A program made the translations under genes and the position numbers. Source: Sabellastarte sp. h YS-2021 (taxonomy: Eukaryota; Annelida; Polychaeta; Sabellida; Sabellidae). From it: DNA of 64,000 bases. The stretch is from assembly GCA_964017235.1 (NCBI GenBank), contig OZ024940.1:28452573-28516572 (forward strand), in the 5' to 3' direction. Under the pieces are notes generated by a model. That model had not been told where the DNA came from. It searched no databases and worked only from the letters and a program-made list of their open reading frames with translations. Positions 1-64,000 of the stretch are shown one piece after another (position 1 is the first letter of the stretch; each line of letters starts with the position of its first letter).

Positions 1-331
1 GATGTATCAGACTTTTGTGAACGCAAATTATATTTTTTCTTCTCCATATAACACAGATCAAAAGACTAAGATAAATAAAACATATAACTAAAAACAACAA
101 TCAGTGGTACACGGAGAAGAAAAAAAGAATAAATTAAAATGTCCTTGAGGTGTTATCCCTTCCAAGTGTGAGCTGTAAATGGAAGAAGGGTTCAAATTTT
201 TTGGCTAAAGAAGGCGTAGGGAGCCAATCAGAAGCCAGTTTACAACCAGCATGGTCATACATACTAAATGCCAGTTTAAGGTACCCTCTCAGGAATGATC
301 TACCTGACACCAAGGTGTCATCCCGCAAATA
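1..331 (-). mobile_element. DIRS-type 5' end fragment, unit A
   Basis: On the minus strand, bases 47 to 1 encode the first residues of the DIRS ORF1 (MEKKKYNLRSQ), and 48-331 is the leader and terminal region upstream of that ATG. The same block lies next to a longer DIRS copy at 26,426-27,000, which identifies it. The fragment ends where PLE-A 3' sequence begins near 332. Small ORFs on both strands across 134-332 are recurrent but look like chance reading of the terminal region. Confidence 0.75.
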
Positions 332-838
332 AACAAAATTACATCAAAATGACGTTTTAACAAAGCAAAACACGTTATTATTACTTAAAACACATATTCA
401 ATCATATTTACTCATATTTTTTTTTTACTAATTAAAATTTTTAATTTTTTTGCAATTTTTCACTATGACGTCACAAAATCGAAAATTTTAAAATTTTAAA
501 ATTTGTTTTAAAAAATCACTATAATGTCAAAAAAATCCAAAATTTCTTAAATTCGCACAATTTTAACAATGACAATAAAAATCAATATCCTCAACAAAAG
601 AATTCAAATTAAACAAATTGTAAGAGAGATAACATTTATACTACAATTCCATTGTCCCTGTTCATACCCAGTGGGTACACACAGCCAAATTTCATAATGA
701 GTTGAAGTGAATAGCTACCTCTCTATGTCTATTCTTGTTCTTGGCATCTCTCAAGTGGTCTCTTATCCTATCTCCTAACCTCCTTTCTGTTTCCCCGATA
801 TAAATCTCTCCACATCTAATACATTCAATGCAATAAAT

Positions 839-1052
839 ATCCATATAAAATAGTAAACAAAGTAAAAACAAAGAGCGTATAAAATAAATAAATTTATTTA
901 AGCTTTTTACAAGCTGTTTCTGATGAAGGAGTGAGGCTCCGAAAGCTTAAATAAATTTATTTATTTTATACGCTCTTTGTTTTTACTATGTTTACTATTT
1001 TATATGGATATTTAAAAAGAGCCAAGCGGCATAACTTTATAAACTTGGAATA
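839..1052. mobile_element. 214-bp PLE-A foldback insertion with 14-bp TSD
   Basis: Two inverted copies of the PLE-A terminus (CCATATAAAATAGTAAAC... and its complement) face each other around a hammerhead-like core. The insertion interrupts the PLE-A endonuclease and is flanked by TCAATGCAATAAAT at 825-838 and 1,053-1,066. Uninterrupted PLE-A copies (for example near 40,800) have that 14-mer once. It has no coding capacity, so it is either an extreme truncation of PLE-A or a non-autonomous derivative. Confidence 0.85.
920..944 (+). ncRNA. Hammerhead-ribozyme-like core (PLE-A type)
   Basis: CTGATGA, then an unpaired A, hairpin GGAG-TGAGG-CTCC, then GAAA: the conserved strands and stem II of a hammerhead. 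Downstream AGC at 943-945 can pair with GCT near 990, closing an AT-rich stem III. Stem I is not obvious, so activity is unproven. Hammerheads are known from PLE terminal repeats. Confidence 0.65.
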
Positions 1053-1631
1053 TCAATGCAATAAATGACATCTTTGGTGATACAAGAAAAACTACCTGAC
1101 GGAGTAAATTTACCTCTAGGGCCCTCAACTGTGTGTACCTCATTGAAAACAAAGGGACATGTAAGACAACGTTTTCTACCAAATGGCAAAGTTATGCCAG
1201 ACACATCTTTTGAACTGAATCTAGAGTGGACCAGCATGTCTCTTATGTTCCTGTCCCGGTATGAAATCAGAGGTTTTTGTTGAAACAAATAGCCCACTTC
1301 CTCGTCAAGATTTAGCATGTGAAAATTCTTCTCCACAATATCTGTTATTACCTTACTGTGAGAGTTGTATGTAAGGGTAAGTATAACCCTATTCATTTCT
1401 TCAGCAGGTTCTTTTTGTTTCAAAGCATCAGCTCTACTGATATTAGAAACTCTATCTATGGCCTTAGAAACAATATCCTGGGGATAATCTCTCGCTAGAA
1501 AGAAATGTTCCATTTCCTTCTCTTTTGCCTTCAAATCCTGCCTAGGAGCTTTAAACGGAGAAATTGTGAAAATGGAATAGCATTTTTGCATGACTTTGGG
1601 TGGGAGGAACCATATTTAAGGTAAGCATTTA

Positions 1632-1875
1632 TAAGCACTCTTGTTTAGACAGCCTCCCTTCGCAAATTTCTTTTTGTTCATCTGATAAAAATTTTAAATC
1701 TTCAACTTAAGCCAGGTCCAAATAATCAACTAAGCTGTGATCCATAGCTTCTTTTGACATTAATTGTTTATAAAAATTCCGGACATGTTTTAAAATTTCC
1801 TTCTGCTTATTAACTAAAATTCCATCCACTAGCAATTTATCTAAAGTACGTTTTTCTGCTCTTTTTTGTTTCTTT
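1632..1875 (-). pseudogene. L1-like LINE ORF2 fragment (endonuclease-RT linker), unit A
   Basis: The reverse complement reads RAEKRTLDKLLVDGILVN, then KQKEILKHVRNFYKQL and, after one in-frame stop, EDLKFLSDEQKEICEGRLS. This is the region just upstream of the RT fingers in L1/Tx1-type ORF2 proteins. The fragment has no start, RT core or ends. Bases 1,876-2,030 after it are AT-rich and unassigned, and 2,031-2,085 is a short PLE-A endonuclease scrap. Confidence 0.65.
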
Positions 1876-2143
1876 ATTTAAGAAAAATCTTCACAATATA
1901 TTCAAAATTCAAATAATTATTTGAAACTATCAAAATATATCGCTCCTCACTTCAATATCGTGCTGAAGCTGCTCTCAGATACTTTTCATTTTCGTGTAAT
2001 TTATTTTCCGATATGTACAGTGTAATATGTAATGCCAGACACTTCTTTTGAACTGAATCTAGAGTGGACCAGCATGTCTCTTATGTTAAATAATAAACAA
2101 AGTAAAAACAAAGAGCATATCAAATAAATAGATTTATTTGAGC

Positions 2144-2168
2144 TTTCGGAGCTTCACTCCTTCATCAG
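2144..2168 (-). ncRNA. Hammerhead-ribozyme-like core, left arm of foldback
   Basis: On the minus strand: CTGATGA-A-GGAG-TGAAG-CTCC-GAAA. Following bases can form stem III (AGC...GCT) enclosing TCAAATAAAT paired with ATTTATTTGA. Confidence 0.65.
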
Positions 2169-2229
2169 AAATAGCTTACAATTGTTTAAATTTAAATTGC
2201 TTTCAAATTTAAACAATTGTAAGCTATTT

Positions 2230-2254
2230 CTGATGAAGGAGTGAAGCTCCGAAA
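2230..2254 (+). ncRNA. Hammerhead-ribozyme-like core, right arm of foldback
   Basis: Plus-strand twin of the minus-strand core at 2,144-2,168. The stem III region here is degraded (CAAATCCATTTTTTATTTTA), so pairing is weaker. Confidence 0.6.
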
Positions 2255-2303
2255 GCTCAAATCCATTTTTTATTTTATATGCTCTTTGTTTATTATTTCA
2301 CAA

Positions 2304-2888
2304 AGAATAAATGAGACAAACTTTCTTCATGCTGTTGACATAAGATACATTTTGGGCTTTCGACAATTTTTCTAAAGAAATATAAATATTGGTTCACTTG
2401 GTAAGATATGATGAACCATTCTATAAGTTACATCTCTGCTTTCCGGAGAAAGCAAAGGATGGTTCATGTTTCGGAAAGATTTTGAAAAATCAATCTTTGG
2501 GAAGATATTTAAGATTCTTGGTGGTTTAACTTTCTCTTGTAAACAGAGAGAATTGAGCCCTTTTTAAAAGTCATTGACTGAAAGTCAAAGGATTTGTCAA
2601 GTTTAGATAAATCTTAAAAGCAGCTAGAGCATTAGCATAGAACACAGGCTTTTCAATTGAATCAAGACCACATCTTGAGATAAATATTCTCTCAGATCAA
2701 GCTTAAGCCAGTACATGGCAAAATTTTTCCATTTACAATGGCTACCATATAAAAGGTAGGTGAATAAAAATATTTTAGCTTTCATTAGATATAAGTAAGG
2801 GAAATACCACCACCAGCATAGCTGTTGTATAGCATTTCACATTTGAGACACTGTCTTGTTATTCCACAAAAAGTGAATTTGAATTGGT
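2304..2888 (-). pseudogene. L1-like LINE ORF2 C-terminal fragment, unit A
   Basis: From 2,888 downward the minus strand gives FLWNNKTVSQ, a degenerate stretch, then LDLREYLSQD, EKPVFYANALAAFK, SPESRDVTYRMVHHIL and finally CILCQQHEESLSHLFF. Together these are the domain after the RT plus the CxxC...HLF zinc-like motif that ends L1-type ORF2 proteins. At least two frameshifts and stops break it. PLE-B starts at ~2,889. Confidence 0.7.
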
Positions 2889-2907
2889 ATTTGAATTGGT
2901 TTGTGTT

Positions 2908-2932
2908 CTGAGGAAGGAGTGAGGCTCCGAAA
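2908..2932 (+). ncRNA. Hammerhead-ribozyme-like core (PLE-B type)
   Basis: CTGAGGA-A-GGAG-TGAGG-CTCC-GAAA. Position 7 is G instead of the U of PLE-A, which the CUGANGA consensus allows. ATGT after GAA can pair with ACAT near 2,970 as stem III. The A of GAAATG is the start of the first long PLE-B reading frame. Confidence 0.6.
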
Positions 2933-5691
2933 TGTCAAATAATTTATATTATTGCTCTTTTATCATAACATTTCTTTTCTTTGCTGTGTTTGAAGAAACA
3001 AAGAGCGAAGCAGCACATTTAAAAAGTTTATCAAGGTTTTGTTTCAAAGCTCCCAAAATGAGAAACTTGAAATCACAATTCCACAGTCGTCTGTGCACTT
3101 TCTTATCAAATTTCGGTACAAATGTGCAGTCGGAAGCTAGGGGAAAAGGTTTGGCCACTTTTAACAAAACAACGTTTGCGTCTCAGAGAAGGTTTCTTAC
3201 AACGTGTTTGCAAAGAAAAGTTATCCCAAATGGATTTTCACTTAAGTTCAACAGTTCATCGAGTAAAGGTATTCTTCAAAGCTGTTCCTTTAACCTGATG
3301 AGAAATGCACTGAAAGATGTAACATGGAAAATTCAGGAACATTCAAAGAATCTTAAGGCAAGTACTCAAAATCTTCAGGTTTGGTGTACCCATTCCAAGT
3401 TTGCCCAGATTTCACATTTTATTCATACATGCAACTATGAACTTTATTTTAAACTGGACGAAATCAAATGTAATAAGTTGAAAGATCTTTTGCCCAAATT
3501 GGATGAAAAGGATTAGAATTCTATCCGATTTGGATAATTCAGAACGTTCACTTCTTAGAAAAGGTCTAGGATTTGTTCTAGTTCACAAACAACCAGATCC
3601 AGTTCGAAGTCTTGAAGACCTCCATAGATTCCACCATAAGGTGAGACTTCATGCTTTTTTCAATAACCTGGATCAGACTATTAACGAAAGAAACCATGCA
3701 AGTGATTTACCTGATGATGAAGTCATGAGCTTCAAGAGACAATCTAGGTCATCATTTACACCTAAAGAAGGTCAGTTTGACGCAGTTGATAGATTCATGT
3801 CAAAATGTTGTGATGATTTTTCTCAATCTAATTTTAAACCACCAAAAAGATCAAATTTGAAAGCAGATGAAGAAGAGGCCCTTCAAAAACTCAGAAAGAG
3901 AGAAGACATTGTTATCAAACCTGCTGATAAAGGGGGAGCTGTAGTTGTGTGGAGAAAGGATCTCTATTGTAACGAAGCCAAGAAGCAATTATCATGTGAA
4001 CAATTTTATACAAAACTTGATTGTGCCATCACTAACCAAATAAGTAAAACAGTAGAAAAAGAACTCAAATCAATCATCTCTAAAGGTGAATTGCCAAAAA
4101 CAGCATTGAACTTAGTGGTAGACAATCCTAAATGGAGTAATTTAATTACATGTTGCCCAAGATTCAGAAACTTGGAAACCCTGGTAGACCTGTTGTGTCC
4201 TCTTGTTCTTGCCCGACAACTTTGATATCCAAGTACCTTAGTGAGTTTTTGAAACCAATAGTTACCAAACTTACCATCTTGTGTGAAAGACACTAATCAT
4301 GCCTTGAAGATGATGGAAAACTTCCGATTTCAAGAAGAAAATGCTCTTCTTTTCACCATGGATATAAAGGGACTTTACACTAATATACCCAATGACTATG
4401 GTCTTAACACAATGAAATATTTCCTAGAAAAACGTGAAATTCAGAATCCACCCACCCACACGTTATTAAGACTTGCAGAACTTGTGTTGACACAAAATTG
4501 TTTCAGTTTTGATGATGCTTTCTATTCGCAAACAGGTGGGACAATGATTGGGACTCCATTTGGACCTGAATATTCAAATTTGGCTGTTGGAAAATTTGAA
4601 TTACACGTTGCTGATAGGTTCAATGGTGCTATGCCAGAATTTTCTCACAGATATATTGATGATGTAGTTGGTCCAACCTCCATCTTGAGAGTAGATTAAT
4701 TTATTGATTATGTGTGCAATTTCCATCCAGCTTTTCACTTTACTTTTGTTGTATCTGAGACAGAAATAGAATTTTTGGATATAAAAATTTCAGTTTCCAG
4801 AAAAAATTGTCCACCTCAGTACATTACAAGGCTACTGACAGTCATTCATATTTAAGATATGGTTCTTGCCACCCAAAGGCTTGTAAAAATGCTATACCAT
4901 ACTCTCAGTTTTTAAGATTGAGAAGACTGTGTTCAGAAGAAAACGATTTTGTGTCAAAAGTGAATGAAATGGAAAATTTCTTTCTTGTGAGGGATTATCC
5001 CCAAAAAGGAATTGATAAAACAAAAACATAAGTAATTGGAATCAATCGAGCTCAAGTTCTTCAAAAAAGACCAAAAGGGGTGAACACTACCTTCAATTCA
5101 CACAGCCAAATGATAAAAAACATCATAGAAAGAAATTTTCACATTTTGCAATTGGATGATGAAGTAGGCTACCTTTTCCAAGAGAAACCTTTAGTTTCAT
5201 ATCGTAGAGACCGAAATGTGAAAGATATGCTTGTACACGCAAACATTGGTGTAAATTCTAAAGTCGGCAAAACTCGTAAATGTGTCCGGACAAGATGTTT
5301 TACCTGTCCTCATGTTTTTGATGATGTCCACCAAGTCAGAGGGCCAAAGGGTGTATACTCTCCAAAGGACAACATTAGTTGTATCAGCAAAGATATAATA
5401 TACTGTATCGAATGTTTGAAATGTGGTAGTCTTTACATAGGGGAAACTGAAAGAAGACTAGGGGACAGAATTCGAGAACATTTAAGAGATATAAAGACTA
5501 AGCAACCCCAGAAACAGGTATCTGTGCATTTTAACTCACAAGGGCATAGTTTGAATGACCTAAAAGTTCAAGTTTTATATCAAAATTTTAGGGACAAGTT
5601 TTCCAGAAAGGCAAAAGAAAGCTTTTTGATTCAAAAATTAGGCACTGTGTTTCCGGATGGGATGAATATAGATGGGGGAATGGAAACTTAA
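2932..5691 (+). pseudogene. PLE-B reverse transcriptase / GIY-YIG endonuclease, unit A
   Basis: Five consecutive reading frames cover a Penelope-type RT. 2,932-3,516: N-terminal domain (RFLTTCLQRKVIPNGFSL). 3,503-4,225: RT fingers (DIVIKPADKGGAVVV). 4,283-4,699: palm (MDIKGLYTNIPN, GGTMIGTPFGP, catalytic RYIDDVV). 4,807-5,031: RT C-terminus/thumb. 5,032-5,691: Cys cluster (CVRTRCFTCPH) and GIY-YIG nuclease with YCI...LYIGETERRLGDRIREH and the later Glu of KESFL. Breaks are frameshifts near 3,510 and 4,140, TAA at 4,697, a frameshift near 4,800 and TAA at 5,029. In an intact element the RT primes on nicked DNA. This copy cannot make the full protein. Confidence 0.9.
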
Positions 5692-5822
5692 AGTTTCTTA
5701 TTATATTTACTTACCTTTTCTTTACATTTTCTTTCATATGGATATTACATATTCACTCTGTAATCTTTGCATCCTTTGTATTTTGTATTTACATAAGATT
5801 TCTTCCATTTGGAACGCTAAAT

Positions 5823-6396
5823 TGTGTCTCTTGAAAGCCAGAGTCATGGGCAGACTTGTTGGATTTTTCAACATGTAACCGGTTAAACGAACGCCCACTT
5901 GGGCCCGAACCGTCACTGTCAGAATCATGCATAATTTGCCCACAGTCTATGTCACTGTCTGATACTGAAGAATCTGAATCTTGGTGAGACATGGTTTGTT
6001 TTTGCCCCAACAAGTTCGTTACAAATTCGTTATCATCCGACATATGCAATTCAAACTGTACGTGAGATGTATCAGACTTTTGTGAACGCAAATTATATTT
6101 TTTCTTCTCCATATAACACAGATCGAAAGACTAAGATAAATAAAACATATAACTAAAAACAACAATCAGTGGTACACGGAGAAGAAAAAAAGAATAAATT
6201 AAAATGTCCTTGAGGTGTTATCCCTTCCAAGTGTGAGCTGTAAATGGAAGAAGGGTTCAAATTTTTTGGCTAAAGAAGGCGTAGGGAGCCAATCAGAAGC
6301 CAGTTTACAACCAGCATGGTCATACATACTAAATGCCAGTTTAAGGTACCCTCTCAGGAATGATCTACCTGACACCAAGGTGTCATCCCGCAAATA
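5823..6396 (-). mobile_element. DIRS-type 5' fragment with ORF1 start, unit B
   Basis: Minus-strand ORF1 runs from ATG at 6,112 down to the junction at 5,823 (about 97 DIRS codons), rich in Ser and Asp (QDSDSSVSDSDIDC). It then reads ~10 codons into PLE-B 3' UTR before a stop near 5,789. That fusion is created by the array breakpoint. 6,113-6,396 is the DIRS terminal/leader region. Confidence 0.8.
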
Positions 6397-6904
6397 AACA
6401 AAATTACATCAAAATGACGTTTTAACAAAGCAAAACACGTTATTATTACTTAAAACACATATTCAATCATATTTACTCATATTTTTTTTTTTACTAATTA
6501 AAATTTTTAATTTTTTTGCAATTTTTCACTATGACGTCACAAAATCGAAAATTTTAAAATTTTAAAATTTGTTTTAAAAAATCACTATAATGTCAAAAAA
6601 ATCCAAAATTTCTTAAATTCGCACAATTTTAACAATGACAATAAAAATCAATATCCTCAACAAAAGAATTCAAATTAAACAAATTGTAAGAGAGATAACA
6701 TTTATACTACAATTCCATTGTCCCTGTTCATACCCAGTGGGTACACACAGCCAAATTTCATAATGAGTTGAAGTGAATAGCTACCTCTCTATGTCTATTC
6801 TTGTTCTTGGCATCTCTCAAGTGGTCTCTTATCCTATCTCCTAACCTCCTTTCTGTTTCCCCGATATAAATCTCTCCACATCTAATACATTCAATGCAAT
6901 AAAT

Positions 6905-7118
6905 ATCCATATAAAATAGTAAACAAAGTAAAAACAAAGAGCGTATAAAATAAATAAATTTATTTAAGCTTTTTACAAGCTGTTTCTGATGAAGGAGTGA
7001 GGCTCCGAAAGCTTAAATAAATTTATTTATTTTATACGCTCTTTGTTTTTACTATGTTTACTATTTTATATGGATATTTAAAAAGAGCCAAGCGGCATAA
7101 CTTTATAAACTTGGAATA
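6905..7118. mobile_element. 214-bp PLE-A foldback insertion, unit B
   Basis: Second copy of the insertion described at 839-1,052, with the same 14-bp flanking repeat. The insertion therefore pre-dates the array. Confidence 0.85.
6986..7010 (+). ncRNA. Hammerhead-ribozyme-like core (PLE-A type)
   Basis: Identical to the core at 920-944, including the GGAG/CTCC stem II and the AGC...GCT stem III option. Confidence 0.65.
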
Positions 7119-7697
7119 TCAATGCAATAAATGACATCTTTGGTGATACAAGAAAAACTACCTGACGGAGTAAATTTACCTCTAGGGCCCTCAACTGTGT
7201 GTACCTCATTGAAAACAAAGGGACATGTAAGACAACGTTTTCTACCAAATGGCAAAGTTATGCCAGACACATCTTTTGAACTGAATCTAGAGTGGACCAG
7301 CATGTCTCTTATGTTCCTGTCCCGGTATGAAATCAGAGGTTTTTGTTGAAACAAATAGCCCACTTCCTCGTCAAGATTTAGCATGTGAAAATTCTTCTCC
7401 ACAATATCTGTTATTACCTTACTGTGAGAGTTGTATGTAAGGGTAAGTATAACCCTATTCATTTCTTCAGCAGGTTCTTTTTGTTTCAAAGCATCAGCTC
7501 TACTGATATTAGAAACTCTATCTATGGCCTTAGAAACAATATCCTGGGGATAATCTCTCGCTAGAAAGAAATGTTCCATTTCCTTCTCTTTTGCCTTCAA
7601 ATCCTGCCTAGGAGCTTTAAACGGAGAAATTGTGAAAATGGAATAGCATTTTTGCATGACTTTGGGTGGGAGGAACCATATTTAAGGTAAGCATTTA

Positions 7698-7941
7698 TAA
7701 GCACTCTTGTTTAGACAGCCTCCCTTCGCAAATTTCTTTTTGTTCATCTGATAAAAATTTTAAATCTTCAACTTAAGCCAGGTCCAAATAATCAACTAAG
7801 CTGTGATCCATAGCTTCTTTTGACATTAATTGTTTATAAAAATTCCGGACATGTTTTAAAATTTCCTTCTGCTTATTAACTAAAATTCCATCCACTAGCA
7901 ATTTATCTAAAGTACGTTTTTCTGCTCTTTTTTGTTTCTTT
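7698..7941 (-). pseudogene. L1-like LINE linker fragment, unit B
   Basis: Copy of 1,632-1,875 with the same in-frame stop between YLDLA and VEDLKF. Confidence 0.65.
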
Positions 7942-8209
7942 ATTTAAGAAAAATCTTCACAATATATTCAAAATTCAAATAATTATTTGAAACTATCAAA
8001 ATATATCGCTCCTCACTTCAATATCGTGCTGAAGCTGCTCTCAGATATTTTTCATTTTCGTATAATTTATTTTCCGATATGTACAGTGTAATATGTAATG
8101 CCAGACACTTCTTTTGAACTGAATCTAGAGTGGACCAGCATGTCTCTTATGTTAAATAATAAACAAAGTAAAAACAAAGAGCATATCAAATAAATAGATT
8201 TATTTGAGC

Positions 8210-8234
8210 TTTCGGAGCTTCACTCCTTCATCAG
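8210..8234 (-). ncRNA. Hammerhead-ribozyme-like core
   Basis: Minus-strand core identical to 2,144-2,168. Confidence 0.65.
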
Positions 8235-8295
8235 AAATAGCTTACAATTGTTTAAATTTAAATTGCTTTCAAATTTAAACAATTGTAAGCTATTT

Positions 8296-8320
8296 CTGAT
8301 GAAGGAGTGAAGCTCCGAAA
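8296..8320 (+). ncRNA. Hammerhead-ribozyme-like core
   Basis: Plus-strand core identical to 2,230-2,254. Confidence 0.6.
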
Positions 8321-8369
8321 GCTCAAATCCATTTTTTATTTTATATGCTCTTTGTTTATTATTTCACAA

Positions 8370-8954
8370 AGAATAAATGAGACAAACTTTCTTCATGCTG
8401 TTGACATAAGATACATTTTGGGCTTTCGACAATTTTTCTAAAGAAATATAAATATTGGTTCACTTGGTAAGATATGATGAACCATTCTATAAGTTACATC
8501 TCTGCTTTCCGGAGAAAGCAAAGGATGGTTCATGTTTCGGAAAGATTTTGAAAAATCAATCTTTGGGAAGATATTTAAGATTCTTGGTGGTTTAACTTTC
8601 TCTTGTAAACAGAGAGAATTGAGCCCTTTTTAAAAGTCATTGACTGAAAGTCAAAGGATTTGTCAAGTTTAGATAAATCTTAAAAGCAGCTAGAGCATTA
8701 GCATAGAACACAGGCTTTTCAATTGAATCAAGACCACATCTTGAGATAAATATTCTCTCAGATCAAGCTTAAGCCAGTACATGGCAAAATTTTTCCATTT
8801 ACAATGGCTACCATATAAAAGGTAGGTGAATAAAAATATTTTAGCTTTCATTAGATATAAGTAAGGGAAATACCACCACCAGCATAGCTGTTGTATAGCA
8901 TTTCACATTTGAGACACTGTCTTGTTATTCCACAAAAAGTGAATTTGAATTGGT
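8370..8954 (-). pseudogene. L1-like LINE ORF2 C-terminal fragment, unit B
   Basis: Copy of 2,304-2,888, with the CILCQQ...HLF motif at its 3' end near 8,370-8,420 and the same frameshifts. Confidence 0.7.
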
Positions 8955-8973
8955 ATTTGAATTGGTTTGTGTT

Positions 8974-8998
8974 CTGAGGAAGGAGTGAGGCTCCGAAA
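8974..8998 (+). ncRNA. Hammerhead-ribozyme-like core (PLE-B type)
   Basis: CTGAGGA core, identical to 2,908-2,932 and 6,066 bp downstream of it in direct orientation. Confidence 0.6.
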
Positions 8999-11757
8999 TG
9001 TCAAATAATTTATATTATTGCTCTTTTATCATAACATTTCTTTTCTTTGCTGTGTTTGAAGAAACAAAGAGCGAAGCAGCACATTTAAAAAGTTTATCAA
9101 GGTTTTGTTTCAAAGCTCCCAAAATGAGAAACTTGAAATCACAATTCCACAGTCGTCTGTGCACTTTCTTATCAAATTTCGGTACAAATGTGCAGTCGGA
9201 AGCTAGGGGAAAAGGTTTGGCCACTTTTAACAAAACAACGTTTGCGTCTCAGAGAAGGTTTCTTACAACGTGTTTGCAAAGAAAAGTTATCCCAAATGGA
9301 TTTTCACTTAAGTTCAACAGTTCATCGAGTAAAGGTATTCTTCAAAGCTGTTCCTTTAACCTGATGAGAAATGCACTGAAAGATGTAACATGGAAAATTC
9401 AGGAACATTCAAAGAATCTTAAGGCAAGTACTCAAAATCTTCAGGTTTGGTGTACCCATTCCAAGTTTGCCCAGATTTCACATTTTATTCATACATGCAA
9501 CTATGAACTTTATTTTAAACTGGACGAAATCAAATGTAATAAGTTGAAAGATCTTTTGCCCAAATTGGATGAAAAGGATTAGAATTCTATCCGATTTGGA
9601 TAATTCAGAACATTCACTTCTTAGAAAAGGTCTAGGATTTGTTCTAGTTCACAAACAACCAGATCCAGTTCGAAGTCTTGAAGACCTCCATAGATTCCAC
9701 CATAAGGTGAGACTTCATGCTTTTTTCAATAACCTGGATCAGACTATTAACGAAAGAAACCATGCAAGTGATTTACCTGATGATGAAGTCATGAGCTTCA
9801 AGAGACAATCTAGGTCATCATTTACACCTAAAGAAGGTCAGTTTGACGCAGTTGATAGATTCATGTCAAAATGTTGTGATGATTTTTCTCAATCTAATTT
9901 TAAACCACCAAAAAGATCAAATTTGAAAGCAGATGAAGAAGAGGCCCTTCAAAAACTCAGAAAGAGAGAAGACATTGTTATCAAACCTGCTGATAAAGGG
10001 GGAGCTGTAGTTGTGTGGAGAAAGGATCTCTATTGTGACGAAGCCAAGAAGCAATTATCATGTGAACAATTTTATACAAAACTTGATTGTGCCATCACTA
10101 ACCAAATAAGTAAAACAGTAGAAAAAGAACTCAAATCAATCATCTCTAAAGGTGAATTGCCAAAAACAGCATTGAACTTAGTGGTAGACAATCCTAAATG
10201 GAGTAATTTAATTACATGTTGCCCAAGATTCAGAAACTTGGAAACCCTGGTAGACCTGTTGTGTCCTCTTGTTCTTGCCCGACAACTTTGATATCCAAGT
10301 ACCTTAGTGAGTTTTTGAAACCAATAGTTACCAAACTTACCATCTTGTGTGAAAGACACTAATCATGCCTTGAAGATGATGGTAAACTTCCGATTTCAAG
10401 AAGAAAATGCTCTTCTTTTCACCATGGATATAAAGGGACTTTACACTAATATACCCAATGACTATGGTCTTAACACAATGAAATATTTCCTAGAAAAACG
10501 TGAAATTCAGAATCCACCCACCCACACGTTATTAAGACTTGCAGAACTTGTGTTGACACAAAATTGTTTCAGTTTTGATGATGCTTTCTATTCGCAAACA
10601 GGTGGGACAATGATTGGGACTCCATTTGGACCTGAATATTCAAATTTGGCTGTTGGAAAATTTGAATTACACGTTGCTGATAGGTTCAATGGTGCTATGC
10701 CAGAATTTTCTCACAGATATATTGATGATGTAGTTGGTCCAACCTCCATCTTGAGAGTAGATTAATTTATTGATTATGTGTGCAATTTCCATCCAGCTTT
10801 TCACTTTACTTTTGTTGTATCTGAGACAGAAATAGAATTTTTGGATATAAAAATTTCAGTTTCCAGAAAAAATTGTCCACCTCAGTACATTACAAGGCTA
10901 CTGACAGTCATTCATATTTAAGATATGGTTCTTGCCACCCAAAGGCTTGTAAAAATGCTATACCATACTCTCAGTTTTTAAGATTGAGAAGACTGTGTTC
11001 AGAAGAAAACGATTTTGTGTCAAAAGTGAATGAAATGGAAAATTTCTTTCTTGTGAGGGATTATCCCCAAAAAGGAATTGATAAAACAAAAACATAAGTA
11101 ATTGGAATCAATCGAGCTCAAGTTCTTCAAAAAAGACCAAAAGGGGTGAACACTACCTTCAATTCACACAGCCAAATGATAAAAAACATCATAGAAAGAA
11201 ATTTTCACATTTTGCAATTGGATGATGAAGTAGGCTACCTTTTCCAAGAGAAACCTTTAGTTTCATATCGTAGAGACCGAAATGTGAAAGATATGCTTGT
11301 ACACGCAAACATTGGTGTAAATTCTAAAGTCGGCAAAACTCGTAAATGTGTCCGGACAAGATGTTTTACCTGTCCTCATGTTTTTGATGATGTCCACCAA
11401 GTCAGAGGGCCAAAGGGTGTATACTCTCCAAAGGACAACATTAGTTGTATCAGCAAAGATATAATATACTGTATCGAATGTTTGAAATGTGGTAGTCTTT
11501 ACATAGGGGAAACTGAAAGAAGACTAGGGGACAGAATTCGAGAACATTTAAGAGATATAAAGACTAAGCAACCCCAGAAACAGGTATCTGTGCATTTTAA
11601 CTCACAAGGGCATAGTTTGAATGACCTAAAAGTTCAAGTTTTATATCAAAATTTTAGGGACAAGTTTTCCAGAAAGGCAAAAGAAAGCTTTTTGATTCAA
11701 AAATTAGGCACTGTGTTTCCGGATGGGATGAATATAGATGGGGGAATGGAAACTTAA
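8998..11757 (+). pseudogene. PLE-B RT / GIY-YIG, unit B
   Basis: Same gene and same breaks as in unit A: frames 8,998-9,582; 9,569-10,291; 10,349-10,765; 10,873-11,097; 11,098-11,757. Private amino-acid changes are R to H in SEHSLL and E to V in MMVNF. It shares D (LYCDEAKK) with unit C where unit A has N. Palm RYIDDVV and nuclease LYIGETERR are retained. Confidence 0.9.
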
Positions 11758-11888
11758 AGTTTCTTATTATATTTACTTACCTTTTCTTTACATTTTCTTT
11801 CATATGGATATTACATATTCACTCTGTAATCTTTGCATCCTTTGTATTTTGTATTTACATAAGATTTCTTCCATTTGGAACGCTAAAT

Positions 11889-12462
11889 TGTGTCTCTTGA
11901 AAGCCAGAGTCATGGGCAGACTTGTTGGATTTTTCAACATGTAACCGGTTAAACGAACGCTCAGTTGGGCCCGAACCGTCACTGTCAGAATCATGCATAA
12001 TTTGCCCACAGTCTATGTCACTGTCTGATACTGAAGAATCTGAATCTTGGTGAGACATGGTTTGTTTTTGCCCCAACAAGTTCGTTACAAATTCGTTATC
12101 ATCCGACATATGCAATTCAAACTGTACGTGAGATGTATCAGACTTTTGTGAACGCAAATTATATTTTTTCTTCTCCATATAACACAGATCAAAAGACTAA
12201 GATAAATAAAACATATAACTAAAAACAACAATCAGTGGTACACGGAGAAGAAAAAAAGAATAAATTAAAATGTCCTTGAGGTGTTATCCCTTCCAAGTGT
12301 GAGCTGTAAATGGAAGAAGGGTTCAAATTTTTTGGCTAAAGAAGGCGTAGGGAGCCAATCAGAAGCCAGTTTACAACCAGCATGGTCATACATACTAAAT
12401 GCCAGTTTAAGGTACCCTCTCAGGAATGATCTACCTGACACCAAGGTGTCATCCCGCAAATA
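11889..12462 (-). mobile_element. DIRS-type 5' fragment with ORF1 start, unit C
   Basis: ORF1 starts at 12,178 on the minus strand and runs down past the junction at 11,888/11,889 into PLE-B UTR, stopping near 11,855. A variant TERSFNR replaces SGRSFNR. 12,179-12,462 is the leader/terminal region. Confidence 0.8.
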
Positions 12463-12969
12463 AACAAAATTACATCAAAATGACGTTTTAACAAAGCAAA
12501 ACACGTTATTATTACTTAAAACACATATTCAATCATATTTACTCATATTTTTTTTTTACTAATTAAAATTTTTAATTTTTTTGCAATTTTTCACTATGAC
12601 GTCACAAAATCGAAAATTTTAAAATTTTAAAATTTGTTTTAAAAAATCACTATAATGTCAAAAAAATCCAAAATTTCTTAAATTCGCACAATTTTAACAA
12701 TGACAATAAAAATCAATATCCTCAACAAAAGAATTCAAATTAAACAAATTGTAAGAGAGATAACATTTATACTACAATTCCATTGTCCCTGTTCATACCC
12801 AGTGGGTACACACAGCCAAATTTCATAATGAGTTGAAGTGAATAGCTACCTCTCTATGTCTATTCTTGTTCTTGGCATCTCTCAAGTGGTCTCTTATCCT
12901 ATCTCCTAACCTCCTTTCTGTTTCCCCGATATAAATCTCTCCACATCTAATACATTCAATGCAATAAAT

Positions 12970-13183
12970 ATCCATATAAAATAGTAAACAAAGTAAAAAC
13001 AAAGAGCGTATAAAATAAATAAATTTATTTAAGCTTTTTACAAGCTGTTTCTGATGAAGGAGTGAGGCTCCGAAAGCTTAAATAAATTTATTTATTTTAT
13101 ACGCTCTTTGTTTTTACTATGTTTACTATTTTATATGGATATTTAAAAAGAGCCAAGCGGCATAACTTTATAAACTTGGAATA
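12970..13183. mobile_element. 214-bp PLE-A foldback insertion, unit C
   Basis: Third copy, with the TCAATGCAATAAAT flanks preserved. Confidence 0.85.
13051..13075 (+). ncRNA. Hammerhead-ribozyme-like core (PLE-A type)
   Basis: Identical to the core at 920-944. Confidence 0.65.
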
Positions 13184-13762
13184 TCAATGCAATAAATGAC
13201 ATCTTTGGTGATACAAGAAAAACTACCTGACGGAGTAAATTTACCTCTAGGGCCCTCAACTGTGTGTACCTCATTGAAAACAAAGGGACATGTAAGACAA
13301 CGTTTTCTACCAAATGGCAAAGTTATGCCAGACACATCTTTTGAACTGAATCTAGAGTGGACCAGCATGTCTCTTATGTTCCTGTCCCGGTATGAAATCA
13401 GAGGTTTTTGTTGAAACAAATAGCCCACTTCCTCGTCAAGATTTAGCATGTGAAAATTCTTCTCCACAATATCTGTTATTACCTTACTGTGAGAGTTGTA
13501 TGTAAGGGTAAGTATAACCCTATTCATTTCTTCAGCAGGTTCTTTTTGTTTCAAAGCATCAGCTCTACTGATATTAGAAACTCTATCTATGGCCTTAGAA
13601 ACAATATCCTGGGGATAATCTCTCGCTAGAAAGAAATGTTCCATTTCCTTCTCTTTTGCCTTCAAATCCTGCCTAGGAGCTTTAAACGGAGAAATTGTGA
13701 AAATGGAATAGCATTTTTGCATGACTTTGGGTGGGAGGAACCATATTTAAGGTAAGCATTTA

Positions 13763-14006
13763 TAAGCACTCTTGTTTAGACAGCCTCCCTTCGCAAATTT
13801 CTTTTTGTTCATCTGATAAAAATTTTAAATCTTCAACTTAAGCCAGGTCCAAATAATCAACTAAGCTGTGATCCATAGCTTCTTTTGACATTAATTGTTT
13901 ATAAAAATTCCGGACATGTTTTAAAATTTCCTTCTGCTTATTAACTAAAATTCCATCCACTAGCAATTTATCTAAAGTACGTTTTTCTGCTCTTTTTTGT
14001 TTCTTT
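13763..14006 (-). pseudogene. L1-like LINE linker fragment, unit C
   Basis: Copy of 1,632-1,875. Confidence 0.65.
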
Positions 14007-14274
14007 ATTTAAGAAAAATCTTCACAATATATTCAAAATTCAAATAATTATTTGAAACTATCAAAATATATCGCTCCTCACTTCAATATCGTGCTGAAGC
14101 TGCTCTCAGATACTTTTCATTTTCGTGTAATTTATTTTCCGATATGTACAGTGTAATATGTAATGCCAGACACTTCTTTTGAACTGAATCTAGAGTGGAC
14201 CAGCATGTCTCTTATGTTAAATAATAAACAAAGTAAAAACAAAGAGCATATCAAATAAATAGATTTATTTGAGC

Positions 14275-14299
14275 TTTCGGAGCTTCACTCCTTCATCAG
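14275..14299 (-). ncRNA. Hammerhead-ribozyme-like core
   Basis: Minus-strand core identical to 2,144-2,168. Confidence 0.65.
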
Positions 14300-14360
14300 A
14301 AATAGCTTACAATTGTTTAAATTTAAATTGCTTTCAAATTTAAACAATTGTAAGCTATTT

Positions 14361-14385
14361 CTGATGAAGGAGTGAAGCTCCGAAA
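14361..14385 (+). ncRNA. Hammerhead-ribozyme-like core
   Basis: Plus-strand core identical to 2,230-2,254. Confidence 0.6.
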
Positions 14386-14434
14386 GCTCAAATCCATTTT
14401 TTATTTTATATGCTCTTTGTTTATTATTTCACAA

Positions 14435-15019
14435 AGAATAAATGAGACAAACTTTCTTCATGCTGTTGACATAAGATACATTTTGGGCTTTCGACAATTT
14501 TTCTAAAGAAATATAAATATTGGTTCACTTGGTAAGATATGATGAACCATTCTATAAGTTACATCTCTGCTTTCCGGAGAAAGCAAAGGATGGTTCATGT
14601 TTCGGAAAGATTTTGAAAAATCAATCTTTGGGAAGATATTTAAGATTCTTGGTGGTTTAACTTTCTCTTGTAAACAGAGAGAATTGAGCCCTTTTTAAAA
14701 GTCATTGACTGAAAGTCAAAGGATTTGTCAAGTTTAGATAAATCTTAAAAGCAGCTAGAGCATTAGCATAGAACACAGGCTTTTCAATTGAATCAAGACC
14801 ACATCTTGAGATAAATATTCTCTCAGATCAAGCTTAAGCCAGTACATGGCAAAATTTTTCCATTTACAATGGCTACCATATAAAAGGTAGGTGAATAAAA
14901 ATATTTTAGCTTTCATTAGATATAAGTAAGGGAAATACCACCACCAGCATAGCTGTTGTATAGCATTTCACATTTGAGACACTGTCTTGTTATTCCACAA
15001 AAAGTGAATTTGAATTGGT
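14435..15019 (-). pseudogene. L1-like LINE ORF2 C-terminal fragment, unit C
   Basis: Copy of 2,304-2,888. Confidence 0.7.
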
Positions 15020-15038
15020 ATTTGAATTGGTTTGTGTT

Positions 15039-15063
15039 CTGAGGAAGGAGTGAGGCTCCGAAA
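15039..15063 (+). ncRNA. Hammerhead-ribozyme-like core (PLE-B type)
   Basis: CTGAGGA core, 6,065 bp downstream of the one at 8,974 and 3,092 bp upstream of the one at 18,131, all in direct orientation. Confidence 0.6.
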
Positions 15064-17822
15064 TGTCAAATAATTTATATTATTGCTCTTTTATCATAAC
15101 ATTTCTTTTCTTTGCTGTGTTTGAAGAAACAAAGAGCGAAGCAGCACATTTAAAAAGTTTATCAAGGTTTTGTTTCAAAGCTCCCAAAATGAGAAACTTG
15201 AAATCACAATTCCACAGTCGTCTGTGCACTTTCTTATCAAATTTCGGTACAAATGTGCAGTCGGAAGCTAGGGGAAAAGGTTTGGCCACTTTTAACAAAA
15301 CAACGTTTGCGTCTCAGAGAAGGTTTCTTACAACGTGTTTGCAAAGAAAAGTTATCCCAAATGGATTTTCACTTAAGTTCAACAGTTCATCGAGTAAAGG
15401 TATTCTTCAAAGCTGTTCCTTTAACCTGATGAGAAATGCACTGAAAGATGTAACATGGAAAATTCAGGAACATTCAAAGAATCTTAAGGCAAGTACTCAA
15501 AATCTTCAGGTTTGGTGTACCCATTCCAAGTTTGCCCAGATTTCACATTTTATTCATACATGCAACTATGAACTTTATTTTAAACTGGACGAAATCAAAT
15601 GTAATAAGTTGAAAGATCTTTTGCCCAAATTGGATGAAAAGGATTAGAATTCTATCCGATTTGGATAATTCAGAACGTTCACTTCTTAGAAAAGGTCTAG
15701 GATTTGTTCTAGTTCACAAACAACCAGATCCAGTTCGAAGTCTTGAAGACCTCCATAGATTCCACCATAAGGTGAGACTTCATGCTTTTTTCAATAACCT
15801 GGATCAGACTATTAACGAAAGAAACCATGCAAGTGATTTACCTGATGATGAAGTCATGAGCTTCAAGAGACAATCTAGGTCATCATTTACACCTAAAGAA
15901 GGTCAGTTTGACGCAGTTGATAGATTCATGTCAAAATGTTGTGATGATTTTTCTCAATCTAATTTTAAACCACCAAAAAGATCAAATTTGAAAGCAGATG
16001 AAGAAGAGGCCCTTCAAAAACTCAGAAAGAGAGAAGACATTGTTATCAAACCTGCTGATAAAGGGGGAGCTGTAGTTGTGTGGAGAAAGGATCTCTATTG
16101 TGACGAAGCCAAGAAGCAATTATCATGTGAACAATTTTATACAAAACTTGATTGTGCCATCACTAACCAAATAAGTAAAACAGTAGAAAAAGAACTCAAA
16201 TCAATCATCTCTAAAGGTGAATTGCCAAAAACAGCATTGAACTTAGTGGTAGACAATCCTAAATGGAGTAATTTAATTACATGTTGCCCAAGATTCAGAA
16301 ACTTGGAAACCCTGGTAGACCTGTTGTGTCCTCTTGTTCTTGCCCGACAACTTTGATATCCAAGTACCTTAGTGAGTTTTTGAAACCAATAGTTACCAAA
16401 CTTACCATCTTGTGTGAAAGACACTAATCATGCCTTGAAGATGATGGAAAACTTCCGATTTCAAGAAGAAAATGCTCTTCTTTTCACCATGGATATAAAG
16501 GGACTTTACACTAATATACCCAATGACTATGGTCTTAACACAATGAAATATTTCCTAGAAAAACGTGAAATTCAGAATCCACCCACCCACACGTTATTAA
16601 GACTTGCAGAACTTGTGTTGACACAAAATTGTTTCAGTTTTGATGATGCTTTCTATTCGCAAACAGGTGGGACAATGATTGGGACTCCATTTGGACCTGA
16701 ATATTCAAATTTGGCTGTTGGAAAATTTGAATTACACGTTGCTGATAGGTTCAATGGTGCTATGCCAGAATTTTCTCACAGATATATTGATGATGTAGTT
16801 GGTCCAACCTCCATCTTGAGAGTAGATTAATTTATTGATTATGTGTGCAATTTCCATCCAGCTTTTCACTTTACTTTTGTTGTATCTGAGACAGAAATAG
16901 AATTTTTGGATATAAAAATTTCAGTTTCCAGAAAAAATTGTCCACCTCAGTACATTACAAGGCTACTGACAGTCATTCATATTTAAGATATGGTTCTTGC
17001 CACCCAAAGGCTTGTAAAAATGCTATACCATACTCTCAGTTTTTAAGATTGAGAAGACTGTGTTCAGAAGAAAACGATTTTGTGTCAAAAGTGAATGAAA
17101 TGGAAAATTTCTTTCTTGTGAGGGATTATCCCCAAAAAGGAATTGATAAAACAAAAACATAAGTAATTGGAATCAATCGAGCTCAAGTTCTTCAAAAAAG
17201 ACCAAAAGGGGTGAACACTACCTTCAATTCACACAGCTAAATGATAAAAAACATCATAGAAAGAAATTTTCACATTTTGCAATTGGATGATAAAGTAGGC
17301 TACCTTTTCCAAGAGAAACCTTTAGTTTCATATCGTAGAGACCGAAATGTGAAAGATATGCTTGTACACGCAAACATTGGTGTAAATTCTAAAGTCGGCA
17401 AAACTCGTAAATGTGTCCGGACAAGATGTTTTACCTGTCCTCATGTTTTTGATGATGTCCACCAAGTCAGAGGGCCAAAGGGTGTATACTCTCCAAAGGA
17501 CAACATTAGTTGTATCAGCAAAGATATAATATACTGTATCGAATGTTTGAAATGTGGTAGTCTTTACATAGGGGAAACTGAAAGAAGACTAGGGGACAGA
17601 ATTCGAGAACATTTAAGAGATATAAAGACTAAGCAACCCCAGAAACAGGTATCTGTGCATTTTAACTCACAAGGGCATAGCTTGAATGACCTAAAAGTTC
17701 AAGTTTTATATCAAAATTTTAGGGACAAGTTTTCCAGAAAGGCAAAAGAAAGCTTCTTGATTCAAAAATTAGGCACTGTGTTTCCGGATGGGATGAATAT
17801 AGATGGGGGAATTGAAACTTAA
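15063..17822 (+). pseudogene. PLE-B RT / GIY-YIG, unit C
   Basis: Frames 15,063-15,647; 15,634-16,356; 16,414-16,830; 16,938-17,162; 17,241-17,822. It carries all unit A/B lesions plus an extra TAA at 17,236-17,238 (CAG CTA AAT context, Q of HSQM lost). Linker reads DDKVGYLF where A and B read DDEVGYLF. Confidence 0.9.
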
Positions 17823-17946
17823 AGTTTCTTATTATATTTACTTACCTTTTCTTTACATTTTCTTTCATATGGATGTTGCATATTCACTCTGTAATCTTTG
17901 CATCCTTTGTATTTACATAAGATTTCTTCCATTTGGAACGCTAAAT

Positions 17947-18437
17947 GAGGTAATTTTTACGTTATAATATGTGGTGACGTTTTTTTGACGTCTTTATGAC
18001 GTTTATACTACATACCGTAATTATCAATTGCTACGTCATAAAAATTTTGTTTATAACGTAGAAAGGATGGAGGGATTGCTTTGTGATGTTTATTTTGTAT
18101 ATTGTTTATGTATTTGAATTGGTTTGTGTTCTGAGGAAGGAGTGAGGCCCCGAAATGTCAAATAAATTTATATTATTTCTCTTTTATAATAATATTTCTT
18201 TTATTTTGTGTGTTTGAAGAAACAAAGACCAAAGCAGCACATTTAAAAGTTTACCAAGGTTTTGTTTTAAAGCTGCCAAAATGAGAAACTTGATATCACA
18301 ATTCCCCAGTCGTCTGTGCACTTTCTTATCAAATTTCGGTACAAATGTGCAGTCGGAAGGTAGGCCAAAAGGATTGGCCACTTTTAACAAAACAAGGTTT
18401 GTGTCTAAGTTATCCCCAATGGATTTTTACTTAAATA
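17947..18437 (+). mobile_element. PLE-B 3' UTR running into the 5' end of a second PLE-B
   Basis: The 3' UTR is rich in TGACGT motifs (17,954-18,062). At 18,131 a hammerhead-like core follows, then the same N-terminal coding start as at 2,932 (SQFPSRLCTFLSNFGT in the plus frame near 18,295-18,345), ending ~18,437 at a PLE-A terminus. This shows PLE-B in head-to-tail tandem with one shared terminal repeat. Confidence 0.75.
18131..18155 (+). ncRNA. Hammerhead-like core (PLE-B), mutated stem II
   Basis: CTGAGGA-A-GGAG-TGAGG-CCCC-GAAA. The T to C change breaks one A-U pair of stem II. Confidence 0.5.
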
Positions 18438-18623
18438 TTCCAAGTTACTAAAGTTATGCTGCTTGGCTCTTTAAATATCCATATAAAATAGTAAACAAAG
18501 TAAATTTGAATGTTCCTGCATTTTCCATGTTACATCTTTCAGTGCATTTCTCATCAGGTTAAAGGAACAGCTTTGAAAAATACCTTTACTTCTCCTCGAT
18601 GAACCGTTGAACTTAAGTAAAAA
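18438..18623. mobile_element. PLE-A terminus plus inverted scrap of PLE-B
   Basis: 18,438-18,514 is the PLE-A end (TTCCAAGTTACTAAAG to GTAAACAAAGTAAA). 18,515-18,623 is the PLE-B N-terminal coding region in inverse orientation (complement of ~3,240-3,350). It is a rearranged junction between two PLE families. Confidence 0.7.
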
Positions 18624-18687
18624 TCCATATAAAATAGTAAACAAAGTAAAAACAAAGAGCATTTCAAATAAACAGATTTATTTGAGC

Positions 18688-18712
18688 TTTCGGAGCTTCA
18701 CTCCTTCATCAG
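18688..18712 (-). ncRNA. Hammerhead-ribozyme-like core (PLE-A type)
   Basis: CTGATGA-A-GGAG-TGAAG-CTCC-GAAA on the minus strand. Confidence 0.65.
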
Positions 18713-18861
18713 AAATGGCTTACAATTGTTTAAATTTGAAAGAAAGCTCTTTTTATATGTAAATGAACAAAATTACATCAAAATGACGTTTTAATAAAGC
18801 AAAACACGACATTATTACTTAAAACACATATTTAGTCACATTTACGTCATGAATTTTAAGA

Positions 18862-18947
18862 TGACGTCACAAAAAAAATTTTTTTTACTATGACGTCACA
18901 AAAATCAAAATTTTTAAATTTTTTTGCAATTTTTCACTATGACGTCA
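18862..18947. promoter_or_regulatory. Cluster of three TGACGTCA palindromes
   Basis: Perfect 8-mers at 18,862, 18,891 and 18,940 in PLE-A 3' sequence. TGACGTCA is the cAMP response element bound by CREB/ATF factors. Function here is inferred from sequence only. Confidence 0.4.
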
Positions 18948-19167
18948 CAAAATCGAAAATTTTCAAATTTTTAAAAATTTTTTTTAAATTCACTATAATG
19001 TCAAAAAAATCCAAAATTTCTTATATAAGAACAATTTGGGCTATGACAATAAAAATTAATATCCTCCACAAAAGAATTTGAATTAAACAAATTGTAAGAG
19101 AGATAACATTTATACTACAATTCCATTGTCCCTGTTCATACCCAGTGGGTACACACAGCCAAATTTG

Positions 19168-20745
19168 GATGATGAAGTAGGCTACCTTTTCCAAGAGAAA
19201 CCTTTAGTTTCATATCGTAGAGTCCGAAATGTGAAAGATATGCTTGTACACTCAAACATTGGTGTAAATTCTATGACTATGGTCTTAACACAATGAAATA
19301 TTTCCTAGAAAAACGTGAAATTCAGAATCCACCCACCCACACGTTATTAAGACTTGCAGAACTTGTGTTGACACAAAATTGTTTCAGTTTTGATGATGCT
19401 TTCTATTCGCAAACAGGTGGGACAATGATTGGGACTCCATTTGGACCTGAATATTCAAATTTGGCTGTTGGAAAATTTGAATTACACGTTGCTGATAGGT
19501 TCAATGGTGCTATGCCAGAATTTTCTCACAGATATATTGATGATGTAGTTGGTCCAACCTCCATCTTGAGAGTAGATTAATTTATTGATTATGTGTGCAA
19601 TTTCCATCCAGCTTTTCACTTTACTTTTGTTGTATCTGAGACAGAAATAGAATTTTTGGATATAAAAATTTCAGTTTCCAGAAAAAATTGCCCACCTCAG
19701 TACATTACAAGGCTACTGACAGTCATTCATATTTAAGATATGGTTCTTGCCACCCAAAGGCTTGTAAAAATGCTATACCATACTCTCAGTTTTTAAGATT
19801 GAGAAGACTGTGTTCAGAAGAAAACGATTTTGTGTCAAAAGTGAATGAAATGGAAAATTTCTTTCTTGTGAGGGATTATCCCCAAAAAGGAATTGATAAA
19901 ACAAAAACATAAGTAATTGGAATCAATCGAGCTCAAGTTCTTCAAAAAAGACCAAAAGGGGTGAACACTACCTTCAATTCACACAGCCAAATGATAAAAA
20001 ACATCATAGAAAGAAATTTTCACATTTTGCAATTGGATGATAAAGTAGGCTACCTTTTCCAAGAGAAACCTTTAGTTTCATATCGTAGAGTCCGAAATGT
20101 GAAAGATATGCTTGTACACTCAAACATTGGTGTAAATTCTAAAGTCGGCAAAACTCTTAAATGTGGTTGGACAAGATGTTTTACCTGTCCTCATGTTTTT
20201 GATGATGTCCACCAAGTCAGAGGGCCAAAGGGTGTATATTCTCCAAAGGACAACTTTAGTTGTGTCAGCAAAGATATAATATACTGTATCGAATATTTGA
20301 AATGTGGTAGTCTATACATAGGGGCAACTGAAAGAAGATTAGGGGACAGAATTCGAGAACATTTAAGTGATATAAAGACTAAGCAACCCCAGAAACAGGT
20401 ATCTGTGCATTTTAACTCACAAGGGCATAGCTTGAATGACCTGAAAGTTCAAGTTTTATATCAAAATTTTAGGGACAAGTTTTCCAAAAAGGCAAAAGAA
20501 AGCTTCTTGATTCAAAAATTAGGCACTGTGTTTCCGGATGGGATGAATATAGATGGGGGAATTGTAACTTAAAGTTTCTTATTATATTTACTTAACTTTT
20601 CTTTACATTTTCTTTCATATGCATATTACATATTCACTCTGTAATCCTTGCATCCTTTGTATTTATATAAGATTTCTTCCATTTGGAACGCTAAATGAGG
20701 TAATTTTTATGTTATATTGTGTGGTGACGTGTTTTTAACTACAGG
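19168..20745 (+). pseudogene. PLE-B RT palm to GIY-YIG, rearranged copy
   Basis: A 110-bp linker piece (19,168-19,274) is joined to palm sequence starting at YGLNTMKYF (19,275). The rest runs 19,293-19,580 (palm, GGTMIGTPFGP, RYIDDVV), 19,688-19,912 and 19,961-20,572 (Cys cluster, SLYIGATERRLGDRIREHL). It keeps the TAA after LRVD and the TAA after KTKT seen in the array. The nuclease has E to A in YIGATE and C to Y in CIEYLKC. 20,573-20,745 is 3' UTR. Confidence 0.88.
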
Positions 20746-20755
20746 ATTTTTAAAA

Positions 20756-21865
20756 TTAAGAATGAAAACAATTTAGACGAGAAAGAAAATATTTGGTAAT
20801 ACAAGAAAAACTACCTGAAGGAGTAAATTTACCTCTAGGGCCCTCAACTGTGTGTACCTCATTGAAAACAAAGGGACATGTAAGACAACGTTTTCTACCA
20901 CATAGCAAAGTTATGCCAGAAACATCTTTTGAACTGAATCTAGAGTGGACCAGCATGTCTCTTATGTTCCTGTCCCTACGGTATGAAATCAGAGGTTTTT
21001 GTTGAAACAAATAGCCCACTTCCTCGTCAAGATTTAGCATGTGAAAATTCTTCTCCACAATGTCCATTATTACTTTACTGTGAGAGTTGTATGTAAGGGT
21101 AAGTATAACCCTATTCATTTCTTCAGCAGGTTCTTTTTGTTTCAAAGCATCAGCTCTACTGATATGAGAAACTCTATCTATGGCCTTAGAAACAATATCC
21201 TGGGGATAATCTCTCTCTAGAAAGAAATGTTCCATTTCCTTCTCTTTTGCCTTCAAATCCTGCCTATCAGAACATAGGCGCTTTAAACGGAGAAATTGTG
21301 AAAATGGAATAGCACTTACTTCAGAAACTGTGAAAGTATATTGAAAGGATGGGTGGAAATTGCTGACAAAATTTATAAATCTATCCAGATTTTCTCTAGA
21401 CATTGAAGTTGCACCCAAAATATCATCAATATACCTTTTGTGAAACTCAGGAAAAGAACCATCATATGTTTCAGAGATTTCATTTTCCTGCTTCCCCACA
21501 GCCAAACAAGAGTATTCTGGGCCGAATGGTGTGCCTATCATTGTACCGCCAGTTTGTGAATAGTAGTTATCACCAAACTTGAAGCAATTCTGTGTCAAAA
21601 CTAGTTCTGCTAGTCTCAGAAGGGTATGTGTTGGAGGATTCTGAACATTTCTTTTCTCCAAAAAGTATTTTAGTGCATTCAGACCATACTCATTGGGAAT
21701 ATTAGTATAGAGACCCTTAATGTCCATGGTAAACAAAAGCCTATTTTCACCTCGAAGTCGAAAATTTCGCACCAAGTTCAATGCATGATTAGTGTCCTTT
21801 ACAAAAGTTGGCAAAGCTCTCACAATGGGCTTGAGTGTATCGCTGAGATATATGTGCAAGAGACC
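20756..21865 (-). pseudogene. PLE-A RT palm to GIY-YIG start (minus, head-to-head copy)
   Basis: Open on the minus strand from about 21,865 down to 20,756. Order: YLSDTLKPIV, MDIKGLYTNIPNEYGLN, GGTMIGTPFGPEYS, catalytic KRYIDDILG, then SEV fused to AIPFSQFLRLKR. About 40 residues of the thumb are deleted in frame at ~21,316. After that come the linker, RRDRNIRDMLVHS, Cys cluster and CITK. It is cut at ~20,780 before the GIY-YIG core. A plus-strand copy of the same element begins at its 5' side. Confidence 0.88.
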
Positions 21866-23368
21866 TTCCAGATACGGCAGCAGCTTTATTGGTTGAGAAA
21901 CCGAAATGTAGCAATTTATATATTTTGCCGAAAATCCATAAGCCAGGAAACCCAGGTAGGCCAGTTGTTTCATCTTGTTCCTGTCCTACTAATGTATTTT
22001 CAAAATATCTCAGTGATACACTCAAGCCCATTGTGAGAGCTTTGCCAACTTTTGTAAAGGACACTAATCATGGATTGAACTTGGTGCGAAATTTTCGATT
22101 TCGAGGTGAAAATAGGCTTTTGTTTACTATGGACATTAAGGGTCTCTATACTAATATTCCCAATGAGTATGGTCTGAATGCACTAAAATACTTTTTGGAG
22201 AAAAGAAATGTTCAGAATCCCCCAACACATACCCTTCTGAGACTAGCAGAACTAGTTTTGACACAGAATTGCTTCAAGTTTGGTGATAACTACTATTCAC
22301 AAACTGGCGGTACAATGATAGGCACACCATTCGGGCTAGAATACTCTTGTTTGGATGTGGGGAAGCAGGAAATTGAAATCTCTGAAACATATGATGGTCC
22401 TTTTCCTGAGTTTCACAAAAGGTATATTGATGATATTTTGGGTGCAACTTCAATGTCTAGAGAAAATCTGGATAGATTTATAAATTTTGTCAGCAATTTC
22501 CACCCATCCTTTCAATATACTTTCACAGTTTCTGAATTTCCTTGACATCAAGTTGTGTGTCAAAGCAGATGCAATTAGCACATGGGTTTACTACAAAGAA
22601 ACTGACAGTCATGCTTACCTTAAATATGGTTCCTCCGATCCAAAGTCATGCAAAAATGCTATTCCATTTTCACAATTTCTCCGTTTAAAGCGCCTATGTT
22701 CTGATACGCAGGATTTGAAGGCAAAAGAGAAGGAAATGGAACATTTATTTCTAGCGAGAGATTATCCCCAGGATATTGTTTCTAAGGCCATAGATAGAGT
22801 TTCTCATATCAGTAGAGCTGATGCTTTGAAACAAAAAGAACCTGCTGAAGAAATGAATAGGGTTATACTTACCCTTACATACAACTCTCACAGTAAAGTA
22901 ATAAAGGACATGCTGGTCCAGTCTAGAATCAGTTCAAAAGATGTTTCTGGCATAACTTTGCCATGTGGTAGAAAACGTTGTCTTACATGTCCGTTTGTTT
23001 TCAATGAGGTACACACAGTTGAGGGCCCTAGAGGCAAATTTACTCCTTCAGGTAGTTTTTCTTGTATCACCAAAGATGTCATTTATTGCATTGAATGTAT
23101 TCGATGTGGAGAGATTTATATCGGGGAAACAGAAAGGAGGTTAGGAGATAGGATAAGAGAACACTTGAGAGATGTCAAGAACAAGAATAGACATAGAGAG
23201 GTAGCTATTCACTTCAACTCTTTGGGCCACAGTTTAGATCATTTCAGAGTGAAAGTTCTGTTTGAAAGTTACTTCATTATGAAATTTGGCTGTGTACCCA
23301 CTGGGTATGAACAGGGACAATGGAATTGTAGTATAAATGTTATCTCTCTTTCAATTTATTTAATTTGA
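21866..23368 (+). pseudogene. PLE-A RT-GIY-YIG (plus, head-to-head copy)
   Basis: It starts within the fingers (NLYILPKIHKPGNPGRPVVS) and runs through MDIKGLYTNIPN, GGTMIGTPFGLEYS and RYIDDILG to 22,545. A ~10-nt deletion near 22,537 then shifts frame and it resumes at 22,538. In-frame losses are ~33 residues of the linker (KVIK joined to DMLVQS, ~22,905) and ~11 residues near the end (VLFE joined to SYFIM). The GIY-YIG (EIYIGETERRLGDRIREH) is complete. A 2-nt loss near 23,297 alters the C-terminus. Confidence 0.88.
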
Positions 23369-23811
23369 ATTCTTTTGTTGAGGATATTGATTTTTATTGT
23401 CATTGTTAAAATTGTGCGAATTTAAGAAATTTTGGATTTTTTGACATTATAGTGATTTTTAATAAAATTTTAAAAAATTTTTAAATTTTCGATTTTGTGA
23501 TGTCATATTGAAAAATTGCAAAAAAAATTAAAATTTTAATTTTTGTGACGTCATAGTAAAAAAAAAATTTTTTGTGACGTCATCTTGAAATTTATGACGT
23601 AAATATGACTGAATATGTGTTTCACGTAATAATGACGTGTTTTGCTTTGTTAAAACGTCATTTTGATGTAATTTTGTTTATTTACATATGAAAAGAGCTT
23701 TCTTTCAAATTTAAACAATTGTAAGCTATTTCTGATGAAGGAGTGAATCTCCGAAAGCCCAAGTTAATATATTTATTTGACATGTTCTTTGTTTTTACTT
23801 TGTTATTTTAT
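23369..23811 (+). mobile_element. PLE-A 3' UTR and terminus
   Basis: AT-rich UTR with several TGACGT sites, a hammerhead-like core at 23,732 and the terminal TTTGTTTTTACTTTG motif. It ends near 23,811 against LINE sequence. Confidence 0.75.
23732..23756 (+). ncRNA. Hammerhead-ribozyme-like core, variant loop
   Basis: CTGATGA-A-GGAG-TGAAT-CTCC-GAAA. Stem II keeps four pairs with a changed loop. Confidence 0.6.
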
Positions 23812-24089
23812 TAAGATTCTTGGTGGTTTAACTTTCTCTTGTAAAAAGAGAGAATAAGCCCTTTTAAAAGTCATTGACTTAAAGTCAAAGGTTTTTGTCA
23901 AGTTTAGATAAATCTTTAAAAGCAGCTAGAGCATTAGCACAGAACACAGGCTTTTGAATTGAATCAAGGCGTGAGGCTCCGAAAGCTTAAATAAGTTTAT
24001 TTATTTTATACGCTCTTTGTTTTTACTTTGTTTACTATTTTATATGGATATTTAAAAAGAGCTAAGCAGCATAACTTTATTAACTTGAC
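23812..24089. mobile_element. LINE scrap followed by a PLE-A terminus
   Basis: 23,812-23,969 is the minus-strand LINE block also found near 2,512-2,680 (EKPVFCANALAAFKDLSKL), here about 10% diverged. 23,970-24,089 is a PLE-A end that retains only the 3' half of a hammerhead core (GTGAGGCTCCGAAAGC) and runs to ACTTTATTAACTTG. Confidence 0.65.
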
Positions 24090-25439
24090 ATATCTAACAG
24101 ATGGATAAGACAATGAAAAATAAGTATCCAAATATCTAAATTTATGGATTGAACTATTAATAGAGGCCCCTTTGGGCCAACTTAGGTCCATTATGGTATG
24201 TCTTTTATCAGTATTTTGCTTCGGGCGAGTCATCAATGGAGAAACGTGAACTGGAAATGGCAGTTGTTGAAAAGGACCATATATTGCTCCATAGTTCAAT
24301 TCTTCAGTTATATACTTTTCAATTTGATCCTTATGTTGTGTGGCCGAAGTATGATTTTGGTATGTTGGTTGGAGTATGGAGTTTCTGTCGAAATCGAGAG
24401 GGAAACCATAATTTATGAGATCTGGGAGTTGTTTATCCCAATAATCTTGAAGATGGAAATACCATCTTTGCGGATTGAGTTGAGTAGGTACTGGTATTCT
24501 GGATTTTAAAAAATTTGGAACTCCACTATTGCGTATTATTTTATGAGCCTCTATGATATCAGGTACTTTTTTCCAGACAATGTCTGGGCCTTCATAAACT
24601 TTCAAGTCATTTAATGGAATATATCCAAAGTCGCCCCCATTTTGTGCTAAACAGGCCATATGATCTTTACTCAGATGTTTATTTTTCCACACATATAGAG
24701 GAATTTGTTGTAATGTTTCATCAGAGTGACAATTCATATCTTTGGCTACATGTGTTTGTGCTTTTTGAAGAAAATTTTTAGCCAAAGTCTGATTTTGGTT
24801 ATCATGTGCCTTATCATGTGCCTGTTGAGTGACTTTTAATGTATCTGGGATATCAGTGCTCTGTCTCACATGATGAGACAAGGCACTAAAATTTTTGTCG
24901 TGAGCAACAACATGGAAGCGACCTGGTTTGCCATTGATTGATTTATCAGATACTTCAGTATAGGAAGCATGTTCGCATGCAGTGTACTCTTTACTTGATT
25001 TGTCATTAAAAGGCTGTAATTCCCCCTCAGAATCCCCAATATCACTATAACGGTTTGATGACGAATCGTCAAGCAGATCAGTCAAAATGTGAAACCTATT
25101 AGTAAGAAACCCCTGATGGTGAGCATCTGAACTGACTTCACTGGTTTGAACCCGTGTCTTGGCATATGAGGGTCTATTAGGGGAAGTACAGCCTTTTGCA
25201 TTCACACTCACCTTGGAAGGGGTAACGATTTTAGGTTTGACCTTGTCGTTGTTGACAGTGACGATGCGGGGATCCGAAGTAACATGGTTGTAAACCACAT
25301 TTTGTTTTGAATTACAGTATAGAGTTTTGGCAACTTGGGCGTACGTCCTATGATCCCTTGTGTTATTAAAAGCTTTGGAAGAGTGAAACCATTGAAAAGC
25401 TATTTGTTTATCTGTATGCAACTCAGAAATTTTTAACAT
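24090..25439 (-). pseudogene. DIRS-type pol 5' part with RT N-terminus, truncated
   Basis: Open on the minus strand from 25,439 for ~445 codons before the PLE-A end at 24,090. The first ~290 residues are low in recognisable motifs. From about residue 300 the sequence resembles the RT start of DIRS/Ngaro elements: SRIPVPTQLNPQRWYFHLQD, YITEELNYGAIYGPF, HVSPLMTRPKQNTDKRHTIMDLSWPKG. The RT palm, RNase H and tyrosine recombinase are missing. Assignment to DIRS rests on this RT block and the adjacent gag-like ORF. Confidence 0.7.
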
Positions 25440-25499
25440 TTTTAGTGTTCCAAACCATTCTAGTTTTAAAATGACACAAGTTATGAGGACCCACGCCCA

Positions 25500-26103
25500 G
25501 GTTTACTCGTTTTTTGTATTTTTTGATTTGTTCTGGCATTCCATTTCAGAATGTGGAAAAGATTTGCCATTCTTGCTGAAGCAATAATTGCATACATGTT
25601 TGTAAATCACACCTTTCGTTTAATGGGCGGCTTGATGCATGCATGAGCCCTGGTTGAAAAATTGGCCAATCATGGTCCTAGCAGTTTTGTCACGTTTTGT
25701 AGCATTTTTGGCAAAATTTTGAGTAGCAGGGGTATGACGTTGAGCAAAATGCTCGCATAATTCGATCAATGAGATCAGTTTGAGTATAATCTTTGATCTC
25801 ACCTTGTTCCATACGACAGAGTAAAACTGCATGGCAGGCCTTTGCAGAGCTCCAGGAAAAATCATTAGAATCATCTAGTAACGAAATAAGATAATCCAAC
25901 ATAGAATCTTTGTTTTGAATACAATTTTCATCACGCATTGTTCTGCAAAAGCCTGCCATCCATTGACCCATGGTTAATTGGTCGTATGAAACTCTTTCTT
26001 TCTGGGAACCTGCCAAGACATGTTCGTGGGGCCATTTTACTCTATTTTTGACGAAAACATCAACTGTTCCACCCCTTTGGGACTTAATTTTATTCTCTGA
26101 CAT
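25500..26103 (-). pseudogene. DIRS-type gag-like ORF, C-terminal part
   Basis: The minus strand gives a helical capsid-like stretch (GQWMAGFCRTMRDENC, SWSSAKACHAVLLCRMEQGE) to ~25,690. After a frameshift it gives FFNQGSCMHQAAH, then KHVCNYCFSKNGKSFPHSEMEC. That Cys/His cluster resembles the CCCH-like motif of DIRS gag proteins. It continues ORF1 from 26,179-26,715 with a break between. Confidence 0.6.
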
Positions 26104-26178
26104 ACCTGACTTTGCTAATTGCTGTAATTCTTTAATTCTCTCTTCAACACTACGTTGTATTTGGTTGTTTGCTCTGAT

Positions 26179-26715
26179 TTATTCTAACGAAGGAATCTGT
26201 GCAGTACCAGACTGGGGAAACATTTCCGTGTTAACAGTGGGAGTACTTTTTTCCGCATGAGTACTGTCTAGTTTGTTGATACTAGTACTTTTATGGGTTT
26301 TTGACACACGGCTGCCCTTGACTTTGGATTTATCAGCTGTTTTCTTGACAGGCTTGTCCTCTAATTTGGAAAGCCTATCATTAATGGCAGTAAGCTGTGA
26401 CAAAATTTGTTGGTTGACTAGGGTTTGTGTCTCTTGAAAGCCAGAGTCATGGGCAGACTTGTTGGATTTTTCAACATGTAACCGGTTAAACGAACGCCCA
26501 CTTGGGCCCGAACCGTCACTGTCAGAATCATGCATAATTTGCCCACAGTCTATGTCACTGTCTGATACTGAAGAATCTGAATCTTGGTGAGACATGGTTT
26601 GTTTTTGCCCCAACAAGTTCGTTACAAATTCGTTATCATCCGACATATGCAATTCAAACTGTACGTGAGATGTATCAGACTTTTGTGAACGCAAATTATA
26701 TTTTTTCTTCTCCAT
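26179..26715 (-). CDS. DIRS-type ORF1 N-terminal part
   Basis: 178 codons from ATG at 26,715. Begins MEKKKYNLRSQ, then an acidic Ser/Asp stretch (residues ~50-75), a probable coiled-coil segment (QQILSQLTAINDRLSKLEDK) and a Lys/Ser-rich tail. It is the complete version of the fragment that starts every array unit. A stop at 26,179 separates it from the rest of the gag-like sequence, probably by mutation. Confidence 0.65.
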   Translation of the reverse strand: MEKKKYNLRSQKSDTSHVQFELHMSDDNEFVTNLLGQKQTMSHQDSDSSVSDSDIDCGQIMHDSDSDGSGPSGRSFNRLHVEKSNKSAHDSGFQETQTLVNQQILSQLTAINDRLSKLEDKPVKKTADKSKVKGSRVSKTHKSTSINKLDSTHAEKSTPTVNTEMFPQSGTAQIPSLE

Positions 26716-27369
26716 ATAACACAGATCGAAAGACTAAGATAAATAAAACATATAACTAAAAACAACAATCAGTGGTACACGGAGAAGAAAAAAAGAATAA
26801 ATTAAAATGTCCTTGAGGTGTTATCCCTTCCAAGTGTGAGCTGTAAATGGAAGAAGGGTTCAAATTTTTTGACTAAAGAAGGCGTAGGGAGCCAATCAGA
26901 AGCCAGTTTACAACCAGCATGGTCATACATACTAAATGCCAGTTTAAGGTACCCTCTCAGGAATGATCTACCTGACACCAAGGTGTCATCCCGCAAATAA
27001 ACAAAATTACATCAAAATGACGTTTTAACAAAGCAAAACACGTTATTATTACTTAAAACACATATTCAATCATATTTACTCATATTTTTTTTTTTACTAA
27101 TTAAAATTTTTAATTTTTTTGCAATTTTTCACTATGACGTCACAAAATCGAAAATTTGAAAATTTTTTAAATTTTTTTAAAAAATCACTATAATGTCAAA
27201 AAAATCCAAAATTTCTTAAATTCGCACAATTTTAACAATGACAATAAAAATCAATATCCTCAACAAAAGAATTCAAATTAAACAAATTGTAAGACAGATA
27301 ACATTTATACTATAATTCCATTGTCCCTGTTCATACCCAGTGGGTACACACAGCCAAATTTCATAATGA
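26426..27369. repeat. 944-bp segment shared with the start of each array unit
   Basis: Matches 5,823-6,766 over its whole length with few changes (GACTAAAG against GGCTAAAG near 26,872; AAAATTTGAAAATTTT in the T/A-rich part). It spans DIRS ORF1, the DIRS leader and PLE-A 3' sequence, so the DIRS/PLE-A junction existed before duplication. Confidence 0.9.
26716..27000 (-). mobile_element. DIRS 5' leader / terminal repeat region
   Basis: Non-coding region upstream of ORF1, identical in the array units. It includes GGTGTTATCCC and CCAATCAGAAGCCAG and ends at CATCCCGCAAATAAAC against PLE-A. By position it should be the DIRS left terminal repeat, but no matching right end is in the window. Confidence 0.5.
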
Positions 27370-27645
27370 AGTAACTTTCCTAGATTGTGACGTCATCTTA
27401 AAATATATGAGGTAAATATGTGTTTTAAGTAATAATGACGTGTTTTGCTTTGTTAAAACGTCATTTTGATGTAATTTTGTTTATTTACATATAAAAAGAG
27501 CTTTCTTTCAAATTTAAACAATTGTAAGCTATTTCTGATGAAGGAGTGAAGCCCCGAAAGCTCAAATAAATCTATTTACTTGATATGCTCTTTGTTTTTA
27601 CTTTGTTTATTATTTTATATGGATACTTAACAGAGCGAAGCAGCA
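27001..27645. mobile_element. PLE-A inverted 3' end joined to direct 3' end
   Basis: 27,001-27,381 is PLE-A 3' UTR and last codons in inverse orientation. From 27,382 (GATTGTGACGTCATC) the 3' UTR runs in direct orientation to the terminus (TATGGATACTTAACAGAGCG, 27,616-27,645). It is a nearly empty head-to-head PLE insertion. Confidence 0.75.
27535..27559 (+). ncRNA. Hammerhead-like core, mutated stem II
   Basis: CTGATGA-A-GGAG-TGAAG-CCCC-GAAA. One stem II pair is lost; stem III AGC...GCT with CAAATAAAT/ATTTACTTG is still possible. Confidence 0.5.
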
Positions 27646-28625
27646 AAACTTTGGTCTTTCCCAGTGGTTTTGGTGAAGAAAAAAGACAACACTTGGAGAT
27701 ATTCTTTGGACTACAGAAGGGTAAATTAGGTAACTCAATGGGAAGCAAAGGCTATACCTGACTAAAAGATGGATCTGCCATTTTTAGCAGGTGATCGATT
27801 CTTTTCCATCATTGATTTTCAGGCTGTTTACTTGCAGCTGTAAGTGGAACCAAAAGACAGAGAAAAGACCACTTTCACGACCACAGATGGTGGTCTGTAT
27901 CAGTTCAAAGTCCAACCTTTCGGCTTATGCAATGCACAGGGAACATGTGAAGGCTTCTTGGAGCACAGTTTCAATGATTTACAGTACAAAATGCTGATGA
28001 TATATCTTGACATCGTTATTTTTGCTTCAGACTTTGAAGAGATGAACAGACTGAGAGCAGTGTTGGACCGGATTTGTGATGCCCAACTGAAGTTAAAGCT
28101 TTCAAAAGTGTATGTTTTTCAGAGAGAGGTCTCATATTTCGGACACCTGGTTTCAGAAAAAGGAGTCTCCACAGATTCAGTCAAGATTGAATTGATAAGA
28201 GTGGTCACGGCCTACAAATATTTCTGAAGTTAGAATCCTAGTTCGACTCTGCTCATATTATTGGAGATTTATGAAAGACTTTGCAGATGTTGCGGGACCT
28301 ATGCATGAACTTACAAAGAAAGGGAAACAGTTTCCATGGACTGATAAGTGCGAGGAATCCTTTCAGAAATTAAAACAAAAATTAACAGAAGCACCTGTGG
28401 TAACACAAAACTTGAATGTCATTTCATCCTGGACACTGATGCCTATGATATAGGAATTGGTCCAGTTTTGTCTCAGCTTATTGAAGGAGAAGAACGGGTT
28501 ATTGCATATGCAAGCAGGAGGTTATCAAAGCCAGAACGATGTTTCTGTGTTACCAGGAAAGAGCTCCTTGATGTAGTACAGAGACATTTTCTCTTATGGC
28601 AGCTATTTTGTTATTCATACTGATC
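27646..28625 (+). pseudogene. Ty3/gypsy pol fragment (RT and RNase H)
   Basis: A degenerate RT: VVLVKKKDNTWRYSLDYRRVN, then FFSIIDFQA, then FTTTDGGLYQFKVQPFGLCN, the catalytic box IYLDIVIF (usual YLDD, second Asp lost) and YFGHLVSEKGVSTD. RNase H follows: WTDKCEESFQKLKQKL, ILDTDAYDIGIGPVLSQ, RVIAYASRRLSKPE. Several stops (27,728; 27,841; 28,224) and frameshifts break it. No LTRs, integrase or protease are visible. Confidence 0.85.
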
Positions 28626-28680
28626 ATGGCTCTTTTTTTCCCCAACACAAGTTTATTTGCAATTTTTTAAAGAAAAAGGT

Positions 28681-31565
28681 GTGGTAGTCTGAGAGGGCAA
28701 AAGTAGCAAACCTCCATCAAAGTACTGATTTAGAATTTAAAATCCCAAATAAAATAACATTGAGATCCAAACATAGATCAAATTTTATTGATCTGTTTAC
28801 ATTTATCCAAAAATCCTTGGATTTTTCACAGTATATAAATAAATGAGGTATTGTTTCATCACTCAGGTTACATAGACAGCATAATGGTGACCCTGTTAAG
28901 TTAATTTTCTACATATAGTATTTTGTACCCAGGTTCTAAAAACTAATTGATATTGGAAGCAAATAAGATTATTGTCTCTCACTGAGTGGAAACATATGTT
29001 GAGGATAATTTTTTGTATGTTACCATCAATATTAAGAATTTTTATGTAGGTTTTATTCCCTCTATTAAAAATTTTTGAGACACTCTGTAGAGATGGGAGA
29101 GGTTGCAACCATCTCACAGAGGCTTTACAAATTGCTGTACAAACAGAGAGAAAAAAATAGTACAACATTACAATAACTTAACATATAGTTGTGTAACACA
29201 TAACTCTAGTAAAATTAATATACCTGTACTTCTTTTTGGTGAGGGAAACAAAATCTTTTTTATAGAAGGGAGGGGAAACTAATAACTAATTAAATAAATA
29301 GATAATAAACTTATACAGATTTAAATAAGACAGTCAAAACCTGAACAAAAAACACAACATACGAATAGGAGAACCACCCAAACACCACACTTTCATGTAA
29401 TTCTTATAATAAAGGGATTTTAACAAAAGAAGTTGTAATATATATAACTCACATGGCCGAAGTATTAGCATTCTTTACACTATTATATAGCAAATGCCAT
29501 TTTTTGTGCAGGTCTAACCTCTTATTTCAACTTCTCTGAGCAATTTTCTTTTCCAGGTTATAAGTATATGAAAGTTTACTTTTAAACAGTTCAAAATAAT
29601 GTTCTCTCTTTGCATTTGGTTAAACACATGGTTCAAAATTCTATCATTATTACCTCTGTATCCCAAAATAACTGATTTTGGGGTCATGTCAGGCAGCTGA
29701 CAGTGATTAACAGACACTTAATGTCATTCCAAAACTTTTTGACATTTGGGCAAAACCAAAATAATTGTTCAAGACTTTCAGTGGTTTCATGACAAAAGTA
29801 ACGGAGATCTCAATCTTTAATTTTGTACTGAAAAGGATACTTATTAGCTGGAATTGCTCAGTGTGATAGTTTATGTTGAAAACTTCTCAATTTTGAATCA
29901 ATTGTACTCTGAAAATTAACTGAGTAGAAGTGTTCCCAGATACCCTCATTGAAATCCTCCCCCAAAACCAATGCCCATTTTGCTTATTGGGTCTTGTCAC
30001 TTGTAGTTTTTCCAAAAATGTTTGATAAACCCCTCAACGTGTTTTCTGCAATTTCAATAGATTTATCAATGTTTGATGCTCTATTTCATTTGTGTAAAGT
30101 TTATCTTTAAGACCTGATCTCCACTTTCTTGGTATACTGTGTTTTAAGCTGTAATAGTCCACAAAATTCAATCTTTTATTTCATAGTGTGCATATTTCGT
30201 CATACCCATGTATTTCTCCCCGCTCATTTAATAAGTCATTTAAGTAATGTATATTGCATCTTTCAAAAGTACCTCGTAGCTTCAACAGAGTTATATTCTT
30301 CTTAAAAAAGCACCTCATAATGGGTAGCTTATTGGGTCAGTGTCTAAATAGAGATTTTTAAAGTCTATCCAGATTTTCATAACATCTCTCCAAAAAGAAT
30401 TTGTATCCTGGGCTAAAATAATATTAGTAATTGATTGTATATCTAACTCCCAAAACCTATATTTGTTGATATTAAAAATGTGCATAAAAAGAGACTGCCA
30501 ATCCAAGAAAGTTTTAGACCGTAATGGAGAAATCTAATATTTCAAGCCACCTCCTGGAATATCTTTTTCCATTTCTGCTGACTTTATTTTTGTACTTCCT
30601 CCCCATATAAAATTTTTGTAAAGTTTAACTTATTGCAAGAAAAAAGGTTCACCAGGTGATGGTAATGCTATTAGGAAATATACAAGCTGTGGCACTGCAA
30701 GAGTTTTAATTACAGTTACTTTTCCCAAAAGATTTAAATCAAGTTTAGAGTAATGCAAAAGTAGTTTTTCTATCTGGGTTATTTTTTTCATAGTTTATGT
30801 TTATGATATTTTTTAAACTAGTGTCAAAATCAATCCCCGATAGACAGAATCTGGTGACCCATGATAGGTTCAAGTCAGAACATGTTGCAATTTTTTTGTC
30901 TGTTACTGCCTAACCAGACTACCTGTGTCTTGTCTACATTAATCTTAGGACAAGAACATTTATAAAACTCCTTTAGCAAGCCCATAGATTCCCTTAAGGA
31001 ATGTTCATAACCATCTAATAGCAGAAAAGTGTCATCTGCATATTGCCCAATTTTAAGTTCAATATCCCCAAAAGTAACCCCTTTTATATGACTGCTGTTA
31101 TTGATGGCCATTGCAAGTGGTTCTATGCAGAGAGTAAAAAGATATGAACTCAGAGGATCTCCTTGATCTATGGATTCTAAAAAACCGTGAAAAGAAACCA
31201 TTATTTATAACACAGCTGCTTGCATTTGCATGCAGAATGTTAAACCACTGGATATAATCTGATACAAAATTACATTTTTAAAGTACTTGAATGATGTAAC
31301 TCCATTCAAGACAATCAAAAGCTTTTTTTATATTCAGACTTGTTTTTCCTTTCCACTTACACATAAGTTGAGAGGAGTTACTAGCAGAAACAGTATGTAA
31401 AATTTTGTAGAATTCCTTGCAGCCTTTTTTTGATTTTAAAATAACCAACAAATAGCGAAAAAGTGTCATCCGCATATTGCCCAATTTTAAGTTCAATATC
31501 CCCAAAAGTAACCCCTTTTTATATGACAGCTGTTTTTGATAGCCATTGCAAGCGGTTCTATATAA
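28681..31565 (-). pseudogene. L1-like LINE ORF2, decayed (minus)
   Basis: Read from 31,505 downward: RT motif A (NIKKAFDCLEWSYI), motif B region (IDQGDPLSSYLFTLCIEPL), motif C (GQYADDTFLLLDGYE), KINVDKTQVVWLGS, then a long decayed C-terminal region. It ends in a zinc-like CCLCNLSDETIPHLFIYCEK at ~28,790-28,865. Frameshifts and stops are frequent. Bases 31,470-31,565 repeat the palm segment of 31,018-31,135. The family is related to, but distinct from, the LINE at 31.6-35.3 kb. Confidence 0.8.
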
Positions 31566-31574
31566 GATACGATG

Positions 31575-34029
31575 TTTGTTTGATCTTTACAGGCATTTTC
31601 ACCCAGACACAAGGCGCCACACCTGGCGTAGATACAAACCCCTAAAACAAGCCAGACTCGACTACTTCATAGTATCAGAGAGTCTAATAGATTTAGTCGA
31701 AAGTATAAATATTAAACCTGGCTAGACAACAGATCATTCTATGTTAGAGGTAAATATTTTACAAAGCAAGTTTACAAGGGGAAAAGGAGTGTGGAAATTA
31801 GATACAAATTTATTGCGAGATCAGGCCTACTTAGAATTAATAAATCAATGTATAAACGATGAGGTGATAAAATATGCTGTTCCAGTGTATAATATGCAAT
31901 GTATAAACACAATCCCAGAAAATGAGCTACAAATAACAATCTCTGTAAATTTGTTCCTTGAAATGCTTTTCCTTCGTATTAGAGGGGAAACTGTACGGTA
32001 TTCAAGTACAAAGAATAAACTGGAGGTCTCACATGAATCTGAGTTGTTATCTGATATAGAAAAACTTGAAAATGAAGAAGACAGGGCATACAGTGAAAAC
32101 AAAATAAACCAAAACAATATGAATTGTTGGAGATTAGGGAAAAGAAAATGAAAGGACCCTAATGTCAGATCTAGAGTGCAGTGGTTACTAGATGGGGAAA
32201 AACCCACCAAATTTTTCTGTTCGCTTGAAAAGAGATACTATATAAATAAAACTTTAAAACGAATTAAGGGGTATGATGGCACTTATATTAGTAAGCAAAA
32301 AGACATTTTCACTGAATTCCAAATGTATTATAAAAGATTATTTGAATCTTATGAGAATCAGCTTGAAGACTTAAACCTTAAACATTTGTTCTCTGATACT
32401 GAAATTAACAAACTTAATGAATCACAAGCTAAATCCCTAGAAGGAGAGCTTCAGCTTGAGAAGTTGAACACAGTTTTAAAAAAGATGAAACACAATAAGT
32501 GTCCCGGGATAGATGGCTTACCGGCTGAATTCTTAAAGGTTTTTTGGAATAGAATTAAATTTTGGGTTTTTACGAGCTTTAAACTACAGCTTTAAAAGTG
32601 GCACAATGCCTTTGTCATTGAGACAGTGCATTTTCACTTATCTGCCAAAGCCTGGAAAACCAAGAGATTATATTGGAAATTGGCATCCTCTATCAATGCT
32701 ATGTGTTGTTTATAAATTAGCTTCAGGAGCAATAGCCAATTGAATGAAACCTTTTAAAAACTTTTTAATCAATAACGAGCAGACAGGATTTGTGCCTGGC
32801 AGATTCATAGGTGAATCTACTCTACTAATATATGATATAATGCATCATACTCAAAAGGCACAAATACCAAGGCTCCTCATCCTCATTGATTTTCAAAAAG
32901 CTTTTGATTCAATATCTTGGAATTTTATATACAAGACTTTATCCTTTTTGGGCTTTTCGAATGAATTCTTGAAGTGGATAAAATTATTCAATACTGACAT
33001 CAAAGCAACGTTATTACAAAGTGGTTTTATGTCTGAATTTATTAGCATTGGCCGTGGTTGTCGACAAGGGGATCCCATTTCCCCTTATTTATTTATTATA
33101 GCAGCTCAAATACTACCCTCAAAAATGCAGAAATAAAAGGTAGTATATCAGGGTTGAATATTAATACAGATAAAACCAAGGTAACTTGGATTGGTAAAAA
33201 AAGATATTCTCAAAATCAACTAATTCCTAAAAAGTTTGAGTGGAATCCTACAAAATTTGACCTGCTAGGATTAAAATTTTCAGTAGATCTGTCTGAAATG
33301 CTTGTTCTTAATGTAACAGAGAAAATAGCCATTTGGAGTAAAAGACACTTAACTCCATTAGGAAAAATAGTGGTGGTCAAAACAATTCTTTTATTCAAGT
33401 TAAACCATTTATTTTCAAGCTTACCTACACCAACTAATTCTTCACTGAAGGAATTAAATGATATATTTTTTAAATTTCTGTGGTCAAATAAACCTGATAA
33501 AATAAATAGGGATGTAAGAATTTTAGATCATTTAATGGGAGGACTGAAAATGACACACTTGGAGTACTCTCTGGTGGCTAACAAGGCCAGATGGATAAAT
33601 AGACTGATCAGTAAATCCTCCCCATGGACAAAATTATTTCAACTAATAATCCTTTGGGACTTAAGACGACTTACAGATTTTGGGCCTGATTACAGCAATG
33701 CTTTACAAATGAAAACAAATAATATATTTTGGTTGGATGTCTTTGCTGCATGGAAAAAATTGACAAAGGAAAAACAAATAAATTCCAATTTACAAATTGC
33801 ATCAAGTCATCTTTGGTACAATGAGGCTGTATCAGTTAAAGCTATGTTTTCCCCCAAATTGTATTCTAAAGGAATAATAATGATTTCTGATGTAATAGAC
33901 AATGAGGGAAAGGTTCTCACAATCCAGAAATTGAAAGACCATTACAATGTAGAGTCACTGAATTTTTTAGACTACCTGAATTGGCCCTATTATGCCACTG
34001 AATTATTGGATACTCAAGAAAAATGACAC
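31575..34029 (+). pseudogene. L1-like LINE ORF2 (plus), lacking RT motif C
   Basis: Starts in the C-terminus of the APE-type endonuclease (LDYFIVSESLIDLVES, then TDHSM at ~31,730). It continues with the linker (GKGVWKLDTNLL), RT fingers (KTLKRIKGYDGTYISKQKDI), NKCPGIDGLPAEF, TGFVPGRFIGEST, motif A (LILIDFQKAFDSISW) and motif B (GRGCRQGDPISPYLFI). It then passes directly to INTDKTKVTWIGKKRYS, so the YADD block is absent. An 11-nt loss near 33,117 adds a frameshift that the other arm lacks. It ends at ~34,029 where ORF1 appears inverted. Confidence 0.85.
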
Positions 34030-35326
34030 CAGCAGTTTTTATAACAAATTTTCAGATAACAGGAGCTTCTCACCAATCCACTTTTCTTTACTTTTTTGTT
34101 CCTTTACATCTTTAAATTTTGACCAAGGCTGCCACTTTGTTTCATTGGGTTCTGGAGGTAGATGGTTGCTAATTGTGTACTTTTTGAGTCTGAAAAATTT
34201 TTGGCATGTTTCAGAACTTTGATTTTGTCCTCTTGTGATGAGAAACGAGCAATAATGGGTCGTTTAAGAGACTGACTCTTCTAAGCCCATCCTGTGGGCT
34301 CTTTCAATGGATATAGGTTTTTAGCTAAATTCGATCTCATTGAACGTGCCTTTTCTTGAAGAAGATCTTCTTGAAGATCATCTATTTTCTTTTCCATTGT
34401 CGAAAGTCGACCTTCCAGAAATTGGACCTTTAGCTGAGAGTTATCCAAGCCAATCTGAAGATGTTGTATTTCTTCATCCTTTTTCTGCAAATGGTTAGAC
34501 ATGCTGTTTACTTTAACCACTGATGTATTCATGAGTTCTTTATCTTCTTCCAAGTTAATAAAGTTATGCTGCTTGGCTCTTTTTAAATATCCATATAAAA
34601 TAGTAAACAAAGTAAAAACAAAGAGCGTATAAAATAAATGAATTAATAAATTAAATAATTTAAATTTATTTATTAATTTATTTATTAATTTAATTTAAAT
34701 TTATTTATTAATTTATTTATTTTATACGCTCTTTGTTTTTACTTTGTTTACTATTTTATATGGATCTTTATCTTCTTGTTGTGCCTTAGTTATCATGTCT
34801 TTAATTTCCAACTTAAAGTTCCCAGATTGAGTGGTGAAAGCATTTGTTAGGGTCTCAACTATGTGTTGATGCCGACTTCTAGTGCTTGCTTCCATTTTTT
34901 GGTTCACTGAAGGTCCCAACAGAAAATCATTATCTGAGGCTTCACTCTCAGTATCTGTATTCTTTGGAGCATTCAGATTAAACATAGACAGGGGTGATCC
35001 AGCCTTTTGCTTTTTTGGTTTCTGATAGTCAGCTTTATTGGTATTGACAATGACCATTGAATTGATAGTTTTCTGTTTATCCGCAGTGTACTTGTTAAGG
35101 TTCTGTCACTGTCAGATGTGATAATACCAGTGTCATACATTTCACTGACAGGATTTAAGAGATTTTCCTTGTTCTCAATTATATTTGATTCTTAAAAGAA
35201 ATCAGTTTTACTGAAATTTATTTCTTTATTTTCTTGCACAAATGTATCATAATAGTAATCCAAAAGTGATTCCAATGCCTCAACAGATGTGTTAAAACTG
35301 TTACTGTTCCTCTGTTCAGCTGTCAT
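34030..35326 (-). pseudogene. L1-like LINE ORF1 (coiled coil + RNA-binding C-terminus), inverted
   Basis: Minus strand from ATG 35,326 (MTAEQRNSNS). There is an acidic N-terminus with a stop and a frameshift, then MVIVNTNKADY, a region of Ser/Asp, a coiled coil (KKDEEIQHLQIGLDNSQLKV) and a C-terminal domain start RPIIARFSSQEDKIKVLKHA. The last is the L1 ORF1p RRM/CTD signature. The coding order is broken by a 215-bp foldback. In L1 elements ORF1p coats the RNA. Its 3' end abuts the truncated ORF2 in the opposite orientation, as after twin priming. Confidence 0.8.
34550..34764. mobile_element. 215-bp PLE-A foldback insertion with 13-bp TSD
   Basis: Perfect 50-bp inverted arms (34,590-34,639 and 34,715-34,764) around an AT-rich centre without a hammerhead core, preceded by CCAAGTTAATAAAGTTATGC. 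It is flanked by TCTTTATCTTCTT at 34,537-34,549 and 34,765-34,777. The opposite arm (near 62,450-62,470) has this 13-mer once and no insert, so it is the empty site. Confidence 0.92.
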
Positions 35327-35642
35327 AACAGGTATCTCACCACATTACACACTCATTTTATTACTTTTTTCCTCCACAACGTTCTTATAGGACCAAAAAG
35401 CAAAAGAAACTGGAAATGTCCTGATATGTGTTCAGGGAATCATTGTTTCTATATTCACTTAGGAGTGAAGTTTGTAAGCAAGGTTCTTCACAATTGGGAA
35501 TGCCCTGATATGTATTCAATGAAGCATTGTATGTGTATCCACTTGTCATATTAGGAGTGACGTTTGTGAAAGGTTCCTTGCAACACAGTCTTTCATTACT
35601 TTAATCACACACCAGCCCTTTTTTCTTCTATTCTAAAGACCC
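35327..35642. other. Non-coding sequence upstream of LINE ORF1
   Basis: No ORF or RNA recognised. It has a weak internal repetition (TTCAC/GGAATCATTGT and GAAGCATTGTATG at 35,440-35,535). Present in both arms. It could be the LINE 5' UTR. Confidence 0.4.
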
Positions 35643-36989
35643 ATATCCTTTAGAGCGCGGGCTGCATTTTGCCCTCAGAGTGCAAAAGCGTAAATTTGCG
35701 ACCATTATTTAGGGTCTTCGAAATGCAAGCTAGCTTTCACTGTTCAGCTGCAAAAGCGTAATTTGGTGCCAAAAATGTTGTTGCTCCAAATGCAACGTGT
35801 TCAAATGTGTAGTTCCCATCTATTTTCTTAAGAAAATACTTCATTTTTACACATTTGCTTTTTAACAGTAGAATGGTTATCTACACATTTTTACACTTTG
35901 GCATATTAGCGCAAAGTACTTATGAAAGTTTCTTGATGCAGGAAATTTGTTTCATTTGACACTGATATTAATATAATTGCAAAAAATTAGAATGAAGCCA
36001 GGTAAAAGTGTTTACAATTTAATTTCCCCTGAAACAATTTCATCGTGAAGAAAAGCTATACAAGTAATGTGACAGGGCCATTGATTATGATTATTCTTTT
36101 AAGTAATGAAATTTGTACAAATAAAACAGGGCTTGATATTTTAGGAGACAATGAGGGGCCACGGTGGCAGAGTGGTAACACTCTCGCCTCCCACCTCTGA
36201 GGCCGGGGTTCGATCCCCGTGAAGGCCTTATGTGGGAAAGCTGGTAGTTGCTTGCCGTTGGTCGGCAGTTTACAGTACAGAACCCTAACGAACTGTATGT
36301 ACTGGTTTCCTCTGCCCTTCTATCCTTCGTGATATGACCTGTACAGTGTTGAAAGCGACGTAAAACCCCAAATAAATGAATAAATTTAGGAGACAATGTA
36401 TTGTTAGATTGTTTGAATGTAAAATAATTTTAATATACAACATTATCAACAGTGAGTAATTATGCAAAATACAACTACTAATCTGTAAGTTGTTTGAGTT
36501 TCCAATGATAACTTGTAAATGCATAAAATGTAGCATCAGTTGAATATTAGTATATTTCAGCCACATTTGTCAGCAAAATGACACATTGGTGGTTTGAAAG
36601 ATTTTTGAAATACAGAAAGCGTAGATGCAAAAATGTGTCGCTAATGGTAAATTGTGATAAAAAATTGCTAATAATGTGTAAATATGCAGCATATTTTTCA
36701 TCTTATTTTCATTCATGCACAAGGAAAATCTAGTTTTTCCTTTACAAAAACATACATGATTTAATTAAAAATATACACTAAATAAGTAGAAACTTAATCT
36801 TTAACATAACAAAATAATGAAAATATCGACGCGCTTAAGAGGATTTTTCCCCAACCTCCTGCTTGCATTTCAAGGAAAGCTTTTTTCAGCAGCAAAGTAC
36901 GCTTTTGCGCTTTACTAATAAAAAAGCCTTGCATTTCAAATACCCTAAAAAAGCTACGCAGAATTACGCTTACGCGCCCTAAAGGATAT
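35643..36989. mobile_element. TIR DNA element, non-autonomous (left arm)
   Basis: The ends are inverted: ATATCCTTTAGAGCGCG at 35,643, and the complement of ATATCCTTTAGGGCGCG ending at 36,989. Homology continues inward for ~120 bp with repeated subterminal motifs (GCAAAAGCGTA, GAAATGCAAG). There is no transposase ORF. Without the SINE and its TSD the length is 1,102 bp, exactly that of the right-arm copy. I cannot assign the superfamily; no clear target-site duplication is visible. Confidence 0.75.
36154..36384 (+). mobile_element. tRNA-derived SINE, 231 bp
   Basis: The tRNA-like head (GGGGCCACGGTGGCAGAGTG) carries an A box (TGGCAGAGTGG) and a B box (GGGTTCGATCC). A ~150-bp body follows, then a tail GCGACGTAAAACCCCAAATA with AAATAAATG. 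It is flanked by TTTAGGAGACAATG at 36,140-36,153 and 36,385-36,398. The opposite arm has the 14-mer once near 61,097-61,110. Pol III internal promoter by family knowledge; the parent tRNA is not clear. Confidence 0.9.
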
Positions 36990-37394
36990 AGCTTCCAATA
37001 ATACTTTTCAATATAAAGCCATATAAATCACAGAAATCACCAGCCACTTTCAATAAACAAGCCTTTATTTTTTGCTAAAATACTGCATAAAAAGCGTTAC
37101 GGTCACGGGCAAGCGCGGTAGCAATTACCGGTTGTCTTTAAGTTGTAATAGAAAAAGCAAAAAGTTAAACTTAACAAATTTATTTAATAGTCAACAATAA
37201 TGATTACAGTCAACTAGTATGCTCTTAACCATACACATTAATACAATAATAATATCTAGCTGACCTGACCACAGTGACTAACAATTAAGTTTATCTGCCG
37301 TATCCAGCATTCCGTCCTATGATCCGTCCTGTGGTCCGTCCTGAGATCTGTCCAATGTCCAACAACACAAAATGTCGTTGTCCTGCTATCCTTT
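36990..37394. other. Shared arm sequence, LTR-like but unassigned
   Basis: Present in both arms. The minus strand has CTATTAAATAAATTTGTTAAG (polyadenylation-like) and a GC-richer CGCGGTAGCAATTACCGG. It could be the end of an LTR, but no partner is seen. Confidence 0.35.
37311..37350. repeat. 12-bp minisatellite (about 3.5 copies)
   Basis: TCCGTCCTATGA, TCCGTCCTGTGG, TCCGTCCTGAGA, then TCTGTCC. The complement is in the right arm at ~60,156-60,200. Confidence 0.7.
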
Positions 37395-38599
37395 GTATAT
37401 CCAATCACACAAAATGTCTCTCTGGAGACATTCAGAGAGTTAGCACAACTGTCTGCTCCAAGATATGGACAATGTCCAAAATGCAGTAAATCCACTCTTT
37501 ATTATATAAATGTACAATATCCAAAAATATCCAAAGTACAGTAAGTCTATCCAGACAATGTATCCAGTTCACTCCAGTAAAAGTTCACAGTAACACAAGC
37601 AATATTATATTCCAAGACACAAGAGCTCTACTTATAGCCAGCGAATACAAAGTTCACTTGTGGTCAGATATACAATCTTTACATACACTTATGGAAGCCT
37701 CTAGAATTGTACAGAACTAACTTGAAGTAAACTTAAGTAACTAGATCAAGTGAGGAAGTTCTAGAACCTATGGGCTTCCCCCAAATCTATAAATAGTACC
37801 ACTGAGGTTAGTCTAGGCTGATTCCCCCAGTCCATAAATGGATCAATAAATATTATAACACATAACACAAAAATCAATGTTTAAATGTTAATGCATACAT
37901 ACAAAGCTTAGATCAAATAATGCACAGACACAGTGCCCATATAATGTAACAAAAGTTATTTCTTGTTGCTGGTACTTCACCAGATGTTTACATTTCTTTC
38001 CATCCACTTGATAATTAATAAGCTAATTTCAAAATGCTGGTTTTTAAAGTTCTTTTCCCCTCATTAACAAACACAGCCACACTCTACACACACTAGGTCA
38101 TGATCACAGCTCTTTGAGATGGCTTTACAACTTCAAGGAACCTGAAGGTCAGATAGCCTGATGGCTCAAAACCTTGTCTATGTATGACTGTGAAATTCTC
38201 CACCAATATGCGGTATAGAATCTGGAAGCTCACCTCTGCAGTTGATGATACTAACTCAAGCTTAAACAGAAGCTGAGAAGTTTTTTTTAGTTTTATTTCT
38301 TTTTATGCAATCCAAATAACCATTATATGAAGCACATTCAAAAATAAAACAAGAATATAGATCCAGTATTTTAAATTTACTTTTATGATAAATTGTTATT
38401 TGTACAATCAATCAATCAGACATTCCCATATCAACCATTTTTATTAAATCTTTGTTCTAAAAGGTTAATTTTTGTAAAATGTTTCTGTTCTGAATATTTA
38501 CCTCTAATGTCTTCTTGGAGAAAGCAAAAGTTCAATTGGAAAATTTTTTCGAATACCAATACACATAATACACATAATAGCAGCTGGCAGCTGTTAGTA
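37395..38599. other. Left-arm-only sequence, unassigned
   Basis: 1.2 kb with no recognisable coding or RNA feature, missing from the right arm. It contains scattered short repeats of GGACATTG/CAATGTCC near 37,450-37,560. No conclusion on origin. Confidence 0.4.
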
Positions 38600-38825
38600 T
38601 AAAATTTAGGGGCTAAAAGTGGATGTCGAGTTCCTCATAGCCAAGAATTTGTCTCTGGTTTGTTAACTCTATTTGTATATTTAATTTGTTGAAAATCCAT
38701 CTTTTTAAATCTTTCAACAAATCTTCACAATGAATGAAGAGGTGCTCAATACTTTCTGGTTGTTGATTACAAAAACTACAAAGATTGGAGTTAATAAGTT
38801 TGAGCTTGTTTAAATGATATTTATT
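38600..38825 (-). pseudogene. L1-like LINE C-terminal zinc motif
   Basis: From 38,825 downward the minus strand gives KYHLNKLKLINSN, then LCSFCNQQPESIEHLFIHCE, then KRWIFNKLNIQIEL. This is the terminal CxxC...HLF..C motif of L1-type ORF2. It is the downstream half of the LINE at 41,580-42,205, split by a PLE-A insertion. Confidence 0.75.
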
Positions 38826-38929
38826 CCAAGTTAATAAAGTTATGCTGCTTGGCTCTTTTTAAATATCCATATAAAATAGTAAACAAAGTAAAAACAAAGA
38901 GCGTATAAAATAAATAAATTTATTTAAGC

Positions 38930-38954
38930 TTTCGGAGCCTCACTCCTTCATCAG
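38930..38954 (-). ncRNA. Hammerhead-ribozyme-like core
   Basis: CTGATGA-A-GGAG-TGAGG-CTCC-GAAA on the minus strand, in the inverted end. Confidence 0.65.
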
Positions 38955-39539
38955 AAATAGCTTACAATTGTTTAAATTTGAAAAAAAGCTCTTTTTATAT
39001 GTAAATAAACAAAATTACATCAAAATGACGTTTTAACAAACCAAACACGTCATTATTACATAAAACACATGTTTAGTCATATTTACGTCATAAATTTTAA
39101 GATGACGTCACTAAAAAAAATTTTTTTACTATTACGTCACAAAAATCAAAATTTTTAATTTTTTGCAATTTTTCACTATGACGTCACAAAATCGAAAATT
39201 TTTAATTTTTTCAAATTTTTTTAAAATTCACTATAATGTCAAAAAAAAATCCAAAATTTCTTATATAAGAACAATTTTAGCTATGACAATAAAAATTAAT
39301 ATCCTCAACAAAAGAATTCGAATTAAACAAATTGTAAGAGAGATAACATTTATACTACAATTCCATTCTCCCTGTTCATACCCAGTGGGTACACACAGCC
39401 AAATTTTATAATGAAGTAACTTTCTTTGATTTTCCTGGCCAAATTACCATTGATGTTTTCAAACAGAACTTGCACTCTGAAATGATCTAAACTGTGACCC
39501 AAAGAGTTGAAGTGAATAGCTACCTCTTTATGTCTATTC

Positions 39540-41093
39540 TTGTTCTTGACATCTCTCAAGTGTTCAGTTGTTTCATGTTGTTCCTGTCCTACTAATGTGA
39601 TTTCAAAATATCTCAGTGATACACTCAAGCCCATTGTGAGAGCTTTGCCAACTTTCGTCAAGAACACTAATCATGCATTGAACTTGGTGCAAAATTTTCG
39701 ATTTCGAGGTGAAAATAGACTTTTGTTTACCATGGATATTAAGGGTCTCTATACTAACATTCCGAATGAGTATAGCCTGAATGCACTAAAATACTTTTTG
39801 GAGAAAAGAAATATTCAGAATCCCCCAACACATACCCTTCTGAGACTAACAGAACTAGTTTTGACACAGAATTGCTTAAAGTTTGGTGATAACTACTATT
39901 CACAAACTGGCGGTACAATGATAGGCACACCATTCGGGCCAGAATACTCTTGTTTGGCTGTGGGGAAGCAGGAAATTGAAATTTCTGAAACATATGATGG
40001 TCCTTTCCCTGAGTTTCACAAAAGATATATTGATGATATTTTGGGTGCAACTTCAATGTCTAGAGAAGATCTTGATAGATTTATTACCTTTGTTAGCAAT
40101 TTCCACCCATCCTTTCAATATACTTTCACAGTTTCTGAAGTCAGTGTGAATTTCCTTGACATTAAGTTCTGTGTCAAAGCAGATGGAATTAGCACATCGG
40201 TTTACTACAAAGAAACTGACAGTCATGCATACCTTAAATATGGTTCCTCCCATCCTAAGTCCTGTAAAAATGCTATTCCATTTTCACAATTTCCCCGTTT
40301 GAAGCGCCTATGTTCTGATAGGCAGGATTTGAAGATAAAAGAGAAGGAAATGGAACATTTCTTTCTAGCAAGAGATTATCCCCAGAATATTGTCTCTAAG
40401 GCCAAAGATAGAGTTTCTCATATCAGTAGAGCTGATGCTTTGAAACAAAACGAATCTGCTGAAGAAATGAATAGGGTTATACTTACCCTTACATACAGCT
40501 CTCACAGTAAGGCAATCAAAGACATTGTGGAGAAGAATTTTCACATGCTAAATCTAGACGAGGAAGTGGGTTATTTGTTTCAAGAAAAATCTCTGATTTC
40601 ATACCGTAGGGACAGGAACATAAGAGACATACTGGTCCACTCTAAATTCAGTTCCAAAGATGTGTCTGGCATAACTTTGCCATGTGGTAGAAAACGTTGT
40701 CTTACATGTCCCTTTGTTTTCAATGAGGTACACACAGTTGAGGGGCCTAGAGGTAAATTTACTCCTTCAGGCAGTTTTTCTTGTATCACCAAAGATGTCA
40801 TTTATTGCATTGAATGTATTAGATGTGGAGAGATTTATATTGGGGAAACAGAAAGGAGGTTAGGAGATAGGATAAGAGAACACTTGAGAGATGTCAAGAA
40901 CAAGAATAGACATAGAGAGGTAGCTATTCACTTCAACTCTTTGGGTCACAGTTTAGATCATTTCAGAGTGCAAGTTCTGTTTGAAAACATCAATGGTAAT
41001 TTGGCCAGGAAAATCAAAGAAAGTTACTTCATTATGAAATTTGGCTGTGTGTACCCACTGGGTATGAACAGGGACAATGGAATTGTAGTATAA
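39540..41093 (+). CDS. PLE-A reverse transcriptase / GIY-YIG endonuclease, 5'-truncated
   Basis: 517 open codons, the longest RT frame in the window. The first ~7 codons come from the inverted end, so this start is not native. Order: fingers/palm SCSCPTNVISKYLSDTL; MDIKGLYTNIPNEYSLN (~70-85); GGTMIGTPFGPEYS (~125-140); catalytic RYIDDILG (~165); thumb (VSVNFLDIKFCVKADG); linker; RRDRNIRDILVHS; Cys cluster RKRCLTCPF; GIY-YIG with DVIYCIECIRCGEIYIGETERR and GDRIREH (~415-450); catalytic-type Glu in KESYFIM (~495). The N-terminal domain and most of the fingers are missing, so it should not be functional, but the catalytic residues of both enzymes are intact. Confidence 0.9.
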   Translation: MFLTSLKCSVVSCCSCPTNVISKYLSDTLKPIVRALPTFVKNTNHALNLVQNFRFRGENRLLFTMDIKGLYTNIPNEYSLNALKYFLEKRNIQNPPTHTLLRLTELVLTQNCLKFGDNYYSQTGGTMIGTPFGPEYSCLAVGKQEIEISETYDGPFPEFHKRYIDDILGATSMSREDLDRFITFVSNFHPSFQYTFTVSEVSVNFLDIKFCVKADGISTSVYYKETDSHAYLKYGSSHPKSCKNAIPFSQFPRLKRLCSDRQDLKIKEKEMEHFFLARDYPQNIVSKAKDRVSHISRADALKQNESAEEMNRVILTLTYSSHSKAIKDIVEKNFHMLNLDEEVGYLFQEKSLISYRRDRNIRDILVHSKFSSKDVSGITLPCGRKRCLTCPFVFNEVHTVEGPRGKFTPSGSFSCITKDVIYCIECIRCGEIYIGETERRLGDRIREHLRDVKNKNRHREVAIHFNSLGHSLDHFRVQVLFENINGNLARKIKESYFIMKFGCVYPLGMNRDNGIVV

Positions 41094-41491
41094 ATGTTAT
41101 CTCTCTTACAATTTGTTTAATTCGAATTCTTTTGTTGAGGATATTAATTTTTATTGTCATAGCTAAAATTGTTCTTATATAAGAAATTTTGAATTTTTTT
41201 GACATTATAGCGAATTTTAAAAAAAATTTGAAAAAATTAAAAATTTTCGATTTTGTGACGTCATAGTGAAAAATTGCAAAAAATTAAAAATTTTGATTTT
41301 TGTGACATAGTAAAAAAAAAAATTTTTTTTTAGTGACGTCATCTTAAAATTTATGACGTAAATATGACTAAATACGTGTTTTATGTAATAATGACGTGAT
41401 TTGGTTTGTTAAAACGTCATTTTGATGTAATTTTGTTTATTTACATATAAAAAGAGTTTTTTTTTCAAATTTAAACAATTATAAGCTATTT

Positions 41492-41516
41492 CTGATGAAG
41501 GAGTGAGGCTCCGAAA
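41492..41516 (+). ncRNA. Hammerhead-ribozyme-like core
   Basis: CTGATGA-A-GGAG-TGAGG-CTCC-GAAA, followed by AGCTTAAATAAAT and ATTTATTTTATACGCT as stem III. UAAGCU upstream is also complementary to AGCUUA after GAA. Confidence 0.65.
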
Positions 41517-41579
41517 GCTTAAATAAATTTATTTATTTTATACGCTCTTTGTTTTTACTTTGTTTACTATTTTATAACA

Positions 41580-42205
41580 ACATTCAAATACATTTACCCA
41601 AAATTGGTTTTCAAAATTTCTGGAACACACTGTTGTGCCAGATTATTGACTTGACTTGGTTTAATTCATGTAAAATTTATTCCAGTCTATGTCTCTTTGA
41701 TTAATTGTCCTCCTAATCCAAGTTATTTTTAAGGAATTTTTAAATAGGAATATGTTAATCAATTTCAAATCACCCTGACAATAATCACCGCATATTGTTT
41801 TCCTTTTGACCTTGTCAGGTTTATGATTCCACAGAAATTCAAACATAAGATAGTTTATTTGTTTCAAAGTACCATCTGGTGCTGGCAGAGATGTCAGGAA
41901 ATGTATTAGTTTTGGCAAAAAATTTTTTTGATAAGTGTGATTCTCCCGAATGGTGTCATATATCTACTTTGCCATTTCTGCATATCCTTCTTTATTTTTT
42001 GCATCATTTCGATATAATTAATAGATGGAATCTGTTCTATATTAGTGGAAAATTTTAATCCTAACATTGAAAATTATGTGTTGCCCCACTATAGATTATA
42101 TGCTATATCGAATTTTTCTTTAGAGAATCGTTTTCTCCCTATCCAAATAACTTTTGTCTTCTCCATTTTCATTTTCAAGTCAGAATAATTTCTAAATATT
42201 TCGAA
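41580..42205 (-). pseudogene. L1-like LINE ORF2 fragment
   Basis: Minus strand from 42,205: YSDLKMKMEKTKVIWIGRK, FSTNIEQIPSINY, then from 41,918 PKLIHFLTSLPAPDGTLKQ and LMFEFLWNHKPDKVKRKT. This is the post-palm region of an L1-type RT. The upstream part of the ORF is cut at 42,205 by PLE-C. Its downstream end continues at 38,825 beyond the PLE-A insertion. Confidence 0.8.
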
Positions 42206-43769
42206 TTTAGTAGAACCTCCATCAACTTTTTGGACACCTCAGTAAAACTCAATGAAAATAGGGAACTAATTACCACCCTATTTAACAAACCTACAGATAC
42301 TCACCTATATCTACAGTACACAAGTGCACATCAGACCAGTATCCTTACCAAAGGACCATACAGCCAGTACCTCAGACTGAGACGCATATGTACTCTTGAT
42401 GAGGACTTCAATAGTAATGCCAGAAACTTAACTGGATACTACCTCAAAAGAGGATATCCCCTAAGCTCTCTAAAAAACACTTTCAGGGAGCCAGCTCCTA
42501 TACCCAGGACCAACTGCTAGTGGTCAAAACCAAAACAGACTCTACGAGGCCTGTCATGGTCACTAACTTTAGTCCTAAAAATCCCAATGTCACACAATTG
42601 ATTCGGAAGAATTGGAACATTATCCAAAACACAGAGGAACTTCACACCATCTTCCCTGATCCACCAATAATGGGGTTCAGAAGACTCCCCAATTTAAGGG
42701 ACAAACTTACCTCTGCCAGGATCAGTTTCCCACCCATAGATAAACCCCTCAAACCTAGAGCTTTTACCCCAGTCTGCACTAGACTGGGTAAGTGCACCTA
42801 TTGTCCAAAAATCAAAAAAATTGGATTCAATCAATAGTTTCTCAACCAAAAGAAATTTCCAGTGCAAAAATCTCCCACCTAAAAATCAAATTACATGTGA
42901 ATTGACTAATTTGATCTATCTCATCAATTGTTCCAAATGTGGTCTCCAATATATAGGAGAGACCAAAAGACCACTGAGACAAAGAATGTATGAACACTTC
43001 AGGAGTGTTCAAAACATTAAACTCCAAAGTTCAACCCCAGTGGCTAGACATTTCTCTAACCAAGGCCACTCTGCCAAAAACATGGAGTTCTCAGTGCTCC
43101 ATTGGATGGGGAGTGACAGTGACCCAAATGACACTGTAGGTCGCAGAGACCAGGAATTATTTTACATTTGGGCATTCCCCACCCTTCACCCAGCAGGCAT
43201 TAGTATTTTTGTGTGAGCTGTAGTGTCATCTTACTGCACCCCTAACCCAGGTGCCACCTATTTATATTTTCTTATATTTGACCACTCACACAAGAGGCCC
43301 ATGACCATATCTGGTCTGAAATGACGTAAATTACGTCAATATGACGTAATATCAACCCTATGACGCTATATGGGGTCATTGAGTATGATGCCATTACTAA
43401 CCGACCCACCTTGGTCTCCTAGATACCACTCCTACCTTATTTACCAGTTAAGAGCTGTTTTATGTTTTTCTTAAGCAATCATGTGGTTTCTATGCTCTAC
43501 TTGCCACAGCTCCTTCACTAAAAGGGCAAATTTAAAGAGACATATAAAAAGTGTCCATCTGAATGTCAGATTCATTTGTGATGTCTGTAAAAGTGAGTTT
43601 AAACGTAAGGAGTATTTATGAGGTCAGCACACCCCACTCCTAGTGACAGGAATCAACCACAACATCAGGAAAACTGTACTCCTTCCACCAGTAACTGGGA
43701 TCCCACTATAGATTTTAACCTGGATAATTTCATTATTCCACCCACAGTGAAATTCACTCACGAGATTCA
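42105..43769. repeat. Inverted repeat, left arm middle block
   Basis: Reverse-complement match to 58,377-60,109: a LINE remnant, the PLE-C tail and the first part of the C2H2 ORF. Confidence 0.9.
42206..43216 (+). pseudogene. PLE-C RT C-terminus and GIY-YIG, truncated copy
   Basis: Starts inside the RT thumb (INFLDTSVKLNENRELITT). 42,230-42,520 is open, then a frameshift. 42,520-42,837 carries the linker (PPIMGFRRLPNLRDKL) and the Cys cluster (CTRLGKCTYCPK). After a 1-nt A-run change, 42,821-43,216 carries the endonuclease (LIYLINCSKCGLQYIGETKR, PLRQRMYEHF). C-terminus AFPTLHPAG. The 5' cut and the position upstream of a longer PLE-C make it look like the upstream partial copy of a PLE tandem. 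Confidence 0.88.
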
Positions 43770-44214
43770 ACCAGAACCTCAAAGTGTTTTTTCAACTGAT
43801 ATCTGTAAACAGAAAACAGCCAGTAGCCAAACTGACACGAGTAAACCACCTAAGAAATTGTCTGTTAAACACCAACACAGTAGTACTTCACCTGTCCTGT
43901 TCAAAGACAAGGCGGTCCAGGAGAAACCCATCATGCTCTCCACTGGTACATCTCCTCATATCAAGATGCAGGACTATTATGTTATTCCTTTGGATGAGTC
44001 ACCTTTGGCCCACTCGCCAGGCACTCCTTTGATGACTCCAAGAGAGAGCAGAAATGTACTCTTTGAAGGACTATCACCAATTCAGTGTTATTACACTTCT
44101 GAATTTAGACAGGCATTTCTGGAGAACAGTGGAGGGGTTGAACCACCTGACACCTTCCCTGTGTGGTCCCCAGAAGATCCACTCCCACCGCCCAATACAG
44201 AAATTTGGGACTAA
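43481..44214 (+). pseudogene. C2H2 zinc-finger ORF linked to PLE-C (frameshifted)
   Basis: From ATG 43,481: two C2H2 fingers, CSTCHSSFTKRANLKRHIK and CDVCKSEFKRKEY. A ~10-nt deletion near 43,616 then removes part of the second His region (the right arm reads LTRHIRSAH). The frame resumes at 43,618 for ~198 codons: Pro/Ser/Thr-rich, with PIMLSTGTSP, DESPLAHSPGTPLMTPRES and an acidic end (VWSPEDPLPPPNTEIWD). Restored length would be ~247 residues. It lies 264 bp downstream of the PLE-C nuclease and upstream of PLE-C ORF1. DNA or RNA binding is inferred from the fingers. It could instead be a captured host gene piece. Confidence 0.75.
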
Positions 44215-44811
44215 TGAAGACTGTTAGTTTATAATAAAAGCCTTTCCTGCACACAAACTGGATATTGGAATAATAACCATATTATTGACATTGTGTTAAA
44301 TATATTAATCTGACACTGAAAATAGACTCATGTGAGTAACTATTTCTATTTTCATATACTTCTAGCAGATCCGGTTTTTTTTACTATAATTTGTAAAAAG
44401 TTATGTAATTTTATTTATTTATAAAATTGGCAGGACAATTTCCTACCAATCCCACCAGTTTTTTCTGATTTTGAATGTGTTATTTTGCCACCAAACAAAA
44501 AACCTTTTTTTTCCCAACAAAAATAACAGGGAAAATTTTCGCTCATATTTTTAAATAAATTTATGTGCATACTTTCATTGTTCCTTTAACCACTTGCTTT
44601 ACTATTAAACATTATATTATAACTCATTATGTTATTTTATTGTGTTTAAAAATATTTATGCTGGAATCTATATAAGATTTCACAGTAGCCTTCAGAATAT
44701 TTTCTAGTGCAATCATGCTCCTGTCTAACAAAACAGTAGTTAGGCATTCCCACACAATTGTGGAATCCACTATACAGTTGGACAAATCCTGCATGAACTT
44801 AAGATTACAGC
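44215..44811. other. PLE-C-linked non-coding sequence
   Basis: AT-rich sequence with AATAAAAG shortly after the C2H2 ORF stop (44,234), a plausible polyadenylation signal. No ORF. It is not represented in the right arm, where the C2H2 ORF is cut by PLE-A. Confidence 0.4.
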
Positions 44812-44868
44812 AAAATAATAAACAAAGTAAAAACAAAGAGCATATCAAATAAATAGATTTATTTGAGC

Positions 44869-44893
44869 TTTCGGAGCTTCACTCCTTCATCAG
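44869..44893 (-). ncRNA. Hammerhead-ribozyme-like core
   Basis: CTGATGA-A-GGAG-TGAAG-CTCC-GAAA on the minus strand. The base context upstream is AAGATATTT instead of AAGCTATTT. Confidence 0.6.
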
Positions 44894-45042
44894 AAATATC
44901 TTACAATTGTTTAAATTTGAAAGAAAGCTCTTTTTATATGTAAATAAACAAAATTACATCAAAATGACGTTTTAACAAAGCAAAACACGTCATTATTACT
45001 TAAAACACATATTTAGTCATATTTACGTTCTATATTTTAAGA

Positions 45043-45118
45043 TGACGTCACAAAAAAAAATTTTTTTACTATGACGTCACAAAAATCAAAAAAATTTTGC
45101 AATTTTTCACTGACGTCA
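45043..45118. promoter_or_regulatory. Cluster of three TGACGTCA palindromes
   Basis: Perfect sites at 45,043, 45,072 and 45,111 in PLE-A 3' sequence, with spacing similar to the cluster at 18,862. Confidence 0.4.
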
Positions 45119-46045
45119 CAAAATCGAAAATTTTCAAATTTTTAAATTTTTTTTTTTTTTTTAAAAATCACTATAATGTCAAAAAAACCAAAATTTCTTA
45201 AATTCGCACAATTTTAACAATGACAATAAAAATCAATATCCTCAACAAAAGAATTCAAATTAAACAAATTGTAAGAGAGAGAACATTTATACTACAATTC
45301 CATTGTCCCTGTTCATACCCAGTGGGTACACACGGCCAAATTTCATAATGAAGTAACTTTCCTTGATTTTCCTGGCCAAATTACCATTGATATTTTCAAA
45401 CAGAACTTGCACTCTGAAATGATCTAAACTGTGGCCCAAAGAGTTGAAGTGAATAGCTACCTCTCTTGTCTATTCTTGTTCTTGACATCTCTCAAGTGTT
45501 CTCTTATCCTATCTCCTAACCTCCTTTCTGATAAGAGAACACTTGAGAGATGTCAAGAACAAGAATAGACATAGAGAGGTAGCTATTCACTTCAACTATT
45601 CAACTTCAACAAATGGAATTCAGGAACCAGACTTTATTCAAACCTTCAATCCTATATTGTGGACTTTTACATTCATACTTATTGACTTTTTGCATCATAA
45701 TGCACTAATTCAATACACTATGAACTATAATGCTGTCCTGACAATAAATCATTTTTTATTGTTTTTTGAATTAACTGTTATAAATATTTTATGTTATTGT
45801 GGTGTAAGTAAATACTCATCACAGTTTTCAACTATATAATAACCCAATTGACTACTATTCACTGGGCTTGTAACTGCACCGGACTACTATTCACTCAGGA
45901 AAGCCCCTAATAAGGATTTCCCTGAGAAATAAGTAATACTTGGTCTTAACCTCTATATTTTCAACTGGAGGCTATTTTCAACTTACAACAATTCAGGAGA
46001 TTTTATAAAAACAAAAAATCCCAAAATATCCAAATTTACTCCTTT

Positions 46046-46058
46046 GCTCCGCAGGAGC
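46046..46058. promoter_or_regulatory. Hairpin GCTCC-GCA-GGAGC upstream of PLE-C ORF1
   Basis: Five-pair stem with a 3-nt loop in the context TACTCCTTTGCTCC, 197 nt before the ORF1 ATG. The same context and stem recur before ORF2 with loop TAA. Confidence 0.45.
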
Positions 46059-46254
46059 AACTCCCCTGATCCAGAGGAGCTTGACGGAGCCATTTTTTCC
46101 ACCTTATAGGGGAAAATTGTCCCACCCACTTATTGCCTCTGATCAGAATACTATACTAAAGAGATTCAAAATAATCAATCATACAGAGAGATTATAAGGC
46201 TCAGGAGTTTGCACTTCACTTACACACTGACTAACTTTATTTTCTTGGGTAATT

Positions 46255-47031
46255 ATGAGTGCAAGTGAAACTGGCCTCAGCACTGCCATGAAGGATCTAG
46301 ATGTACAATCAGGATCAGCCTTCAACACCCCAGCCTCAGGTACTCCTATACCTGCCCACACTCTGAGCAGTGAAACAGTCAACCTCCTGGATGAAGTCGC
46401 TAGTAGACTCAGTAAGGAAAGGAAGACTGTTAGCAGATCTGCCAAAAGGAAGAGAACTAGCTCCCCCTCCACTGACAGAGATAGCACCAGCAGGGACAGA
46501 TATCCCCCAGCTGCCAAGAGTCATTACTTTAAAGCAAAGAATCTTTACAGAAAAAAATTGGGAGTTGCCACTAGCCTCCACCATGTGAAGAACCAACTGA
46601 AGGAGGGTAACTTTACTAGCATTTGCAACTTCAGATGCACCCCACCTCAATCTGAAAACCAGGATTTCAAGACCAAGTGGACCAAAATTGTAAGCAGCTG
46701 CAAGCGACAACTGACTCTCCTTTGGGTTGAGCAACTGAATTACAAGTACTCTGTTGTTAGGACCAGCCTACATGCTGAACTAGCAGAACTTCAAAAAATT
46801 CTCAGCACAGAACAGTTCACTGAGATTAAGAATAGCCTTGACAGCAAGTATAAAGATGCAGCCAAGACCAAGGTGTCCAAAAAGCTTTCATCAAAGGAAA
46901 ACAATCCCCCTCCTTACAAGAAGAGGAGAGCCCAGCCCAGACACAAACAGCAGAGGCCAGGACCAAACAGGAGACAAACAGAATTCAATGAACTCTTGAC
47001 AGGACTGGCTAAACTTATTAAATCAAAATAA
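46255..47031 (+). CDS. PLE-C ORF1, basic nucleic-acid-binding-like protein
   Basis: 258 codons, intact in this arm; ATG at 46,255. The N-terminal ~60 residues are Ser/Thr-rich (PASGTPIPAHTLSSETVNLL). A basic patch follows (RSAKRKR), then a central region with KNLYRKKLGVATSLHHV and NFTSICNFRC. A helical stretch (LTLLWVEQLNYKYSVVRT, LQKILSTEQFTEIKN) precedes a strongly basic C-terminus (KKRRAQPRHKQQRPGPNRRQ). I recognise no domain. Position 163 bp before the RT ORF and co-duplication with it suggest a gag-like ORF1. Role inferred only. Confidence 0.75.
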   Translation: MSASETGLSTAMKDLDVQSGSAFNTPASGTPIPAHTLSSETVNLLDEVASRLSKERKTVSRSAKRKRTSSPSTDRDSTSRDRYPPAAKSHYFKAKNLYRKKLGVATSLHHVKNQLKEGNFTSICNFRCTPPQSENQDFKTKWTKIVSSCKRQLTLLWVEQLNYKYSVVRTSLHAELAELQKILSTEQFTEIKNSLDSKYKDAAKTKVSKKLSSKENNPPPYKKRRAQPRHKQQRPGPNRRQTEFNELLTGLAKLIKSK

Positions 47032-47132
47032 ACAGTCCCAATAATGACCAACACATCCATTATTCTTACATAAATGTCATAGTTATTGTTATGTAATAAA
47101 ATATATTTTTAAGCATACATATGTACTCCTTT

Positions 47133-47145
47133 GCTCCTAAGGAGC
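47133..47145. promoter_or_regulatory. Hairpin GCTCC-TAA-GGAGC upstream of PLE-C ORF2
   Basis: In the ORF1-ORF2 gap, 49 nt before ORF2. Same flank (TACTCCTTTGCTCC) and stem as the hairpin at 46,046. Confidence 0.45.
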
Positions 47146-47193
47146 CTAGCGGTTCCAACTTACTTACCTTAAGCTTGATCCATCCCATCCACA

Positions 47194-49608
47194 TTGTTCA
47201 TGATGGATAGGATTAATTACCTTGGCATCTTGGACACTATTAAAGAGGAAGCCAAAATGGCTCCCCCTGGGATCCTTCCAAAAGGAAAATCTATGGACAA
47301 CTACATTGGCCACACAGTGATAAACCTATCAGATATCACACTAACCACTGATCAATATTCAGCCCTTGAGAAAGGCCTCACCTTCTGCCCCACACCTGGT
47401 CCACCAGATAAATCAAAAGTCTGGTCTGACTTCAAAGACTTCCAAAGAAGGCTTTGTCTCAAATACCACTTTCATAAGGATAATGGCCTTTTTGACCACC
47501 TCACTCCTGAGGAGGCAGACCTTGTAGGATTCCTTGCTTCTAATCTGGATGAAAATGAAATCCCTATAAGGATATTCACTCTCAATTCAAAAACAAAAGC
47601 AATTGGAAACCTCCAAACACCAACCAATCTTTGGAAGTTTTTTCACGAGCCTTCAAAAGTAGCCTCCTCAAAGCCCAACCAAAGGCCATAAGAAAAACAA
47701 ATTTGACTAAAAACCAAACACAGGGACTGAGGGAATTATCTCAGAACCCTGACATTGTCATAAAAAAGGCTGATAAAGGTTCAGCCATTGTAGTCATGAA
47801 TACTAAGGATTACCTTAGGGAAGGTTATCGCCAACTAAGTGATCCTGAATTCTACTGCAAACTGAATCATGACCCTACTCCCAAAATAAAGGAGAAAATT
47901 GATCAAATCCTAACCCAAATGAGGGTGAAGGGATTGATCACTGAAGACAATTTTGAACACCTGAGCATTGCTGACTATTCTGAGGGAAGATTTTACCTAC
48001 TTCCCAAGATTCACAAAAAGGGTGTCCCAGGGAGACCCATCTGTAGTTCTGTCAACCACCCTACAAGCAGAATCAGTAAATTTGTTGATGAACACATTAA
48101 AGGATATGTACCTCAGATTAAATCATACATTAGAGACACACAAGATTTTATCACCAAGTTAAAATCATTAGGACAAATCCCTGAAGGTGCCATATTGTGC
48201 ACCTTAGATGTATCCTCGCTCTACACTAATATTCCTAATCAAGAAGGGATATTGGCTGTGGCAGAAAAACTGAGATCTGACCCTAGTAAAACACCAATTA
48301 CTAAAGTCATTCTAGACTTACTTTCATTAGTCCTCCACAACATGAATTTTGAGTTTAATGGAGAACATTATCTCCAGACTGGTGGTACAGCCATGGACAC
48401 TTCTGTGGCCCCAAACTATGCCAACTTGTTTATGGACAGATTCGAAACAAAAGCCCCAGAAGGTTACCACCTCAAACCACTTACCTGGTTGAGATTTATT
48501 GTTGATATCTTCATGATACGGACCCATGGAGAAGATTCATTGAAAGAATTTATCACCTATTTAAATTCTTTACATCAATCTATCAAATTCACCCACGAAT
48601 TTAGTAGAACCTCCATCAACTTTTTGGACACCTCAGTAAAACTCAATGAAAATAGGGAACTAATTACCACCCTATTTAACAAACCTACAGATACTCACCT
48701 ATATCTACACTGCACAAGTGCACATCAGACCAGTATCCTTACCAAAGGACCATATAGCCAGTACCTCAGACTGAGACGCATATGTACTCTTGATGAGGAC
48801 TTCAATAGTAAGGCCAGAAACTAAACTGGATACTACCTCAAAAGAGGATATCCCCTAAGATCTCTAAAAAAACACTTTCAGAGAGCCAGCTCCTACACCC
48901 AGGACCAACTGCTAGTGGTCAAAACCAAAACAGACTCTACGAGGCCTGTCATGGTCACTAACTTTAGTCCTAAAAATCCCAATGTCACACAATTGATTCG
49001 GAATAATTGGAACATTATCCAAAACACAGAGGAACTTCACACCATCTTCCCTGATCCACCAATAATGGGGTTCAGAAGACTCCCCAATTTAAGGGACAAA
49101 CTTACCTCTGCCAGGATCAGTTTCCCACCCATAGATAAACCCCTCAAACCTAGAGCTTTTACCCCAGTTTGCACTAGACTGGGTAAGTGCACCTATTGTC
49201 CAAAAATCAAAAAATTGGATTCAATCAATAGTTTCTCAACCAAAAGAAATTTCCAGTGCAAAAATCTCCCACCTAAAAATCAAATTACATGTGAATTGAG
49301 TAATTTGATCTATCTCATCAATTGTTCCAAATGTGGTCTCCAATATATGAGAGACCAAAAGACCACTGAGACAAAGAATGTATGAACACTTCAGGAGTGT
49401 TCAAAACATTAAACTCCAAAGTTCAACCCCAGTGGCTAGACATTTCTCTAACCAAGGCCACTCTGCCAAAAACATGGAGTTCTCAGTGCTCCATTGGATG
49501 GGGAGTGACAGTGACCCAAATGACACTGTAGGTCGCAGAGACCAGGAAATATTTTACATTTGGGCATTCCCCACCCTTCACCCAGCAAGCATTAATATTT
49601 TTGTGTGA
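47194..49608 (+). pseudogene. PLE-C ORF2 reverse transcriptase / GIY-YIG (left arm)
   Basis: 47,194-47,691: N-terminal domain (MDRINYLGIL..., DFQRRLCLKYHF). A shift to the -1 frame between ~47,560 and 47,631 is shared with the right arm. 47,631-48,824: fingers (DIVIKKADKGSAIVV), PKIHKKGVPGRPI, LDVSSLYTNIPN, GGTAMDTSVAP and the catalytic box RFIVDIF, where the first Asp of the usual DD is Val. A stop at 48,822 (lost base) follows. 48,915-49,385: linker and Cys cluster. A 2-nt loss at ~49,349 destroys YIGET. 49,378-49,608: rest of GIY-YIG. This copy is dead in both activities. Confidence 0.9.
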
Positions 49609-49659
49609 GCTGTAGTGTCATCTTACTGCACCCCTAACCCAGGTGCCACCTATTTATAT

Positions 49660-50072
49660 ACATTTATTTGATTAGTTAATTAAACCATTTCAGTATTTAA
49701 CAAGTTTTATTTAATTATGGTTAAACCTTATCAACCATAATTAAGAACACTGGCACATAAAATCACACACTGAGGTCTTCTCTGAAAACTACAAATTATA
49801 GACATTTGCCTTGGAAAGTCATCAGTATTTGAGATATTCAACATTTGCCTAGATAAAGATTCATCAGGCACTCACAACAAAGATTCATCATACTAATGAG
49901 CCTGAGATACTGAGAACCATTCCCTTTTTGAGATATTAAGCATCATATTAGAGGCACATGATATTAGAGTCATCACCAACTTGAGATTGATACTCATAGC
50001 TTGATACAGGATAAATAGAGATACTACCACTGCATATTAGGCCTGTACCAAGTAGAACGCCCGTCCATTTCA
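49660..50072 (+). mobile_element. Ty3/gypsy-type LTR (probable)
   Basis: PLE-C 3' sequence diverges from its other copy at ~49,660 and foreign sequence runs to the PBS at 50,075. TG near 49,669 and CA at 50,071-50,072 are plausible LTR ends (~404 bp). AATAAA is not obvious. Only the right edge is well supported, by the PBS. Confidence 0.55.
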
Positions 50073-50074
50073 AC

Positions 50075-50092
50075 TGGTGTCAGAAGTGGGAT
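50075..50092 (+). promoter_or_regulatory. Primer binding site matching tRNA-Leu 3' end
   Basis: TGGTGTCAGAAGTGGGAT is complementary to CCA plus the acceptor/T-arm of animal tRNA-Leu (...ATCCCACTTCTGACACCA). It lies two bases after the LTR end, as expected for minus-strand priming. Confidence 0.75.
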
Positions 50093-50250
50093 ACTTCAGA
50101 GTGGAAGAGATCCAGTGATACACATCCTGTGAATACTTTAAAAACATCACATTCGCGGAACTGTATGGGAAGCTCAAAGGAATCAGGTTCTGGTGATGTA
50201 CGTCCAAAAGAATCTTCATTCCTTGACATTGCTTCAGGGGGTCACAACAG

Positions 50251-51201
50251 ATGGAGAGACTGCAGGCAGCAGCTGAGTGTTTAATGTACCTTCAAGGTGA
50301 CAAGAATAGCCATCAACAAAACTCGGGACCAGATGTATTTAGTTGTCAACAAGCTCATCCTGTGAGAAATCTTGATGGAGATTTGAACCCAGGTCCAATG
50401 ATGGGTAAGACTAAGCGACCCAGGATTATGCCAGATCAATTCAATGGATCTGGATCCTGGTCTGAATTTATCAGCCATTCTGAGATATGTGCTGCCTCAA
50501 GGAGTGTAACAACAGACAAAAAGCCCAGTATCTCAGTGTAAGTCTGAGGGGTGCAGCCTGTCAGCTCCTGGAGAACTCTAGCCCCACTGAAGCATCAAAG
50601 CTATTGTGAGCTGGTGACTGAACTGAGCCAAAGGTTCAATCCAGAGAAAGAGACTGAACTTTTCCGGGCAGAATTAAGAAATTTCCAATGGAGAGGGTCA
50701 CAAAGTGTGGCCAAATTGGCCCAAGAAATCAGGCAACTTGTTCAGCTGGCTTACCCAACTGCTGTGATGGATGTACTCAGATGAGATTCATTCATTGATG
50801 CATTGGATGACAATGACTTTTGCTGGAGAGTATATCAAGTGAAGGCAAAGAGTTTTTGTGATGCTGTATGTGCTGTGGTTGAGATGGAAGCATACAAAAA
50901 GACTGAGACGCAACTGCCCCAGGGGCGGAAGAATCTGCAGCAATTGAACAAATTTCAACAAGGAAACACAACATATGGGTCATCCAGTGATCCAGCAAAC
51001 CTATATCAAATGCAGAAACAGATTGACTCATTGCAAGAAATGTTGCAGAAAATTCAACCACAACTGGAAAATAGGAAACCACTGATCAACAGACAAAATC
51101 GAAAAGATGTGGAGTGTTGGAATTGTGAGAAAATGGGACACTACAATAATAAGTGCCCAAAGCCCAAACTTAAATACCTTGCTATTTCTTATGTTGGCTG
51201 A
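50251..51201 (+). pseudogene. Ty3/gypsy gag with CCHC zinc knuckle
   Basis: Begins near 50,251. Capsid-like signature PDQFNGSGSWSEFISHSEI; after a frameshift and stop (~50,541), YCELVTELSQRFNPEKETEL, FRAELRNFQWRGSQSVAKLA and RQLVQLAYPTA. After a stop at 50,782: FIDALDDNDFCWRVYQVK, a Gln-rich stretch, and the zinc knuckle CWNCEKMGHYNNKC (CX2CX4HX4C) at ~51,115-51,155. Protease and pol do not follow. The palindrome boundary at 50,360 falls within the first ~37 codons. Confidence 0.85.
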
Positions 51202-52631
51202 AGCTAGGTGGTCAATTTAGTAGTGTCAAAAAGTAGTAGTAGTGTCAAAAAGAAAGTTGATTCCAATTATATTCAAATGATCTTTAAAAATAACTTTAAA
51301 TTTAAAATACTAGCAGATTTTGAAAGACTTCCTGTAGCAAAATTCAAAAACTTATGGTGTTTTAATAATTTTTGTGTAAAATTTCTGAGTCGTCCATTTA
51401 AATTCTCTTTTAATGTTTCTTTGACTAAACACCATAATTTCCATCAACTAAGATCTTTATATATATGTTCCCTACTCATATTTCTATAGTGTGTTTTAGT
51501 ATTGTCTTAATAGCTTACTTATGCTATAGGATTTTTTCTGTTTTGCTTCGCTTTTTTAAGTGTTAAGCAATTGTAATTTTATTAATTCATCTTTGCTTAG
51601 GCATTGTTACAATTTGAATTATGTTTGTGTATTTTCAATGGACTCTAGAAACTTGACTTCTGTCAGTTCAGTGCACTCAGTTCATGACATTCTTTACACT
51701 GTGTACAAGTATGTCCACTTTTGTTATATTTACCAATTAAAGATTTTGTAAGTTTCTCTAGGTTGTATTGATATATATAGTCCAGTATTGTCAATGACCT
51801 TTAAAGTACATTAATGCAGCATTGTGTATAAATGACTGTCTGAATCATGTGTTTTATATATAGAGGGACTAGGATTGTTATTTAATATTGATAAAGACCT
51901 AAGGTTAAACCCCGGTTACACTTGTTCTGGTAATGTAGTCACTTTAAATGAATATAAATATTATAATCATATTTTCTTAAACTCTATTTAACACAATCAG
52001 TTGTTTAAAGTGGTATATATGATGTACTGTATAATAGTGTGTATTTATACAAAGTTAAAGTGTGTTTCATGCAAACTTGTCGGGAAAAAATGTTAGTGTG
52101 AATGATGTTTAAACCATGTTGCTTGATTAATGTTGAAGGTGGTTTGACCAAGGATTATTGAACTAGATGTTATTGTTGAAGGTCAAAATTCTTTTATTAT
52201 TAAATTGTTGAAGGAAATGGGGATACATGGAAAAGTGAGTTGGGTTTTTGAAGTCAGTGGGAAAGGATGTGTAGAGAGCTTCAGCTTTATCTGAAGTGGA
52301 AAGTTTGATGTCTGTAAGTACATGTAGTTTGTTTAAGTAGTATAACTTTAGTTTATTAAAGCTTTAAGATTTGTAGTTTATTTAGTATAGTCATTGTAGA
52401 TCCTTCTGTTTGACAATTCCCTAGTATGTTTAAAATACTATGTAATTGTATTGTGATTATGAATATTGCTAGATTCTGGTTAGAAGATAGTAGTTACCAG
52501 TAAAATACATACTTTAAATTTTGAAGACAGATTAATTGATTCAGACTATAACTGAAGTAAATGTAATATATTGTTAATATCCCTCAAGTATAGTTAGTAA
52601 GGGAATTTATTATTTCTTTTTAAGCACTGAG
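51202..52631. other. Centre of the inverted repeat, unassigned
   Basis: 1.4 kb of AT-rich sequence with no ORF above ~93 codons and no recognisable RT, protease or RNA motif. It occupies the place where gypsy pol would be. No second copy elsewhere in the window. Confidence 0.5.
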
Positions 52632-53340
52632 GGATGAGCTTGTTGACAACTAAATACATCTGGTCCCGAGTTTTGTTGATGGCTATTCTTGTCACCTTGA
52701 AGGTACATTAAACACTCAGCTGCTGCCTGCAGTCTCTCCATCTGTTATCATCCCCTGAAGCAATGTCAAGGAATGAAGATTCTTTTGGACGTACATCACC
52801 AGAACCTGATTCCTTTGAGCTTCCCATACAGTTCCGCGAATGTGATGTTTTTAAAGTATTCACAGGATGTGTATCACTGGATCTCTTCCACTCTGAAGTA
52901 TCCCACTTCTGACACCAGTTGAAATGGACGGGCGTTCTACTTGGTACAGGCCTAATATGCAGTGGTAGTATCTCTATTTATCCTGTATCAAGCTATGAGT
53001 ATCAATCTCAAGTTGGTGATGACTCTAATATCATGTGCCTCTAATATGATGCTTAATATCTCAAAAAGGGAATGGTTCTCAGTATCTCAGGCTCATTAGT
53101 ATGATGAATCTTTGTTGTGAGTGCCTGATGAATCTTTATCTAGGCAAATGTTGAATATCTCAAATACTGATGACTTTCCAAGGCAAATGTCTATAATTTG
53201 TAGTTTTCAGAGAAGACCTCAGTGTGTGATTTTATGTGCCAGTGTTCTTAATTATGGTTGATAAGGTTTAACTATATAACTGGTGTAAGGCAGGAATAAA
53301 TAAAACTTGTTAAATACTGAAATGGTTTAATTAACTAATC
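52632..53340 (-). mobile_element. Inverted gypsy LTR with PBS and gag start
   Basis: Minus-strand copy of 49,660-50,360. The PBS complement is at 52,900-52,917. The LTR carries an extra ~25 bp around 53,272-53,300 (ATATAACTGGTGTAAGGCAG) that the left arm lacks. Confidence 0.75.
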
Positions 53341-53401
53341 AAATAAATGTATATAAATAGGTGGCACCTGGGTTAGGGGTGCAGTAAGATGACACTACAG
53401 C

Positions 53402-55806
53402 TCACACAAAAATATTAATGCTTGCTGGGTGAAGGGTGGGGAATGCCCAAATGTAAAATATTTCCTGGTCTCTGCGACCTACAGTGGCATTTGGGTCACT
53501 GTCACTCCCCATCCAATGGAGCACTGAGAACTCCATGTTTTTGGCAGAGTGGCCTTGGTTAGAGAAATGTCTAGCCACTGGGGTTGAACTTTGGAGTTTA
53601 ATGTTTTGAACACTCCTGAAGTGTTCATACATTCTTTGTCTCAGTGGTCTTTTGGTCTCTCCTATATATTGGAGACCACATTTGGAACAATTGATGAGAT
53701 AGATCAAATTACTCAATTCACATGTAATTTGATTTTTAGGTGGGAGATTTTTGCACTGGAAATTTCTTTTGGTTGAGAAACCATTGATTGAATCCAATTT
53801 TTTGATTTTTGGACAATAGGTGCACTTACCCAGTCTAGTGCAAACTGGGGTAAAAGCTCTAGGTTTGAGGGGTTTATCTATGGGTGGGAAACTGATCCTG
53901 GCAGAGGTAAGTTTGTCCCTTAAATTGGGGAGTCTTCTGAACCCCATTATTGGTGGATCAGGGAAGATGGTGTGAAGTTCCTCTGTGTTTTGGATAATGT
54001 TCCAATTATTCCGGATCAATTGTGTGACATTGGGATTTTTAGGACTAAAGTTAGTGACCATGACAGGCCTCGTAGAGTCTGTTTTGGTTTTGACCACTAG
54101 CAGTTGGTCCTGGGTGTAGGAGCTGCCTCTCTGAAAGTGTTTTTTAGAGATCTTAGGGGATATCTTCTTTTGAGGTAGTATCCAGTTTAGTTTCTGGCCT
54201 TACTATTGAAGTCCTCATCAAGAGTACATATGCGTCTCAGTCTGAGGTACTGGCTGTATGGTCCTTTGGTAAGGATACTGGTCTGATGTGCACTTGTGCA
54301 GTGTAGATATAGGTGAGTATCTGTAGGTTTGTTAAATAGGGTGGTAATTAGTTCCCTATTTTCATTGAGTTTACTGAGGTGGCCAAAAAGTTGATGGAGG
54401 TTCTACTAAATTCGTGGGTGAATTTGATAGAGTGATGTAAAGAATTTAAATAGGTGATAAATTCTTTCAATGAATCTTCTCCATGGGTCCATATCATGAA
54501 GATATCATCAATAAATCTCAACCAGGTAAGTGGTTTGAGGTGGTAACCTTCTGGGGCTTTTGTTTCGAATCTGTCCATAAACAAGTTGGCATAGTTTGGG
54601 GCCACAGAAGTGCCCATGGCTGTACCACCCGTCTGGAGATAATGTTCTCCATTAAACTCAAAATTCATGTTGTGGAGGACTAATGAAAGTAAGTCTAGAA
54701 TGACTTTAGTAATTGGTGTTTTACTAGGGTCAGATCTCAGTTTTTCTGCCACAGCCAATATCCCTTCTTGATTAGGAATATTAGTGTAGAGCGAGGATAC
54801 ATCTAAGGTGCACAATATGGCACCTTCAGGGATTTGTCCTAATGATTTTAACTTGGTGATAAAATCTTGTGTGTCTCTAATGTATGATTTAATCTGAGGT
54901 ACATATCCTTTAATGTGTTCATCAACAAATTTACTGATTCTGCTTGTAGGGTGGTTGACAGAACTACAGATGGGTCTCCCTGGGACACCCTTTTTGTGAA
55001 TCTTGGGAAGTAGGTAAAATCTTCCCTCAGAATAGTCAGCAATGCTCAGGTGGTCAAAATTGTCTTCAGTGATCAATTCCTTCACCCTCATTTGGGTTAG
55101 GATTTGATCAATTTTCTCCTTTATTTTGGGAGTAGGGTCATGATTCAGTTTGCAGTAGAATTCAGGATCACTTAGTTGGTGATAACCTTCCCTAAGGTAA
55201 TCCTTAGTATTCATGACTACAATGGCTGAACCTTTATCAGCCTTTTTTATGACAATGTCAGGGTTCTGAGATAATTCCCTCAGTCCCTGTGTTTGGTTTT
55301 TAGTCAAATTTGTTTTTCTTATGGCCTTTGGTTGAGCTTTGAGGAGGCTACTTTTGAAGGCTCGTGAAAAAACTTCCAAAGATTGGTTGGTGTTTGGAGG
55401 TTTCCAATTGCTTTTGTTTTTGAATTGAGAGTGAATATCCTTATAGGGATTTCATTTTCATCCAGATTAGAAGCAAGGAATCCTACAAGGTCTGCCTCCT
55501 CAGGAGTGAGGTGGTCAAAATGGCCATTATCCTTATGAAAGTGGTATTTGAGACAAAGCCTTCTATGGAAGTCTTTGAAGTCAGACCAGATTTTTGATTT
55601 ATCTGTGTGGGGCAGAAGGTGAGGCCTTTCTCAAGGGCTGAATATTGATCAGTGGTTAGTGTGATATCTGATAGGTTTATCACTGTGTGGCCAATGTAGT
55701 TGTCCATAGATTTTCCTTTTGGAAGGATCCCAGGGGGAGCCATTTTGGCTTCCTCTTTAATAGTGTCCAAGATGCCAAGGTAATTAATCCTATCCATCAT
55801 GAACAA
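53402..55806 (-). pseudogene. PLE-C ORF2 reverse transcriptase / GIY-YIG (right arm)
   Basis: From 55,806: N-terminal domain with a ~9-nt deletion that shifts frame after FCPT (~55,603). 55,379-54,348: fingers to palm with intact GGTAMGTSVAP and catalytic RFIDDIFMIW, ended by a frameshift after INFLATSV. 54,097-53,402: 231 open codons with linker, Cys cluster (CTRLGKCTYCPK) and complete GIY-YIG (LINCSKCGLQYIGETKR, LRQRMYEHF, RDQEIFYIW). It is dead as a whole, but unlike the left copy it retains the RT Asp pair and the nuclease core. Confidence 0.9.
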
Positions 55807-55854
55807 TGTGGATGGGATGGATGAAGCTTAAGGTAAGTAAGTTGGAACCGCTAG

Positions 55855-55867
55855 GCTCCTTAGGAGC
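55855..55867. promoter_or_regulatory. Hairpin upstream of ORF2 (right arm)
   Basis: GCTCC-TTA-GGAGC, complement of 47,133-47,145. Conserved exactly between arms. Confidence 0.45.
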
Positions 55868-55967
55868 AAAGGAGTACATATGTATGCTTAAAATATATTT
55901 TATTACATAACAATAACTATGACATTTATGTAAGAATAATGGATGTGTTGGTCATTATTGGGACTGT

Positions 55968-56744
55968 TTATTTTGATTTAATAAGTTTAGCCAGTCCTGT
56001 CAAGAGTTCATTGAATTCTGTTTGTCTCCTGTTTGGTCCTGGCCTCTGCTGTTTGCGTCTGGGCTGGGCTCTCCTCTTCTTGTAAGGAGGGGGATTGTTT
56101 TCCTTTGATGAAAGCTTTTTGGACACCTTGGTCTTGGCTGCATCTTTATACTTGCTGTCAAGGCTATTCTTAATCTCAGTGAACTGTTCTGTGCTGAGAA
56201 TTTTTTGAAGTTCTGCTAGTTCAGCATGTAGGCTGGTCCTAACAACAGAGTACTTGTAATTCAGTTGCTCAACCCAAAGGAGAGTCAGTTGTCACTTGCA
56301 GCTGCTTACAATTTTGGTCCACTTGGTCTTGAAATCCTGGTTTTCAGATTGAGGTGGGGTGCATCTGAAGTTGCAAATGCTAGTAAAGTTACCCTCCTTC
56401 AGTTGGTTCTTCACATGGTGGAGGCTAGTGGCAACTCCCAATTTTTTTCTGTAAAGATTCTTTGCTTTAAAGTAATGACTCTTGGCAGCTGGGGGATATC
56501 TGTCCCTGCTGGTGCTCTCTCTGTCAGTGGAGGGGGAGCTAGTTCTCTTCCTTTTGGCAGATCTGCTAACAGTCTTCCTTTCCTTACTGAGTCTACTAGC
56601 GACTTCATCCAGGAGGTTGACTGTTTCACTGCTCAGAGTGTGGGCAGGTATAGGAGTACCTGAGGCTGGGGTGTTGAAGGCTGATCCTGATTGTACATCT
56701 AGATCCTTCATGGCAGTGCTGAGGCCAGTTTCACTTGCACTCAT
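55968..56744 (-). pseudogene. PLE-C ORF1 (right arm), frameshifted
   Basis: Open from ATG 56,744 for 150 codons, then broken at ~56,293, where GTTGTCACTTGCAGC replaces the left-arm GTTGTCGCTTGCAGC and the frame ends. The remaining basic C-terminus is readable to 55,968. Otherwise as 46,255-47,031. Confidence 0.75.
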
Positions 56745-56940
56745 AATTACCCAAGAAAATAAAGTTAGTCAGTGTGTAAGTGAAGTGCAAACTCCTGAGC
56801 CTTATAATCTCTCTGTATGATTGATTATTTCGAATCTCTTTAGTATAGTATTCTCATCAGAGGCAATAAGTGGGTGGGCCAATTTTCCCATATAAGGTGG
56901 AAAAAATGGCTCCGTCAAGCTCCTCCGGATCAGGGGAGTT

Positions 56941-56953
56941 GCTCCTGCGGAGC
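56941..56953. promoter_or_regulatory. Hairpin upstream of ORF1 (right arm)
   Basis: GCTCC-TGC-GGAGC, complement of 46,046-46,058. Confidence 0.45.
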
Positions 56954-57591
56954 AAAGGAGTAAATTCGGATATTTTGGGATTTTTTGTTTTTATAAAATC
57001 TCCTGAATTGTTGTAAGTTGAAAATAGCCTCCAGTTGAAAATATAGAGGTTAAGACCAAGTATTACTTATTTCTCAGGGAAATCCTTATTAGGGGCTTTC
57101 CTGAGTGAATAGTAGTCCGGTGCAGTTACAAGCCCAGTGAATAGTAGTCAATTTGGGTTATTATATAGTTGAAAACTGTGATGAGTATTTACTTACACCA
57201 CAATAACATGAAATATTTATAACAGTTAATTAAAAAAACAATAAAAAATGATTTATGGTCAGGACAGCATTATAGTTCATAGTGTATTGAATTAGTGCAT
57301 TATGATGCAAAAAGTCAATAAGTATGAATGTAAAAGTCCACAATATGGGAGTGAAGGTTTGAATAAAGTCTGGTTCCTGAATTCCATTGTAAACACATAT
57401 ATCTAGTTCTAGTGAGTTCAGTGTAGTGTGGGATTGTGATAGACACTCACACTTGTCCTCAGGAGGTGGCTGTAATCTTATAGATATTCCAAGTTATTAA
57501 AGTTTTGCTGCTTCGCTCTGTTAAGTATCCATATAAAATAATAAACAAAGTAAAAACAAAGAGCATATCAAATAAATAGATTTATTTGAGC

Positions 57592-57616
57592 TTTCGGAGC
57601 TTCCCTCCTTCATCAG
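57592..57616 (-). ncRNA. Hammerhead-ribozyme-like core, variant stem II loop
   Basis: CTGATGA-A-GGAG-GGAAG-CTCC-GAAA on the minus strand. Confidence 0.6.
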
Positions 57617-57765
57617 AAATAGCTTACAATTGTTTAAATTTGAAAGAAAGCTCTTTTTATATGTAAATAAACAAAATTACATCAAAATGACGTTTTAACA
57701 AAGCAAAACACGTCATTATTACTTAAAACACATATTTAGTCATATTTACGTCACATATTTTAAGA

Positions 57766-57849
57766 TGACGTCACAAAAAAAAATTTTTTACTATGACGTC
57801 ACAAAATTCAAAAATTTTAATTTTTTTGCAATTTTTCACTATGACGTCA
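57766..57849. promoter_or_regulatory. Cluster of three TGACGTCA palindromes
   Basis: Perfect sites at 57,766, 57,794 and 57,842 in PLE-A 3' sequence. Confidence 0.4.
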
Positions 57850-58376
57850 CAAAATCGAAAATTTTCAAATTTTTTAAATTTTTTTTTTTTAAAAATCACT
57901 ATAATGTCAAAAAAAAAAAAATTTCTTAAATTTGCACAATTTTAACAATGACAATAAAAATCAATATCCTCAACAAAAGAATTCAAATTAAACAAATTGT
58001 AAGAGAGATAACATTTATACTACAATTCCATTGTCCCTGTTCATACCCAGTGGGTACACACAGCCAAATTTCATAATGAAGTAACTTTCCTTGATTTTCC
58101 TGGCCAAATCACCATTGATATTTTCAAACAGAACTTGCACTCTGAAATGATCTAAACTGTGGCCCAAAGAGTTGAAGTGAATAGCTACCTCTCTATGTCT
58201 ATTCTTGTTCTTGACATCTCTCAAGTGTTCTCTTATCAGAAAGGAGGTTAGGAGATAGGATAAGAGAACACTTGAGAGATGTCAAGAACAAGAATAGACA
58301 TAGAGAGGTAGCTATTCACTTCAACTCTTTGGGCCACAGTTTAGATCATTTCAGAGTGCAAGTTCTGTTTGTCAAA

Positions 58377-58675
58377 TGAATCTCGTGAGTGAATTCCACT
58401 GTGGGTGGAATAATGAAATTATCCAGGTTAAAATCTGTAGTGGGATCCCAGTTACTGTTGGAAGGAGTACAGTTTTCCTGATGTTGTGGTTGATTCCTGT
58501 CACTAGGAGTGGGGTGTGCTGACCTTATATGTCTGGTTAGATACTCCTTATGTTTAAACTCACTTTTACAGACATCACAAATGAATCTGACATTCAGATG
58601 GACACTTTTTATATGCCTCTTTAAATTTGCCCTTTTAGTGAAGGAGCTGTGGCAAGTAGAGCATAGAAACCACAT
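58377..58675 (-). pseudogene. C2H2 zinc-finger ORF linked to PLE-C (right arm, truncated)
   Basis: From ATG 58,675 both fingers are intact: CSTCHSSFTKRANLKRHIK and CDVCKSEFKHKEYLTRHIR. This shows the left-arm copy lost 10 nt. The ORF continues through the Pro/Gln region to FTHEI and is then cut by PLE-A at ~58,377. Confidence 0.8.
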
Positions 58676-58981
58676 GATTGCTTAAGAAAAACATAAAACA
58701 GCTCTTAACTGGTCACTGTTTAAGCAATTTAAAAATTCAAAAATGCCTCTAAATAAGGTAGGAGTGGCATCTAGGAGACCAAGGTGGGTCGGTTAGATAC
58801 CCAATGGCATCATACTCAATGACCCCATATAGCGTCATAGGGTTGATATTACGTCATATTGACGTAATTTACGTCATTTCAGACCAGATATGGTCATGGG
58901 CCTCTTGTGTGAGTGGTCAAATATAAGAAAATATAAATAGGTGGCACCTGGGTTAGGGGTGCAGTAAGATGACACTACAGC

Positions 58982-59996
58982 TCACACAAAAATATTAATG
59001 CCTGCTGGGTGAAGGGTGGGGAATGCCCAAATGTAAAATAATTCCTGGTCTCTGCGACCTACAGTGTCATTTGGGTCACTGTCACTCCCCATCCAATGGA
59101 ACACTTGGAACTCCATGTTTTTGGCAGAGTGGCCTTGGTTAGAGAAATGTCTAGCCACTGGGGTTGAACTTTGGAGTTTAATGTTTTGAACACTCCTGAA
59201 GTGTTCATATATTCTTTGTCTCAGTGGTCTTTTGGTCTCTCCTATATATTGGAGACCACATTTGGAACAATTGATGAGATAGATCAAATTACTCAATTCA
59301 CATGTAATTTGATTTTTAGGTGGGAGATTTTTGCACTGGAAATTTCTTTTGGTTGAGAAACTATTGATTGAATCCAATTTTTTGATTTTTGGACAATAGG
59401 TGCACTTACCCAGTCTAGTGCAGACTGGGGTAAAAGCTCTAGGTTTGAGGGGTTTATCTATGGGTGGGAAACTGATCCTGGCAGAGGTAAGTTTGTCCCT
59501 TAAATTGGGGAGTCTTCTGAACCCCATTATTGGTGGATCAGGGAAGATGGTGTGAAGTTCCTCTGTGTTTTGGATAATGTTCCAATTATTCCGAATCAAT
59601 TGTGTGACATTGGGATTTTTAGGACTAAAGTTAGTGACCATGACAGGCCTTGTAGAGTCTGTTTGGGTTTTGACCACTAGCAGTTGGTCCTGGGTATAGG
59701 AGCTGGCTCTCTGAAAGTGTTTTTAGAGATCTTAGGGGATATCCTCTTTTGAGGTAGTATCCAGTTAAGTTTCTGGCATTACTATTGAAGTCCTCATCAA
59801 GAGTACATATGCGTCTCAGTCTGAGGTACTGGCTGTATGGTCCTTTGGTAAGGATACTGGTCTGATGTGCACTTGTGTACTGTAGATATAGGTGAGTATC
59901 TGTAGGTTTGTTAAATAGGGTGGTAATTAGTTCCCTATTTTCATTGAGTTTTACTGAGGTGTCCAAAAAGTTGATGGAGGTTCTACTAAATTCGAA
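58982..59996 (-). pseudogene. PLE-C RT C-terminus and GIY-YIG tail (right arm)
   Basis: 59,966-59,631: thumb/linker (LDTSVKLNENRELITT, SAHQTSILTKGPYSQYLRLRR), then a 1-nt frameshift near 59,720. 59,677-58,982: 231 open codons with Cys cluster and full GIY-YIG. Better preserved than the left copy at 42,206-43,216. Confidence 0.88.
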
Positions 59997-60109
59997 ATAT
60001 TTAGAAATTATTCTGGCTTGAAAATGAAAATGGAGAAGACAAAAGTTATTTGGATAGGGAGAAAACGATTCTCTAAAGAAAAGTTTGATATAGCATATAA
60101 TCTACATGG
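59997..60109 (+). pseudogene. L1-like LINE remnant at deletion edge
   Basis: Encodes KMKMEKTKVIWIGRKRFSKE, complement of 42,105-42,205. It ends at ~60,109, where sequence jumps to the block equivalent to 37,394. Confidence 0.75.
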
Positions 60110-60520
60110 ATATACAAAGGATAGCAGGACAAGGACATTTTGTGTTGTTGGACATTGGACAGATCACAGGACGGACCACAGGACGGATCATAGGACGGAA
60201 TGCTGGATACGGCAGATAAACTTAATTGTTAGTCACTGTGGTCAGGTCAGCTAGATTTTATTATTGTATTAGTGTGTGTGGTTAAGAGCATACTAGTTGA
60301 CTGTAATCATTATTGTTGACTATTAAATAAATTTGTTAAGTTTAACTTTTTGCTTTTTCTATTACAACTTAAAGACAACCGGTAATTGCTACCGCGCTTG
60401 CCCGTGACCGTAACACTTTTTATGCAGTATTTTAGCAAAAAATAAAGGCTTGTTTATTGAAAGTGGCTGATGATTTCTGTGATTTATATGGCTTTATATT
60501 GAAAAGTATTATTGGAAGCT
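60110..60520. other. Shared arm sequence with 12-bp minisatellite
   Basis: Complement of 36,990-37,394. The repeat GGACGGACCACA/GGACGGATCATA lies at ~60,156-60,200. No gene recognised. Confidence 0.35.
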
Positions 60521-61622
60521 ATATCCTTTAGGGCGCGTAAGCGTAATTCTGCGTAGCTTTTTTAGGGTATTTGAAATGCAAGGCTGTTTTTATTAGTAAA
60601 GCGCAAAAGCGTACTTTGCTGCTGAAAAAAGCTTTCCTTGAAATGCAAGCAGGATGTTGGGGAAAATCCTCTTAAGCGCGTCGATATTTTCATTATTTTG
60701 TCATGTTAAAGATTAAGTTTCTACTTATTTAGTGTATATTTTTAATTAAATCATGTATGTTTTTGTAAAGGAAAAACTAGATTTTCCTTGTGCATGAATG
60801 AAAATAAGATGAAAAATATGCTGCATATTTACACATTATTAGCAATTTTTTATCACAATTTACCATTAGCGACACATTTTTGCATCTACGCTTTCTGTAT
60901 TTCAAAATCTTTCAAACCACCAATGTGTCATTTTGCTGACAAATGTGGCTGAAATATACTAATATTCAACTGATGCTACATTTTATGCATTTACAAGTTA
61001 TCATTGGAAACTCAAACAACTTACAGATTAGTACTTGTATTTTGCATAATTACTCACTGTTGATAATGTTGTATATTAAAATTATTTTACATTCAAACAA
61101 TCTAAGAATACATTGTCTCCTAAAATATCAAGCACTGTTTTATTTGTACAAATTGCATTACTCAAAAGAATAATCATAATCAATGGCCCTGTCACATTAC
61201 TTGTATAGCTTTTCTTCACCATGAAATTGTTTAAGGGGAAATTAAATTTTAAACACTTTTACCTGGCTTCATTCTAATTTTTTGCAATTATATTAATATC
61301 AGTGTCAAATGAAACAAATTTCCTGCATCAAGAAACTTTCATAAAGTACTTTGCGCTAATATGCCAAAGTGTAAAAATGTGTAGATAACCATTCTACTGT
61401 TAAAAAGCAAATGTGTAAAAATGAAGTATTTTCTTAAGAAAATAGATGGGAACTACACATTTGAACACGTTGCATTTGGAGCAACAACATTTTTGGCACC
61501 AAATTACGCTTTTGCAGCTGAACAGTGAAAGCTAGCTTGCATTTCGAAGACCCTAAATAATTGTCGCAAATTTACACTTTTGCACTCTGAGGGCAAAATC
61601 CAGCCCGCGCTCTAAAGGATAT
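60521..61622. mobile_element. TIR DNA element, non-autonomous (right arm, SINE-free)
   Basis: 1,102 bp from ATATCCTTTAGGGCGCG to the complement of ATATCCTTTAGAGCGCG. Interior is AT-rich and non-coding. Confidence 0.75.
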
Positions 61623-61893
61623 GGGTCTTTAGAATAGAAGAAAAAAGGGCTGGTATGTGAGTAAAGTAATGAAAGACTGTGTTGCAAGGAACCTTTCACA
61701 AACGTCACTCCTAATATGACAAGTGGATACACATACAATGCTTCATTGAATACACTCCTAAGTGAATATAGAAACAATGATTCCCTGAACACATATCAGG
61801 ACATTTCCAGTTACTTTTGCTTTTTGGTCCTATAAGAACGTTGTGGAGGAAAAAAGTAATAAAATGAGTGTGTAATGTGGTGAGATACCTGTT

Positions 61894-62977
61894 ATGACAG
61901 CTGAACAGAGGAACAGTAACAGTTTTAACACATCTGTTGAGGCAATTAGAATCACTTTTGGATTACTATTATGATACATTTGTGCAAGAAAATAAAGAAA
62001 TAAATTTCAGTAAAACTGATTTCTTTTAAGAATCAAACATAATTGAGAACAAGGAAAATCTCTTAAATCCTGTCAGTGAAATGTATGACACTGGTATTAT
62101 CACATCTGACAGTGACAGAACCTTAACAAGTACACTGCGGATAAACAGAAAACTATCAATTCAATGGTCATTGTCAATACCAATAAAGCTGACTATCATA
62201 AACCCAAAAAGCAAAAGGCTGGATCACCACTATCTATGTTTAATCTGAATGCTCCAAAGAATACAGATACAACATCAGAAACTGAGAGTGAAGCCTCAGA
62301 TAATGATTTTCTGTTGGGACCTTCAGTGAACCAAAAAATGGAAGCAAGCACTAGAAGTCGGCATCAACACATAGTTGAGACCCTAACAAATGCTTTCACC
62401 ACTCAATCTGGGAACTTTAAGTTGGAAATTAAAGACATGATAACTAAGGCACAACAAGAAGATAAAGAACTCATGAATACATCAGTGGTTAAAGAAAACA
62501 GCATGTCTAACCATTTGCAGAAAAAGGATGAAGAAATAAAACATCTTCAGATTGGCTTGGATAACTCTCAGCTAAAGGTCCAATTTCTGGAAGGTCGACT
62601 TTCCAGAATGGAAAAGAAAATAGATGATCTTCAAGAAGATCTTCTTCAAGAAAAGGCACGTTCAATGAGATCGAATTTAGCTAAAAACCTATATCCATTG
62701 AAAGAGCCCACAGGATGGGCTAGAAGAGTCAGTCTCTTAAACGACCCATTATTGCTCGTTTCTCATCACAAGAGGACAAAATCAAAGTTCTGAAACATGC
62801 CAAAAATTTTTCAGACTCAAAAAGTACACAATTAGCAACCATCTACCTCCAGAACCCAATGAAACAAAGTGGCAGCCTTGGTCAAAATTTAAAGATGTAA
62901 AGGAACAAAAAAGTAAAGAAAAGTGGATTGGTGAGAAGCTCCTGTTATCTGAAAATTTTTTATAAAAACTGCTGGTA
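61894..62977 (+). pseudogene. L1-like LINE ORF1 (right arm)
   Basis: Starts MTAEQRNSNS at 61,894, with early frameshifts. 62,164-62,793 is a 209-codon uninterrupted stretch: KKQKAGSPLSMFNLNAPKNT, TTSETESEASDNDF (three residues more than the left arm), a coiled coil (HLQIGLDNSQLKVQFLEGRL) and the start of the RNA-binding C-terminal domain. That domain continues in another frame (KVLKHAKNFSDSKSTQLATI). No foldback insertion. Confidence 0.8.
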
Positions 62978-64000
62978 TCATTTTTCTTGAGTATCCAATA
63001 ATTCAGTGGCATAATAGGGCCAATTCAGGTAGTCTAAAAAATTCAGTGACTCTACATTGTAATGGTCTTTCAATTTCTGGATTGTGAGAACCTTTCCCTC
63101 ATTCTCTATTACATCAGAAATCATTATTATTCCTTTAGAATACAATTTGGGGGAAAACATAGCTTTAACTGATACAGCCTCATTGTACCAAAGATGACTT
63201 GATGCAATTTGTAAATTGGAATTTATTTGTTTTTCCTTTGTCAATTTTTTCCATGCAGCAAAGACATCCAACCAAAATATATTATTTGTTTTCATTTGTA
63301 AAGCATTGCTGTAATCAGGCCCAAAATCTGTAAGTCGTCTTAAGTCCCAAAGGATTATTAGTTGAAATAATTTTATCCATGGGGAGGATTTACTGATCAG
63401 TCTATTTATCATCTGGCCTTGTTAGCCACCAGAGAGTACTCCAAGTGTGTCATTTTCAGTCCTCCCATTGAATGATCTAAAATTCTTACATCCCTATTTA
63501 TTTTATCAGGTTTATTTGACCACAGAAATTTAAAAAATATATCATTTAATTCCCTCAGTGAAGAATTAATTGGTGTAGGTAAGCTTGAAAATAAATGGTT
63601 TAACTTGAATAAAAGAATTGTTTTGACCACCACTATTTTTCCTAATGGAGTTAAGTGTCTTTTACTCCAAATGGCTATTTTCTCTGTTACATTAAGAACA
63701 AGCATTTCAGACAGATCTACTGAAAATTTTAATCCTAGCAGGTCAAATTTTGTAGTATTCCACTCAAACTTTTTAGGAATTAGTTGATTTTGAGAATATC
63801 TTTTTTTACCAATCCAAGTTACCTTGGTTTTATCTGTATTAATATTCAACCCTGATATACTACCTTTTATTTCTGCATTTTTGAGTATAAGAAGGTTTAG
63901 TATTTGAGCTGCTATAATAAATAAATAAGGGGAAATGGGATCCCCTTGTCGACAACCACGGCCAATGCTAATAAATTCAGACATAAAACCACTTTGTAAT
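62978..64000 (-). pseudogene. L1-like LINE ORF2 (right arm), runs off the window
   Basis: 63,984-63,409: motif B (GRGCRQGDPISPYLFIIAAQ) passes without a YADD block to LNINTDKTKVTWIGKKRYSQ. After a 1-nt deletion near 63,412, 63,412-62,978 continues with the C-terminal region (DLRRLTDFGPDYSNALQM). The frame is intact where the left arm has an 11-nt loss. Confidence 0.83.

Follow-up and report, generated by a model that had tools for sequence, protein, structure and literature searches.

The tandem copies found at the left end of the analyzed window, a stretch of 64,000 nucleotides (C21:28,452,573-28,516,572) from a 1.79-Gb assembly, belong, with a probability that we put at roughly 0.8, to a young single-locus satellite of ~513 kb that arose from a transposon graveyard, is organized as a 20,603-bp A1-A2-B repeat and was built in the stages proposed below. 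The array spans C21 27.967-28.480 Mb, the three A copies of the window belonging to its right end, and further A and B copies are located on contig C343. The best reading of the locus is a composite satellite derived from transposable elements (TEs) with a higher-order layer: many head-to-tail copies lie at one locus (23 A and 10 B units, with 38 copies of the A|A junction, J1, on C21), divergence within a register is 0.03-0.06% versus several percent between the PLE-A copies of the window, and several TE types contribute to each monomer, namely PLE-A and PLE-B, together with a weak LINE component and a DIRS-like one whose name is presumed. This contradicts the initial annotation, in which the repeat was considered not to be a satellite and 6,066 bp was taken as its full repeating unit, a length that corresponds to a subunit of the higher-order repeat.

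Tandem copies in the window

The 6,066-bp composite in tandem, as initially proposed, was confirmed over positions 1-17,953 by self-alignment, 31-mer spacings and offset agreement. Alignment gave 99.76% identity between 1-11,888 and 6,066-17,946, and 99.74% between 1-5,822 and 12,132-17,946; the most frequent spacings of shared exact 31-mers were 6,066, 12,131 and 6,065, and at an offset of 6,066 the first 5,400 bases agreed at 5,114 positions versus 1,470 in one shuffled window. The limits originally set for the array (1-17,946) had to be abandoned, as it is open leftward and positions 17,954-27,386 are part of the same repeat. Unit boundaries were set by the A|A junction, at 5,822 and 11,888.

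A total of 15 substitution sites (two of them comparable in two copies only), a 1-bp indel and a 7-bp indel were found among the three copies, more than the "about ten" substitutions first estimated; seven of these sites and the 7-bp indel lie at the end of the third unit, within its final ~720 bp. Of the disabling lesions, five PLE-B stop codons were checked, one of which is the terminal stop, and each was shared by all 23 A units aligned. These shared stops and the location of the A|A junction, inside two elements and not at their ends, uphold the proposal that fossil elements were amplified as plain DNA, and recent amplification with homogenization was also supported. The repetition is explicable without transposition by any of the elements themselves.

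Anatomy of the A and B units

Four element types had been recognized in the unit, and the Pfam analysis supported PLE-A and PLE-B. The PLE-A part of the A unit (Table 1) reaches 96% identity at the amino-acid level with PLE-A ORFs from other parts of the window, and a sister copy (39,516-41,093) qualifies as a Penelope-like element (PLE) because it includes in one ORF both RVT_1 (E=3.6e-6; 27.3 bits, just below the Pfam value of 29.6) and GIY-YIG (E=1.6e-5, above the Pfam cut-off). PLE-B has a GIY-YIG match above the cut-off (E=1.4e-5) and an RVT_1 match below it (E=0.00036). The LINE label is weak, based on a sub-threshold zf-RVT match (E=0.0049) and inspection by eye. Three DIRS-like ORFs of a truncated element (24,006-26,733) matched no Pfam reverse transcriptase or recombinase family, and for this reason the name DIRS is one that we presume from sequence motifs.

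The unit also contains two long palindromes that were missing from the initial list. A hammerhead ribozyme in P2 was considered and discarded: the core-like motif is frequent, yet the matches listed included no Rfam hammerhead model; Rfam miRNA matches on the palindromes, which were below the gathering score, were read as hairpin artefacts.

The ten B copies compared have 13 variable columns. Two segments considered as independent sister elements were reassigned: 26,425-27,369 forms the head of the following A, according to the 20,603-bp spacing, and E is part of 10 of 10 B units in the 264-kb stretch read.

Table 1. Position of the repeat units, their components and the two junctions in the window.
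Feature	Position	Strand	Basis or remark
A unit, cut by left end of the window	1..5821	+	whole unit C21:28,452,329-28,458,393
J1, A|A junction	5812..5831	.	5,821/5,822, again 11,887/11,888
A unit, extra copy, A1-type, 6,066 bp	5822..11887	+	
DIRS-like element, N-terminal ORF part	5822..6390	-	name presumed from motifs, without Pfam match
PLE-A 3' part, GIY-YIG region, interrupted by P1	6392..7748	-	ORF comparison
Palindrome P1	6900..7118	.	z = -18.0 vs shuffles
LINE-like fragments, weak	7690..8600	-	limits by eye
Palindrome P2, hammerhead-like core on both strands	8156..8373	.	z = -20.4
PLE-B, broken reverse transcriptase and GIY-YIG	8953..11887	+	Pfam
A2 unit, A preceding B	11888..17953	+	PLE-B tail without the 7-bp insertion of A1
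B unit (8,471 bp) with pieces of PLE-B, PLE-A copies placed head to head and part of DIRS-like element	17954..26424	+	
E, second PLE-B 3' copy inside B	19273..20739	+	first ~770 bp nearly identical to A tail
J0, head-to-head PLE-A join	21841..21860	.	21,850/21,851
Head of a truncated A at the right array edge	26425..27386	+	

Higher-order organization and registers

The higher-order repeat consists of two A units followed by one B unit (6,066+6,066+8,471 = 20,603 bp), and C21:28,255,685-28,478,996 is tiled regularly by 23 A and 10 B units. This tiling was read base by base, except for a 200-N gap in one A, within a stretch of 264 kb; another ~266 kb of the array (27,987,000-28,252,572) was mapped by sequence patterns only, and the copy number is that of the assembly. 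Within the C21 array 20 B>A boundaries were counted.

Comparison of the units revealed a divergence of 0.032% among A1, 0.064% among A2 and 0.042% among B copies versus 0.249% between A1 and A2. At 25 of the 49 variable columns of A, nine A1 units are fixed for one state and nine A2 units for another. Units of the same register are therefore more alike than neighbours, as in a higher-order repeat. The five extra A units, which were left out when diagnostic sites were chosen, comprise four A1/A2 mosaics (one 22221111111 and three 11221111111) and one A1-like unit, a pattern that indicates unequal exchange. The first copy of the window is a hybrid with an A2 head and an A1 tail (haplotype 22221111111 at 11 diagnostic sites), a composition that matches the expectation from unequal exchange. 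No decay of similarity with distance was observed among 8/9 A1, 9 A2 and 10 B copies (Spearman -0.09, -0.15 and 0.21; one-sided permutation p 0.67, 0.83 and 0.10, respectively), which fits a burst or array-wide exchange and not slow local exchange.

Less-derived copies at the edges

The leftmost A retains ~71-75 bp of PLE-A that are lacking in the inner units and present in other PLE-A copies, and the 7-bp duplication seen in A1 is missing from it. The first complete B unit from this edge is without the E extension of ~867 bp, and the first ~770 bp of E, nearly identical to the A tail, are absent there. The position A 945/946 was tried as the tandem founder junction and rejected: PLE-A is uninterrupted there in the left-edge copy, so that the inner A units simply carry a deletion. 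At the right edge, PLE-A of the truncated A head continues 17 bp beyond the deletion point of the inner units. The leftmost A also has a further ~382-bp stretch, which may be either ancestral or acquired.

Some register alleles of the leftmost A are as in A1 and others as in A2, and its divergence from A2 is uneven, 0-0.4% between A positions 2,500 and 5,000 and 1.4-2.0% in the first kb. Because of these mixed alleles and uneven divergence this copy is not simply ancestral, and it has probably exchanged sequence with the inner array. The edges are out of phase, the right one stopping at A position 962 and the left one at B position 3,897, which is not predicted by simple tandem duplication, and a later deletion or rearrangement must be assumed.

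Amplification through extrachromosomal circles or rolling-circle products, followed by their reinsertion, is an alternative to in-place unequal exchange that we consider unlikely. In its favour, both the unlike edge phases and the absence of distance decay would fit the insertion of concatemers or a burst, and C343 contains a run of 11 J1 junctions spaced 6,065-6,066 bp. However, the J1 copies found lie at one chromosomal locus and on one other contig, the array passes at its left edge into less-derived copies of this locus, and mosaics at the extra units are predicted by unequal exchange in place.

Junctions J1 and J0

J1 fuses the PLE-B 3' region, at a point 36-43 bp before the shared end of PLE-B, to the interior of the DIRS-like ORF; the two sides overlap by 1 bp (T). 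An exact search of the assembly with a 30-mer of this junction retrieved 51 copies, 38 on C21 and 13 on C343, all in one strand and none on other contigs, which points to one origin. The A>B 30-mer was also found on C1 and C14 (three places in all), and C1, C2, C7 and C14 contain the B>A 33-mer at five places; both arrangements are thus natural, and A|A is the novelty. J0 was present in 20 exact copies (18 on C21, two on C343 and none on other contigs) and was missing at the leftmost copy, where uninterrupted PLE-A is found instead. J0 is consequently a candidate for the founder junction of a tandem duplication of a ~14.3-kb A+B segment, a status that we infer, since it might instead be one of the ordinary head-to-head arrangements of Penelope, like the PLE-A pair also contained in the left flank. 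Crossing-over between homologous PLE-A copies was rejected as the cause of the duplication, the observed breakpoints having short overlaps only.

It could be argued that J1 was born on the E tail inside B, generating a 7.94-kb A-long unit that recombination later shortened to 6,066 bp. On C21 there are seven A-long units, which include the A units in second and third place counted from the left edge, and their spacing of 1,881/1,889 bp agrees with the length of the short E (1,883 bp) in the B near that edge. Nevertheless, an E-type tail (T placed 30 bp upstream) running into J1 had no exact match in the genome, and 14 of 14 J1 junctions in the stretch read carry the A-type tail. Birth on E was not supported by these results and is improbable.

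An expansion of a shorter or single-copy locus by the assembler, or two haplotypes strung together, is very improbable. The 200-N gap inside one A unit of the array, the near identity of the unit copies, exact in some of them, and the presence of the repeat on a second contig make the exact copy number and order not safe. Yet at 25 of the 49 variable columns the state of an A unit is fixed according to its place with respect to B, mosaic units sit where the extra copies lie and the indels of the edge copies could be polarized with the help of other PLE-A copies, none of which is expected from two haplotypes, nor is an assembler expected to make one novel junction in 51 places. The initial argument against simple assembly duplication gains strength from the fixed register differences, the mosaics and the less-derived edge copies. 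The SNPs seemingly private among the window copies are mostly A1- or A2-register alleles.

Helitron Rep/helicase was not among the six-frame Pfam matches of the A unit, which is a weak test because the same scan (X at stops) also missed the RVT_1 found otherwise; non-autonomous Helitrons lack the Rep/helicase protein. That an element inserted itself in tandem (as Penelope-type tandems, by Helitron rolling circle or by repeated DIRS integration) is hardly credible, for although tandem and inverted arrangements are a known property of PLEs (PMC3846280) and head-to-head PLE-A pairs are present here, the unit covers several element types and J1 lies inside the DIRS-like ORF and short of the PLE-B end.

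Discussion

The staged origin of the satellite would have been as follows. PLE, DIRS-like and LINE-like insertions would have decayed at one locus, as the anatomy of the units shows, with element names partly presumed. A segment of ~14.3 kb including A and B would then have been tandemly duplicated by end joining, creating J0, as suggested by the comparison of edge and inner copies. A second end joining would have created J1, joining A to A either by loss of the B between two A units or by tandem duplication of A; the novelty of J1 is observed, and either route may have been taken. Finally, unequal homologous exchange or gene conversion would have amplified and homogenized the A1-A2-B register, added the extra A units and spread later indels inside the array, with the edges keeping older states. 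In this last step the pattern is seen directly in the array and the process is what we infer from it.

The beginnings of satellites are poorly documented because homogenization tends to erase the first steps. In this array, the events that separate inner from edge copies can be named and several of them put in order, each of the two novel junctions can be placed to the base, and exchange has left hybrid units as its mark. Tentatively, and somewhat short of even odds, the locus might be a staged record, read in sequence, of the birth of a composite satellite on one chromosome, with a less-derived edge, two end-joined founder junctions, hybrids and a homogenized 20.6-kb core; the graveyard hypothesis would then be directly testable, and the array may be on its way to a heterochromatic or centromeric block specific to one chromosome. 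The restriction of J1 to C21 and C343 indicates that the array is not a general centromere repeat of the assembly. Comparison of individuals or sister species at this locus would reveal whether an array of this kind begins with end joining and expands by unequal exchange or through circles.

Higher-order repeats of the alpha-satellite type have register-specific variants, copies of the same register being far more alike than neighbours, and 171-bp units. The array shares this register structure, but its units are multi-kilobase mosaics of dead retroelements. No higher-order repeat of composite TE units was found in a search at the level of titles and abstract openings, with most subscription journals outside its range. 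The maize repeats CRM1TR and CRM4TR, for which illegitimate recombination followed by gene conversion has been invoked (PMC3648361), also consist of retrotransposon pieces that were tandemized and homogenized at few loci; however, each derives from one retrotransposon subfamily, and no repeat of the A1-A2-B type is described in the accessible sections of that work. Kilobase monomers, partly retrotransposon-derived, are likewise found in the sobo satellite of wild potato (4.7-kb monomer, ~360 kb on one chromosome) and in potato centromere repeats (monomers of 979 bp to 5.4 kb), both as cited in the same sections of PMC3648361, where their centromeric or pericentromeric position is known and a 20-kb higher-order repeat is not described. 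Ape sex chromosomes carry composite repeats in tandem (PMC11168930) that are similar in their composite units and in their discovery by self dot-plot, but involve other elements and other hosts, and edge states and junction history are not described in the accessible part of that report. A close framework is the hypothesis of composite satellites arising from transposon graveyards, put forward in the 2025 review by Satovic-Vuksic, Majcen and Plohl (PMC12628747), with which the array shares a tandem monomer from several degraded TE types, palindromes as proposed aids and the satellite outcome; in the available text of that review the TE stretches are short and hard to recognize, whereas here they are long and mostly assignable, the junctions are readable and less-derived edge copies survive.

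The array and its higher-order repeat

A tandem array of A, a 6,066-bp composite unit of dead transposons, had been proposed in the initial annotation, and it is real: positions 1-11,888 and 6,066-17,946 align at 99.76% identity and the 31-mer spacings agree, the commonest in the window being 6,066, 12,131 and 6,065. With J1, the A|A junction (5,822; 11,888), taken as the starting point of alignment, the three window copies show 15 variable substitution sites and two indels, of 1 bp and 7 bp; the 7-bp indel and seven of the substitutions fall within the final ~720 bp of copy three. In the assembly (1,785,957,881 bases, 647 contigs) the window occupies C21:28,452,573-28,516,572. When this assembly was searched with positions 1-3,000, the 40 best among 1,339 candidates all turned out to be full-length copies at 100% identity, placed on the window's contig C21 (27.986-28.468 Mb) and on contig C343. 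Copy spacings of 6,065-6,066, 14,537 and 20,603 bp indicated a larger repeat.

A total of 264 kb (C21:28,252,573-28,452,572 plus the window) was then read base by base. Together, 23 A units and 10 B units make up the segment C21:28,255,685-28,478,996, in the order A1-A2-B (20,603 bp), where A1 and A2 were named by position relative to B and not by sequence. The A units measure 6,065-6,067 bp, except one of 5,153 bp with a 200-N assembly gap inside, and each B unit 8,471 bp. Extra A units were found at two places. Since the B unit and the truncated A in the window are part of this repeat, so are the sister copies of the DIRS-like element and of PLE-B located after the array as initially annotated.

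Coordinates of features (window positions unless a contig is named)
Feature	Location	Remarks
B unit	17,954-26,424	
Truncated A	26,425-27,386	last piece of array
Three extra A	C21:28,346,569-28,376,895	between A1 and A2
Two extra A	C21:28,446,263-28,470,525	extending into window
Further B>A 33-mer copies	C21:27,819,688; 27,846,882; 27,873,004; 27,937,926	same strand
Hammerhead-like cores	920-944; 2144-2168; 2230-2254	and 13 more
Rfam miRNA matches	2146-2252 and copies; 45469-45569; 58198-58298	
Inverted duplication	33013-50360 / 64000-52632	right arm continues beyond window
Palindrome insertion	34549-34765	~217 bp, 12-bp flanking direct repeat
Second insertion	36154-36384	~230 bp, 14-bp flanking direct repeat
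Another Penelope-like family	45612-50360; 52632-57388	GIY-YIG at 53402-54199
C2H2 zinc-finger ORF	58346-58681	

Components of the unit

The Penelope-like elements PLE-A and PLE-B have GIY-YIG and reverse transcriptase matches, the latter below Pfam's cut-off; the LINE component is a weak assignment, and the DIRS label of the DIRS-like component is tentative. PLE-B is broken by in-frame stops, and the claim that units share their lesions was borne out for the five PLE-B stop codons checked (one the terminal stop), which are present in 23/23 A units. Each A unit contains two palindromes (folding z -18 and -20 in the unit at 5,822-11,887); palindromes in general are mentioned among proposed aids to satellite formation (PMC12628747). 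Palindromes also attract Rfam miRNA matches of low E-value, below the gathering score, which are read as hairpin artefacts. The hammerhead-like core CTGATGA-N14-GAAA occurs 16 times in the window (0.03 expected), in repeated elements, so that the copies are not independent; no hammerhead model was among the Rfam matches listed. Type I hammerheads have been reported in Penelope elements (PMC11722881).

Junctions and registers

Genome-wide counts were obtained with exact patterns and are lower bounds. J1 was found at least 51 times (38 on C21, 13 on C343), always on one strand, with none on other contigs or the reverse strand of the whole assembly. J0, the head-to-head PLE-A join in B (21,850|21,851), occurs at least 20 times (18 on C21, two on C343) and on no other contig by the same kind of search; by these patterns both junctions are confined to the array and C343. 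The A>B boundary was counted at least 29 times (C21 25, C343 1, C1 2, C14 1) and B>A at least 30 times (C21 24, of which 20 inside the array and 4 upstream at 27.82-27.94 Mb; C343 1; 5 across C1, C2, C7 and C14), and their presence in dispersed copies marks them as natural element sequence. J1 fuses the mid-portion of the DIRS-like ORF to the PLE-B 3' region, which breaks off 36-43 bp before the PLE-B end common to two copies; the two parts overlap by one T, and the sequence of this junction looks like end joining, not transposition. It would have formed by loss of B between two A units or by duplication of A. An origin of J1 on E, the second PLE-B 3' copy inside B, was tested and found unsupported.

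On average, the nine A1 units diverge from one another by 0.032%, the nine A2 by 0.064% and the ten B by 0.042%; the mean between A1 and A2 is 0.249%. The 49 variable A columns comprise 25 at which all nine A1 units differ from all nine A2 units (the 7-bp indel, ten single-base sites and 8 bp where the unit ends), 14 private and 10 patchy columns. The five extra A units, kept out of the choice of diagnostic sites, were typed at 11 of the fixed differences (the ten single-base sites plus a single base from the 7-bp indel): that at window 1-5,821 plus preceding bases carries A2 alleles at sites one to four and A1 alleles at the remaining seven, three show the mosaic pattern 11221111111 and one is A1-like. 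Mosaics where extra units sit are what out-of-register exchange predicts. Divergence showed no relation with distance among eight of nine A1, nine A2 and ten B units (Spearman -0.09, -0.15 and 0.21; one-sided permutation p 0.67, 0.83 and 0.10), which favours a burst, or exchange across the whole array, over gradual local drift.

On C21, J1 comes after seven of the A>B boundaries at a distance of 1,881 bp (five cases) or 1,889 bp (two). This long A variant, known from pattern spacing, fits recombination with a short E copy, whose spacing in B near the left edge is 1,883 bp. The seven long A units lie from C21 27,985,369 onward, with ~7.94 kb between successive A starts; the second and third A counted from the left edge are among them. 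On C343:22,830-83,484, eleven J1 are spaced 6,065-6,066 bp, hence ten successive A units with no B between them; pieces of B are present elsewhere on this contig (J0 at 11,811 and 97,146).

Edges and history

Unbroken homology to inner copies covers ~513 kb (C21:27,966,538-28,479,958, window 27,386). Among 20 one-kb samples of the left flank (27.55-27.963 Mb), 14 did not match the repeat or the right flank, one gave a 50-base match and five matched element pieces at ~91-97%. The DIRS-like B>A 33-mer at its four left-flank positions may mark an older duplication tier; one 1-kb sample from that region is ~91% identical to window 26,722-27,386.

Several features mark the leftmost copy as less derived. 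There, PLE-A keeps ~75 bp absent from inner units and present in other PLE-A copies, the A unit, like A2, is without the 7-bp duplication seen in A1, the B that follows lacks the ~867-bp E extension, and PLE-A(+) runs on past the point of J0 in inner B units. Such differences allow several events to be ordered and make J0 the leading candidate as founder junction; the duplication would have had a first period of ~14.3 kb. Against a simple founding picture count the different phase of the right edge and a head-to-head PLE-A pair in the left flank. The leftmost A counts against it too: it carries part of its register alleles as A1 and part as A2, has a ~382-bp stretch that may be either ancestral or derived, and diverges from inner units by 0-0.4% in the middle and 1.4-2.0% in the first kb; it has therefore probably exchanged with inner units.

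Fixed differences between registers, mosaic units and a gradient at the edges would not be expected if software had duplicated one sequence. Assembly of long arrays of identical units is nonetheless difficult, a gap lies inside the array and C343, presumably unplaced, is a separate contig. For these last three reasons the array length is uncertain in both directions.

The array is adjoined by a second gross rearrangement, a large inverted duplication whose arms align in stretches at 94.5-98.6% identity and carry arm-specific insertions. Two insertions are present only in the left arm, the right arm being the empty site: a palindrome of the family of P1, a palindrome in A, and an insert, perhaps a SINE, that starts with a putative tRNA-like promoter box. 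The inverted copies of another Penelope-like family are 98.5% identical, and a zinc-finger ORF lies near them.

Comparison with known repeats

Composite satellites arising from transposon graveyards are proposed as a hypothesis in a 2025 review (PMC12628747). The maize repeats CRM1TR/CRM4TR are described as retrotransposon-derived, with a proposed start by illegitimate recombination and growth by gene conversion (PMC3648361), and the Discussion of that paper cites the potato sobo repeat (4.7 kb, ~360 kb). Tandem composite repeats are reported on ape sex chromosomes (PMC11168930). No higher-order repeat of composite transposon units appeared in the titles and abstract openings of the literature searched.
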